Positions 1-44,888 of a stretch of DNA of 44,888 bases are shown here, piece by piece. The stretch comes from Calditrichota bacterium (GTDB taxonomy: Bacteria > CLD3), in assembly GCA_008501735.1 (NCBI GenBank), contig QQUF01000047.1, positions 1 through 44,888 of the forward strand, in the 5' to 3' direction. The position numbers and the translations under genes are program-made. Within the stretch, counting starts at the first letter, position 1. Every line of letters starts with the position of its first letter. The notes below the pieces were generated by a model. The model saw nothing but the letters and a program-made list of their open reading frames with translations, made no database searches and had not been told where the DNA came from.

Positions 1-127
1 ATAACTCAAAGAAATGTTCACTTTGTGGGAAGAGAGGTTATAAAATGACCTTTCTTCCTTCATTGGAGACAGAAGAATTAACTTTTGAATTTGCACACGA
101 AAAGTGTCATAGGCAATATTTTAAAAT
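1..127. repeat. Terminal direct repeat, left copy (circular assembly overlap)
   Basis: Bases 1-127 are identical to 44762-44888. An exact 127-base overlap at both ends of a contig is the usual signature of a circular molecule assembled by k-mer graph. The reading frame passes through the join without interruption. Confidence 0.95.
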
Positions 128-203
128 GCTGAATTACAGCTTTAAAAATGACACGATTGAGAAACGCAAAAAGTTTCTTTTACAGAAACAACAAAAGAAG
201 TGA
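1..203 (+). CDS. Small CxxC (zinc-ribbon-like) protein, 3' part of a gene crossing the circle junction
   Basis: Reading from base 3 gives an open frame ending at TGA 201-203. Its start is the ATG at 44755, because the window ends repeat; the joined protein is 69 residues. It has a CSLCGKRGYK knuckle near the N-terminus and a second motif HEKCHRQYF, so a metal site is plausible but unproven. It is a clear paralogue of the protein at 20668-20880, sharing CSLCGKRGYK, TFLPSLE and NDTIEKR/DDTIEKR. It lies 64 nt downstream of a lipoprotein gene, the same neighbour as the other copy. I do not recognise a named family. A DNA, RNA or protein-binding adaptor role would be a guess. Confidence 0.8.
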   Translation, partial: NSKKCSLCGKRGYKMTFLPSLETEELTFEFAHEKCHRQYFKMLNYSFKNDTIEKRKKFLLQKQQKK

Positions 204-238
204 TTAAATTCAAAAGACTCTTAACTAAAGGAAATAAA

Positions 239-2464
239 ATGAACCTCTTAACAATAATTTTAACACTGTTTTTCAGTAGTCTTGTTTTTGGAGGAATCCC
301 AAGAACACACGAAGAATTACTCGAAGCAAAAAAATCATCAGAAAATATATTTTATGAGTTCCAATCTTCCAAAAGTCATACAAAATATCTTTACCTTGGG
401 ATAAAAGAAAGTTCAGGTGAAGCAACACTTTTCAAAAGTAGAGTAGATGAAAATCCATTGCTCGAATGGGAAATACTTTTAAAAGATGAAGTAAGTCCTT
501 TTGATTTACCAGTTAAAGATATTTTTGTAAATGAAGATAATTCAAATGAAATCTTTGTTTGGACAGAAGAAGGAATTTTTGTGAGTGAAACTAAAGGTTC
601 AAGATTTGAAAAAGATACTCGAATGGAGAATCCAAAAACGAAAGAAGAGTTTTTGGAAAGTGTAGCTCAAGTAAAGAATAACTCTTTTACACCTCCAACA
701 AAATACACAAATCAAGTAAATGATTTACCTCCAATTGCAATTTTATATTGGGATACTATTTTTTGGGATTCTACTCAAGTTTTGTTGAACAACATTGTAT
801 CTCCACCAAGTACTTTTTCCTTTATGCACGGTCGAGTAGCTGTTGGAGATTCAGGCTTAGTTCACTTAGCTACAGTTAGAGAAGATAATTTACTAAGATA
901 TTATAGAAGCACAGATTATGGAGAAACTTTTGAACCAGAAGTTGTTTTACTTGATAGTATTGGAGGAGCTTACGAAATTTTTGCAACAGGTGATTATGTT
1001 TACATTTATTCAGTAAACTCAATAATAGCTATTGATGAGCAAATAAGGTTATTTGTAAGTTCTGATAAAGGTCAAAATTGGAGCTTAACAAGTTATCCTT
1101 TTAGCACTCACTCTGGTTTTGTAGCCGAAGTTGATACAGCTTATGAGTATCAAGAAACAGGAGCAGGAGGAAGCATTTGGCAAGCAAGAAGTTATGACGG
1201 TGGAAATAATTTTTCACCTTATTCTATGATTACTGATACAGTTTACGCCACCCTTCAAAGACCAACTGTTGCAGTTGGTGATAGTTCACTTATTTATATG
1301 AGAACAGGAGGAAAGGTAAGCACAACAGGAACTTATGTTTACCGTTCTACAGACTTTGGAAATACTTGGGAGTTACCTGTAAATATTAATCCTCCTGATG
1401 TTCAATCTGTTTCAAGCCCTGAATTGGTATATAATTCTGGCAATTATCATTCAATTCGAGGTGGAGTAGCTCTTTACGCAAGAAGTCTTAATGAAGGAGC
1501 AACTTTTGAGAACCCTTATGTTTTATGCCACCCAAACCAACTTTGTTATGCTGATTATGGATTACAAATAAGTGCTTATGAAGAAAATGTTTTTGTTCTT
1601 TGGGTGAATGATGTTGCTTATCCTGATAATAGAGCTTACCTGAAAATCTCAAGAGATAATGGTGATTCTTGGTCTAAGGAATTAATTTCAAATCAGTCAG
1701 AACCCAATTTCACCGTTATTCCTACAGAAATCTCAATAGCAAATGATGATAGCTTAGTTTACATAGTCTATCTTGACGGAGAAGAAATAGGTTCTGATTG
1801 GCACACACGTTTAAACTTCCGCAGAGGTTTTTACAAATTTCCTAAAAGTAATGTTTCTCCTGATTCAATCGAAATACTTTCAGGAGTTCTTCCAAGTCAA
1901 ATTGATACTTCTTTCACAATTACAAATGATGGTAAAGGAAATGGAGTACTTTCTGTTTCTAAAATAGAACTGCCTTCTTTTGTTAATTTAATAAATCCTG
2001 CTGATTCTACTTTTATTCTAAAACCAGATTCTACAAAAAATGTTGGAGTTTCTTTTGATATTGCAAATATCCAAGATGACTCAATAAAAGTTTACACAAA
2101 TGACAGATTCGGAGAAATAAAAACTATTTTCATTAAAACAGATATTGGGTCTGATTTAGAAGAAAAATCAAACGAAATCAATAGTTTCTCTCTTTCACAA
2201 AATTACCCGAATCCATTTAATCCAACAACAGTGATTAATTACGAATTGCAAATTAAGAATTACGAAAATGCAAAATTAACAATTTTTAATATACTTGGTG
2301 AGGAGGTGGTTTCTTGGCGATTAAACCAAAATTCTTCAAACTATGGAAAAGTAGTTTGGGACGGAACTGATAGGTTTGAGAAACCTGTTAGTTCGGGAGT
2401 TTACTTGTATCGTTTACAAGTAGGTAATGAAAGTTTAACTAAAAAAATGTTACTACTTAGATAG
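239..2464 (+). CDS. Secreted BNR/Asp-box beta-propeller protein with T9SS sorting domain
   Basis: A 741-residue exported protein. I chose ATG 239 over the in-frame GTG at 200 because AAAGGAAAT sits just before it and the signal peptide (MNLLTIILTLFFSSLVFG) then begins at residue 1. The middle has at least five Asp-box motifs (for example RSTDYGETF, SSDKGQNW, RSTDFGNTW, SRDNGDSW), typical of sialidase-like BNR propellers; no sialidase catalytic set was identified. An Ig-like segment (NVSPDSIEILSG onward) precedes a type A T9SS C-terminal domain with SLSQNYPNPFNPTT and a final GVYLYRL...KKMLLLR. By family knowledge it would cross the outer membrane by type IX secretion and lose the C-terminal domain. 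It starts 35 nt after the CxxC gene and may be co-transcribed with it. The ligand is unknown. Confidence 0.85.
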   Translation: MNLLTIILTLFFSSLVFGGIPRTHEELLEAKKSSENIFYEFQSSKSHTKYLYLGIKESSGEATLFKSRVDENPLLEWEILLKDEVSPFDLPVKDIFVNEDNSNEIFVWTEEGIFVSETKGSRFEKDTRMENPKTKEEFLESVAQVKNNSFTPPTKYTNQVNDLPPIAILYWDTIFWDSTQVLLNNIVSPPSTFSFMHGRVAVGDSGLVHLATVREDNLLRYYRSTDYGETFEPEVVLLDSIGGAYEIFATGDYVYIYSVNSIIAIDEQIRLFVSSDKGQNWSLTSYPFSTHSGFVAEVDTAYEYQETGAGGSIWQARSYDGGNNFSPYSMITDTVYATLQRPTVAVGDSSLIYMRTGGKVSTTGTYVYRSTDFGNTWELPVNINPPDVQSVSSPELVYNSGNYHSIRGGVALYARSLNEGATFENPYVLCHPNQLCYADYGLQISAYEENVFVLWVNDVAYPDNRAYLKISRDNGDSWSKELISNQSEPNFTVIPTEISIANDDSLVYIVYLDGEEIGSDWHTRLNFRRGFYKFPKSNVSPDSIEILSGVLPSQIDTSFTITNDGKGNGVLSVSKIELPSFVNLINPADSTFILKPDSTKNVGVSFDIANIQDDSIKVYTNDRFGEIKTIFIKTDIGSDLEEKSNEINSFSLSQNYPNPFNPTTVINYELQIKNYENAKLTIFNILGEEVVSWRLNQNSSNYGKVVWDGTDRFEKPVSSGVYLYRLQVGNESLTKKMLLLR

Positions 2465-2471
2465 TAAAAAG

Positions 2472-2504
2472 AGACCTGACAAGTTTTTAAAACCTGTCAG
2501 GTCT
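2472..2504. terminator. Long near-perfect hairpin after the BNR protein gene
   Basis: Two 16-base arms (AGACCTGACAAGTTTT and AAAACCTGTCAGGTCT) pair with one A-C mismatch around a minimal loop. A-runs follow on the plus strand, so the T-tract for intrinsic termination lies on the minus-strand side. It may act bidirectionally or be a dispersed palindromic element. Confidence 0.55.
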
Positions 2505-2515
2505 AAAAAAAAGCT

Positions 2516-2548
2516 GATGAAGAATAGATTTGACGGTCAGTCTTCATC
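2516..2548 (+). promoter_or_regulatory. Intergenic hairpin upstream of the beta-helix protein gene
   Basis: Arms GATGAAGA and TCTTCATC (8 bp, 17-nt loop) lie between the two T9SS genes, just after the 2472-2504 palindrome. It could belong to the leader of the next gene. Function is inferred from position only. Confidence 0.3.
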
Positions 2549-2565
2549 AACACATTAATTAATCC

Positions 2566-2599
2566 GATTTCTTAGGCTTTTTTTGAGTTCTAAGAAATC
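2566..2599 (+). promoter_or_regulatory. Second leader hairpin before the beta-helix protein gene
   Basis: Perfect 10-bp arms GATTTCTTAG and CTAAGAAATC with a 14-nt T-rich loop end 35 nt before the ATG at 2635. This could be a leader structure or an attenuator. Confidence 0.35.
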
Positions 2600-2634
2600 A
2601 AAATTAAAAACTTAAGAAGTAAGGACAAAAAAAG

Positions 2635-5600
2635 ATGTGTTACAAGAACATTTTTCTTTTGGCAACAACTGGTCTCCTGATTTCAAATATTGCTATGGGT
2701 GAGAAGATTTATGATAATCAGTTTAGAGACTTTACTGGAAACTTGAGAGAAGCTCGTACAATTAAAGCAATGGATTTTTCAGATAGTAAAATCTACATAA
2801 TTAATTCACAAGCAAGTTTTAACGGAACAGATTTTGATGAATCTCACCAAGAAACACTTTTTGAATTAGATAAAAATGCTACAAATCCTGCAAGTGATTT
2901 GTGGAGTGCAAACTCAGTTACATACCTTTCAAAATCTTCAAAATCGAAAGTGAACTCTATTTCTGCCACAACGGTTCAAAGTAATGAAATAATTATTGTG
3001 GGAACAACTGATGATGAAATAAGGCAATTTGATGGAACAGATTGGCTTGATGCTAATGCTTCGGAAGAAAACCTTCCAAATACATTTTCAGCAAATGTGT
3101 TGACTAAATACACTAAAACCTCTCTTCCTTACTCACTTCTTGGAGTTTCTGGAACTGAAGATGATACGAATAACAAACCAAAAGGTACACTTTATGAGTT
3201 AGAGATGAATTCACTTTCTCAAGAAGCTTGGGATCCGAAGTATATGTTAACAACATATGAATTCAATCTTCCAGTAGTAGATATTATTGTTTCAGAGCAT
3301 AATTCAAATCTGATTTATGTAGCAGTAAATACAGGATTGAGCGATGTTCAAATAACAGGTAATACAATGATAGACTTCTATGACAGTGCTCAAGTTACAG
3401 CTTTAGGAATGAGTACAACAGACCGCGTAAACGGAATTTGGTGGTCAAGAGACGGTGGTAGTAGTTTTGAGAAAATGAATCTTTCTTATAATGAACAATT
3501 CAATCTCACAGGACTTGGTTATGTTGAATTGCCTTCTTCTGAAGAAGTAATTGTGGGTATTTACAATACTCCTAATTCAAGCCCAATTGACCCAAGAAAC
3601 CCTTATCGATGTAGTGATAATGGTTTGTTATTACAACGAATTGAAGAAAATGGAATTTTCTCAGCTTTAGATGGTTCGACAACAAAGGTAGATATGAATG
3701 ATGGCTCACCTACATCTACCAGTTTTATTAATGACCTTGAAATTTTACAACATTTTGATGGAAATGTAGGTGATGTAAAAATGATTGTTGCAGACTATGG
3801 TAATGGTTTATTTGATCTAATGCATACACATTCATTATTGGCAAACAGTGGAAATGCCCCTGCACAACCAACAAGTATTTCACACAATCGTAATTTGAGA
3901 GAGAATCCTGAATTTGGTGCTTATGTTATAAAAAGAGATAATGTAGGTGTTGGCGATGAAAGAATTTATCTTGGTGGATATGCATCATTTAATAAACTTA
4001 ATGATCCAGATGGTACAAATAAAGAATGGACATCTTATACTGGTGGTTTATATGAGCCCACTGATGAAGTAATCCACGTAAGTGTAATTTACAATTCTGA
4101 TGCTTTTCCTCCATATTCAGCACTTGCAGGAGTTGAATCACGCGGAATTGCAGTAACAAAAAGAGGTGTTTTTATCAATGTTCACCCAAGTGAATCTTTA
4201 GCTGACCAAGATTGGAGATTATACTTTTCACCTGGAGGAGAAATTGTAACGGCTCATACAGATAGATTTAGTGGTATTGAATGGCTAACCCTAACCCCTT
4301 CAACAACTGATGAATTCAAGGGGGATGGACTAGCACTTGCTTGTTTTCACGAAGAATTTACAGATACTCAGAGTGGAGCGAAAAGATACACTATCTATAG
4401 TATTGCACAGCAGTATCCTACTATAGCAGACCCTAGTAATTCTATTATGGGTGAATCTACACCAGACATTACACGCACAAATTACTTTGACAAGAAAAGA
4501 CCTGTTAATGATATTATTGTAAAACCTTATAACAATAATATCATTGTCGCAGGAATAGGTGCTTGCCCAAGTGGAAGTTGCGATGACGATTTAAGGTTTA
4601 TTATTGCAGGTCCTCCAGATAACTTGGAAGGAATAAGTAAATACCAAAGCGAAAGTTACTCTACTTTTAACACTAATGTTTTGTCTCCTTCTTCAACTGA
4701 AGGTAACATAAAAAAAATTGCAATGTGGTTAGAGCCATTTTCACTTCCATTTGACGAAGATGATTTCTTTTCAGATGGAAAGCACGGAATTTTTGGTATT
4801 GCTGAGAACGGAGATATTTTTGAGATACTGCTTGATATAGGTTCTAAACTTATTTATAAAAAGACAAGTACTCAAATGTTAGGCAGTTCTCCAACACTTA
4901 ACGACATCACTTTAGCAACGCCAGGCTACTTTATAGGAATAACTCCTTATACAGTAAGTTTGCTAATAAGTACAGATGCAGGAATCTTCATCAGTGATAG
5001 ATTATCTAACAGTATTTTAAACAACAGCACAACCTTTACTAACATCACTTCTTCAAACAACCCACTAAACGGAGAATTTACAAACTATCTTGATTTCTCA
5101 AATCGCCCTTTAGCATCTATTACAGAAGAAGAAGTTATGTGTATTGTAGATAATGGAGATGGAACTAGAGGAGTGATATATACGAATAATCTTGTTGAAT
5201 ATGATACTCAAGGGCAAGTTATTACTCCTGTAGCACGTGAAAATATTGATTGGATTGAAGTATCTGAAGACAATATTTTTGAAGCATCAAATAAGAAATT
5301 TAACTGTCTCTGGATTTCAGAAGACGTAACACCACCACTTATAGGATTAATCGATAAAGAATATGATGGTGATAATGCTTTTCTTGTCGGAGATTATGAA
5401 CAAAGAGTTTTTGCAGGATTAATTGCTACAGATTCAAACGATGAACTTGTGTATAAAACTAATAATGTTTTTAACGTTAGATTTGATATAACAAATGTTG
5501 CTGAAGTTATTCTTGCTTCAACAGGTATGTTTTTTAGAGGCGTTCATTGGTTTGATATTGGCGAAATTGCAACAGTAAAATTAGATTTTTCTGGTGCAAG

Positions 5601-7341
5601 GACTTATTTTTTTTCAAGGAATAAATATACATTTACCTTATCAGCTACAGATTTATTTTCACATAATTCACTATTCTCGTCAACTCGTCAGAATGCTCCA
5701 CCAAGAACTGGTGATTCTGATACTGGTGATGATTGGGGAGGAATAGTATTATGGTATGACGAGACAAAATCAACTCCTTTCTCTAGTGGGATAGAGGTTA
5801 TATTTACAGGCTCAAATCAAATGTATAACTGTGAATATGGTTTAACCTATCGATCATTAGTTGGTATATCACCTGCTGTTCCTGCTAGCTTTAATTATAA
5901 CCCTACAGAAATTGATTTAAACGGAATAGAATTTTCTAACAATATGCTAGGTGCTGTTAAACTAGAAGAAAGGTATGAGATAGTTGATGCAGGTAAATTC
6001 AAAGTTAGGAATTGCACTTTTAATGGTTGGGACGACCCTTCTGCTTCAACTAGTAGAAATGAAATTTATCTTAAAGGTATAAATTTTGGATACACTCCAT
6101 CAGGAACACCACAAAACTTAATCGAAAATAACGATTTTAATGCTGAAAATGAGTATGGAATCAAATTTGAAGATGGAACTTCCGATTTTGTCATAACTGG
6201 AAATGAGTTTTATGATAACACAGTGAGTGCAATTGACATTGAGGAAGCCAATTACCCAATTGAAATTTCATCAAATAAAATTGAAGGCACATTATCAAGT
6301 GGTTACACTGTTCACGGTATTAATTTGAAAGATAATGACGCTACTATAACTATTTCAAACCACAAGGACTCAAATGGCTTTTTGAATACACAGTATGGGG
6401 TTCGAATAGAAAGAGGAAGCAGTGTTTTAATTGATGATAATTACTTTGGAGCTTCAAATGAAAACTCTATTGCAGCAATTTACATTTACAATGCTCAAGA
6501 AGCATTTACAGATGCGAATATTGAAATAACGAGAAATGACATTTACAGTTATTCAACAGCTATTAAGTGTTATGGCGTTGCAAATCATTTATTAAAAGTT
6601 GGAAATTCAGCAGACTGGACTAAAGCCAATGAATTTTATGAAAATCTCTATGGTTTTCATTTTGAACGTAATTTCTCGTCTTTTACTTCACTAATAAAAA
6701 GAAATACTTCAGCAACTCAATTAGAATGTATCATTTATAGAGGTGAATTAGATGCTTCTCTTGTGGATGCTTCTGAGGGTCAAAATTCATTTGATCCATT
6801 AAATAACACAACTCCTCCTGCTATTGGTTGGAGTAAGGCTAAAAGAGTTGAAAATTATTCAGCAAGCACAACTTATCCATCTGTTTTGGCTTCAGTAAAT
6901 TATTGGGGAATCCCTGAATGTGACCCTCCGAGTTCGCCGACCTGTAATTTTACAACAGACCAGTTTATTGGAAATGTAGATTATTCTTCTCCTTTATGGA
7001 GCAAGCCTACCTCATTACCAAAAGAAATTGCAAGTGAGAGCGAAAATGTTATTCCTAATGTTTTTAAACTAAAACAAAACTATCCGAACCCATTTAATCC
7101 AACTACAACTATTGAGTATTGGATTCCTGAAATGGAAAATCATTTAGTATCCCTCAAAATTTTTAATCTTTTGGGACAAGAGGTTAAGACACTTGTAAAC
7201 GAGACACAAATGTCGGGTATTTATTCGGTAGATTGGAATGGAACTAATAACTTTGGCAAGAAAGTTTCTTCAGGTATTTATTTTTACAAAATAAATGCTG
7301 GAAGTTATTCAGAAGTAAAAAAACTTTTACTACTTAAATAG
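2635..7341 (+). CDS. Giant secreted beta-propeller/beta-helix protein with T9SS sorting domain
   Basis: A 1568-residue exported protein. It has an N-terminal signal peptide (MCYKNIFLLATTGLLIS), a long beta-rich region with an Asp-box-like WWSRDGGSSF, and a segment at about residues 1040-1450 rich in repeats such as IENNDF, ITGNEFYDN and IEISSNKIEG. That pattern is typical of right-handed parallel beta-helices (NosD/pectate-lyase-like fold). The C-terminus is a type A T9SS domain with LKQNYPNPFNPTTTIEY and a terminal KKLLLLK. ATG 2635 follows AAGGACAAAAAAAG. The next gene starts 12 nt after its stop, suggesting an operon. A cell-surface role in adhesion or glycan binding is inferred from architecture only. 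Confidence 0.85.
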   Translation: MCYKNIFLLATTGLLISNIAMGEKIYDNQFRDFTGNLREARTIKAMDFSDSKIYIINSQASFNGTDFDESHQETLFELDKNATNPASDLWSANSVTYLSKSSKSKVNSISATTVQSNEIIIVGTTDDEIRQFDGTDWLDANASEENLPNTFSANVLTKYTKTSLPYSLLGVSGTEDDTNNKPKGTLYELEMNSLSQEAWDPKYMLTTYEFNLPVVDIIVSEHNSNLIYVAVNTGLSDVQITGNTMIDFYDSAQVTALGMSTTDRVNGIWWSRDGGSSFEKMNLSYNEQFNLTGLGYVELPSSEEVIVGIYNTPNSSPIDPRNPYRCSDNGLLLQRIEENGIFSALDGSTTKVDMNDGSPTSTSFINDLEILQHFDGNVGDVKMIVADYGNGLFDLMHTHSLLANSGNAPAQPTSISHNRNLRENPEFGAYVIKRDNVGVGDERIYLGGYASFNKLNDPDGTNKEWTSYTGGLYEPTDEVIHVSVIYNSDAFPPYSALAGVESRGIAVTKRGVFINVHPSESLADQDWRLYFSPGGEIVTAHTDRFSGIEWLTLTPSTTDEFKGDGLALACFHEEFTDTQSGAKRYTIYSIAQQYPTIADPSNSIMGESTPDITRTNYFDKKRPVNDIIVKPYNNNIIVAGIGACPSGSCDDDLRFIIAGPPDNLEGISKYQSESYSTFNTNVLSPSSTEGNIKKIAMWLEPFSLPFDEDDFFSDGKHGIFGIAENGDIFEILLDIGSKLIYKKTSTQMLGSSPTLNDITLATPGYFIGITPYTVSLLISTDAGIFISDRLSNSILNNSTTFTNITSSNNPLNGEFTNYLDFSNRPLASITEEEVMCIVDNGDGTRGVIYTNNLVEYDTQGQVITPVARENIDWIEVSEDNIFEASNKKFNCLWISEDVTPPLIGLIDKEYDGDNAFLVGDYEQRVFAGLIATDSNDELVYKTNNVFNVRFDITNVAEVILASTGMFFRGVHWFDIGEIATVKLDFSGARTYFFSRNKYTFTLSATDLFSHNSLFSSTRQNAPPRTGDSDTGDDWGGIVLWYDETKSTPFSSGIEVIFTGSNQMYNCEYGLTYRSLVGISPAVPASFNYNPTEIDLNGIEFSNNMLGAVKLEERYEIVDAGKFKVRNCTFNGWDDPSASTSRNEIYLKGINFGYTPSGTPQNLIENNDFNAENEYGIKFEDGTSDFVITGNEFYDNTVSAIDIEEANYPIEISSNKIEGTLSSGYTVHGINLKDNDATITISNHKDSNGFLNTQYGVRIERGSSVLIDDNYFGASNENSIAAIYIYNAQEAFTDANIEITRNDIYSYSTAIKCYGVANHLLKVGNSADWTKANEFYENLYGFHFERNFSSFTSLIKRNTSATQLECIIYRGELDASLVDASEGQNSFDPLNNTTPPAIGWSKAKRVENYSASTTYPSVLASVNYWGIPECDPPSSPTCNFTTDQFIGNVDYSSPLWSKPTSLPKEIASESENVIPNVFKLKQNYPNPFNPTTTIEYWIPEMENHLVSLKIFNLLGQEVKTLVNETQMSGIYSVDWNGTNNFGKKVSSGIYFYKINAGSYSEVKKLLLLK

Positions 7342-7353
7342 GGAATTAAAACA

Positions 7354-7851
7354 ATGAAGATTATTCAAAATTTTCTCATAGGGATTTTTCTTCTAGTATT
7401 TTCGAACAATGTATATTGTGCTGAAAGTAATATAGTTGTGCAAAATATGACTACTACCCAAGATTCAATTTATGGAACAATTTATTCTGGTAATTTCAAT
7501 TTACCTACTGAAATTGATTCTTTGACAGATATTATTTTTGCAGAAATCTGCTTTAATGCAGATATAGTTCTTCCTGATTCAAATACAACAATTCAAACAG
7601 GTTTTTTTGCTTTGAATCTAGATGGAAGTGCTAACATAAACTATGTCTCTTCAAACATCTACTCATTAAAGAAAAATGGTGTTGTTAATTTTGACATAAC
7701 AGAATTTGTTGATTTGTGGAAAAATGGTGATATTCTAAATAATGGTTTTTTAGTTAGAAAGAAACATTCAGATTCTAACTTGTTAAATACATCATTTGTA
7801 AATTTTCCATCAGGAAACATTGCTAAAATACGAATTATTTATTCAGAATAG
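7354..7851 (+). CDS. Small exported protein, DNRLRE-like
   Basis: 165 residues with a clear signal peptide (MKIIQNFLIGIFLLVFSNNVYC; the Cys at its end could also be a lipobox-like position). The mature part is a single small beta domain. The stretch VNFDITEFVDLWKNGDILN followed by NGFLVRKK resembles the second half of DNRLRE jelly-roll domains, which occur in carbohydrate-associated surface proteins. This resemblance is from memory and moderate. It starts 12 nt after the giant T9SS gene, lacks a T9SS domain of its own, and is followed by a strong hairpin, so it is probably the last gene of the cargo operon. Confidence 0.7.
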   Translation: MKIIQNFLIGIFLLVFSNNVYCAESNIVVQNMTTTQDSIYGTIYSGNFNLPTEIDSLTDIIFAEICFNADIVLPDSNTTIQTGFFALNLDGSANINYVSSNIYSLKKNGVVNFDITEFVDLWKNGDILNNGFLVRKKHSDSNLLNTSFVNFPSGNIAKIRIIYSE

Positions 7852-7863
7852 TTTAATTTTCAC

Positions 7864-7905
7864 AAGCAAAATGTTCACTTTTTAGGTGGACATTTTGCTT
7901 TTACT
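7864..7905 (+). terminator. Intrinsic terminator after the surface-protein operon
   Basis: A 15-bp stem (AAGCAAAATGTTCAC / GTGGACATTTTGCTT, one G-T pair) with a 7-nt loop, followed by TTA. It separates surface cargo from the CBASS operon. It overlaps the upstream in-frame GTG at 7886, arguing that this GTG is not the CD-NTase start. Confidence 0.75.
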
Positions 7906-7939
7906 TGAACTTTTAAAGAACAAAACAGGAGAGTTAGTA

Positions 7940-8977
7940 ATGGCTTTACAAAATCAATTTATCAAATTTGAAGAAAAAATTAGATTAACTTGGAATGATT
8001 CCAAACTCAAAAAAATTCGTGAAAAAGACGAAAGTATCCGTTCAGATATTAGAACCTCTTTTAAAGAAGAAGGTTATTCTGTTAAAGAGTTTTTTCAACA
8101 AGGGTCATATGCGACTAAAACAACCATAGCACCTCTTGATGAGGATTATGATATTGATGTGGGGGTTGTGATTGATAGTGAAAATGCTCCAAAAGACCCA
8201 ACCGAACCCAAAAAGAAGATTAAGAAAGTTTTTGAAAATAGAAATCTCAAAGACCCTAAAATTAAAATACCTTGCGTAACAGCTCAATATTTTAAGAAAG
8301 GTGAAAAACATTTTCACTTAGACTATCCGGTCTATAAAAAAGTTAATGATGAGTATTTTCTTGCAATAGGAAAAGAACACTCACAAGAAGAACAAAAATT
8401 ATGGGAGAAGTCAGACCCTAAAGGCTTATTGGAATGGGTAAAATCACCAAAAAAGTTTAAATCACAAGAAGAACAAGCACAATATAAAAGACTTATCAAA
8501 TACTTGAAAAGATGGCGTGATTTTAGCTTTTCTGAAGGAGATAGAAAAAAGGTTTATTCAATAGGATTGACTGTGATGGTTGGGGAATCATTTTGTAAAA
8601 GTATCTCGTCTGATGGAGATATATCTGATATTAAAAGTTTAAAAAAGACAGTAAATACAATTCTGAGTGAATATTTTACATTTACCGGAAATGACTCTCA
8701 AGGTAATGCTCAATATGAAATTAAAGTAAATTTACCTAAAAGACCTTTTAATGATATTTTTGTTAAACATGGGAAAACAGTTGGCACAACTATTCAAAGA
8801 AAATTAGAACAATTAAAAAGAAATCTTGATTTAGTTATAGGTGAGCCAAATTTAAAGAAACAATGTGAAATTTTGTCAAACAATGTTTTCGGAGATGATT
8901 TTCCTATTCCTGAAGACGATAAAAAGATGAAGAAATTTAAAGAATCCGGTTATGTTTCTTCTCCACAAGGTGCTTAA
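7940..8977 (+). CDS. cdnA-like: CD-NTase (cGAS/DncV-like nucleotidyltransferase), type II CBASS
   Basis: 345 residues from ATG 7940, preceded by AGGAGAG; the upstream GTG 7886 lies in a terminator stem. The nucleotidyltransferase signature is intact: G55-S56, then D71 and D73 (EDYDIDVGV), then third Asp D128 (HLDYPVY). By family, it makes a cyclic oligonucleotide on phage sensing. It ends in GYVSSPQGA; a small C-terminal residue fits the known Cap2-mediated conjugation of the CD-NTase C-terminus. The stop overlaps the Cap2-like start (TAATG), so the two are translationally coupled. Clade and product cannot be settled by eye. Confidence 0.92.
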   Translation: MALQNQFIKFEEKIRLTWNDSKLKKIREKDESIRSDIRTSFKEEGYSVKEFFQQGSYATKTTIAPLDEDYDIDVGVVIDSENAPKDPTEPKKKIKKVFENRNLKDPKIKIPCVTAQYFKKGEKHFHLDYPVYKKVNDEYFLAIGKEHSQEEQKLWEKSDPKGLLEWVKSPKKFKSQEEQAQYKRLIKYLKRWRDFSFSEGDRKKVYSIGLTVMVGESFCKSISSDGDISDIKSLKKTVNTILSEYFTFTGNDSQGNAQYEIKVNLPKRPFNDIFVKHGKTVGTTIQRKLEQLKRNLDLVIGEPNLKKQCEILSNNVFGDDFPIPEDDKKMKKFKESGYVSSPQGA

Positions 8978-10683
8978 TGCTTGAAAAAATCAAAACGTTT
9001 TTAGAAAAAAACGGACATTCTGCTGAAATAATAGATTCAAGAATCATTACTACACATAAGTTCAATGAATTTGTTATTCGCATAGCAGGAAAATTTTTTT
9101 TAGAAGGTAAACTTTGGTTTTCTTTGCCTGAGCTGTATTTGCTTGAAAGAGGCAAGTATGGCTCTTTGGCACATGTCAGTTGGGATGAAAAAGATGAAGG
9201 GTTAATTTGTGGTGGAGTGTCTGAGAATAGACATATTGATTATGAGCAACTAGATGAAGTTTATCTACTGGCTTTAAATAAAGCTATTGAAACAATTAAA
9301 TCTCTTCTAATAGATAAAGATAAAAATGAGAAGGAAATATTAGAGGAATTTTCTGCTCATTGGAATTTTTCAGTAAGTAGCAAAACTAAGAATAAAGTCA
9401 TTAGTTTTTTGGAACCATCAAATGAAATTCTTGAATTAACCTCTTATGTTTCCAATGACGATAAGTTTAAAGATTCGGTTATTTTTTATAGAACTGATGA
9501 AAAAAATCTAAACCCAAACTACTCTTTCTTTAAAAGATTGAAAAGTAAAAATAGAGGAAATAGAGATAGAAGTTTGTATTTACCAATTGAACAACCTGTT
9601 TTACCACCAGCACCAAATGAATCAATTTTGCAATGGTGGTTTAGATTGGTTGAAAACCTTCCGACAACTATTCGAGAAGATTTAGAAAATCAAATTTTAA
9701 AAAAAACAAATAAAGTTTTTTGGATACTTTCTTCTGTTCATTTGGGACAAAATAAGCATAGTTGGTTTTGTCTCAAGTTTGAAAGAAAGAACAAATCTTA
9801 TCTACCTTTGAGCGTTAATTGTAAAACAGAAGGTTGGAATGCTTTTGCATATAATGTAATTATTCATAACAAAGAATATATAAAACCAAGAGGAGGAGCA
9901 GAAAAAGGATTAGATGATATAACAGTTGCAATTATTGGTTGTGGTTCTGTCGGAGGAGAGATTGCAAAGCAATTAGCAAGTGCAGGAATTGGAAAACTAA
10001 TGTTGATTGATCATGACTCTTTAAATGTTGAAAATATTTATCGTCATACTCTATCATCTCAATACATTGGTTATGATAAGGTAAAATCACTATCACATTT
10101 TCTAAAAACCAATTACCCATACTTAAAAGTAGAGTATTTATTTTCTTTCTTAAAGATATTCCTAGAAAAGGATTATTTAAATTCAGTTGACGGTGTCATC
10201 GTTGCAACTGGCAACCCTACAGAAGAACGATTTTTTAACAATGAGTTAATTAAAAGAGATAAACGCCCTTGGGTAGTATATACTTGGGTTGAAGGTCACG
10301 GTATTGGTGGACATGCAATTTATGTTCATCCAACGGGTGAAGGATGTTTGAGTTGTTTATATAGAGATATGTATGGAAATAAATCTCTCAACTCCATTCA
10401 AAACTTTTTAGACTCTGAGCAAGATATTGCAATAAATATTGCAGGGTGCGGAACTCATTTTTTACCATATTCTTTTATAGATGCTATTCAGTCAGCAACT
10501 TTAGCAACAAGGCTTACATTAGAAGCATTAAACAATCAACTAAGCAAAAGTAGCCGTATTTCTTGGAAAGGCGTAGTTCCTCCGGATTTTAAATTAAAAA
10601 CAACTTACAGATATAAAAATTTTAAAAAATCATTAGAAATTGAATCATTATTTTGGGAAGGTTGCGATGTCTGTAATTTTTAA
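8977..10683 (+). CDS. cap2: Cap2-like E2-E1 fusion, ubiquitin-transferase-like, type II CBASS
   Basis: 568 residues. The N-terminal part (about 1-110) is E2-like, with Cys78 in GLICGG as the candidate E2 cysteine. A linker region follows, then an E1/ThiF adenylation domain from about residue 315, with nucleotide motif AIIGCGSVGGEIAKQL and LIDHD. GCLSC (Cys457, Cys460) and the terminal CDVC form a likely structural zinc site. Cys491 in IAGCGTHF is a candidate E1 catalytic cysteine. In characterised type II CBASS, Cap2 activates and transfers the CD-NTase C-terminus to primers or targets, priming cyclic nucleotide synthesis. It sits directly between the CD-NTase and the JAB protease. Confidence 0.92.
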   Translation: MLEKIKTFLEKNGHSAEIIDSRIITTHKFNEFVIRIAGKFFLEGKLWFSLPELYLLERGKYGSLAHVSWDEKDEGLICGGVSENRHIDYEQLDEVYLLALNKAIETIKSLLIDKDKNEKEILEEFSAHWNFSVSSKTKNKVISFLEPSNEILELTSYVSNDDKFKDSVIFYRTDEKNLNPNYSFFKRLKSKNRGNRDRSLYLPIEQPVLPPAPNESILQWWFRLVENLPTTIREDLENQILKKTNKVFWILSSVHLGQNKHSWFCLKFERKNKSYLPLSVNCKTEGWNAFAYNVIIHNKEYIKPRGGAEKGLDDITVAIIGCGSVGGEIAKQLASAGIGKLMLIDHDSLNVENIYRHTLSSQYIGYDKVKSLSHFLKTNYPYLKVEYLFSFLKIFLEKDYLNSVDGVIVATGNPTEERFFNNELIKRDKRPWVVYTWVEGHGIGGHAIYVHPTGEGCLSCLYRDMYGNKSLNSIQNFLDSEQDIAINIAGCGTHFLPYSFIDAIQSATLATRLTLEALNNQLSKSSRISWKGVVPPDFKLKTTYRYKNFKKSLEIESLFWEGCDVCNF

Positions 10684-11161
10684 GAAAAGGAAGAAAATAA
10701 AAGCTATTCAACTAAAAGTTTCACCGAATGTTAAGCTAGTATTCGATAGAAATAAGCAAATAGGAGAAAACACCTTAGAAGCTTGTGGTATTTTGATTGG
10801 AAGACATTCTGAAGATGGAAAAGAAATTAGAGTCGAATTAGCAACACCTCCTTCCAAATTCGATGTTAGAAAGAGGTTTAGTTTTAAAATTCATTCTAAA
10901 CATCATCAGAAAATATTGAGTGATAAATTTATTACCTCTCAAAATGAGTTAGTCTTTCTTGGAACTTGGCATAGTCACCCAGAACCAAAGCCAACACCTT
11001 CTGAGTGTGATATAAAAGATTGGAAAAAGCAATTTAAAAAGAACAAACATTTATTCGATTATATGATTTTTGCTATTGTTGGTCAAAAGCAAATAAGATA
11101 TTGGTTGGTCAAAAATGGTAATTATTCAAGGATAAAGAAAAAGTGTGTTTGTTATGAATAA
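10667..11161 (+). CDS. cap3: Cap3-like JAB/JAMM isopeptidase, type II CBASS
   Basis: 164 residues starting at ATG 10667, inside the end of the Cap2-like gene (17-nt overlap), with GGGAAGG upstream. The in-frame TTG at 10640 is less likely. It has a complete JAMM metalloprotease signature: Glu in TLEACGILIG, then GTWHSHP, then eight residues to SECD. Cap3 proteins remove the Cap2-made conjugates and restrain signalling. The overlap with both neighbours supports one transcript and coupled translation. Confidence 0.92.
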   Translation: MSVIFKKRKKIKAIQLKVSPNVKLVFDRNKQIGENTLEACGILIGRHSEDGKEIRVELATPPSKFDVRKRFSFKIHSKHHQKILSDKFITSQNELVFLGTWHSHPEPKPTPSECDIKDWKKQFKKNKHLFDYMIFAIVGQKQIRYWLVKNGNYSRIKKKCVCYE

Positions 11162-12221
11162 AATCAATCTTTTAAATTTTCTTGTCTCACTGTTTGATAG
11201 GTGGCTTGAATGCAATCGAATTAATCCGATGTTCAAGGTAGGGTTTCGTTTAATTGCAATTGGAATAAGTTTAATATGTGGTAGTGGAATCACCAAATTC
11301 TATTTTAATGATTTTATAGTTAATAAAATTTCTCGAACTGTTTTTATAGAGTTGTCGTCTGAGCCTAGCCAACTCCTATTGTTTTTAGGTTTAGGGTTTA
11401 TTTTTATTGGTTTAGGATTTTGTTTATGGGGAATTAAATCAATTAATCAAAATATGAACAAAAAGTGCTTTTATTATCTAATTGGTTTACCTAATCAATC
11501 AAATAATTTTCCATTAGAGGCTCTTCCTAAAATTGCAAGATGGTTCCCACCGAAAAAAGTTCCTTTATCAATAAACACAGAAAATATTGTTGAAATGAAA
11601 AAAAAGTTACTATTTCATTTGGAAATTATATCAAATAGAATCGAACAACCTGAAAAGGATGAAATTTACTTTGGTGGATTAGCAAGAGTTCCATACTTAT
11701 TTTTTATTGGTTATGGATTTAGGAATGCTCATAGTTCAATCACTTTGCTTGATCATAGTCACAAAACCACAAAATGGTTTACCTTAGAAGATATTGACAC
11801 AATTGGTTTAGACTTGAAGCCAATTGATAGGTCAGTCAAGCCAAATATGAATGGAGATATTGGAGTGGCAATTGAGTTCACTTGTAAAATACCTAAAAAT
11901 GATTTTCCTGAATCTTTAAAAGAGCATGTAATTAGAATTAAATTGAATAACGATGTAACACATAACCAAATCAAAAGTCGAATTGCTCTTGAGCGAATTG
12001 TTGATTCCATCTCTCAATTGTTGATTAGGTTAAACAAAAACTCTAAGACAATACATTTATTTATATCAGCACAATCTACTTTTACCTTTTCTTTAGGAAG
12101 AAGATACCAAGATGGGATGATGGGAGAGATACAAGTATATAATTATGATGCAAAAAAGAAAAAATATGTTTGGGCATTTAAATTGGATGGGGATGAAATA
12201 AAATTAGTAGAAAATTGCTAA
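11145..12221 (+). CDS. cap14: 2TM-SAVED effector (Cap14-like), type II CBASS
   Basis: 358 residues from GTG 11145, which lies about 12 nt after AAGGA; the ATG at 11154 is an alternative. Two transmembrane helices (about residues 25-47 and 76-97) precede a soluble region. The C-terminal HLFISAQSTFTFSLGRR, GEIQVYNYD and YVWAFKL match the SAVED domain pattern (Rossmann-like sensor of cyclic oligonucleotides). By family, ligand binding makes the membrane part disrupt the inner membrane and arrest the infected cell. It is last in the operon and overlaps the protease gene by 17 nt. Confidence 0.88.
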   Translation: MFVMNKINLLNFLVSLFDRWLECNRINPMFKVGFRLIAIGISLICGSGITKFYFNDFIVNKISRTVFIELSSEPSQLLLFLGLGFIFIGLGFCLWGIKSINQNMNKKCFYYLIGLPNQSNNFPLEALPKIARWFPPKKVPLSINTENIVEMKKKLLFHLEIISNRIEQPEKDEIYFGGLARVPYLFFIGYGFRNAHSSITLLDHSHKTTKWFTLEDIDTIGLDLKPIDRSVKPNMNGDIGVAIEFTCKIPKNDFPESLKEHVIRIKLNNDVTHNQIKSRIALERIVDSISQLLIRLNKNSKTIHLFISAQSTFTFSLGRRYQDGMMGEIQVYNYDAKKKKYVWAFKLDGDEIKLVENC

Positions 12222-12436
12222 ACACCCTGTGTTTTAAAACGACCGTTTAAAAACAAAAGAAAGTGTAACGACAATGCCTTTTTAATAAGTGTTTTTAAGG
12301 TATCTTTTTCATACCCCTTAAACAACATACCGAAATAATTATTTACACTCCTAGTAAATTTGGGCTTTAGATCTTGGTTGAGTAGAACCAATGCATTTAT
12401 TTCTACTCTTTTGACCATTTCATATTTAAAGCCCAT
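12218..12436 (-). CDS. Possible small gene at the end of the type III CBASS operon
   Basis: A 72-residue frame from ATG 12436 with TTGGAG 11 nt upstream. It overlaps the end of the NUDIX effector by 34 nt and, on the other strand, the last codon of the SAVED effector. It is basic and hydrophobic (KTLIKKALSLHFLLFLNGR) with no recognised domain. It could be a real minor gene or chance coding in the space between convergent operons. Confidence 0.3.
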   Translation of the reverse strand: MGFKYEMVKRVEINALVLLNQDLKPKFTRSVNNYFGMLFKGYEKDTLKTLIKKALSLHFLLFLNGRFKTQGV

Positions 12437-13239
12437 TTCGTATGTTCTCCAATATGATATAACTTTTTCCTTTGTCTATTATCATGACCCAAGTTCTTAA
12501 TCAATTCATCATCAGCCCATTTGTAATTATCAGTGTCACCTTTTTTTAATAACGTTTCTAATTCTCGCTCTTGTTCTCTTGTAGGAATTAAATCTAAAAT
12601 ATCATATTGAAGGATTTCAAAACAATTCCATCCTTGAGTCGTTTTTATCGGAGTTGTTACAGTTCCCACATAATTATAAATTACGTATGGAAAATTTTTA
12701 GAGCCTAAAATCTTTGATTGTCCACCTACTAGCTCCTCATAAAATTCTCGCCAATGAGAAACCTCTCTATCTTTTTTAGTATTGAACCAATCAATAAATT
12801 TTATGGCATTCTTAGCAGGAATAAAAATTGCGAAATCATCTTTAGTTAACCCTGAATTTGGCAATTTTAAATCGTCCATTGCATCAAATTTTTCCTTTAA
12901 CATACTTTGTGTACCTGGGAGCCTTTTATATTTTCCTCCAACAAGTTGGAAATGACCAAAATTTGAATTTTTAACTAATAAATACTTATCATTAACCTTT
13001 ATTCGATATAAATACGACATTGAAAAGCGAATATTTTCATCCTTTAATGCCAAATACTTACAATGAAAAAGTAGTATAATTCTTTTCCGATTTTCAACAC
13101 CTTCAAAAATTAGAAAATATATTGTACTAATACCTAAAATAATTCCTGCTCCCATTAGTTCATTTTTCAATCCAGGATCTAGAAAATGACCAACTAGGAT
13201 TAAAAGTATTCCTAAACCAAATTGAATTAAATACTTCAT
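12403..13239 (-). CDS. cap16: TM-NUDIX effector (Cap16-like), type III CBASS
   Basis: 278 residues. Two hydrophobic segments at the N-terminus (about 4-20 and 29-45) are followed by a SMODS-associated NUDIX-like domain. Recognisable parts are YLYRIKVNDKYLLVKNSN, the GHFQLVGGKYK strand-loop, and REFYEELVGG, a reduced Nudix box of the REFxEEL type. By family, the NUDIX-like domain is thought to sense the cyclic nucleotide and the membrane segments to act as the killer module. Its start overlaps the AAA+ stop by 4 nt. The degenerate Nudix box suggests sensing rather than hydrolysis, but this is inference. Confidence 0.85.
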   Translation of the reverse strand: MKYLIQFGLGILLILVGHFLDPGLKNELMGAGIILGISTIYFLIFEGVENRKRIILLFHCKYLALKDENIRFSMSYLYRIKVNDKYLLVKNSNFGHFQLVGGKYKRLPGTQSMLKEKFDAMDDLKLPNSGLTKDDFAIFIPAKNAIKFIDWFNTKKDREVSHWREFYEELVGGQSKILGSKNFPYVIYNYVGTVTTPIKTTQGWNCFEILQYDILDLIPTREQERELETLLKKGDTDNYKWADDELIKNLGHDNRQRKKLYHIGEHTKWALNMKWSKE

Positions 13240-14120
13240 TTAATTTTTGGACTTGGTTTTATGGAAGAAATAGTTTCTACAAGAATTTCATAAGTTAAAG
13301 ATTTATCTGGAAAAGCCTTTGCTACCGCTTCTGGTAGGATTTTAAGCCTTATATCAGAAAATGAATGCCCTAAATTCGAATTTTTCTCTGGGCTTGTTAA
13401 ATCAGCTAAATTATCAAGTTGTTCCTCAGAAAATTCAATTCCTTTAAGGCTTTGTGAGAAAAGCTCTTTTCGCTCTTTTTTATTCGGTCTTTCAAACTCT
13501 AAAACAATAGAAGCTCTTCTTATTATTGCTTCGTCAATAAAATGTAGCCTATTTGTTGACATAAAAACGACAGCACGTCCATGTAATTCTCTAATCTCAT
13601 CAATTTTCTGAATTAATGTATTTACAGAGGCTTTTTCTTCTTGGTGCATTTGCATTGTTGAACGAGTTGTTGCAATTGCATCTGCTTCATCAATAAATAA
13701 AAAGGCAATCCTTCTTTTACCTGCCTGTATTTTTAATTCGGCAAAGGCATCATTGACAAGATTTCCCATTTGTCCATGCAACCCTTCTCCTCTTACTCTT
13801 GTACTCAATTTTAAAAAGAAACCTTCTTTTTTGAGTTCTCTTGTCATTTTATCTGCAATTGACTCAGCAGAAACAGTTTTACCTGTTCCTGCATCACCAG
13901 CAAGAATAATTAAAGGGTATTTATCTTTTAACTGATTAATTATTGGGAGTTTAGTTTGATGAAACTTCTTACTCCACTCATTCAGACCATCTTGATCAAG
14001 TAGTAATTTTAAGTTTGTATAAATACGACTAAACTTACTTTCAAAACCAATTAAACTTTTTGTTCTTTCTTGAATTTCAGAATTTGGTAATTCTAAAGTA
14101 TTGTCAAATATTGTTGCCAT
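13236..14120 (-). CDS. cap6: TRIP13/Pch2-like AAA+ ATPase (Cap6), type III CBASS
   Basis: 294 residues with Walker A GDAGTGKT (75-82), Walker B FLFIDEAD (140-147), sensor MSTNR and an arginine-finger-like IRRAS. This is the single-ring AAA+ layout of bacterial Trip13 proteins. In type III CBASS it remodels the HORMA protein to its open state and so switches off the CD-NTase. It overlaps the genes on both sides (the HORMA stop by one base, the effector start by four), so all are translated from one message. Confidence 0.92.
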   Translation of the reverse strand: MATIFDNTLELPNSEIQERTKSLIGFESKFSRIYTNLKLLLDQDGLNEWSKKFHQTKLPIINQLKDKYPLIILAGDAGTGKTVSAESIADKMTRELKKEGFFLKLSTRVRGEGLHGQMGNLVNDAFAELKIQAGKRRIAFLFIDEADAIATTRSTMQMHQEEKASVNTLIQKIDEIRELHGRAVVFMSTNRLHFIDEAIIRRASIVLEFERPNKKERKELFSQSLKGIEFSEEQLDNLADLTSPEKNSNLGHSFSDIRLKILPEAVAKAFPDKSLTYEILVETISSIKPSPKIK

Positions 14121-14635
14121 TAGTTGTAACCCACTTTTTGTAATTCGTATCCATTACTAGCATACAATTGTTTATTATTTCTTTGTAGATGTGGAAATGT
14201 GTTATCAATCGAAGTCTTTACCCAACCAATTTTAAATCCATTCTCATTCTGAAATTTCTGCTTTTCGGTATGTGATAAACCATACCATTCTTGCGAATAT
14301 GAAAGAATCACCCTTAGATGAGTATTTGGAATATCTTCCCAATCATTATTTTTCCCTGGTCTATCACTTGCAGATGACGTTCCATTTGAATTAACTTTAA
14401 ATTTAGAAGCTTTGATTACTTCATTACTGGCATCATCAATTAAAGCAATGTCAACTGATTCTAAATATTCATTTTCAGCTAATTCAATTATATCATGAAA
14501 TATATCATCTACATATTTCATAGTCCATTTATCAGTTATGCGTGCAATCATTCTAACATCCGCTTCAAAATTTTCAAATGTTTTTCTAATATCAATAACT
14601 GTATAAGTTTTTGTTTGCGTATTTGTATTGTACAT
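14120..14635 (-). CDS. cap7: Bacterial HORMA protein (Cap7), type III CBASS
   Basis: 171 residues, starting 2 nt after the CD-NTase stop. The helix-rich N-terminus (TFENFEADVRMIARITDKWT) and the later SYSQEWYGLSHTEKQ and basic, aromatic C-terminus fit a bacterial HORMA domain. Sequence signatures of this fold are weak, so the call rests heavily on position between a CD-NTase and a TRIP13-like ATPase. By family it senses a phage peptide, closes its safety belt and activates the CD-NTase. Only one HORMA gene is present. Confidence 0.82.
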   Translation of the reverse strand: MYNTNTQTKTYTVIDIRKTFENFEADVRMIARITDKWTMKYVDDIFHDIIELAENEYLESVDIALIDDASNEVIKASKFKVNSNGTSSASDRPGKNNDWEDIPNTHLRVILSYSQEWYGLSHTEKQKFQNENGFKIGWVKTSIDNTFPHLQRNNKQLYASNGYELQKVGYN

Positions 14636-14637
14636 TT

Positions 14638-15615
14638 TTATTTAACTCCAAAAGTTGGTCCAAATACTCTTTTCCACTCTTCTATTGTATCACCTTCATT
14701 GTTCCTTGCTTGGGCAAAATTCAACGAATCAAAAGCATCTTCTGCCTCTTCAATTACTTCCTTCCACTTAGCCAAATTTAGCTTTTTAGCCACATTGTTC
14801 TCATTATTCGTATTGTCAGCAATAAAAATCGGTGTATCAAATTCAGGAACTTTATTTATAGCATTTTTAAACGAAATTACTGGAAAATTAGGTTTACTTA
14901 AGAATTGAAAGAATCTAATCACAGCCTCTTCGATATTATCTTCTACACCACATTCAATGTCTAAATAAGCAACTATCAGCTCTATTGAGAAAGAAGACAG
15001 TCCAGATTCGTTTTTAGTCTGATTAATTTCTTTGTAATTCTTCCACCATTTTAGCATTCTGACAATAGATGTATATGAAGAGTTACTTTTTCTTAGTCCT
15101 AAAGCAAAGTCTAATTGTCTTGAAACACTTGTAATGTATTTTCCACCTCCACCTCTTTCTGGTTGCCAGACATAATCCCCAAGTTTATTTATTGGAACAA
15201 CAGGAACAATATCAACCTCTAACCCTGTTCCCGAAAATTTTATTTTTATTGATTTATTGCCTTCCTTATCAACATCTTTTTTAATGTCCTTTTGCGGATA
15301 AATCTCCTCTAAATATTCTACAATAAAATCATGTACTTTTTTAAGATCGTTTTGAACATCCTCATCTCCTTCAATAAATAAGACCAAATCTATATCTATT
15401 GGATTATCTCCAGTAGGTCTTAAGATGGTATGTTTTTTCCAAGAGCCAGCCAATAAATATTTTGTTACTTTCAGCCCTGTTCTATCATCATCTTTAATTT
15501 TATTTTCTAATCTTTGCTTGAGATTAGAAATTTGGTCTCTGTACACCTGCATATTATCAGGTCTTAACTTGATTTTTTTTACAAAAAATTGTAATTGGGA
15601 ATTATCTAACTTCAT
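14638..15615 (-). CDS. cdnC-like: CD-NTase, type III CBASS
   Basis: 325 residues with an intact nucleotidyltransferase core: G57-S58 (LAGSWKKHT), D74 and D76 (NPIDIDLVLF), third Asp D135 (GLEVDIVPVV). An alpha-helical C-terminal OAS-like half follows (VRMLKWWKNY, SGLSSFSIELIVAYL). It is first in the operon; TTATAGAGGAACTT precedes its ATG. It is distinct in sequence from the CD-NTase at 7940, so the plasmid carries two unrelated cyclases rather than a recent duplication. The product cannot be read from sequence. Confidence 0.92.
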   Translation of the reverse strand: MKLDNSQLQFFVKKIKLRPDNMQVYRDQISNLKQRLENKIKDDDRTGLKVTKYLLAGSWKKHTILRPTGDNPIDIDLVLFIEGDEDVQNDLKKVHDFIVEYLEEIYPQKDIKKDVDKEGNKSIKIKFSGTGLEVDIVPVVPINKLGDYVWQPERGGGGKYITSVSRQLDFALGLRKSNSSYTSIVRMLKWWKNYKEINQTKNESGLSSFSIELIVAYLDIECGVEDNIEEAVIRFFQFLSKPNFPVISFKNAINKVPEFDTPIFIADNTNNENNVAKKLNLAKWKEVIEEAEDAFDSLNFAQARNNEGDTIEEWKRVFGPTFGVK

Positions 15616-15929
15616 AAGTTCCTCTATAAATTAAAAATTAAATTATCAGTCTCTCCTCTGCAAATTAGATGCCATTTCTTTAATCAGACATTTTGTCATA
15701 GTATCTTCATGTTTTACAAAAATAAATTTTATGCTTTGATTTATTTAAATACTTTATCTTTCACTATTGAAATTTTTCTGTGAGACTTATTTTAAAAAAT
15801 CAAAACTTAATTAAAGTATGCCATTTAGAATCTTAAGAAATCAGGTTATGTCATTTTATCACTTGATTTCTTAAATAAGAATAAAGGTGTCGAAACAATT
15901 TATTTCGTATTTTCCTTACTATTCAGAAT
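15616..15929. other. AT-rich non-coding gap upstream of type III CBASS
   Basis: No gene is seen. It must hold the promoter of the minus-strand CBASS operon. A perfect 11-bp inverted repeat (TTAAGAAATCA 15833-15843 with TGATTTCTTAA 15864-15874, 20-nt loop) is the only clear structure. It could be a hairpin or an operator. Confidence 0.5.
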
Positions 15930-16415
15930 CTAACAATTCCTTAAATGAGAACTCATAATTCCTTCGTAAGTCATTTCAGGAACTAAAGCAGGAAGAGTTT
16001 TTTTGATTGAAGAGCTTCCATAAAATTTCGGGTGGTAAATTCCACCCTTGATAATTTTCTCAAAATCCACCAAACGAGAAATGAAATTGATTTTTGAGGT
16101 TTTGTAAAAGAGAGAGCTTTCCAAATCATTGGTAGCATTGATAAATGTTGCTACCGAATAATCAGGATTTGTAAAATTCATTACATCATTTAGAAATTCA
16201 TTTACTCCAACTTGGGAATCCATTTCCTGAACCACTAAAACATCAGGCTAAATATTTTCAATGACTTTCTGAAACTTAAGATTTCTCAATGAGGAATTGT
16301 TTCTAGGATAACTTAACAAATTGTAAGTCGCTACTCTGATTGTATCAACAATTGTTTGTTGAGAGTAAGCAATATTGCAAGACAACAAAGAAATCAATGT
16401 GAAAAAGAGAATCAT
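15930..16415 (-). pseudogene. Broken chimera: endonuclease/exonuclease/phosphatase fragment joined to DUF2779-like fragment
   Basis: From ATG 16415 a signal peptide (MILFFTLISLLSCNIAYSQQ) leads into VATYNLLSYPR, then an in-frame TAG at 16248-16250, then PDVLVVQEMDSQ and LFYKTSKINF. These match the N-terminal part of secreted EEP-family nucleases. The same frame then continues as GGIYHPKFYGSSSIKK and LPALVPEMTYEG, which resembles the catalytic part of DUF2779 proteins. Two unrelated families are therefore fused and both cut short, and the first carries a stop. This is a relic of rearrangement. A restart at GTG 16235 could make a short product, but I see no reason to expect function. Confidence 0.75.
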
Positions 16416-16739
16416 AATTTTCCAAAATTAAGAGATTTATGTTTTCAATATTAAGAAACTAATTTAGGAAACATAAATCTCTAACAAAACATGTTAGGCT
16501 TGTTATAATTTTATTCACTTCTCTTTAATTTTTTATGAAACTTAAGTATTACAGAATACTCGCTAAGTCACTTCCCCTAATCTCACTCCAAGAAAATAAT
16601 CTTTATTCTTTTTCACATTTTTTAAGTAACCCAAGAAATGAGTTTGTTATCTTTTTGAAAAGACCCCAATTAAAATTGGGGTCTTAGGTAAAATATACTC
16701 ATCAGTAATTAAATTTGGAAACTTTAAAGCTTCTTTTTT
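16416..16739. other. Non-coding gap with a long palindrome and a terminator
   Basis: No gene is seen. 16431-16446 and 16467-16482 form 16-base arms (AGAGATTTATGTTTTC / GGAAACATAAATCTCT) with one mismatch and a 20-nt loop, 15 nt before the pseudogene start. A second hairpin at 16661-16684 serves the small gene upstream on the minus strand. Confidence 0.6.
16661..16684 (-). terminator. Intrinsic terminator of the 59-residue CxxC gene
   Basis: A perfect 11-bp stem (AGACCCCAATT / AATTGGGGTCT), GC-rich at its base. On the minus strand the downstream arm runs into TCTTTTC. It lies 56 nt beyond the gene's stop codon. Confidence 0.65.
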
Positions 16740-16919
16740 TTAAAATGTTACAACTCTAACACCAAGCCCAACACCATATTTACTAAAACAAGCTTGACAC
16801 ATATTTGCCCAAAAACCTTCAATGGTGTTCCCTTCATATTTCGCCTCTACATTGATTTTCTTTTCTAATTCACAAATTCTACAAGTGATCTTTTGCTTTA
16901 TGTCTTTTTCTTTTTGCAT
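16740..16919 (-). CDS. Short double-CxxC protein, 59 residues
   Basis: ATG 16919 follows AAAGGATATTTT. The protein begins MQKEKDIKQKITCRICELEK and later has NTIEGFWANMCQACFSKYGVGLG before TAA at 16740-16742. Two CxxC pairs (CRIC, CQAC) suggest a zinc knuckle. It is a paralogue of the 70-residue protein at 23553, which has CDIC, then LTIYGSWAKMCKDCFQDYGKGLG. Function is unknown. It has its own terminator and appears to be a single-gene unit. Confidence 0.7.
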   Translation of the reverse strand: MQKEKDIKQKITCRICELEKKINVEAKYEGNTIEGFWANMCQACFSKYGVGLGVRVVTF

Positions 16920-17035
16920 AAAATATCCTTTCTTATATTTTTTGAGTTAGAAGTACTGGTGAGTATCTACTAGACCTTATCAAAAAATATCATCTTATTC
17001 AATCAAACTCCAAAATATATTAATCTAAACACAAA

Positions 17036-19117
17036 TCACCTTTTCCCTTTTTTTCCACTTAGTGATTTTTCCATTATTTCTACCAAGCCATCAAAATCAA
17101 GATGGTCAGTTTTTTTATCCCATTGAACATTCTCCCAACTTCGACCTTCTTCAATCCAATTCTCAAGCTCATTTCTTAAGTTAAATAAGAAATCACCTTG
17201 ACCACCTTGTTTCTCCTCAAAAGAAGCTAAAATACCGCAAAATACATTAAACTGGGAAATAAATAATTTTTTCACAACAGACTCAAACTTATAAATTACT
17301 TGAGATTTTATTGGTTCAATATTATAAAAATATGTACTAAATTTTTCTTCTTCATGCTCTTTTGCCTCAGAAAGCATATTTCTTATCAAATATGCTCTAT
17401 TTAAAATAGTATCTTCATATGAGCTAGGTGATCCAAATGACCATTTAAGACTAGAAAGACAAGTTTGAGTGTATATTGTCCCTTTATCAACTAAATCTAC
17501 AAAATACCTGTACCCTAACTCTATGATACGCAAATCATCATCTATTTTACACAAATCATCTGAATCTAAATAAAAAGGAATATACTCCCCTCCTATTAAA
17601 GGTCTTCTATCAGTTAACAAATAATTAAATGCATCTACAATCTCACTGTTAGAATAACCAAAATATTGTTCTAAAACAGTGTATAGATAGCCTACTTTTT
17701 TTCCATATTCTTGACCAGAAATGTTTTTTTGTTCTAAAAGAGTAAATATCAAATAGTTAATTATATCAAAATTTAAATTTTTGTTTGAAAAGATATTTGC
17801 GACATATGCATCATTATTCTGCATTAAACTCTTTTCCTGAATTCCAATATATAGTGACCTGGCTAATTCATTAGCATTTTTTGCTCTTTTATTAAAGGGG
17901 AAAACAGAATTACAAAAGGCCCTTGGAGCTAAGGTAAGAGATAACCTTATACTTCGAGCAGAAGTGCAATAAATTGAGTTAATAAACGATTTCTCATTTG
18001 GGTTTGAGATAGATTTTCTAATATGAAAACTAAATTCTTTTGCTCGTTCTAAAATACATTTTTTTTCAAAATCAGATAATGTCCTTAGAATATCTACTTG
18101 TCCAAAGTTATCTATAAGATAGTTAATTCTTTTTGATAGAACCTTAAGAGGGGATGGTCCGTGATGATAGATATGCCCATAGGCTGTTTGAGCTCTATTC
18201 CCTATAGGTGAATACAATATCCTTTGTGTCCCTTTATCATATTTTGCCTTCGTAGATCTTCTAATTGAGATAACTGAAATAACTTTTGCAATTTTATTGA
18301 ATGCAATAATTCTATTAGTTATACTTATCTGAGAAATGGGCGGCAATTTGTCAATATTATCGTAAAAAACAATTAGCTTTTTCCCACATTTATTTAATTT
18401 ATCATCAACAAAATTTAAAAATTTCATTACCATATCAACTCTGTGTTTTAGAGTTTTTGTTTTATTCTCCATAAAAATAAATAATTCAACTATTTTGCGG
18501 TCTTCATTAAAAGTATCCCATCTCTCATGTTCAATTTCTAAATAAGAAAAAGAAAAAGAAAACCATTTGGTGTAGCTGGCTGAGTTTTCAATTACGTGTG
18601 CTAAAAATTCGTCACAATTATTTAAAACTCTCAAACCTTCAATTAATCCTACCTTAAGTTTTTCATACAAATCTTCTAAAAAATAATTAGAAATTAATTC
18701 TGGTTCAGTTGCAGTATAATCTTCATCAAAATCAAGATGGATTAATACAATTTGCTTCTTAAGTTCATTAAAAATGAACTTTAAAGTGGTAGATTTACCA
18801 CTACCCATAGGACCAGAAATAACATAACTGTTATAATTGCCATTAAATAAGTGGGATGAGACCATATTCTCATATGCACTAAAATTAGGTGAAAATATTT
18901 CTTGGTCACCAATTATAGAATCTAAATTGAATTGATACTTACTTTTAGTTGTATATTTTTTCGCTTCTTCTTTTCTATAGACACCAATTTGAATATATCC
19001 CTCTGGTCCTATAGTATCTGGCGAGAAATAATCTTCCATTAAAGAGCGTATTCCGTCATTGTAATTAAAGTTCAATTTATAGGACGATTTGAAATTTAGA
19101 AAATCCTTATTAATCAT
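17036..19117 (-). CDS. Uncharacterised large P-loop NTPase
   Basis: 693 residues with Walker A GPMGSGKST (102-110) and Walker B LIVFYDNID (248-256). Arginine-containing SVISIRRSTKAK (about 281-292) is sensor-like. A long alpha-helical C-terminal half has no recognised domain and ends in a basic tail (SGKKGKR). The layout suits an ORC/STAND-like AAA+ ATPase with a C-terminal sensor or effector part. Its start overlaps the stop of a two-helix membrane-protein gene by 4 nt, so the two are probably one operon. Lying between CBASS and Thoeris-like genes, it is a candidate defence protein, but the function is not known. Confidence 0.75.
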   Translation of the reverse strand: MINKDFLNFKSSYKLNFNYNDGIRSLMEDYFSPDTIGPEGYIQIGVYRKEEAKKYTTKSKYQFNLDSIIGDQEIFSPNFSAYENMVSSHLFNGNYNSYVISGPMGSGKSTTLKFIFNELKKQIVLIHLDFDEDYTATEPELISNYFLEDLYEKLKVGLIEGLRVLNNCDEFLAHVIENSASYTKWFSFSFSYLEIEHERWDTFNEDRKIVELFIFMENKTKTLKHRVDMVMKFLNFVDDKLNKCGKKLIVFYDNIDKLPPISQISITNRIIAFNKIAKVISVISIRRSTKAKYDKGTQRILYSPIGNRAQTAYGHIYHHGPSPLKVLSKRINYLIDNFGQVDILRTLSDFEKKCILERAKEFSFHIRKSISNPNEKSFINSIYCTSARSIRLSLTLAPRAFCNSVFPFNKRAKNANELARSLYIGIQEKSLMQNNDAYVANIFSNKNLNFDIINYLIFTLLEQKNISGQEYGKKVGYLYTVLEQYFGYSNSEIVDAFNYLLTDRRPLIGGEYIPFYLDSDDLCKIDDDLRIIELGYRYFVDLVDKGTIYTQTCLSSLKWSFGSPSSYEDTILNRAYLIRNMLSEAKEHEEEKFSTYFYNIEPIKSQVIYKFESVVKKLFISQFNVFCGILASFEEKQGGQGDFLFNLRNELENWIEEGRSWENVQWDKKTDHLDFDGLVEIMEKSLSGKKGKR

Positions 19118-19599
19118 TTTGCTAACCTTTCACTTAAATTTTGTAAGAATTCTTTTACTTTTTTGAATTCGATTTTTTTTATATGATACCTATAATTACC
19201 TTTAGTTAAATTTTGTAATATATTTATATGACTTTTATTGTTCGCACAAAAGATTTGTATATCTGTATTCATTAGTTTGATTTGATCATGAACTCTATTC
19301 CAGTTTTGTTTTAGTTTATTTATATTTCCTTCATTTATATTGTCTAAATCTTCTAAAATTTGATTTACTAAATAGGTAGTTGAAGTTTTTGCAATCAATT
19401 TTTTTTCATTTAGTTTTAAATTCTCTATTTTGCTATTTAAGTAATAACCAATTAGCCATAGTAAAATCGCATCAAAAATAAATTTGTAGTATTCCGTTAC
19501 CAATACTCCGTAATCTATAGATACTTCATTCCAAAGAGCAATAGGGACAAGCAAAAGAGGTATGACTACCCAAATAAGTTTTAAAAAAAAGATTTTCAT
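19114..19599 (-). CDS. Membrane protein paired with the P-loop NTPase
   Basis: 161 residues. Two transmembrane helices (about 5-24 and 39-55; FFLKLIWVVIPLLLVPIALW, FIFDAILLWLIGYYL) are followed by a charged helical, coiled-coil-like cytoplasmic region with KLNEKKLIAK and DLDNINEGNINKLKQ. No domain is recognised. It is translationally coupled to the ATPase (4-nt overlap). A pore-forming or anchoring effector controlled by the ATPase is possible but unproven. Confidence 0.7.
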   Translation of the reverse strand: MKIFFLKLIWVVIPLLLVPIALWNEVSIDYGVLVTEYYKFIFDAILLWLIGYYLNSKIENLKLNEKKLIAKTSTTYLVNQILEDLDNINEGNINKLKQNWNRVHDQIKLMNTDIQIFCANNKSHINILQNLTKGNYRYHIKKIEFKKVKEFLQNLSERLAK

Positions 19600-19620
19600 A
19601 CATTCATTTTTACATTATAA

Positions 19621-20019
19621 TTATTTCTTAATTACCACAGATTTTAACGACTCTAATAACAATAATTTAGTTGTAGTATCAAATTCACCGTTAATAACAA
19701 CTTCCTTATCTTTCTGAAACTTTTTTATAGCTTTTATAGTTTCTTCTCCCCAAATCCCATCTATTTTTCCCTTATAAAAGCCTAAAAGTTTTAATGAAGC
19801 TTGTAAAAAATATGATGAAACCATTTTTTGAGAATATATCTTAGAGGTTTTGTTCGCTTTGTTTGAGAAATTATACGAACTTCTTACTTTCCCTGCATTA
19901 TGGTAATGATAACCACCTGTTTTCCGATTATTATGTCCACCTGAAGAATCTGTTCTTCCCGGATGACAAAACACAAGTGATGGAATAAGGGTGACAAACA
20001 ATAGAATTAACTTTTTCAT
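19621..20019 (-). CDS. Exported YHYH-motif protein with peptidoglycan-binding domain
   Basis: 132 residues. A signal peptide (MKKLILLFVTLIPSLVFC) is followed by HPGRTDSSGGHNNRKTGGYHYHNAG, a His-rich motif seen in small secreted YHYH proteins. A PG_binding_1-like repeat follows (LQASLKLLGFYKGKIDG, WGEETIKAIKKFQ), three-helical and peptidoglycan-binding by family. It probably sits in the periplasm on the cell wall. It ends 22 nt before the membrane-protein gene on the same strand, so co-transcription is possible. The His cluster could bind metal. Confidence 0.8.
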   Translation of the reverse strand: MKKLILLFVTLIPSLVFCHPGRTDSSGGHNNRKTGGYHYHNAGKVRSSYNFSNKANKTSKIYSQKMVSSYFLQASLKLLGFYKGKIDGIWGEETIKAIKKFQKDKEVVINGEFDTTTKLLLLESLKSVVIKK

Positions 20020-20058
20020 TGAAATACTTTTGAAATTAATTTAAGTAATTATCTTGAA

Positions 20059-20604
20059 CTAATTATTTCGATTTATTCCAACAGATAATAACCCGAAAAA
20101 TCGATTTCGATTTTCTGATACCGATCCCAAATCATACCCTGCTCCTATCATTATCCAATCATTAAAAAAACCAAAAGTTGTAGCTAATGATAAATCTATA
20201 GTTGTATTTTCCTCATTAACTTTTCCAGACAACAGTATTGTAAGAGGAGACCAACTAAATGTAGATTCCCACTTTTTTATTTCGTCATTATATTTTAATT
20301 TTTGTAATGAAATTCCTCCACCAACCGAAGTTAAAATCGAAACATCTACTTTAGAATTATCCCGTGATGATTCTGTTATTTTAAATGCTGGTAATACAGC
20401 ACTAGGACGCCATTTACATTTCTTAGTTTTCATATCAGTTGAATCAGGTTTAGGTATTGGAGAGAAAAAACTATCTATTACTGAGCTTCCTGAGTCTGAA
20501 AAAGCAAAACTTTGAAATAGGAAAACAAAAATCACACTAATTAACTTACCCGTAAAATTAATCTCTTTTAACAAACTGTTAAATATTGTTACTTGCATCT
20601 TCAT
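20059..20604 (-). CDS. Exported beta-rich protein of unknown function
   Basis: 181 residues with an N-terminal hydrophobic export signal at about residues 17-36 (GKLISVIFVFLFQSFAFS). The mature part has alternating strands ending in GFFNDWIMIGAGYDLGSV and FFGLLSVGIN, like a small outer-membrane barrel or its terminal strands. AAGGTT precedes the ATG. No family is recognised. It may share a transcript with the YHYH protein 39 nt downstream. Confidence 0.65.
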   Translation of the reverse strand: MKMQVTIFNSLLKEINFTGKLISVIFVFLFQSFAFSDSGSSVIDSFFSPIPKPDSTDMKTKKCKWRPSAVLPAFKITESSRDNSKVDVSILTSVGGGISLQKLKYNDEIKKWESTFSWSPLTILLSGKVNEENTTIDLSLATTFGFFNDWIMIGAGYDLGSVSENRNRFFGLLSVGINRNN

Positions 20605-20667
20605 AACCTTAACCCTTATTAGTTAATGATTTACCCTTTTGAAATCAGAGTTATTATTGATAAATAC

Positions 20668-20880
20668 TTAATTTTGATTCACTTCATTTGTAGATTTTAA
20701 GAACTGTTCCCTCTTTTCAATCGTATCATCTTCAAAAGAGTGTCCTAATTGATTAAAATATTTTTTTAGACATCTTTCATGGACAAGATCGAAATCTAAT
20801 TCTTTTGACTCCAATGAAGGAAGGAAGGTAAATTTATACCCTCTCTTCCCACAAAGAGAACATAGTTTTTCATCTCTCAT
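20668..20880 (-). CDS. Small CxxC protein, minus-strand copy of the duplicated module
   Basis: 70 residues from ATG 20880, chosen over the longer frame from 20934 because AAAGG lies 7 nt upstream and the length then matches the 69-residue paralogue at the window junction. It has CSLCGKRGYKFTFLPSLE, then HERCLKKYF and DDTIEKREQFL. It is the third gene of the module. Function is unknown; a metal site is likely from the CxxC and HxxC spacing. Confidence 0.78.
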   Translation of the reverse strand: MRDEKLCSLCGKRGYKFTFLPSLESKELDFDLVHERCLKKYFNQLGHSFEDDTIEKREQFLKSTNEVNQN

Positions 20881-20944
20881 TTCTTTACCTTTTATAAAAA
20901 TTTTATTTTCATTCTCCTGTTGATAATGCTCCAATTAGTTTCGA

Positions 20945-21565
20945 TTACTCTTCACTTTCAAACCAAGTAATTATGTAAAAACCTTGGTTTTCAGGAGAAT
21001 CAAACTTTACACTTCCAACACTATCAGCTTCTACACGAAAGCCTTTAATGTCAAGACATTCAGTTGTTGTATCAGAAATTGAAATCCATTCATCATCAAT
21101 GTTAAGCACCTGAGCATTCGTCACACTCAACACTGAAATTGTATCTTCAATACTCCAACTAACTTCTAAGTTTTCTTCAATTGTTACATCTCCATCACAT
21201 TCAATTTCAACAGATTCACCATCAATATCAAATGTTCCAGATTTCTCAAAAGAAACACCACCTTTAAGCCCTTTGCAACTGTAAGTTCCAGAACCATTTG
21301 GAATGGATTCCCAAACATCATCTGAGTTTAGTTTTTGAGCATTACTTGCATTTGTTACACTAATACTTTCAAGGCTTGACCAAGTCGCTTCACCACCTGA
21401 AAGAGTAATACTTCTTTCACAGTTTAACTGTGCACTGGAATGAAAAATCTGATTAGGTATTTCTGAAGAGTTTAGGATTTCTTCATTTGAACAACTATTC
21501 AGAGAGAAGATTAAAATCACTCCTAAAATCCCTGAAGCAAATTTTGGAAAACTTTTAGAAAACAT
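20945..21565 (-). CDS. Lipoprotein with two related beta domains, minus-strand module copy
   Basis: 206 residues. A lipoprotein signal (MFSKSFPKFASGILGVILIF, then SLNSCSNEE with lipobox Cys) anchors it to a membrane. The mature part holds two related beta segments: ITLSGGEATWSSLESISVTN... with NAQKLNSDDVWESIPN, and NLEVSWSIEDTISVLSVTN with NAQVLNIDDEWISISD. It is a close paralogue of the protein at 44064-44690 (the tract GSGTYSCKGLKG is identical). Its ATG directly abuts an 11-bp hairpin that contains part of the Shine-Dalgarno sequence. Function is unknown. Confidence 0.8.
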   Translation of the reverse strand: MFSKSFPKFASGILGVILIFSLNSCSNEEILNSSEIPNQIFHSSAQLNCERSITLSGGEATWSSLESISVTNASNAQKLNSDDVWESIPNGSGTYSCKGLKGGVSFEKSGTFDIDGESVEIECDGDVTIEENLEVSWSIEDTISVLSVTNAQVLNIDDEWISISDTTTECLDIKGFRVEADSVGSVKFDSPENQGFYIITWFESEE

Positions 21566-21607
21566 TTTGCACTGTCCTTAGGCGTTTAGTTAAACTGACA
21601 GTGCAAA
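21566..21607 (-). promoter_or_regulatory. Start-codon hairpin of the lipoprotein gene (minus copy)
   Basis: On the minus strand, TTTGCACTGTC, a 20-nt loop, then GACAGTGCAAA ends right at the ATG of 21565. The ribosome site AAGGA straddles the loop and right arm. The paralogous gene at 44064 has the same design, with two compensatory base-pair changes. Confidence 0.65.
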
Positions 21608-21837
21608 TTTGACTTGAAATGTGTATTTTTTGGGTTAGGCGGAGTCTTTTTTGTTAACCTTAGTTAAGAGATAATCACTCCTTTAATACTCTCTAATCAC
21701 ATATTTAAATTAAATTTTATGAAAAATGAGGCACTATTGCCAATTAGATGTAATTAGTATTCTTTAATACAAATATCTCTAGGTTGGATTTGAAAGTAAA
21801 AATAACACTTTTGGTATTTTGTTAGTTTTTTCGGTAT

Positions 21838-23376
21838 TTATTTTTCTAAAAGTTCGAGGATTTTTTCCCATAAAATCTCATAATTTATGATTTCCCAATT
21901 ATAGAAACTGTTTGAAGTTGTCGTTCTATACTCTTTAAGTTTTTTGAGATAGCTTTGGCTTTTTACCTTAATTTTTGGAACATCAAAGTCATTTTGGTAA
22001 GCAATATTTAACATTTTTATAAAACAATCCATTCGGTAATAATCATTCTTAACTAAATACCTAAATGTGTATTGTTTTAAGTTTTTTATTTTATTTGTTA
22101 ATTCATCTTCCATTGATTTACCACTTTTACTACTTCCATCAATAAGATTAAATAAAAGTTTAACAAAATGAATGGCTACATTTAGTCCTTTTTTATCGAG
22201 TTTTAAAAACTTTAGTTTATCAATTTCTGTTTCAACTTTAAATTTTTCTCTGAGTTTATTTCCTTCATTAACTAGCTTTTTATTCTTATCTGTCAGCAAT
22301 GAAAAAATTAAATAACACTTGAATAGGATGAAGATTTCCTTTTCAAACTGAAGAGCATTAAATCTCTTATGGGTTTCTATTTTATTAAGAATTTTTAATG
22401 ATTGCTCAAGTTGACCTGTCTGAAGAGCTAAAAGAAAATAATGATTTAGATAAAACAGATAATTTACAGAACGTTTATCTAAAATTGTTGCTATCTGCTC
22501 AGCAAGAAAATTTCCATTTTTATAATCTTGTAAATAAACAAAGCAAAGTAATTTATTGAGAGAAAAACTAGAAATAAGAAATGGAGAAATAATATTCTTA
22601 TGCTTCAAAAAGTAATTCTCAGCTTGTGTATACACATTAACAGCTCCTTTAAAATCACCTCCTACTTCATAAACCGATGACTTTAATTTAAAAAGGTTCT
22701 TCTGAAGTGTTAAAGAGTCATACTTTTTAAAAGTTTTCATAAGTTGAGTTATTTCTTGAACATACTCATTTGCTTCTTCAACTAAATAAGGTTTTATGGT
22801 TTTGGAGTTTACAAATTTGATATTGATTCTATACGCATATTCCATTGATAAAAGCTCTGCGGAATAAACTTTCTTAAAAAAAGAAATTTCTTCGTGCGTA
22901 GTTTGCATTGATTTTTCATCTCCTTTGAGAAGATAATAATCTGCAAGAAAACGAAGAGAGCTTAAAACAATATCAGTCATTTTATATTCTTTAGCTATCT
23001 CAATATTATTTTTGAGAATATCATATCCAATTTCGTAGCAACCGTTTTTCATAAACATCTTAGAAAGGAATAAATCTTTTTCACAATTATATGTAGCCTT
23101 TAATCTATCAGAAGATTCAAAACTAATATCAAGCATTAAAACAGTATCTAACATTTGTTCTTTTACTTTGCTTTTAAGAACTCGAAACCTTGTTTTAGGT
23201 GGGTTTTCATCAAAAATATCAACAGAAGCTTGTCTATCTGTCTGATACCTATCCTCCATAATTCCCTTGAATAGTTTTAGAGATTTGGATTCATTTGAAC
23301 TTGTATCAAAAAAGGTTTTTAATCCCTTAAAATTCTTCTTTTTTAATAACCTTGCAATATCTTTTAATTCGTCCAC
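21838..23376 (-). CDS. Alpha-solenoid (TPR-like) protein, minus-strand module copy
   Basis: 512 residues, GTG start in the context GAGGAAATAAAAGTGGAC, which is shared with its paralogue at 42282. It is almost entirely helical with degenerate TPR-like repeats (for example FKGAVNVYTQAENYFLKHKN, LEQSLKILNKIETHKRF). The N-terminus (IARLLKKKNFKGLKTFFD) and LKSKVKEQMLDTV resemble the roughly 500-residue helical proteins common in Bacteroidota, which have no assigned function. It is upstream of the lipoprotein and CxxC genes on the same strand, though 272 nt separate it from the lipoprotein. It may be a cytoplasmic scaffold or regulator. Confidence 0.75.
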   Translation of the reverse strand: MDELKDIARLLKKKNFKGLKTFFDTSSNESKSLKLFKGIMEDRYQTDRQASVDIFDENPPKTRFRVLKSKVKEQMLDTVLMLDISFESSDRLKATYNCEKDLFLSKMFMKNGCYEIGYDILKNNIEIAKEYKMTDIVLSSLRFLADYYLLKGDEKSMQTTHEEISFFKKVYSAELLSMEYAYRINIKFVNSKTIKPYLVEEANEYVQEITQLMKTFKKYDSLTLQKNLFKLKSSVYEVGGDFKGAVNVYTQAENYFLKHKNIISPFLISSFSLNKLLCFVYLQDYKNGNFLAEQIATILDKRSVNYLFYLNHYFLLALQTGQLEQSLKILNKIETHKRFNALQFEKEIFILFKCYLIFSLLTDKNKKLVNEGNKLREKFKVETEIDKLKFLKLDKKGLNVAIHFVKLLFNLIDGSSKSGKSMEDELTNKIKNLKQYTFRYLVKNDYYRMDCFIKMLNIAYQNDFDVPKIKVKSQSYLKKLKEYRTTTSNSFYNWEIINYEILWEKILELLEK

Positions 23377-23552
23377 TTTTATTTCCTCAAAACAAATTAT
23401 TAAATGTATTTATTTACTTTAAGAGACTCAATTTAAACAATGATAGCTAAAAATTGTTGTCTAAAAATTCAAATCTCAAACATTTTCTGATAGAATTTGT
23501 TTCACTACTCATCACAGCACTTTAACAAAAAAATATCAGAAAGGGTTTTACT

Positions 23553-23765
23553 ATGTCAGACAAAGTTTTTATCACCGAACTTCCAAATTGTGATATTTGT
23601 AAATCAGCAGAAGAAAAAGCAGTAACCGCAAAGTATGACGGTTTAACAATTTATGGCTCTTGGGCAAAGATGTGTAAAGACTGTTTCCAAGATTACGGAA
23701 AAGGTCTTGGCATTGGACAAGGACAAGAATTGATTTTGAAGACTTCCCAAAAGGAGGTGAAGTAA
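23553..23765 (+). CDS. Double-CxxC small protein, first gene of a three-gene operon
   Basis: 70 residues, ATG preceded by AGAAAGGG. Two CxxC pairs (NCDICKSAEEK, MCKDCFQDYGKGLG) suggest a zinc-ribbon fold. It is a paralogue of the 59-residue protein at 16740. The next gene follows directly with AAGGAGG inside its 3' end. Role unknown. Confidence 0.75.
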   Translation: MSDKVFITELPNCDICKSAEEKAVTAKYDGLTIYGSWAKMCKDCFQDYGKGLGIGQGQELILKTSQKEVK

Positions 23766-24041
23766 TTGGATTGTCATAATTTCGAGAATATAGAAACTTG
23801 GCTTTTAGTAAATTATCTAAAGGAAGAAAATTCTTTCAACTTTCATCAAAACAAACCTAAAAACGAATTAGTTGAGCCTTTAAAGAAACACATCAAACAA
23901 AGAATACCGATTCTCCACAATCTTGATGAAGCTGAACTCCTTTGGCACGATTTAACTCTTTCTGCTCTCGATAATGTCAAATGGGATTTAATCATAAATC
24001 ACTTTTTATCGGAGGTAAAAGATGTCAGAGAAAGTTCTTAG
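23766..24041 (+). CDS. Small hypothetical protein with TTG start
   Basis: 91 residues. No ATG is available near the start, but an excellent AAGGAGGTGA lies 7 nt before TTG 23766, which immediately follows the previous stop. The protein is helical and acidic (LDEAELLWHDLTLSALDNVKWD). No domain is recognised. It overlaps the next gene by 20 nt, so the three genes form a coupled operon. Confidence 0.65.
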   Translation: MDCHNFENIETWLLVNYLKEENSFNFHQNKPKNELVEPLKKHIKQRIPILHNLDEAELLWHDLTLSALDNVKWDLIINHFLSEVKDVRESS

Positions 24042-24375
24042 AAGATGGGCTTATCAAGAGCCTGAATACGAACAAGGTGATTACTTCTTTTCGGGTTTTA
24101 CTTTGGTTACAAACGGAGTAAACACGGAGCTAAGACAAGAAGAAATCGTAAAACTTGTGCTTTTCATAAAAGTTTTAGTCCAGGAGAAAAATGGGATTGA
24201 TTACTTGCAAGTTTTTGATGAAGAACTGTTTGAAAGTGAAACTTGGGTAAAAACAGAAAGAAAGATTTTTATCATTGACCAACTAAGCAAAGAAATGCTC
24301 GAAGGTGATGGTTACACTAAAGAGCAGAAAAAAGAAAATAACCACTTTACAATTTTATTTGCTGATGAGTATTAA
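24022..24375 (+). CDS. Small hypothetical protein, last gene of the operon
   Basis: 117 residues, ATG with GGAGGTAAAAG upstream. It is mixed alpha/beta and acidic; motifs such as YEQGDYFFSGFTLVTNG and QLSKEMLEGDGYTKEQ belong to no family I recognise. A strong intrinsic terminator follows. The compact operon with near-ideal ribosome sites suggests real, well-translated proteins of unknown role. Confidence 0.65.
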   Translation: MSEKVLRRWAYQEPEYEQGDYFFSGFTLVTNGVNTELRQEEIVKLVLFIKVLVQEKNGIDYLQVFDEELFESETWVKTERKIFIIDQLSKEMLEGDGYTKEQKKENNHFTILFADEY

Positions 24376-24383
24376 CTTTACCG

Positions 24384-24414
24384 AAAGCCTCAAGAATTTA
24401 CTTGAGGCTTTTTT
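24384..24414 (+). terminator. Strong intrinsic terminator
   Basis: A perfect 11-bp stem AAAGCCTCAAG / CTTGAGGCTTT with a 6-nt loop, running into a T-tract. It ends the 23553-24375 operon. Confidence 0.9.
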
Positions 24415-24450
24415 ATATAGATTTACTTTTACCTACTAAATCAATAAAAA

Positions 24451-25404
24451 TTAAATTCTGTTTTTCTTTACTAAATTCCAATAATGTTCTCCTAAGATAG
24501 TGAGTTTACATGACTTTGAATTCATAGCAGCATGCCACATGTGTGGAGCATCTATAGGAATAACGAGGTTTATTCTATTGTATTTTTGTAATAAGGCAAA
24601 TTTTGCTGTATTCTCTTTATTTGGGTTATCACTTTCAGGTTCAAAGGAAGGATCTAATTGGAATTCTTCTCCTTTTGAATTAAATAATGTGGTAATCTTT
24701 CTTAAATCTTCTAAATGAATTGGTGCTTGTACTTTTCTTAAAGTTGTAAAATTGGTCACATTAGTTTTAAAAACAGGTCTTTGTTCCCATAATCCTAAGG
24801 ATTGGTCAATATGAGCATAAATACTACCTGGAGTTATATCCCCAACTAAATTTGAAGCACTTCCATTCATAGCATCAACAAAAAGTGAGGTAAAAACACC
24901 TGAACCTTCTTCCTCAAGAGCATATTGATTTTCACTTGAAGCAGTTAATATTGTAATACCTTCTGCCAACATTGATTTATCTTCTTTTGGAGATGTTTTC
25001 CCCATAACCCCTGAGTGACAACTATCCAAAATTATTAATTTATTTCTAGATGGCGAATCATTAACAATATGAAGAAGTTCATTCATTGATAATCCATCAT
25101 CTCCATCCTTACAATCAGATGTCAATAAATAGCCTCCTGTGCTTTCGATGTACCCATGACCCGAAAAATAAAAAAGGGCAATATCTAATTTGTCTTTAAA
25201 AAGTTCAATAATTTCATTTTTTAACTCTTTTTTAGAAATTGCATTATCAGATCCTGTCGCAGTCTCTAATTTGACATCAAAATTTTTTGTGCCATCACTA
25301 TTTCTTTCTAAAACAGATTTAACCGAATATGCATCATTTACACAACCAAATAAATTTTTAATTTCTTCGTAGTAATCAATTCCTACAACTAATGCTTTTC
25401 TCAT
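24451..25404 (-). CDS. Caspase-like protease (peptidase C14), effector of a type IV Thoeris-like system
   Basis: 317 residues from ATG 25404; AAGGAG lies upstream within the end of the TIR gene. The caspase-like fold is clear: ALVVGIDYY, then catalytic His83 in FYFSGHGY and Cys129 in IILDSCHSG. A separate C-terminal region (about 225-317, ending HMWHAAMNSKSCKLTILGEHYW) could be the ligand-sensing part. In the recently described type IV Thoeris, a TIR enzyme makes a cyclic ADP-ribose isomer that turns on such a protease, which then degrades cell proteins. Here two TIR-like genes lie directly upstream on the same strand, which supports that role. Confidence 0.85.
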   Translation of the reverse strand: MRKALVVGIDYYEEIKNLFGCVNDAYSVKSVLERNSDGTKNFDVKLETATGSDNAISKKELKNEIIELFKDKLDIALFYFSGHGYIESTGGYLLTSDCKDGDDGLSMNELLHIVNDSPSRNKLIILDSCHSGVMGKTSPKEDKSMLAEGITILTASSENQYALEEEGSGVFTSLFVDAMNGSASNLVGDITPGSIYAHIDQSLGLWEQRPVFKTNVTNFTTLRKVQAPIHLEDLRKITTLFNSKGEEFQLDPSFEPESDNPNKENTAKFALLQKYNRINLVIPIDAPHMWHAAMNSKSCKLTILGEHYWNLVKKNRI

Positions 25405-25406
25405 AA

Positions 25407-25808
25407 TCAACAAAGCTCCTTAATTGCATCTACTATTTTGTTACCCTGCCATTTTACAACATCATCAGCATTATCTTTGACTAGCCTTGAAGTTCTTTCA
25501 GATCCCCAAGGTTCAACAGCAATAATTGGTTTATCATAATCTAATGCTATTTCAATTTCAGCTTCAATCCATCTACTATATGTTGCATATACACCTGCAA
25601 GAACGATAACTCCACTAGTACCTCTAATTTTAGATTCAATTGCATCATAAAGTTCTGAGTCTGTTCCTTCAGTATGAATTGGATCATCTTTAGGAACAGA
25701 ATGATCGTAATAGGATAAACCTTGTTCTTCAAAGAAACGAATTATCGTATCATAAGTATTTATGTAAGCCCAAGAATGACTAATAAATAATCTGTAAGTT
25801 TTTGACAT
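25407..25808 (-). CDS. thsB-like: TIR-like protein (MTH538/ThsB type), soluble
   Basis: 133 residues, essentially one TIR-like domain. It starts RLFISHSWAY and has GVIVLAGVYATYSRW followed by IEAEIEIAL, placing Glu84 at the usual catalytic Glu position. IIAVEPWG completes the fold. By family such proteins detect phage and make a nucleotide signal from NAD+. It lies 8 nt after the other TIR-like gene, and the caspase-like start follows 2 nt after its stop, so the three form one operon. Confidence 0.85.
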   Translation of the reverse strand: MSKTYRLFISHSWAYINTYDTIIRFFEEQGLSYYDHSVPKDDPIHTEGTDSELYDAIESKIRGTSGVIVLAGVYATYSRWIEAEIEIALDYDKPIIAVEPWGSERTSRLVKDNADDVVKWQGNKIVDAIKELC

Positions 25809-25816
25809 AAATCCAC

Positions 25817-26302
25817 CTAATTTAAAGTATTTAAAAATTCTGAAATATTATTCCAAGTCCAACGAATGACTTTTTTGTTTTTTAATTCTTTTGGTTTTGC
25901 CCCCTTGTCATTCCACTGTATTTGCATACCAATAGTTGGTATCTTTTCCTCTAATGCACATTTCATTTCCCAACGTGCCCCACCTGCTTCGTGAGTTTTT
26001 TTACTTATTAGTGCTATAACACCATCACATTTTTTTATTTTTGTTCTACATCTTTTTTTCCACTCATCTTGTTTCCAAGGTTTTTTAGCAGACATATCAA
26101 TAAAGTCGAAAGGTGAATTTTCTTTCCTAGCTTGGTCCATTAATCTGTCTCTAAAAAACTCATCCTCAATGGCAAAACTTATAAAAATTCTTTTTCTTGT
26201 ATCTTTAGGCTTTTTCTCACCAAAAATATAATGTAAAGCACCAAAAGCTAATAATCCCTTGGCAACAAATGATATTACTTTGCCTAGATTTAGATTACTC
26301 AT
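25817..26302 (-). CDS. thsB-like: Second TIR-like protein with N-terminal hydrophobic segment
   Basis: 161 residues. An N-terminal hydrophobic stretch (about 8-27; VISFVAKGLLAFGALHYIFG) could anchor it to the membrane. The TIR-like domain follows: RIFISFAIEDEFFRD, IKKCDGVIALISKKT, GGARWEMKCALEEK, with Glu112 as the candidate catalytic Glu. It differs clearly from the neighbouring TIR, so the pair may sense different triggers, as proposed for Thoeris loci with several ThsB genes. It is first in the operon. Confidence 0.85.
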   Translation of the reverse strand: MSNLNLGKVISFVAKGLLAFGALHYIFGEKKPKDTRKRIFISFAIEDEFFRDRLMDQARKENSPFDFIDMSAKKPWKQDEWKKRCRTKIKKCDGVIALISKKTHEAGGARWEMKCALEEKIPTIGMQIQWNDKGAKPKELKNKKVIRWTWNNISEFLNTLN

Positions 26303-26430
26303 TTTTATAAATCCTAGATTTAATTTTTCTTATTTCCTAAATCCCCTTATTGAAGCAATATTGTTATTGTTTAATTTTTATTTATTTTTAATACCTCCAT
26401 ACCCTCAAATTTTACTTGAGGCTTTTTAAC

Positions 26431-27843
26431 TTACACACTTGGAGTAAAATATTTTTGCTTAGAGCTTCTTGGCTTGTCAGGAATTGTCATTCTCAAAAAT
26501 CCTTTTTCAAGCAAGGGGTTTAATATATTTTCTCTAAAATAACCTCTATGCTTCATTTCCAAATGGTTTTGAATCTCATCTCTACTTCTTGGTTTTTTAC
26601 AAAACTTCAAAACTTTCTTTAGCCTTTTGTCTTCAACTTGGTCACTAACTTGGTCACTAACTTGGTCACTAACTTGAGGGAATTTAAGATTAAATCTAAA
26701 AATTTCATCTTCGATAAGTTCCGGGTTTTGCCCAAAATAAATTTTGCAATACTTGAACAAATTCCGAACTCCTGAACCAAGTTCATCAGCAAATCCGATT
26801 TCTTTAAAAAATGAAGCAATTTTCGGATTTTTGGAAAAAGGAATGAAAGACTTAGGATTAATTTTTCCTTCCGTGTGAGGAATGTTAAAATTTTCCGTAA
26901 AAATCCTATCTTTTTCAATTACGAACTTTGCAGGGTAAGAATGGAAAAACTCACGGTGAATCAAAAGATTTGAAAAAATCTCTCTGAAAATTTTGTCTCG
27001 AATGCTAATTCTTTGAACTCCTTCGAGGTGAAATTTATCAGGTAAATGCTTTCTTGCAAACTCCATTAATCTTTCAAAGCTCTCAATCAAATTTGTGTCA
27101 ATGTAATCTCTGTCGTCGTAACGCATTGTATTTTCACGTCTCAAAATTGCATCGGTTTTGTGGTGTGAAATGATGCTGTGAATCGTGAAATCTTTACCCA
27201 AAAGCATTACCGAGGCAAGTGTGAAATGCTCTTCGCCTGTCTGCGGATTTTTCACCAAAAGTTTAGCACTTCGCATTACTTCTAAATCGTCCATTTCAAA
27301 CCAACGATTCTTTGGCGAATTGTGTTTTGCAAGTTTCCGGGAACGCTCAATTAAATCGCTTCGAAAATCAGAAATTGTTAAAAAAGGATAAGTTGTGTTT
27401 TCCGTGTGATTCTGATTCTTTTTCAAGTAAAGGTTTTCAATTTGTGAAGAATGGTTTGTAATGTCAAAATCTCCGTCAGAGTTTCTAACAAAGTATTTTC
27501 CTTTTGAACGGTGGACTTGTTTGCTTTTGGGAATCGGAATGTAAATTACCGTTTTGCCTTCAATCTCCAAAACTTCAGGTGAAAAATAAAACGTTGGATT
27601 TAGTTTTTGTGAATTATTAGACAAAGTTACAAACTCGTTTAGAATTTTATCTTTAGCTTTTGGCTCAATTCCATAAATTGTTCCGTCATCACAAACACCA
27701 AGAAATAAATGCCCACCAAAACCATTCAGAAAAGCACAAACGGAGTCAAAAACATCTTTACTAAGTTTGGAACGTGATTCTTTGAACTCAACATTTTGGC
27801 TTTCACCTTGTTGAATGATTTCTAATGCTTTACTTGGCTTCAT
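26431..27843 (-). CDS. AlbA_2 (Schlafen-like) domain protein, RecG-related putative transcriptional regulator
   Basis: 470 residues. The N-terminal AlbA_2 domain (about 12-120) has ESQNVEFKESRSKL, FGGHLFLGVCDDG and KTVIYIPIPKSKQVH. A GHKL-ATPase-like C-terminal RecG-family region (RISIRDKIFREIFSNLLIHREF, GSGVRNLFKYCKIYFG) follows. A winged-helix tail comes last (SRDEIQNHLEMKHRGYF). Between the latter two is a short tandem VSDQVSDQVSDQV encoded by a 12-nt DNA repeat. Such proteins are widespread accessory genes linked to regulation or defence; the exact role is unknown. It stands alone at the start of the backbone region. Confidence 0.82.
   Translation of the reverse strand: MKPSKALEIIQQGESQNVEFKESRSKLSKDVFDSVCAFLNGFGGHLFLGVCDDGTIYGIEPKAKDKILNEFVTLSNNSQKLNPTFYFSPEVLEIEGKTVIYIPIPKSKQVHRSKGKYFVRNSDGDFDITNHSSQIENLYLKKNQNHTENTTYPFLTISDFRSDLIERSRKLAKHNSPKNRWFEMDDLEVMRSAKLLVKNPQTGEEHFTLASVMLLGKDFTIHSIISHHKTDAILRRENTMRYDDRDYIDTNLIESFERLMEFARKHLPDKFHLEGVQRISIRDKIFREIFSNLLIHREFFHSYPAKFVIEKDRIFTENFNIPHTEGKINPKSFIPFSKNPKIASFFKEIGFADELGSGVRNLFKYCKIYFGQNPELIEDEIFRFNLKFPQVSDQVSDQVSDQVEDKRLKKVLKFCKKPRSRDEIQNHLEMKHRGYFRENILNPLLEKGFLRMTIPDKPRSSKQKYFTPSV
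26637..26676. repeat. Tandem 12-nt repeat inside the AlbA_2 gene
   Basis: Three copies of a unit reading TTGGTCACTAAC on the plus strand encode VSDQ repeats. As each unit is four codons, copy-number change would alter linker length without breaking the frame. Confidence 0.75.
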
Positions 27844-27929
27844 TTACCTAATTTCTTATTTGTTGGTTTAACACTACACCGTGTCAATTCTACGGAATCA
27901 TTGATAAACTAACAAATAAAATTTCTATT

Positions 27930-27952
27930 AAAAACAGCAGACGTTGTCTGCT
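27930..27952 (-). terminator. Intrinsic terminator after ardC
   Basis: On the minus strand a 7-bp stem AGCAGAC / GTCTGCT with a 3-nt loop is followed by GTTTTTAAT. It lies 82 nt beyond the ArdC stop codon. A second hairpin (27974-27983 with 27994-28003) lies between them. Confidence 0.6.
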
Positions 27953-28033
27953 AAATCCAAAACTCAAATCAAATTAGCCTAACAGTAAATTTTGTTAGAC
28001 TAATTTTGTAATTTTAACAACTTCCCTTTTTCC

Positions 28034-28909
28034 TCAATCTCCCAATATGTAATTAACGGCTTTTTGAGACAAAGAAGCCGATTTGATAAGTAGGTTTTTG
28101 TCATTCTTTAGAGCTGTAAGCCAACCTTGAATGTAAGCCGTGCTGTTTTCAAGTGTTTTCTGCTCGATTCCAAGAACTGCACAAAGGTAAGAAGCTCCGA
28201 GCTCTGCGGTAAGTTCTTCCTGACTGTAATCTGTGTCTCCAAACATCGTTTTGTTCATCACTTCGGGTCTATTTAACCTTGATTTATGACCTGTTGAATG
28301 AACCAACTCGTGAAATAGTGCCGAATAAAATTCTTCTACTTCTGTAAATAATTCCTTTTTCGGCATTCCAACAAAATCTTTAACCGGATTGTAAAAACAT
28401 CTTTGTCCGCTAATTTTAATTTCAGGACATTTTTGCATATTTTTTACAATCCTTTCAGCTTCCTGAATTGGTTTATGTTCTTTTACAACTAATTCAGGAA
28501 TGTGATTTTCTAATCCTTCGGTTTGAGAAACATTGAAAACTGAAAACAATTTATAAACCAAATAATTTTTAGTTACTGGATCGTTGTTTTCATCGAATTC
28601 TCCTGTTTCCTTTTTCCTTAACTCTGTAAAAATTATCGGAATGGAGTGAGAACCTTTTTTCACTTTTCCTTTTAGTTTACGGACTTGATTAAAAGTCAAA
28701 AACAAAGGTCGTTCCCAACCATTGATTAAACAAGTAAGACTTGTAGTAATGGTATTCACTCCTCTATAATTTTTCTGTGAAACCAAGTTCTGCGGAAACT
28801 CGCTTTTCCAAGTTTTACACCAAGAAAGCATTCTCCCTTCTTTTTCATATTTTTCGAGTAATTCAATAACTGAGTTTGTTACTTTTTCAAAGATTTTATC
28901 TCTTTGCAT
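28034..28909 (-). CDS. ardC: ArdC-like antirestriction protein
   Basis: 291 residues. The N-terminal ssDNA-binding ArdC part (about 1-130) has LSWCKTWKSEFPQNL, YRGVNTITTSL and LKGKVKKGSHSIPIIF. The C-terminal zincin-like peptidase part has HELVHSTGH (the HExxH motif) and EELTAELGASYLC. By family it is delivered or expressed early in transfer to shield incoming plasmid DNA from restriction. It lies next to the transfer ATPases, which fits an establishment role. Confidence 0.92.
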   Translation of the reverse strand: MQRDKIFEKVTNSVIELLEKYEKEGRMLSWCKTWKSEFPQNLVSQKNYRGVNTITTSLTCLINGWERPLFLTFNQVRKLKGKVKKGSHSIPIIFTELRKKETGEFDENNDPVTKNYLVYKLFSVFNVSQTEGLENHIPELVVKEHKPIQEAERIVKNMQKCPEIKISGQRCFYNPVKDFVGMPKKELFTEVEEFYSALFHELVHSTGHKSRLNRPEVMNKTMFGDTDYSQEELTAELGASYLCAVLGIEQKTLENSTAYIQGWLTALKNDKNLLIKSASLSQKAVNYILGD

Positions 28910-29066
28910 AAAGCTATTCTCCTAACAGATATAAAATATCTTTTTTAGTGGTAGAAAGTGTTTTCTGGTTGGATATTGAGGTAAGAAAGTTGTTAAAGTG
29001 CAGTCTCAAAAATTGAGCTTTGAGAGTGTTTTTAGATTACCACTTGGAGTTAGGAGAGTTCAAGCA

Positions 29067-29100
29067 TAAAAAAAGCCCAAAAAACTTAATTTTGAGGCTT
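29067..29100 (-). terminator. Intrinsic terminator after the replication-relaxation gene
   Basis: On the minus strand, AAGCCTCAAAA pairs with TTTTTTGGGCTT (interrupted at the TC/TT step), followed by seven T residues. It lies 27 nt beyond the stop at 29128. Confidence 0.65.
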
Positions 29101-29127
29101 ATACTTTATTTGTTTTAAAAATTCTTT

Positions 29128-30000
29128 TTAAACAAGCTTTTGCATTTTGTTTTCCATTTTTAATGATGTCCAATTTTTATTAACTAATACTCCATCTTTT
29201 TCAACTGAAGAGTGAGTTGTAAACAAAAATAAATGTTTCCATTTAATAAAGTTTCCTGCTTTATTTTTAATGCCTTGAATGTGAGAGTCTTTTTCAGTTA
29301 CAGTCAACACTTCAAAGACTTCAGCCGAAGTATTCATATTATCTTTCCATTTCCCATCTACAAGTATTTTTTCATAAGAAATGTATTTGTGCATTAATGA
29401 ACTTGGAGATACATATAAATCTTTACCACCAATAGTTTCTTTTCCAGTATCTATTTCAACAAAAAACAATTTTTCTTTTTCAGGGTTTAATTCACTTTGT
29501 AAAACAAAATAAACATCAGGGACAAGAGTATATTCTTCATCTGTTGTGCTTATGTGTGTTTTAACTACTTGTTTTTTATTTCGACGCTCTCTTTCACCAT
29601 CAGTTGCAAAAGCTTTTAATTTTAATGGAAGAGATAACAGTTCTTCATCGAGTTTGATTAAAAAATCAATTTCCTTTTTCCTATGGTAGTAGTGATTTAT
29701 TGAAGAAATAGGTTTAATTATTTTACGAAAACCTATCTCTTCAAGGGTGCTTCTACTTTCATCAGCAATGACCAATGCTCCCCTTCTTGTTATGTAAAGA
29801 ATATTTCCCATACTTAGGTTTGGTGTACGAGGGAGAGTAACTTGATTGACCAGATTTAAAACAGAAAGTCTTTTCAAAACATGATACATTGCAGTACGAC
29901 TTTTACCATCAAAGAAAAGTTTGTGTATTTGGTCAGTATTTAAATATTTATACCTAAATACTGACTTCAAAATATTAATGTCTCTTTCCTGTAAAATCAT
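29128..30000 (-). CDS. Replication-relaxation family winged-helix protein
   Basis: 290 residues. The N-terminal winged helix (ERDINILKSVFRYKYLNTDQI, SRTAMYHVLKRLSVLNLV) and ITRRGALVIADE match the replication-relaxation family. A nuclease-like core follows (TLVPDVYFVLQ, KLFFVEIDTGKET). Proteins of this kind accompany TraD/HerA-like ATPases on mobile plasmids. It overlaps the ATPase stop by 4 nt and is the second gene of that pair. Roles proposed for the family are DNA-processing accessory functions. Confidence 0.78.
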   Translation of the reverse strand: MILQERDINILKSVFRYKYLNTDQIHKLFFDGKSRTAMYHVLKRLSVLNLVNQVTLPRTPNLSMGNILYITRRGALVIADESRSTLEEIGFRKIIKPISSINHYYHRKKEIDFLIKLDEELLSLPLKLKAFATDGERERRNKKQVVKTHISTTDEEYTLVPDVYFVLQSELNPEKEKLFFVEIDTGKETIGGKDLYVSPSSLMHKYISYEKILVDGKWKDNMNTSAEVFEVLTVTEKDSHIQGIKNKAGNFIKWKHLFLFTTHSSVEKDGVLVNKNWTSLKMENKMQKLV

Positions 30001-32282
30001 AACAACTCATCAGGTTTTGGAGGTTTAAAAGAAGAAATTGTGCTCGTTTGATTTGATTTCTTTTTACTTGGTGTTGAAGGTAAAATTTTTACATAGTATT
30101 TTTTTAATTGTTCTTCTTCAACTTCACTCCAAACATAGTTTTTCATGTAGTTTCCACGCTTTTCTTTTTTATCAATACTCTCAACTAGATGCGAATAGGC
30201 TTTAAATAAAACAGGTTCTTTATTAGGATGAGGTTTTACGACAAACTCACCAGTTTTGAGTTGAGGTAAACTTGAAATATCCATACCAATATACTTTGAG
30301 AGTTTATTTTGATCTTCAAAACTTGCTTTTCCACAAAACTTTATTCCTGTATTTGCAAGTATTGAATCTTTGAGTTTCGGCTCACTACGAAACTGCCCAA
30401 GATACTGATTAGCCAGTGTTAGATGGATCTTAAACTTACGAAGTTCTTCAAGAGTTTTGTCTATGTTGCTATTTAAAAAGTTCTGACATTCGTCAATGTA
30501 AGCATAAATAGGAACTCTTTTACTTCCTGAAATTGTAGAACGATTTAGTCCATGAGTGGTTAATGCAGCGGTTAAAAATGAACCAAGGATTTTTGTTCCT
30601 ACTTCTGTAAAATATCCTTGAGAAAGATTAACGATAACACTTCTTCTTTGATCCAATAATTCCATCGGGTTAAAGGTGGATTTTCTTTGAGTAAGCATTG
30701 TTTTTAGAATTTGATTTGTGAAGGCTTGTGCAAATCTCGTATAAACTGCTGATTTTGTGGTATTCAATCTTTCTCCTGGATAAATATTTTCAAAGTAATC
30801 CACTAGCTCTTTATCCCAATGATGTGAAACATCTTTTAAATGTGGCTGTGCCTTTTCAGGTTGCATCATTTCCAATAGGTCAAGCAGGTTACTATCCTCT
30901 TTTTCCATAAGAAGCCTAAGGCAGTTAAAAACTAATAAATACATATTATGTGTAAAATCACTTCCAAATATCACTTCAAAAGCACTAACTAATTGTCCTA
31001 TTTTAAAAGACAGCTTATTTCTTCTTTGAGTTTCAGGAAGACTATTATAGTCATGCTCTAAAGGATTATAACAAGCATATAAATCATTATCAGAATATTC
31101 AGGAGAAATATAAACAAGTAAATCTTTTGTGTTTGTTACTCCAGTTTTACTGATAATTTCTTTTAATGGTGCAATATTTATATCATACAATTCTTTGGCA
31201 GTCTTTGTAGTTTCTTTTTTCTGTATTCTTTCTTTTATCCTCAATTCATAATCCTTTATCAGGTTTTCTATGTCAGTATTAAATACTGAAAAATGAGCTA
31301 CTTGTTTTGCAAAGTCGCCGTGAGGATCTAAAACAAAAACACTTTTAAATTTTTCAACATCTTCATTGATGAGAATTTTCAAGAGTTCCGTTTTACCACT
31401 TCCCGAACCACCTAAAATATATGTATGCTTTTCTCTTGCTTTGTATGAAAGGTGAAGATAAAAATCTGAAAAATACCAATGCCTCCTTACCATTGCATCA
31501 TGTGCAACATCCATAAATTGTTTTTTAAATTCTTTATCGTTACGATAAGTTTCTTTTTCGGGTAATTCAACTTTTCTAGGATGAGATTCTATTGTCTTTG
31601 GGTCACAAGTTATATGATAATCCTTTCCATCTTTAGATTTATCTGTAAATAACAAATGCATCCAACCGTTAACAGGATGCTTCCCAAAGACTTCATTTAA
31701 TCTATGAGGAAACTTGCCTTTTTTGACAAATGGCTGGTCAGAATGTTTACCAAAATCTATTTCAAGTAATCTTTTTTTTGCCTTTTCAACTTCTTTATAA
31801 AACAATCCTAATAGTCCGTCGAAAGCTTTAACCATCAAGTTATGTTTATCAGCAAAAGTCTTAGCAAGTTCAAAATATTGTTCTTCTTGTAAATCCTTAA
31901 GTTTCATTTTACCGATTGTTATAGTCTCTCTATCGTCATAAGGACTTGGACCTGTATATTCCAATATTTCTTTAGAAATAACGGGAATCGATGTATCAAT
32001 AAAAAGCCCGTATTTTTCATATATAGTTGGTAAAAAATACATTCCTCTATTTACCTGCTCTCCAAAATCACAAACTGTGAGGCAAGCCTTTGTTGGTCCT
32101 TCCAAACATTCAGTGTTGAAAATCCCATTAACATATTTTGCCCTTTCTTCTTTTTCTTTTTTCTCCTTTGCAATTACTTCAGAATAAAGAGAAGGAAACA
32201 GTCCACACATAAGTTCTCTATTCTCCTTATCGTGTCTTTCAAAAAAAGTGTAATAGATGAATCTTGAAAATTTACTGCTCAT
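29997..32282 (-). CDS. TraD/HerA-like DNA-translocating ATPase
   Basis: 761 residues. Walker A GGSGSGKTELLK lies near residue 290, with VFVLDPHGDFAKQ just after. Walker B is VPIYAYIDECQNFL, and LTLANQYLGQF and NTGIKFCGKAS follow; these are typical of type IV coupling/HerA-FtsK-like hexameric DNA pumps. There is no obvious N-terminal transmembrane anchor. It is coupled to the replication-relaxation gene by a 4-nt overlap. It is distinct from the VirD4-like protein at 33046, so the plasmid carries two DNA-pump ATPases. Confidence 0.85.
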   Translation of the reverse strand: MSSKFSRFIYYTFFERHDKENRELMCGLFPSLYSEVIAKEKKEKEERAKYVNGIFNTECLEGPTKACLTVCDFGEQVNRGMYFLPTIYEKYGLFIDTSIPVISKEILEYTGPSPYDDRETITIGKMKLKDLQEEQYFELAKTFADKHNLMVKAFDGLLGLFYKEVEKAKKRLLEIDFGKHSDQPFVKKGKFPHRLNEVFGKHPVNGWMHLLFTDKSKDGKDYHITCDPKTIESHPRKVELPEKETYRNDKEFKKQFMDVAHDAMVRRHWYFSDFYLHLSYKAREKHTYILGGSGSGKTELLKILINEDVEKFKSVFVLDPHGDFAKQVAHFSVFNTDIENLIKDYELRIKERIQKKETTKTAKELYDINIAPLKEIISKTGVTNTKDLLVYISPEYSDNDLYACYNPLEHDYNSLPETQRRNKLSFKIGQLVSAFEVIFGSDFTHNMYLLVFNCLRLLMEKEDSNLLDLLEMMQPEKAQPHLKDVSHHWDKELVDYFENIYPGERLNTTKSAVYTRFAQAFTNQILKTMLTQRKSTFNPMELLDQRRSVIVNLSQGYFTEVGTKILGSFLTAALTTHGLNRSTISGSKRVPIYAYIDECQNFLNSNIDKTLEELRKFKIHLTLANQYLGQFRSEPKLKDSILANTGIKFCGKASFEDQNKLSKYIGMDISSLPQLKTGEFVVKPHPNKEPVLFKAYSHLVESIDKKEKRGNYMKNYVWSEVEEEQLKKYYVKILPSTPSKKKSNQTSTISSFKPPKPDELL

Positions 32283-32435
32283 GACTTTAGTCCCTTTTAA
32301 GTTTAATTTATGAGTATGTTTTTATCATTAAATGGGGTTTTATAGCCCCTTATTTACCCCTTAAAGTGTTGTCAAACATAAATCCTTATAAACACTACAT
32401 TTAGTTTGGGAAAACAATAACAAATACCTCTATAC

Positions 32436-32461
32436 AAAATGAATTCTTTAAAATTCATTTT
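32436..32461 (-). terminator. Hairpin after the 150-residue protein gene
   Basis: A perfect 10-bp A/T-rich stem AAAATGAATT / AATTCATTTT with a 6-nt loop. On the minus strand the final arm ends in TTTT. It lies about 70 nt beyond the stop at 32534. The AT-only stem makes it a weak terminator. Confidence 0.4.
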
Positions 32462-32533
32462 CCATCTCGATACCAAAACTAAAAACTTAGAACTTCAAAT
32501 AAAAATTTCTAAAAAATAAAAGATGTTAAAAAA

Positions 32534-32986
32534 TTATTTATTTCTGATTTCTTTTAAAACTACAAATAACCATTTTGTTCTTTCTTTGAATTCTTCTAGT
32601 TCTTCTCCTACAAATCTTTCTTCATTTAATTGATACCAATTTAAAATATCTTTTTCTGTGATATTTTCTCCTTTTAAAATTGCATCACTTAATTCTTCAG
32701 TTGTTTTGTATTCAAACAAATCAAATTTCTTTAGAATAGTTTCGATTGGAGGTAAATAAAGTTCTTCGGCTTTGATTTTTTCCTCTCTTTCTCTTAAAGT
32801 TTTTACTAAAACATCCGCTAAAGAAAATCGAAAATCTCCATTTAGCTTTTTTATTTTCCACTCATACCAAATTTCAATATGCCCCATTTTTATATTTTCA
32901 TTTCCTGATATTTCTTTGATAAAATCTTCAGTCGTTGAATATTCTGATGGTTCAAATTTTTCTAATTCCTTTAAAGTTGCTCTCAT
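32534..32986 (-). CDS. Acidic helical protein with two internal repeats
   Basis: 150 residues. Two related segments are visible: FEPSEYSTTEDFIKEISGNE... with HIEIWYEWKI, and FDLFEYKTTEELSDAILKGE... with DILNWYQLNEE. This gives a duplicated helical unit of about 35-40 residues, with a helical linker between. No family is recognised. It sits between the two DNA-pump ATPase genes as a separate unit. Confidence 0.65.
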   Translation of the reverse strand: MRATLKELEKFEPSEYSTTEDFIKEISGNENIKMGHIEIWYEWKIKKLNGDFRFSLADVLVKTLREREEKIKAEELYLPPIETILKKFDLFEYKTTEELSDAILKGENITEKDILNWYQLNEERFVGEELEEFKERTKWLFVVLKEIRNK

Positions 32987-33045
32987 TAATATTTGTTAAG
33001 AATTTGAAATTAGATTCTAACAGATATTTATGAAAAATCAAATTT

Positions 33046-34482
33046 TTAGAGTTGGAGAAATTCGAGAACCTTATTTTCGTCATATGCACTTTGCTTATCA
33101 TTTGGTATTTGAATATTCACCTTTTTAAGAAGCCCTTGATTTTGATAGAATGGCTTAACATTCAACATCACCGGTCGCAAGTTTGAATGAATGAAAATTG
33201 CTTGATTATCCTTCATCGTTCTAATTTCATCAGCTGTAAGTAATGACCTTCCAATTTGTCTGTCTTTTGCTTTGTCGGTTACTGTTCCCAAAGTATGAAA
33301 ACTTTCTTCCATAAATGAAACTGTGTATTTTCCTAAGATTCTTTCTAACTCCTCACAAGTATTTTGACTTAATCCTGAAAAGTAAATTCTGTTTGCACAA
33401 CCTCCATTTAAAATTGTAGAAGCTTCCGACTTTCCGTAAACATTTGTCATTTGTTCTTGGTCCTGCAAGACCAATGAACAGGAAACTTTTCGTTTTCTCA
33501 AAGTTGTTATCAAATTTGAAAAGTTTGGCAAAGCTCCAAGATTACCAAACTCATCTAACAAAAAATAAATAGGTAAATAATTTTCATTCGCTTTTGGAAG
33601 TTCCATACAAAAAGAAAATATCTGTGTGTAAAGCAAAGTCAAAATGAAGCTGTAATATTTTATCTCATGTTCCGGAACAATTATATAAATGATTGTCTTT
33701 TCATTTCTCAAACTTTCAAAGTTTAAAGTCTCTTCAGAACTTAGTTCACAAAGATTTGGATCTGAAAATTTATCCAATGAAGTTTTTGCAGTTGCCAAAT
33801 ATCCTTGTAAAACTTTTTCATCATTTGAAATGATTCCCTTCCACTCATTCAAAGTTGCTTCATCTTCAAAAGTATTTTTTGCTATGAAGTTTTCTAAGTT
33901 CTTACCCGAACTTCCAAATGAATTTAGAAGAAATCTTAAGTTGTGAAGATTTTGAAACTTTTGAGGTTCGTTTTTCAAACACCTAATCAAAACATTTAAG
34001 ATTCCTTTTGCTCCGTCATTCCAAAAAACTGTTTCTCCACTGCTCGATGGAAAAGCAGATGAAATTAAAACATCAGATACTTTTTTAATTTCTGTGAAAT
34101 CATTTGCTCTAAAAAGTGGATTATATTTTAAAGAACTTTGAACATCTCGAATATTTAAAACCTTAATTTTGAAACTTTGTGATTCCAAATAGCCTGATGT
34201 CTTTTTGTAAATCTCTCCACTTGGATCTGTTACTACTGCGGAACTCGTGAGATTTAAAATATTTGGAATAATGTAACCTGTTGTTTTGCCACTTCCAGTT
34301 GGAGCAATCAAACACAAATGTTTAAAAGAATTCTTCTCTGTAACTCTTTTCTCTCCATCGATGACAAGTCCTGAATTTTGAGTATTCAAAAGTTTTCGTT
34401 TTGCTCTACCCTTCAAGAATGTTGCACTTCCGTAAAGATGTTTATTTCTGCCCCAAAAATTGAATAAATCAAAAAGCCACAT
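33046..34482 (-). CDS. VirD4/TraG-like type IV coupling protein
   Basis: 478 residues. Walker A is LIAPTGSGKTTGYIIPNIL near the N-terminus, followed by SAVVTDPSGEIYKKT. Walker B is PIYFLLDEFGNLGALPNF, then LVLQDQEQM and FSGLSQNTCEELERILG. This is the TraG/VirD4 coupling ATPase pattern. It is short at the N-terminus with no strong transmembrane pair, like coupling proteins of mobilisable elements. It lies 4 nt after the relaxase gene, so the mob genes and the coupling protein are one operon (MobC, MobA, VirD4). Confidence 0.9.
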   Translation of the reverse strand: MWLFDLFNFWGRNKHLYGSATFLKGRAKRKLLNTQNSGLVIDGEKRVTEKNSFKHLCLIAPTGSGKTTGYIIPNILNLTSSAVVTDPSGEIYKKTSGYLESQSFKIKVLNIRDVQSSLKYNPLFRANDFTEIKKVSDVLISSAFPSSSGETVFWNDGAKGILNVLIRCLKNEPQKFQNLHNLRFLLNSFGSSGKNLENFIAKNTFEDEATLNEWKGIISNDEKVLQGYLATAKTSLDKFSDPNLCELSSEETLNFESLRNEKTIIYIIVPEHEIKYYSFILTLLYTQIFSFCMELPKANENYLPIYFLLDEFGNLGALPNFSNLITTLRKRKVSCSLVLQDQEQMTNVYGKSEASTILNGGCANRIYFSGLSQNTCEELERILGKYTVSFMEESFHTLGTVTDKAKDRQIGRSLLTADEIRTMKDNQAIFIHSNLRPVMLNVKPFYQNQGLLKKVNIQIPNDKQSAYDENKVLEFLQL

Positions 34483-34486
34483 ATTT

Positions 34487-35383
34487 TTATTTGGTTAAAC
34501 TTCTTTCCAAACCTTTTCCCCTACTCCTGCTTTTTCTAATTTTAGTTAGTTCCTGTTCTACTTGGTGGATTTTAAGGAATTTCTCTTGTCCAAAACCAAG
34601 TGTTTTAAATCTGTATTTTCTTACTTTAAAAATTACTCCGTTTATCTTTCCTCTGTATGTGTAAATTTCAAATTCTTTTTTCTCTTGAACTTTCCCTACA
34701 AACTCTTCAAATGATTTTGACAAACTAAAAACCTGACTAAGAATTGACTTCAATTTTTCTTTGTCTGTTTCCCCTGTTCTTCTTTTCAACTGGAACTCTT
34801 TATCTGAACAACTTTTCTGCTTTTTAACCTTTTTCTCTTTGTGATAAACAATTGAATTTTTAATCTCAGGAAACTTTTCCATTTGGAACTTTTCTATACC
34901 TTTTCTCACTTCTAAAAATTTCTGATTAGACATTCTTAATGTTTTTTTACTCCTGTATTCTGTTCCCGAAAAAGCAAAATGAATATGAATATTCTTATCT
35001 GATAAATGAGGTTTTGCAAAGCACAAAGCATTCTTACCTCTAATTTGAATGTATTGAAAAGCGATTTTCTCTAATTTTGCCAATAGATTACTATTAGAAT
35101 TATATTTGTTTCCCAATAGATTACTATTAGAATTATTTAATATTTGATTAGTATCTTTCTCACTAAAACTTAAAACCTCGTGATAAACCACAACTCCATT
35201 TTTTCTTTTAATTCTGAATTTATCATTTTCCCTAAAAGATTTTACTGCTCCTTGAGCCGTTGGATTTTTAACATTGTGAAAAATCGTAAAGACATCATCA
35301 CTAGCTCTTCCCTTGTCCTCGTTTATGTAATCAATCAACTTTTTGAAATTTTTGTTTTTCCACCTCACGGTTTTGACAATCAT
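34487..35383 (-). CDS. mobA: MobA-like relaxase/mobilisation nuclease
   Basis: 298 residues. The N-terminus (TVRWKNKNFKKLIDYINED) holds the candidate catalytic Tyr, VYHEVLSFSE gives a conserved motif, and KPHLSDKNIHIHFAFSG is the HxxxDxxxxHxH metal-binding motif of MOBP-like relaxases. It nicks the origin of transfer and pilots the strand. Within it an 11-residue unit (NSNSNLLGNKY) is duplicated in frame by a 33-nt DNA repeat that resembles sites near rep and parA. It overlaps the MobC-like gene by 53 nt. Confidence 0.88.
   Translation of the reverse strand: MIVKTVRWKNKNFKKLIDYINEDKGRASDDVFTIFHNVKNPTAQGAVKSFRENDKFRIKRKNGVVVYHEVLSFSEKDTNQILNNSNSNLLGNKYNSNSNLLAKLEKIAFQYIQIRGKNALCFAKPHLSDKNIHIHFAFSGTEYRSKKTLRMSNQKFLEVRKGIEKFQMEKFPEIKNSIVYHKEKKVKKQKSCSDKEFQLKRRTGETDKEKLKSILSQVFSLSKSFEEFVGKVQEKKEFEIYTYRGKINGVIFKVRKYRFKTLGFGQEKFLKIHQVEQELTKIRKSRSRGKGLERSLTK
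35080..35136. repeat. 33-nt-period direct repeat inside mobA
   Basis: CCAATAGATTACTATTAGAATTAT occurs at 35080-35103 and again at 35113-35136. The first copy extends into TACTATTAGAATTATATTT, which is repeated exactly at 39193-39211 in front of the rep gene. Confidence 0.85.
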
Positions 35384-35993
35384 TAAATTTTTTCATCTTA
35401 TGGTGATAAATAAGCCATTCGACTTTGTTCAAAAACTCATCTGAGTTTTCAATTTCATTTTGAATCATTTTTAGAGCATCAATAGGAACTCTCAAATTTC
35501 GCCGTATTTCGATTTCTAACGAATTTAGTAGTCTGTGTAGTCTTTGAACCTCTAAAACTCTTAGAAGTCCAAATCTGTTTGAATTTCGGGCTATTTGATT
35601 CACATTGTTTCCAATCTTTCTGATTGATAACTCAATCGTATGAATTTTTTCTTCATTTTCGGGTATAAAAGATTTTTCCAAATAAGCAAAAATACACTGC
35701 TTGAGGAACTGTCCTACTTTCATTTTGTGTTTCTTTGCACTTTTTTGAATTCTCTTAAATTCAGAATTTGAAAAGGTGATTTGGATTCTTTTGTTCTTCG
35801 ACCAATAATTTTGGTGATATTTTTTTTGGTATTCTTTCCTCTGAATTTTATTCCCGGAAAGAATTTCACCTGAAGGAAATTTCCTAATTTCAATTCGGTC
35901 AATTTCCGCAAAACTTGAAAGGGATTCTAAAGGGTCTTTCCCTTGAGCAAGATGGTGTTTACCACCAAGCAATTTTTCGGAAACTTTGAGCAT
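35331..35993 (-). CDS. mobC: MobC-like relaxosome accessory protein
   Basis: 220 residues. The centre has RIQITFSNSEFKRIQKSAKK, a ribbon-helix-helix-like DNA-binding part. The C-terminal half has IRKIGNNVNQIARNSNRFG and LEIEIRRNL, the hallmark of MobC/MbeC-type mobilisation proteins. It is the first gene of the mob operon and overlaps mobA. It would bind near oriT, which is expected just upstream in 35994-36257. Confidence 0.85.
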   Translation of the reverse strand: MLKVSEKLLGGKHHLAQGKDPLESLSSFAEIDRIEIRKFPSGEILSGNKIQRKEYQKKYHQNYWSKNKRIQITFSNSEFKRIQKSAKKHKMKVGQFLKQCIFAYLEKSFIPENEEKIHTIELSIRKIGNNVNQIARNSNRFGLLRVLEVQRLHRLLNSLEIEIRRNLRVPIDALKMIQNEIENSDEFLNKVEWLIYHHKMKKFNDCQNREVEKQKFQKVD

Positions 35994-36257
35994 AGCGATT
36001 AATGTTTACGGAAATTTGCGTTCTTGCTATCACCTCCGTAACGCCAAATTATTCTACCGACTAAATTGATAAACCTCAACCTTAAAATTATCTCAAAACT
36101 AAGGACTATAATTTTAAGCAAAGAAGCAAAAGATTTACCTCAAAATTCCAACTTGCAAAATTAACAAAACAACGAATAATGTGATTAAAGCCTTCATAAG
36201 CGTCTTTTACAGAAAGAAATGAAAATAACTCTTGGTAATGGTTCTTATTTTTTAATC
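35994..36257. other. Non-coding region upstream of the mob operon, candidate oriT
   Basis: Contains nested inverted repeats: TTACGGA with TCCGTAA, AATTTGCGTT with AACGCCAAATT (one bulge) at about 36010-36055, and a perfect 11-bp pair CTTAAAATTAT 36081-36091 / ATAATTTTAAG 36108-36118. Position beside mobC/mobA plus inverted repeats suits an oriT. No nic-site consensus was recognised. Confidence 0.5.
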
Positions 36258-37169
36258 CTAACTCAAACTAATGAGAAAATCATTAAAATCTTTATGGGTT
36301 TTGTAGAGTTCTCTTCGGTCAAACACTAAAATATTTTCTAAAGCCATAAATCTCTGTGTCGCTTCTTCACCTGCTTTGTCATTGTCCAAAAATAAATTTA
36401 CTTGTTTGTAATTATGTTTTTCTAAAAACAGGATTGCTCTTTTGGTTAAACTAACTGAATTTAAAACGAGAGAGTCTGTTTTAGGTAAGTTTTGGTCTTG
36501 ATAGGACAAATGAGCCAAGAAATCAAAAAAGCCTTCAAATACGTTAATTTCTGTTCGTTCTTCACTTTGGAAAAAAGCAGTAAAATCCTTTTTTCCAAAA
36601 ACACCGCTTAAATATTTATTTTTCCATTCGTAATCTTTGGAATTATTACGGAATCCTAGAGCAAAATATGTTTTTTCATTTTTTAAATTCTTAAAGTAAA
36701 TCTCTTCAAGATATTTTTTTGCTATTTCAATTTTGACTTTTCTTGATTCAATAAATTCTATCAAAGCTTCGTTTTTTAATGGTTTTATCCGAATGATTTT
36801 AAATTGTTTTTGTTCTAAGATATTCTTTGCTGACTGAGAATTTTTTTGCTTTGGAAAAGAAAAAAGAGAATGGTTTGATTTAGTTTTAGATTCGTAATTT
36901 GATTCTAGAATTTTTAAGATTTGAGAAATAGTTCCTAATTTTAATTCTAAAAGTAAATCAACTACTTTTCCACCTGAAAGCATTCCAGAAGTTTTACCGA
37001 AATCATACCACATATTTGTTTCGAGATTAATTTTAAAGCTCGGTGTTTTTTCATTTCGAAATGGACTACAATACCAAAGTTCTGAACCTCTTCTTTTACG
37101 CTGTTCAAGATTTAAAAAGTTTTCAACTATTTCTTGAATTGGAAAGTTATTTGCTTGACTGCAATTCAT
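36258..37169 (-). CDS. CHC2/toprim-type plasmid DNA primase
   Basis: 303 residues. The N-terminal part has LWYCSPFRNEKTPSFKIN and MWYDFG, the CHC2-like zinc-finger region of mobile-element primases, but the zinc ligands look incomplete (only one Cys near PFRNEKTPSF). The toprim half has INVFEGFFDFLAHL, SLVLNSVSLTK and VNLFLDNDKAGEEA, with the acidic toprim residues present. It would prime replication or the transferred strand. It lies between oriT-like and iteron regions. Confidence 0.85.
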   Translation of the reverse strand: MNCSQANNFPIQEIVENFLNLEQRKRRGSELWYCSPFRNEKTPSFKINLETNMWYDFGKTSGMLSGGKVVDLLLELKLGTISQILKILESNYESKTKSNHSLFSFPKQKNSQSAKNILEQKQFKIIRIKPLKNEALIEFIESRKVKIEIAKKYLEEIYFKNLKNEKTYFALGFRNNSKDYEWKNKYLSGVFGKKDFTAFFQSEERTEINVFEGFFDFLAHLSYQDQNLPKTDSLVLNSVSLTKRAILFLEKHNYKQVNLFLDNDKAGEEATQRFMALENILVFDRRELYKTHKDFNDFLISLS

Positions 37170-37613
37170 TTAATTTTGTCATTAAATTCAAAATTTGTTT
37201 CTAAGATTTTATCATAAAAAAATAAAAATATCTTTTTTCTTTTCATAAGCAAAGATTCAAATTATTTGCTCCTTTTAAATCCATCGAAATCCGAATGGAT
37301 TTTGTAAATTTTTTTGAAAAAAAAGACAACATCACATAGGCAAATTTTATTTTTTTTGATGATTTTTCAAAAGTGGTGATAGTTGTTGTTATAGGTTGTA
37401 AATATATAGGTTGTACACCATTTTAAAAACAAGAGATAAATGTTATAATTAAAGGGTTTAGAAGGAGCATAAAAAATAAAAACGGGGGCGAATGTCCGAT
37501 ATTAAACTAAAAAACGGGGGCGAATGTCCGATATTAAACTAAAAAACGGGGGCGAATGTCCGATATTAAACTAAAAAACGGGGGCGAATGTCCGATATTA
37601 AATTTAGAACATT
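37170..37613. other. Candidate replication origin: AT-rich segment plus iterons
   Basis: No gene is seen. 37170-37477 is extremely AT-rich and includes the direct repeat TATAGGTTGTA at 37390-37400 and 37405-37415. The iterons at 37478-37602 follow, then the rep gene end. An AT-rich unwinding element next to initiator-binding repeats is the usual plasmid origin layout. Confidence 0.65.
37478..37602. repeat. Four iterons, 32-bp period
   Basis: Units start at 37478, 37510, 37542 and 37574. The 29-base core runs AAAAACGGGGGCGAATGTCC plus GATATTAAA and is identical in all four; the first three add CTA. The GC-rich CGGGGGCGAATGTCCG block stands out against the AT-rich surroundings. These are likely Rep-binding sites controlling copy number. 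Confidence 0.9.
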
Positions 37614-39086
37614 TTACTGAGAAAATTTCTCTTTAAAAACCCTTGAAAAAGTGAAGTAAAAAGTTCTTCTTTCTTCGAGAAATTCTTTGATTTCTTGAGG
37701 CTCTAATTTGAGTTTTTCATACTTTTTAGTTTGGTGTTCTTTTTTAGCAATTTCAAGAAGTTCTAATTTAATATCATCTGATAATTTATCAAATTCTTTG
37801 AAGAATTCTTCTCGTTGTTGAAGTTCTACTTCCTCCGATTTTTTGCTCTCTAATTCTTCTTGTTGTCTCTTTGTTTGTTCACGCTTTCGATTCTCTTCTA
37901 TTTGTCTTTTTTCTTCTATTTGTCTTTGATAAGATTCTGGGATTTCATCGTTACAAATTAGATTCCAAAGATAAGCTCCGTCATTTTCAATTTTCTTCAT
38001 TTTACCTTCTGCACCTAACTCTTTAATCAAATCGAAAATTTTAATTCTTTCTGAAACATAGTCTTCAATAGAAAGTTTTGTAAAATCATATTTTTCGATA
38101 ACAAAGTCTGCAAGAGCTTTTTCTTTGTTTTTGATAAGATTGTTTACACACCTTTGACTAACATTTTTATCTAATAAAATTTTGAAAATATCTGGAATGC
38201 TTGTGACAGTTTTTTCTTTTGGGAGTTGTAAAGGCTTTTTCTTCGCTTTGTAAAACCATATTTGATATTTACCTGTTTTGATTTTTCTATAATCATATCT
38301 TTCCAAGAAGCCTCTTCTAACAAGTTCTTCACTTGCCTTAGTGACAGTTTTTTTTATTTCTTTTGTTGCTTGATTTTGAGTTAAACCAAGAAAATTTTCT
38401 GCTAATTCTCGCAGGTCAAAAAAGAATGATGGTTGGTTATAAAATCTTTTGTCTAAAATTCGATAGAGCTTTTTTGCTATGTGAAATGTAAGACTAAAGT
38501 AAAATTCACTATCGAGGTTTTTAATGTATTGATCTTGAAGTGATTCAAAATAACTATCTGTGAACATAATGAAACTTTTGAATAAAGGTGCTTGTTCAGC
38601 TTTTCTTCCTTTTTCGTTATAGATTTGATATTCTTGAACTATTCCGACTCCTCTTGAAAGAAGTTGCTTTTGTTGATTATGCCAAAATGAGTTCTTATAC
38701 TCAATGCTTACAGCTTTTAAAATTTGCAAATCTTTTTCTAGCCTTTTGTAATATCTCTGACTTTTACCATAGTTCATTCGGTTTAAGAGCTCTGCACGAT
38801 TGAAATACACGGTTTTTGATTTGAAATTACTTTGTTCTTTACACAATTCGATTATCGCCAGAAGAGTATCTTCAGTTGAAGGTATTGGTAAACCTAATTT
38901 GATGTGTCCTTCAATTGTCCATTCTTTTTGGATAGTATTTCCATTTGGATCTTTTTCTTCTCTCGAAAAGGTTGCAAATTTTTTATCGTTATCGGGTCTA
39001 ATTGAGGCAAAAGGAAATTCGACGAGATTCATATCGTCTTTTCCTTGCCTTTTTGGTTGTTCTGTAGATTTTTGGTTTTTATTCAT
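37614..39086 (-). CDS. rep: Plasmid replication initiator (RepA-like)
   Basis: 490 residues. The N-terminus has NLVEFPFASIR, then GLPIPSTEDTLLAIIELCKE, NRAELLNRMNYGKSQRYYKRLEKDL and FYFSLTFHIAKKLYRILDKR. This matches the replication initiator A winged-helix layout (WH1 and WH2). A long Glu/Gln/Arg-rich coiled coil (about 395-450) ends the protein. It binds the iterons, which here lie just 12 bases beyond its stop codon rather than upstream. Inverted-repeat sequences upstream (39163-39210) may autoregulate it. Confidence 0.87.
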   Translation of the reverse strand: MNKNQKSTEQPKRQGKDDMNLVEFPFASIRPDNDKKFATFSREEKDPNGNTIQKEWTIEGHIKLGLPIPSTEDTLLAIIELCKEQSNFKSKTVYFNRAELLNRMNYGKSQRYYKRLEKDLQILKAVSIEYKNSFWHNQQKQLLSRGVGIVQEYQIYNEKGRKAEQAPLFKSFIMFTDSYFESLQDQYIKNLDSEFYFSLTFHIAKKLYRILDKRFYNQPSFFFDLRELAENFLGLTQNQATKEIKKTVTKASEELVRRGFLERYDYRKIKTGKYQIWFYKAKKKPLQLPKEKTVTSIPDIFKILLDKNVSQRCVNNLIKNKEKALADFVIEKYDFTKLSIEDYVSERIKIFDLIKELGAEGKMKKIENDGAYLWNLICNDEIPESYQRQIEEKRQIEENRKREQTKRQQEELESKKSEEVELQQREEFFKEFDKLSDDIKLELLEIAKKEHQTKKYEKLKLEPQEIKEFLEERRTFYFTFSRVFKEKFSQ

Positions 39087-39162
39087 AATTAGTTCCGTTA
39101 TTGTTTGTGTGTTTTTTTTGCAATAACGGATATTTAATATTTAGTTGTATAGTGGTTTTTCC

Positions 39163-39210
39163 AATACAATTCTAATAGCTTCTTGTATAGAATACTATTA
39201 GAATTATATT
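39163..39210. promoter_or_regulatory. 16-base inverted repeat upstream of rep
   Basis: AATACAATTCTAATAG (39163-39178) and CTATTAGAATTATATT (39195-39210) pair with one mismatch around 16 nt. It abuts the end of the ParA-partner gene and lies about 77 nt before the rep start. It could be an operator, a partition site or a processed hairpin. Confidence 0.55.
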
Positions 39211-39506
39211 TAACTTCTTTCGCCTGCAATTCTAATAATTTCAGATTCTATTTTTTCATTTCCCTTATCTAATTCGTTTTCTAAGAAAGCTAATGCAATT
39301 CTTGTTATATGTGAATCATTGGTCTTTTTTCGAGTTAGTAACCTTATCTTCTGTTTCATTTTTTTCACTCTATCAACATCGCTTTGATAAACATAGAAGC
39401 TCTTAGTTTTCATTGAGTCTTCGATAGGTAAAGCGGAATGAGAAAGTATTTCTTCTTCATTCCTTTCTTCGATAAAAGAAAATCCTGTTTTATTTTTTGT
39501 AGCCAT
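39210..39506 (-). CDS. Small DNA-binding partner of ParA (ParB/CopG-like)
   Basis: 98 residues, 17 nt after the parA stop. The N-terminus is polar; the C-terminal half (TKSFYVYQSDVDRVKKMKQ, ITRIALAFLENEL) has the strand-helix-helix look of ribbon-helix-helix proteins. Such small genes after parA encode the centromere-binding protein. Candidate target repeats lie at 39163-39210 and 40411-40440. Confidence 0.72.
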   Translation of the reverse strand: MATKNKTGFSFIEERNEEEILSHSALPIEDSMKTKSFYVYQSDVDRVKKMKQKIRLLTRKKTNDSHITRIALAFLENELDKGNEKIESEIIRIAGERS

Positions 39507-39523
39507 TTTAAATACCTTTAATT

Positions 39524-40318
39524 TTACTTCCAGTTAGTTAAGACAAAATTACCAAATTCCTCATAAACTAACCTTGCTTTAGAATTTTTATAAGTTGGGT
39601 CTTCCATCAAATTAACAAAATTAGCCTGTGCATTTCTAATATTTTGGTCAATTGGAACTCGACCTTCAAAAACTTTTCCTGCTTCTTCTAACTCTCGTGA
39701 ATATTGCTCTAACTCAGCTTGGATTTTTGTAGCTCTTGGATTAAACATCGTGTAAAGAATAAGATAATTTTCAAAACCCTTCCCTTTTATATCCCAAATT
39801 AGCGGAATTGCCAAAGACAAGCCGTCAATACTGTATAAATCAAAGATACTTGGTAACACAATATAATCTGCAATCTCTATCGAATTTTCGACATAAACAC
39901 TAAGGTCGGCAGGACAATCAATGATTAAATAATCGAAATCTTTTTTAATTGGTTTTATAATATTTCTTAAAACCTTAGACCGTTCTCTTGAATGAAGCGA
40001 AATATTATCCTTAAATTGCTCCATTTTTAGAGTTGATGGCAAAATGAAAATATTTTCACTATTTGATTTTCTAATAGCTTCTTTAACAATATTCTTTTTC
40101 CCATCAATCACATACTTATAAAAAACATCATACATTGTTACACCTTTGGCTTTTAATCCCATTTGTAGGTCTAAAAAGTTTTTTGTGATGTTTCCTTGTG
40201 GGTCAATGTCCAAAATTAGAACTTTTTTCCCTTGTAGAGCAAGGTAAGAAGAAAGATTTATTGCAGTCGTTGTTTTTGCAACTCCGCCTTTTGCGTTTGT
40301 AATGGCAATTGTAATCAT
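39524..40318 (-). CDS. parA: ParA partition ATPase
   Basis: 264 residues with deviant Walker A KGGVAKTT (residues 10-17), LILDIDPQGN and DYLIIDCPADLS, the full ParA/Soj signature. It has no N-terminal DNA-binding extension, so it is the short (type Ib-like) form, which pairs with a small RHH-type partner, as found 17 nt downstream. It segregates plasmid copies over the nucleoid. Confidence 0.95.
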   Translation of the reverse strand: MITIAITNAKGGVAKTTTAINLSSYLALQGKKVLILDIDPQGNITKNFLDLQMGLKAKGVTMYDVFYKYVIDGKKNIVKEAIRKSNSENIFILPSTLKMEQFKDNISLHSRERSKVLRNIIKPIKKDFDYLIIDCPADLSVYVENSIEIADYIVLPSIFDLYSIDGLSLAIPLIWDIKGKGFENYLILYTMFNPRATKIQAELEQYSRELEEAGKVFEGRVPIDQNIRNAQANFVNLMEDPTYKNSKARLVYEEFGNFVLTNWK

Positions 40319-40410
40319 AAAATAACCTCTAATAGAAATTTATGTGGCAAACATAACATAAACCTAAATACTTTGCAAATAGAATAATATTTGTAAACAA
40401 AATAGACTTC

Positions 40411-40440
40411 TATTAATATTCTATTAGAAAACTATTAGTA
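40411..40440. promoter_or_regulatory. Clustered CTATTA repeats upstream of parA
   Basis: TTCTATTAATATTCTATTAGAAAACTATTAG holds three CTATTA units spaced 13 and 11 nt apart, about 90 nt before the parA start. Related CTATTAGAATTAT sequences occur before rep and in mobA. A candidate operator or centromere. Confidence 0.45.
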
Positions 40441-40459
40441 TCCCGTAGAGACAATTTTA

Positions 40460-41344
40460 TTATCTTAAATCTTGAAGAATGATTTTTTGTGTTTGGAGAA
40501 GGGAAGAGCAAACAAATTCAACAAATGGTGCTAAGTTACCTTTGTCTGCTTTTGAAAGCGATTCTAAATATTTTCTTCTTTCTTCATTTCTAATGATTGC
40601 AATTTGAAAACCTTTTTTGATTAGAATTAAATTCATCAAAAGTCTTGCACCTCTTCCATTTCCGTCATCAAAAGGATGAATTCTTACAAAATTGTAATGA
40701 GCTATTGAAGAAAGTAAAATAGGGTGGAGTAGTTCAAAATTTTTATTTATCCATTCAACAAGGTAATTCATTTCCGTTGGAACTTGTAAAGGCTCTGCGT
40801 AACGATGAATTGTGTTGTCAGATTGTAAGACGTGATTCGGTTGAACTTTGTATTGTCCGGGATTTGCCTTCTTTTTTGCTTTTTGTCCGAATTGGTCTAA
40901 AGCAGGAGTGTAACTTACTCCGCTCAAAAGTAAGGCATTAATTTCTTTAATAAATCCCTCTGAAATCTCTCGATTTCCTTTAATGAAGTCAAAAACCAAT
41001 TCAATTGCTTCGGAATGGTTTTTGGCATCTAAAAAGTCTTTAAAAGGCTTTCCTTCAACCGTAAGCCCTTGTTGTAGAAAAAAGATAGTCTCACCAAGAG
41101 TTAAAGTGCTTCCTTCAATTGCATTTGAGCTGTAAGTCCAAGAAATATTCAATTTTTCTTGGATAGTTTTCCAAAGCTCTGAATCTTTCGGATAAGAATT
41201 TATTTGATTTCTATGAGAATCAACTTCCTCAAGTAATTGGTTCAATTCTAAACTTTGGGGGATTCCGTAAAAAGTCTCAAAATCGTTTATAGATTCAGAA
41301 TTATCATTTTTGTTGCCAAAACTATTTTTTTCAATTGAGTTCAT
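40460..41344 (-). CDS. Fic-domain protein
   Basis: 294 residues from ATG 41344; an upstream in-frame TTG at 41404 exists, but TATAAT in its reading region looks promoter-like. It has the inhibitory helix motif SSNAIEGS ((S/T)xxxEG) near the N-terminus and the active-site loop HPFDDGNGRGARLL. By family it transfers AMP from ATP to a target protein, held off by its own inhibitory helix (class II, N-terminal). A KISS of winged-helix type is not seen at the C-terminus. It might act as a plasmid stability or host-modulating factor. Confidence 0.87.
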   Translation of the reverse strand: MNSIEKNSFGNKNDNSESINDFETFYGIPQSLELNQLLEEVDSHRNQINSYPKDSELWKTIQEKLNISWTYSSNAIEGSTLTLGETIFFLQQGLTVEGKPFKDFLDAKNHSEAIELVFDFIKGNREISEGFIKEINALLLSGVSYTPALDQFGQKAKKKANPGQYKVQPNHVLQSDNTIHRYAEPLQVPTEMNYLVEWINKNFELLHPILLSSIAHYNFVRIHPFDDGNGRGARLLMNLILIKKGFQIAIIRNEERRKYLESLSKADKGNLAPFVEFVCSSLLQTQKIILQDLR

Positions 41345-41425
41345 AAAATCTGAAAATATTTTAGTTATACTTACCGAATTATACCATAAAAGGAAAGAAT
41401 TCAAACGAAAATTTCAACTCTGTTA

Positions 41426-42016
41426 TTACTGATATTTCCTAACTGTCGAAACTGAAATTTTCAAAATCTTTGCTGTTTTGGAAATAGTTTTACCTGAACT
41501 ACGAAGCTCACGAATTTTTCTAATTGTCTCCTCACCAACTGGAACTCGACCAAGAACTTTTCCTTGCTTTCTTGCTCTTTCTAAACCTGCTTTTGTCCTA
41601 TCGGAAATCTTCTGAATTTCTAATTTTGCAAAAGTGCTCATCATAGCTAAAAGTAAATTGCGTGTAAGTTCGTTATCAGTGTGAAGGTAATCTTCTGTTA
41701 GGCTTCTAAATCTAATTCCATAACCTTCAAGCTGTTCTAAGTATTTAATAGTCTTAAACATTCCTTCACGACTAAAACGGTCTAATGCCCAAAACAAAAC
41801 AAGATTGAATTTCTTAGCTCTTGCATCTTTGAAAAGTCCGTCAAAACCTTGTCGCTCATTTCGTCCTTTTTTTCCAGACTCATTGTCTTGATATATTTTG
41901 TAAATAACGTAGCCGTTTGTTATGCAAAACTCTTGGAGTTGTAAGAGTTGGTTTTCTGTATCTTGAGAATTATCCTTTTTAGAAACCCTAAGATAAATTG
42001 CTACTTTTTGTGCCAT
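41426..42016 (-). CDS. Serine recombinase (resolvase/invertase family)
   Basis: 196 residues. Nucleophile Ser in AIYLRVSKKDNSQ, then FWALDRFSREGMFK and TRNLLLAMMSTFAKLEIQKISDRTKAGL. A C-terminal helix-turn-helix has GKTISKTAKILKISVSTVRKY. This is the small resolvase/invertase layout. It could resolve plasmid multimers or invert a segment; a crossover site would be expected in the adjacent 42017-42281 region but was not identified. The plasmid does carry an inverted duplicated module, so inversion is worth considering. Confidence 0.9.
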   Translation of the reverse strand: MAQKVAIYLRVSKKDNSQDTENQLLQLQEFCITNGYVIYKIYQDNESGKKGRNERQGFDGLFKDARAKKFNLVLFWALDRFSREGMFKTIKYLEQLEGYGIRFRSLTEDYLHTDNELTRNLLLAMMSTFAKLEIQKISDRTKAGLERARKQGKVLGRVPVGEETIRKIRELRSSGKTISKTAKILKISVSTVRKYQ

Positions 42017-42281
42017 CAGTTTTAAAATTCTCTAAAAATTAATTCGGTAGGGTAGAGTTGATTTTCTTTTTTCATAAATCAAACTTTAAATAAATAATCA
42101 TCCAAGATTGTAACACTAAGGTAAGACAATTAGAAAAAATCACAAATATCACTTTACTTAAAATTTTTACATCCTCATTAAGTTTCATAATTTTTTGGCA
42201 ACTATTTGACTCTTTTTTACTTAAATTTGTTTTTCTAAAGAGTTTAAAGACATTTGAACATTTGTTTTAGAGGAAATAAAA

Positions 42282-43823
42282 GTGGACAAATTAAGAGATA
42301 TTGCGAGATTAATTAAAAAGAAAAAATTTAAAACTTTAAATACTTTTTTTGACAAACCTATTCACGAAACAAACACTCAAAAGCTTTTTGAAGGTGTTAT
42401 TGAGGAAAAGTATAAAACCGATTCACAGGCATCTTTTGATATTTTTGGAGCAAAGGTTCCTGACGAAAGATACCGAAAACTTAAAAGCAATGTTAAAGAG
42501 CAAATGCTTGATACTCTTATGAACCTTGATATTTCGGTAGGTGCTTCGGAGCGATTAAAGGCAACTTATAAATGTGAAAAAAGTTTATTTATTGCTAAAA
42601 TGCTTTCAAAAAATGGGTCTTATCTTGCTAGTTATGATATTCTGAAAAGAAACATTAGTTTGGCTAAAACATACAAAATGACATCTGTAATTTTAAACTG
42701 TCTTGAAATATTTTTAAATTATTATTCGATAACTGGTGATAAGAAAAAAATATTAGAGACTTTTAAAGAAATAAATTTTTTTAAAGAGGTTTATTTTGCT
42801 GAACTCCAAGCAAATGAATACTTTCACACAATAAGTATCAAGTTTATTAATTCAAAATCACTAAAACCAAATCTTGCAGAGGAAGCAAATAAATATTCTG
42901 AGGAGATTAGCAAAAACCTTAAAAAGTTCAAGAGATATAACTCACTAGTTTTAAATACAATTTATTTTAAAATAAAATCAGCTTCATTCGAGGTAAAAGG
43001 TGATTTTGGGAAAGCTCTTGCTGTTTATAATCAAGCAGAAAAATATTTTTTAAGAAATGAAAAAATTATCTCTCCATTTCTTGTTACACAATTTTTGTTA
43101 TCTAAACTAAATTGTTATGTTTTTTTACAAGACTATAAAAATGGAATGTATGTCGGAGAAAGAATAGCTCAACTATTACCTAATAGCTCCTTAAACTATA
43201 TTTTCTTTTTATTTGATTATTTCCTTCTGACGGTTCAGTCAAAAAAATTAACCCACTCCTTAAAGATTCTTGAAGAAATAAACTCCCACGAAAAATTTGA
43301 AATCTTCTTTGAAGAGGAGAGAGAAATATTAATAATTTTATACCATTATTTAATATTTGCACTACTAACTGATAAAGATGAAAGCTTGGTTAAAAAAGGT
43401 ATAAAATTGAGAGAAGAATTAGATGTGTCTTTACAAATTGAGAAAATTAAAAATTTAACTCAAGATAAAAAAGGGCTCAATGTTGCTATTCTAATCATAA
43501 AACTATTGTTTTGTTTGTTAGATAAAGATTATTCAAAAGCGATGGATAAAATAGAAAATCTAAGACAATATGCATTTAGGTATTTAAGGAAGAATGATTA
43601 CTTCCGAATGGACTGCTTTATTAGAATGCTAATTTTAATTGATTCAGGTGATTTTGATTTCCAAGTTGTCGAAGCAAAAGGCGAACAGCTTTTAAAAAAA
43701 TTAAAGGGATTTAGAACATCATCATCAAATAGCTTTTTAAACTGGGAAATTATTCCTTATGAGGAATTATGGAAGAAAACTATTGAACTTTTGAAAAAAA
43801 ATAAAAGTTCCTCAATGTCATAA
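42282..43823 (+). CDS. Alpha-solenoid (TPR-like) protein, plus-strand module copy
   Basis: 513 residues, GTG start in GAGGAAATAAAAGTGGAC, identical in context to its paralogue at 23376. The two proteins align over their whole length, sharing for example LKSKVKEQMLDT/LKSNVKEQMLDT, RLKATY and KKGLNVAI; the ends ENLRQYAFRYL versus KNLKQYTFRYL and TSSSNSFLNWEI versus TTTSNSFYNWEI also match. It is helical, with TPR-like repeats such as FGKALAVYNQAEKYFLRNEK. Function is unknown. It is first in the plus-strand module, 240 nt before the lipoprotein start. Confidence 0.75.
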   Translation: MDKLRDIARLIKKKKFKTLNTFFDKPIHETNTQKLFEGVIEEKYKTDSQASFDIFGAKVPDERYRKLKSNVKEQMLDTLMNLDISVGASERLKATYKCEKSLFIAKMLSKNGSYLASYDILKRNISLAKTYKMTSVILNCLEIFLNYYSITGDKKKILETFKEINFFKEVYFAELQANEYFHTISIKFINSKSLKPNLAEEANKYSEEISKNLKKFKRYNSLVLNTIYFKIKSASFEVKGDFGKALAVYNQAEKYFLRNEKIISPFLVTQFLLSKLNCYVFLQDYKNGMYVGERIAQLLPNSSLNYIFFLFDYFLLTVQSKKLTHSLKILEEINSHEKFEIFFEEEREILIILYHYLIFALLTDKDESLVKKGIKLREELDVSLQIEKIKNLTQDKKGLNVAILIIKLLFCLLDKDYSKAMDKIENLRQYAFRYLRKNDYFRMDCFIRMLILIDSGDFDFQVVEAKGEQLLKKLKGFRTSSSNSFLNWEIIPYEELWKKTIELLKKNKSSSMS

Positions 43824-44024
43824 AAATCCAACTTTGTCATTTTTTGTCACAAATCTTTATTCTGTAGCTTCATAGAGACATTCTATAAATTAGAGAATAA
43901 TATTTTTTAGTGCTTTTAAATAAATTAGGCTTTATTTAAAGCTCTTTAAAGGAAGGTTTCTTAGAATAGTTATGGGATAAAATCGCCCAACTGTTACAAA
44001 GGAAAAAAGACATTCTATCTAATT

Positions 44025-44064
44025 TTGTGCTGTCAATTAATTAAACTCCGAAAGGACAGCACAA
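44025..44064 (+). promoter_or_regulatory. Start-codon hairpin of the lipoprotein gene (plus copy)
   Basis: TTGTGCTGTC, a 20-nt loop ending in AAAG, then GACAGCACAA, whose last A is the first base of the ATG. The AAAGGA ribosome site straddles the loop and right arm, as in the other copy (21566-21607). Confidence 0.65.
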
Positions 44065-44690
44065 TGTATTCCAAAAAAGTATCAAATGTTTTCCCAAGAT
44101 TATTACTGGGAGTGTTTTTTGTAACATCACTTTGCTCAATTAATAGTTGTTCTAATGAAGAGATATTAAATTCTTCTGAAAAATTAGCACCTGTTTTTTA
44201 TTCGACACTTTCTTGTGATAGAGATATTTCTCTTTCTGGTGGTGAAGCTACTTGGCAAAATCTTCAAAGCATAAGTGTTACCAATGCGAGTAATGCACAA
44301 AAATTAAATTCAAATGATGTTTGGGAATCAATACCAAACGGTTCAGGAACTTATAGTTGCAAAGGTCTCAAAGGTAGTATCTCTTTTGAGAAATCTGGGA
44401 CGTTTGATATAGATGGAGAAAATATTGAAATAGAATGTGATGGAGATGTAACCATAGAAGAAAACTTAGAAGTTATTTGGAGCATTATAGATACAATTTC
44501 TGTTCTGACTTCAACAAATGCTCAAATGCTTAATGTTGATGATGAATGGATTTCAATTCCCGATACAACAACAATTTGTTTTGATACAAAAGGATTTCGT
44601 GTGGAAGCTGATAGTTTAGGAACGGTAAAATTTTCTTCACCTGAGAATCAAGGATTTATTATTCGGAAATGGGATGAAAGTGAGGAGTAA
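44064..44690 (+). CDS. Lipoprotein with two related beta domains, plus-strand module copy
   Basis: 208 residues from ATG 44064, which follows AAAGGA; the earlier in-frame start at 44025 lies within the hairpin and would put 13 charged residues before the signal peptide. The lipobox is SINSCSNEE. The mature part repeats the two-domain pattern of the 20945-21565 paralogue, with SGGEATWQNLQSISVTN and later NAQMLNVDDEWISIPD. The near-identical stretch around GSGTYSCKGLKG suggests strong constraint or recent duplication. It is followed by the CxxC protein gene that crosses the window join. Confidence 0.8.
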   Translation: MYSKKVSNVFPRLLLGVFFVTSLCSINSCSNEEILNSSEKLAPVFYSTLSCDRDISLSGGEATWQNLQSISVTNASNAQKLNSNDVWESIPNGSGTYSCKGLKGSISFEKSGTFDIDGENIEIECDGDVTIEENLEVIWSIIDTISVLTSTNAQMLNVDDEWISIPDTTTICFDTKGFRVEADSLGTVKFSSPENQGFIIRKWDESEE

Positions 44691-44754
44691 GGAAGGAGTG
44701 AAATGGGATTCCCTTATAAAAAGGATTTAAATAAAAGTGTAAAGGGAACAAGCG

Positions 44755-44888
44755 ATGAGTAATAACTCAAAGAAATGTTCACTTTGTGGGAAGAGAGGTT
44801 ATAAAATGACCTTTCTTCCTTCATTGGAGACAGAAGAATTAACTTTTGAATTTGCACACGAAAAGTGTCATAGGCAATATTTTAAAAT
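44755..44888 (+). CDS. Small CxxC (zinc-ribbon-like) protein, 5' part of the junction-crossing gene
   Basis: ATG at 44755 follows an AAAGGGAACA-type ribosome site. The frame runs off the window end and continues at base 3 of the window, because 44762-44888 equals 1-127. The encoded start MSNNSKKCSLCGKRGYK matches the paralogue at 20880, which starts MRDEKLCSLCGKRGYK. It is the third gene of the plus-strand copy of the duplicated module (alpha-solenoid, lipoprotein, CxxC protein). Confidence 0.8.
   Translation, partial: MSNNSKKCSLCGKRGYKMTFLPSLETEELTFEFAHEKCHRQYFK
44762..44888. repeat. Terminal direct repeat, right copy (circular assembly overlap)
   Basis: Identical to bases 1-127. Removing one copy gives a circle of 44,761 bp. 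Confidence 0.95.

Follow-up and report, generated by a model that had tools for sequence, protein, structure and literature searches.

An inherited gene triad on a plasmid-like contig of a Calditrichota bacterium, a candidate signalling cassette built around a TPR-like solenoid protein

Here, we followed up three neighbouring genes of a Calditrichota bacterium, encoding an all-helical solenoid protein, a lipoprotein and a CxxC mini-protein, which an earlier note had found twice in the same DNA. Sequence comparisons support the view that this triad is a single inherited unit in this organism. As to its role, we tentatively put in first place a lineage-specific signalling cassette, in which the solenoid would be a cytoplasmic peptide-binding receptor or regulator with an exported partner.

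The triad and its copies in the host genome

The window (the whole stretch of DNA analysed, 44,888 nt) is the entire contig C22 of a 4.14-Mb genome in 59 contigs. All six ORFs of the two triads were confirmed at the positions and on the strands given in Table 1, with the copies mutually inverted and every member kept in both, as the earlier note had described. Between copies A and B, the proteins are 55% (solenoid), 75% (lipoprotein) and about 56–63% (mini-protein) identical, and over 477 nt the lipoprotein genes match as an inverted repeat at 81% identity, so that their duplication is not a matter of chance. A direct family search with the three proteins returned nothing convincing from Pfam, NCBIfam or PHROGs, and an Rfam search of the whole window gave no match.

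Table 1. Positions of the triad genes, start-codon hairpins and defence genes in the window
Feature	Position	Strand	Description
Solenoid gene A	21838..23376	-	512 aa, all-helical, TPR-like, GTG start; full-length relatives exist
Lipoprotein gene A	20945..21565	-	Signal peptide and lipobox LNSC, Cys then SNEE, two tandem NAQxLNxDDxWxSI units
Mini-protein gene A	20668..20880	-	70 aa, CxxC...HxxC, zinc-finger-like; its ATG lies within a longer TTG frame
Hairpin A	21566..21607	-	UUUGCACUGUC...GACAGUGCAAA; end abuts the start codon of lipoprotein gene A
Solenoid gene B	42282..43823	+	513 aa, GTG start
Lipoprotein gene B	44064..44690	+	
Hairpin B	44025..44064	+	Ends at the start codon of lipoprotein gene B
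Mini-protein gene B, part one	44755..44888	+	Runs on into 1-203 given a circular contig
Mini-protein gene B, part two	1..203	+	1-127 duplicates 44762-44888 (assembly overlap)
Type II CBASS operon	7886-12221	+	Cyclase, E1-E2 (Cap2), JAB (Cap3), 2TM/SAVED-like effector; PADLOC
Type III CBASS operon	12403-15615	-	2TM effector, TRIP13 ATPase, HORMA, second cyclase; convergent with type II
TIR-caspase genes	24451-26302	-	Two ThsB-type TIR proteins, then a caspase-domain protease; like a TIR-caspase Thoeris arrangement

The lipoprotein assignment made earlier holds: in the copies, as read from the sequence, a signal peptide with a hydrophobic core runs into a lipobox Cys (LNSC, INSC or FNSC). The residues that follow this Cys, SNEE or SNDE, bear a likeness, and no more than that, to the surface export signal of Bacteroidetes lipoproteins, in which polar and then acidic residues come after the Cys (PMC5080379). 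Internally, the lipoprotein carries two tandem NAQxLNxDDxWxSI...C...KG units (z about 10); its structure model (pLDDT 34) was too poor for use. The mini-protein, with its CxxC and HxxC motifs, resembles small zinc fingers and is a putative zinc binder.

The GTG start of the solenoid gene lies in a context, GAGGAAATAAAAGTGGAC, that is nearly identical in copies A and B, as noted earlier, and recurs on contig C11; solenoid starts in the host genome are never ATG, three being GTG and two, those of both copies on contig C48, TTG. The hairpin at the lipoprotein start codon, previously described for the window copies, is predicted at all four loci with two compensatory pairs: ten pairs were counted, in two of which both partners differ between copies, pairing holds in 97.5% of the cells, and slid controls gave no comparable double change. 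Its 3′ arm includes part of AAGGA, likely the ribosome-binding site, and the lipoprotein start codon follows directly (four of four loci). From four sequences, the evidence that this RNA structure is conserved is modest yet direct, and the hairpin probably controls lipoprotein translation.

The host genome holds five solenoid genes rather than two: besides both window copies on C22, there is a single copy on C11, and C48 carries a tandem pair. Lipoprotein and mini-protein genes occur genome-wide solely beside solenoid genes, one each per locus. The tandem solenoids on C48 (G000:C48:76650-81486), 91% identical, share a single lipoprotein gene and a single mini-protein gene. In a tree of 61 rows, the five host solenoids group together as a fully supported clade, which places the duplications within the host lineage. 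On C11, a net gain of four bases shifts and breaks the lipoprotein frame. By sequence recognition, we take the neighbours of the C11 module to be tRNA-Ser and GAPDH genes, and those of the chromosomal C11 and C48 modules together are presumably tRNA-Ser, GAPDH, pullulanase-like and exported-protein genes.

Bases 1–127 of C22 are identical to 44762–44888, and the first 127 bases of C11, reversed, are the same 127-mer, which thus marks an assembly node common to three contig ends. To the left of it, C11 and C22 are ~7% different across 2.7 kb. The earlier note had carried mini-protein gene B across the contig ends (44755 through 203); its frame is indeed intact over the join and has its homologue in copy A, and circularity is likely, although the presence of the 127-mer at C11 weakens the case, and a hypothetical C11-to-C22 join would yield the identical frame at that point. 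C22 encodes an RPA-type replication initiator, a ParA-like protein, a relaxase and a VirD4-type coupling protein, a gene set that makes a mobilizable plasmid, likely circular, its likeliest state; alternatively, it may be integrated at the chromosomal module. Four 32-nt tandem repeats at 37469-37596, adjoining the initiator gene (37614-39086), are probable iterons. The 93% identity of the modules on plasmid-like C22 and chromosomal C11 suggests recent plasmid–chromosome exchange.

Recombination between plasmid and chromosome could also have co-duplicated three unrelated genes as mere passengers with no common function. The 127-nt identical end that the plasmid-like and chromosomal copies have in common would fit this, as would the absence of the triad elsewhere among the genomes and loci searched. 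Yet the same gene order and hairpin persist at four loci whose solenoids are down to 45–55% identical, and the genes are under purifying selection: dN/dS of the solenoid is about 0.1 between C22b and C11 and 0.23 within the C48 pair, deeper comparisons, in which dS is saturated, still have far fewer changes at coding-changing sites, and comparisons of the lipoprotein and the mini-protein point in the same direction. We therefore consider the passenger explanation unlikely. The order of divergence is identical in all three genes (C11 with C22b, then C22a, then C48), and this parallelism, together with purifying selection, argues that the triad is one unit maintained for function. The "one functional unit" of the earlier note thus stands as an inherited unit in the host, by linkage, parallel divergence and purifying selection, but not as a general triad outside it.

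The solenoid family and its relatives in other bacteria

An AlphaFold2 model of the solenoid, built from two sequences, is helical throughout, with a mean pLDDT of 60 and a confident middle part. Foldseek listed many TPR-type solenoids for it (SNAP, kinesin light chain, LGN, MalT domain III, LapB and BtubC), none with E < 0.001, and one of 17 solenoid relatives matches Pfam TPR_MalT (2.7e-6). Neither Pfam nor NCBIfam has a dedicated entry for the ~510-aa family, a PDB sequence search with the solenoid gave no match, and no report of the family was found among open PMC papers. An N-terminal profile (A11), searched against PDB and Pfam for an HTH or a Rap-type helical domain, returned nothing convincing, a result that concerns sequence only, the N terminus of the model having pLDDT < 50. 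For an N-terminal winged helix, a weak match of the full profile to Sec62 (E 0.012) was not reproduced with A11, and we dropped the idea. Judged by sequence, the solenoid is a member of a widespread TPR-like family without a name.

Neither solenoid nor lipoprotein was found in the other eight genomes of the host phylum, phage records yielded no solenoid, and a solenoid profile (A4) found none beyond the host genome among 386 genomes spread over the domain. Degenerate-peptide scans of genome and viral contigs gave no relatives either; such scans depend on exact matches of short words, and the family that a profile later found had escaped them. A tblastn match on a Hymenobacter plasmid led to a full-length solenoid homologue (probability 98.8%), and a profile including this homologue detected the solenoid in 25 of 396 genomes from the phylum of genome G340; in one family, 21 of 23 genomes encode the protein. 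From its strong type-IX sorting tails and its kinship with Hymenobacter in the tree, the phylum of G340 is probably Bacteroidota. Some relatives adjoin genes that we take, by recognition, to be rpsB/tsf and other housekeeping genes.

The earlier note had looked to co-occurrence of the three families elsewhere, and this was largely not what we found: besides the solenoid-free genomes of the host phylum, profile searches of 36 to about 40 loci that hold the solenoid in other bacteria, with the window copies as positive control, gave no relative of the lipoprotein or the mini-protein. Within what was searched, the triad is therefore specific to the host lineage.

Micro-peptide genes beside solenoid relatives and the role of the triad

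Upstream of many solenoid relatives, on the opposite strand, lies a small ORF whose product starts with M-x-L-x-x-A-I-L-x-Y-F-G and ends with IDRxED; other divergent small ORFs encode a similar hydrophobic start followed by Gly-Trp repeats. A search of 627 kb (2,881 ORFs) with a peptide profile built from nine seeds yielded 13 matches with E < 0.01, all of them divergent and upstream of a solenoid gene, and 12 of the 13 within 1.2 kb. Several matches were seeds; those that were not are at L063, L069, L071, L075, L079, L085 and L094, together with the third copy at L066, the partner at L094 being a solenoid fragment (G615:C137:9-326). Counted by eye, about 19 of about 43 solenoid loci outside the host genome carry the micro-peptide or its repeat form (L059, L060, L061, L063, L065, L066, L069, L071, L074, L075, L079, L080, L085, L087, L094, L098, L101, L103 and L121), under simple ORF rules fixed after the first examples had been seen, so that the nine-seed profile test is the stricter evidence.

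The micro-peptides have IDRxED tails or tandem IDRGENN or GGWGGD units. One such unit, present three times, is PYLIDRGENNR. By locus, there are six units of TGAGGWGGD at L060 with a similar unit at L061, three of PYLIDRGENNRS at L069, three of NPYIIDRGENNRQ at L094 and a two-unit form at L103; at L066, three peptide genes accompany the solenoid. Between the L060 units, the amino acids are constant while third codon positions vary, the differences being mostly synonymous, and the two peptides of L098 have 11, 7 and 35 differing sites by codon position; on both counts, the peptides look translated and selected. Downstream of the solenoid gene at L072 (7150-8109), two neighbouring ORFs consist of many NIVVEDIITR repeats.

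The divergent neighbour of the solenoid at G547 is a larger, secreted-looking protein. The window loci have no such micro-peptide gene, and the neighbour there is the lipoprotein, which has no similarity to the larger partners of G547 and no detectable kinship to any solenoid partner elsewhere. The solenoid is thus often accompanied by the gene of an exported or hydrophobic partner, a place that the lipoprotein takes in the window.

If the triad is a signalling cassette, the solenoid would bind a peptide in the cytoplasm, a ligand that could be the small peptide itself or could derive from the lipoprotein or its signal peptide. In its peptide-bound form, the solenoid would control the exported partner, and genes nearby may be under its control too. 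The start-codon hairpin would then provide translational control of lipoprotein synthesis, and the mini-protein may be a zinc-binding adaptor or regulator within the same circuit. Across the family, the solenoid gene often faces a small peptide gene; in the host, the linked exported product is instead the repeat lipoprotein, the mini-protein is an addition, and the unit was duplicated and kept. The folded domain of the lipoprotein lies outside the cytoplasm and cannot be reached by a cytoplasmic solenoid unless it is processed. Counting against a receptor, about half of the relatives are without such a peptide by the rules used.

The hydrophobic micro-peptides have acidic starts, without the positive charge normal at the beginning of a signal peptide, and a hydrophobic start is missing altogether from some repeat peptides, so the micro-peptides may never leave the cell. 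For this reason we keep, ranked second after the receptor, the possibility that the solenoid serves envelope housekeeping as a TPR scaffold or chaperone, which would handle or regulate its exported neighbour (assembly, quality control or local translation) with no cell-to-cell signal, or whose partner products may stay inside, bound by the TPR protein. TPR domains bind acidic C-terminal tails, and the acidic C termini seen here (IDRxED, GGD, ESEE) resemble such tails; moreover, the TPR proteins LapB and BtubC are among the structural neighbours, and the exported partner varies by lineage. However, precursors made of repeat units are more typical of signals, as is the presence of several peptide genes beside one solenoid (L066), and the multiplication of solenoid paralogues inside one genome likewise speaks against a scaffold, which leaves this explanation doubtful.

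Hydrophobic small ORFs and tandem cores, such as those encoding the micro-peptides, also occur among toxins and RiPP precursors, and the gene pairs are compact and divergent. The peptides might accordingly be toxic or modified, as in toxin–antitoxin or bacteriocin/RiPP-like systems, with the solenoid as antidote or regulator and the lipoprotein as the window's version of the peptide or as an immunity protein. We regard this as quite improbable, as an unsystematic look at the neighbours showed no family of toxins or modification enzymes, the window genes have no PADLOC or Pfam match, and a 208-aa lipoprotein with a duplicated domain is not toxin-like.

Peptide quorum sensing of the RRNPP type relies on intracellular TPR receptors and is known from Bacillota, which are Gram-positive, and from their plasmids and phages. 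Its layout joins a TPR-like receptor gene to a linked small exported peptide gene (PMC10075063, PMC9765709), tandem propeptides are known among RRNPPA systems (PMC11343458), and the scope of a large RRNPP survey was Firmicutes and viruses only (PMC10075063). Where a micro-peptide gene is present, the solenoid relatives are like RRNPP(A) systems (Rap, Rgg, NprR, PlcR, PrgX and AimR) in their predicted TPR-like gene beside a gene for a small, putatively exported peptide, their multiple copies, their plasmid carriage and their tandem units, and by this layout the module may work as RRNPP receptors do. They are unlike them in that sequence and HMM searches with the solenoid gave no match, a DNA-binding domain was looked for but not found, the phyla are different, the relatives' peptides are atypical with their acidic starts, and the window has a lipoprotein in place of a peptide gene; because of the missing match, DNA-binding domain and window peptide gene, and the other phyla, we do not file the module as an RRNPP member.

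In the enterococcal pheromone plasmid pCF10 (PrgX/cCF10), the peptide cCF10 comes from a lipoprotein, whose signal peptide ends in it (PMC7117660), and the window likewise combines a mobilizable-plasmid-like contig, a TPR-like gene and a lipoprotein as a possible peptide source. Here, however, the lipoprotein is conserved in its mature domain rather than in its signal peptide, there is no homology, the triad has chromosomal copies, and no uptake or inhibitor genes were identified. MalT-like regulators share a TPR region, one relative matching Pfam TPR_MalT, but the solenoid family, at ~510 aa full length, had no ATPase or HTH domain that we could find.

More broadly, TPR-like receptors and divergent micro-peptides could constitute a hitherto undescribed peptide-signalling family of Bacteroidota and related Gram-negative phyla, of which the window triad would be a plasmid-carried, lineage-specific offshoot; we hold this wider proposal to be somewhat doubtful. 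If it is true, peptide communication in Gram-negative Bacteroidota-like bacteria becomes directly testable, with receptor, candidate peptides and motifs named, and the receptor-like half would be carried, in a phylum other than that of the Bacteroidota-like genomes, by a mobilizable plasmid rich in defence genes. If signalling is not involved, the conserved pair of TPR protein and micro-peptide still needs explaining.

Defence genes and other features of the contig

Two CBASS operons and TIR and caspase genes on the same contig (Table 1) would suit an anti-phage module lying within a defence island. No PADLOC model, however, matches solenoid, lipoprotein or mini-protein, and the chromosomal copies on C11 and C48, as well as several relatives, sit among what we take, by recognition, to be ordinary genes. 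What links the triad to defence is its address on the contig alone; a defence role is not supported, and we consider it very improbable. From the envelope-linked sensing, defence or competition suggested earlier, sensing emerges as the best fit, whereas defence falls away for want of a PADLOC match and with relatives among housekeeping genes.

The type II and type III CBASS operons lie back to back on one mobile contig. Directly after mini-protein gene B, the stretch 200-7851 (+) encodes two large proteins, each ending in a type-IX-like sorting tail (QNYPNPFNPTT), besides a small secreted protein. At 15930-16235 (-), an orphan 101-aa ORF resembles a remnant of a larger gene.

Follow-up and report, generated by a model that had tools for sequence, protein, structure and literature searches.

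Start-codon hairpins in a duplicated three-gene lipoprotein module and their possible role as read-through silencers

Inverted repeats at the lipoprotein start codons

Two paralogous lipoprotein genes in the window (the whole 44,888-nucleotide stretch of DNA that was analysed) begin at inverted repeats that could fold into hairpins in the mRNA, and the question raised by this locus is what such a stem might do at the start of these genes. An earlier note had reported the hairpins at both starts, and both repeats were confirmed almost exactly (Table 1). In the minus copy, located on the minus strand of 21562-21607, the arms form 11 bp around a 20-nt loop and the second arm is directly followed by the ATG (21565-21563). 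The plus copy forms 10 bp, also around a 20-nt loop, and the last base of its 3′ arm is the A of the ATG at 44064. This ATG, and not the TTG at 44025, was taken as the start of the plus gene on the basis of the Shine-Dalgarno (SD) sequence and the paralogue alignment. The SD sequence had also been described as buried by the hairpin, which is true of one part of it: AAGGA is split, with GA lying in the stem but AAG in the loop.

These stems were compared with those of 666 genes with starts from approximately 830 kb of the same genome. A perfect stem that overlaps the start, is no shorter than 7 bp, and has four or more G/C in its arm was found in only three leaders, all of lipoprotein genes, and the longest perfect stem over a start among the 666 genes belongs to the minus copy. 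At random positions, stems of at least 11 bp were found in 12 of 6000 cases, many of which are probably terminators. Folding of the bare minus and plus hairpins gave -14.2 and -14.0 kcal/mol, respectively (z of about -4), and the z-scores of the minimum free energy of the bare hairpins were -4.05, -4.5, and -3.0. At another locus of the genome (L073), a 10-bp start-proximal stem (CTTTACCAA.../...TTGGTAAAG) precedes the gene at position 14683 of that locus, and its sequence is unrelated to the lipoprotein hairpins.

At both loci of the window, a gene for a TPR-like protein, the lipoprotein gene, and a gene for a small CxxC protein are arranged in this order and in one direction. The minus and plus copies share 75% identity between the lipoproteins and 55% between the TPR-like proteins, and the TPR-like proteins are 44-45% identical to those encoded on contig C48. 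In total, five TPR-like and four lipoprotein copies were identified in the genome, the latter comprising two in the window, one on contig C11, and one on C48, where the locus contains two TPR-like genes. The lipoprotein gene on C11 (L014, G000:C11; 199-868) is split into two frames, and the leader before it has exactly the sequence of the plus leader. The module proteins matched no known family in Pfam above the cut-off, in NCBIfam, or in PDB by sequence, and no match to the TPR-like protein was found in PADLOC. Structure modelling predicted a helical solenoid for the TPR-like protein, the structural matches of which were no more than generic, and the model of the lipoprotein was unusable (mean pLDDT, 48). 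No homologues of the lipoprotein or the TPR-like protein were found in plasmids, in viral contigs, or in eight other genomes of the phylum, and none of the TPR-like protein in genome contigs. The single weak match among the eight genomes (E = 0.036) was to an unrelated protein.

Table 1. Coordinates of the two copies of the module and of the hairpins and promoter-like boxes at the lipoprotein starts
Feature	Position	Strand	Basis
Upstream module gene, 512-aa predicted all-helical solenoid protein (TPR-like), co-directional with the lipoprotein gene	21838-23376	-	structure model
Degenerate -7-like box CAAATTTG, overlaps the minus 5′ arm; first T of TAnnTTTG is C	21604-21611	-	motif
Inverted repeat/hairpin at the minus lipoprotein gene start	21566-21607	-	sequence, folding, genome comparison
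5′ arm, TTTGCACTGTC	21597-21607	-	
Loop, AGTTTAACTAAACGCCTAAG	21577-21596	-	
3′ arm, GACAGTGCAAA	21566-21576	-	
Lipoprotein gene, minus copy, 206 aa, lipobox-like LNSC	20945-21565	-	ORF and paralogue comparison
Third module gene, small CxxC protein, about 65 aa, ATG at 20880, end approximate	20683-20880	-	sequence, related copies
Upstream module gene, plus copy, TPR-like, 513 aa	42282-43823	+	paralogue comparison
TAATTTTG, perfect match to the Bacteroidota -7 box TAnnTTTG, overlaps the 5′ arm; predicted transcription start site (TSS) 44032	44020-44027	+	motif
Inverted repeat/hairpin at the plus lipoprotein gene start	44025-44064	+	sequence, folding, genome comparison
5′ arm, TTGTGCTGTC	44025-44034	+	
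Loop, AATTAATTAAACTCCGAAAG	44035-44054	+	
3′ arm, GACAGCACAA	44055-44064	+	
Lipoprotein gene, plus copy, 208 aa	44064-44690	+	ORF and paralogue comparison
Third module gene, small CxxC protein, plus copy, runs past the window end	44756-44888	+	sequence

Leader copies and pairing between the arms

The repeat at the lipoprotein ATG is kept in all four leader copies of the genome. Homologous leaders lacking the pairing had been named in advance as a finding that would count against the hairpin, and the pairing recurs even in C48, the most distant copy (TTTGTGCTGTC, 16-nt loop, GACAGAACAAATG), in which one pair is broken and 10 of the 11 are left. A loop of constant length, which had been noted for the two window copies, is thus a feature of these two but not of chromosomal C48. 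The two stem positions reported to differ between the minus and plus copies together with their partner bases (C-G to T-A and A-T to G-C) are present in the sequences, at neighbouring positions. When identical rows were merged, three distinct leader sequences remained, in which 8 of the 11 stem pairs are invariant and two have both bases changed, one of these two being also broken in C48; the remaining pair deviates by no more than an unpaired cell. The covariation score was higher in the true register than in every slid version, and 52 of 500 shuffles reached the same score. With three distinct sequences, two adjacent double changes, one broken pair, and this proportion of equal shuffles, to describe the pattern as direct evidence of selection on pairing goes too far, because a single template-switch event could yield it, as could a shift or a change of specificity in a dimeric DNA site. 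Template switching in replication has been proposed to make multibase compensatory changes in one event (PMC8794818).

In the second case, the dyad would be a DNA operator, in which a dimeric regulator, perhaps encoded nearby, binds to two TTTGYRCTGTC half-sites between the -7 box (see the next section) and the start codon, and the change at YR would track the changed partner. The half-site sequence is strongly conserved and overlaps the promoter box, the change is symmetric, and the TPR-like proteins diverge together with the site types (the identities of 55% between minus and plus and 44-45% to C48), all of which is consistent with an operator. However, the arm centres are spaced by 31, 31, and 27 bp (27 bp in C48), i.e. 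nearly half a turn off and not at a fixed distance, one C48 half-site is altered, and no DNA-binding domain was recognized in the TPR-like protein by sequence and structure comparison. Seven other TTTGYRCTGTC matches exist in the genome, and all of the five that were examined lie in coding sequence. The 31/27-bp spacing and the lack of other sites before genes (among the five of seven matches examined) weaken the operator explanation, which we regard as quite unlikely, although a dedicated local operator would need no further sites. As for a wider regulon, CTGTC-N-GACAG pairs occur elsewhere at control level and do not have the matching outer arms.

A promoter-like motif in the 5′ arm and access to the start region

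The earlier note, in which the leader was taken to be part of the working mRNA, did not consider an overlap with a promoter. In three of the four copies (plus, C11, and C48), the 5′ arm overlaps TAATTTTG, which perfectly matches TAnnTTTG, the -7 box of Bacteroidota sigma-A promoters (PMC9723704), and RNA from such a promoter would lack the hairpin. The distance from the box end to the ATG is 33-37 nt. Because this consensus is that of Bacteroidota and may not be that of the host, the lineage of which we read as FCB-like from the type 9 secretion-like tails on its proteins, the motif was tested in the genome itself. Sense TAnnTTTG was found 82 times before genes versus 51.7 expected (z = 3.9), with the maximum density at 15-45 nt before the ATG, whereas the reversed and complement controls were at background and TATAAT was depleted. 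Classical sigma-70 sites were at shuffle level only, and an EM search of this genome for a two-box promoter did not converge on a useful model. As the enrichment is only approximately 1.6-fold, any single TAnnTTTG match is far from certain. A TTTG at -33 has also been described in B. fragilis (PMC7366714), and no -33 TTG was found at the usual spacing in any of the four copies. The minus copy, with its degenerate box, would have a promoter that is weak or located elsewhere.

In F. psychrophilum, the -7 box occupies positions -12 to -5 relative to the TSS, and the median 5′UTR is 24 nt (PMC9723704). With this spacing, the TSS is predicted to be 29-34 nt before the ATG (32 nt in the plus copy), at the G of GTC inside the 5′ arm, so that 8 of the 11 arm bases would be lost and only GUC left. 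The 5′ arm and the TAAT outside the stem are identical in plus, C11, and C48, and they stayed so while the 3′ arm of C48 broke a pair, suggesting that the 5′ arm has a function beyond pairing.

It is conceivable that the two arms together regulate nothing, the 5′ arm being kept as a promoter and the 3′ arm as a ribosome-binding site (RBS). Their complementarity would then be an ancestral feature that was either inherited passively or renewed when replication switched templates within the palindrome. Each arm would have its own reason to be conserved, the double changes are adjacent, as expected of one template-switch event (PMC8794818), C48 is down one pair, and the plus and C11 copies share their leader by recent descent. 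Nevertheless, the complementarity is the most striking among the 666 genes and 10 of the 11 pairs are still present in the most distant copy, and we consider this explanation improbable.

The energy needed to open positions -15 to +3 was computed for a long RNA started upstream and for RNA from the predicted TSS. In the long RNA, the cost was 12.6-13.8 kcal/mol for the minus copy, 13.0-13.1 for the plus copy, 12.1-12.3 for C11, and 9.6-10.1 for C48. When the RNA began at the predicted TSS, the respective costs were 3.6, 4.3, 5.7, and 3.0 kcal/mol. Across the genome, the median was 4.9 and the 99th percentile 12.9 kcal/mol. By folding, the hairpin would thus lift the opening cost of the start region to about the top 1-4% of genes, and an mRNA started upstream is predicted to hide the start region, whereas one from the own promoter would leave it open. 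SD-like motifs precede 31% of the genes in this genome (control, 6%), and masking of one could therefore matter; the 16S gene, from which the anti-SD sequence would be read, is missing from the assembly. A search of both loci of the window revealed no terminator-like site between the TPR-like gene and the lipoprotein gene.

A stem that covers the start might also act as the translational switch proposed in the earlier note. It would then belong to the leader of the working mRNA, transcription of which would begin at a more distant upstream promoter, and a signal such as temperature, a protein (possibly the lipoprotein or the TPR-like protein), or a small RNA would open it. Stable stems, a half-buried SD sequence, the high opening energies, and pairing that survives two double changes agree with a switch, and the minus copy has the longest stem yet the poorest -7 box. 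However, in three copies, RNA transcribed from the TAATTTTG box of the 5′ arm would have its first base within that arm. Loop sequences differ and loop length is either 20 or 16 nt, which leaves no evident protein or ligand site, and the eight invariant pairs represent more sequence conservation than pairing alone requires. The Rfam search returned no match in the window at the gathering score, and at the minus locus even a threshold relaxed to E = 1 gave no match. Positive evidence for a thermosensor or a ligand or protein switch was therefore not obtained, and we regard a switch of this type as unlikely.

Our preferred, though tentative, reading is that the start-region hairpin is a read-through silencer, as in phage T4 gene e. 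The start region of the lipoprotein gene in the duplicated module would have a dual use, the 5′ arm containing the -7 promoter box and the predicted transcription start and the 3′ arm containing the second half of the SD sequence and extending to the start codon. An mRNA arriving from upstream, by read-through from the TPR-like gene (which is assumed here) or, once the module has been relocated, from a foreign promoter, would carry both arms, fold into the hairpin, and be blocked in translation. In an mRNA from the own promoter, most of the 5′ arm would be missing and the start would be open. The hairpin would thus probably silence only the messages that run in from the upstream gene, and synthesis of the lipoprotein would depend on its own promoter.

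In T4 gene e (and also soc, 49, and I-TevI), a start-site hairpin is present in the longer upstream transcripts, with a measured effect of about 100-fold; the DNA that specifies the 5′ strand of this hairpin also contains the late promoters of gene e, and the promoter-proximal mRNA, which does not have the hairpin, is translated (PMC3014915). The lipoprotein leaders are similar in that the start region would be sequestered in long transcripts, as the predicted pairing across the SD sequence and start codon and the opening energies indicate. A promoter may also lie in the DNA that specifies their 5′ strand, where three of the four copies have a perfect -7 box and the minus copy a degenerate one, with no -33 box. 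The leaders differ in that the T4 effect was measured and is timed by a phage late promoter, whereas promoter, transcripts, and effect are predicted for this bacterial lipoprotein module. Leaders of insertion-sequence transposase genes, such as that of ISPpu9, also bury the RBS of a multicopy gene in a stem (PMC8450116), but ISPpu9 has a long 5′UTR and antisense RNA control, in contrast to the short promoter-overlapping stem of the present module, which encodes no transposase. SD-masking RNA thermometers likewise have a stem over the SD sequence and start codon; unlike them, the present stem is perfect and fairly G/C rich, does not contain the usual short anti-SD pairing, and matches no Rfam family.

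A further and more doubtful step would be to view the module as a mobile, multicopy element with its own translational insulator, in which the promoter is complementary to the RBS and translation occurs only from the own promoter wherever the module lands. If so, a phage-like trick would have become a permanent feature of an accessory cassette in a bacterium. By this compact means, a mobile or duplicated gene could disregard transcription from its neighbours, in a setting other than phages and insertion sequences and in what we read as a little-studied FCB-like lineage. A start-codon hairpin, even one with paired changes, need not riboregulate the main transcript if its 5′ arm doubles as a promoter.

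Other features of the window

The contig looks like a mobilizable plasmid because of four 32-bp direct repeats (iteron-like; 37469-37596), the adjoining genes for an RPA-type replication initiator and a ParA-like protein (37614-40318), and NikA/MobC and ArdC-like genes near the repeats. The window ends are identical over 127 nt (1-127 and 44762-44888), and the same sequence forms the end of contig C11. This identity looks like an assembly overlap inside the repeated module, and circularity of the contig is therefore not proven.

Several putative defence genes were also found. A type II CBASS-like operon (7886-11161, plus strand) encodes a cyclase and E1-E2 and JAB proteins, for which the matches in PADLOC were strong, and a second, type III-like CBASS set (12403-15615, minus strand), which directly faces the first, encodes a 2TM effector, TRIP13, HORMA, and a cyclase (PADLOC). 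At 24451-26302 (minus strand), a gene for a caspase-like protein lies beside two for TIR/ThsB-like proteins and may represent a further defence unit.
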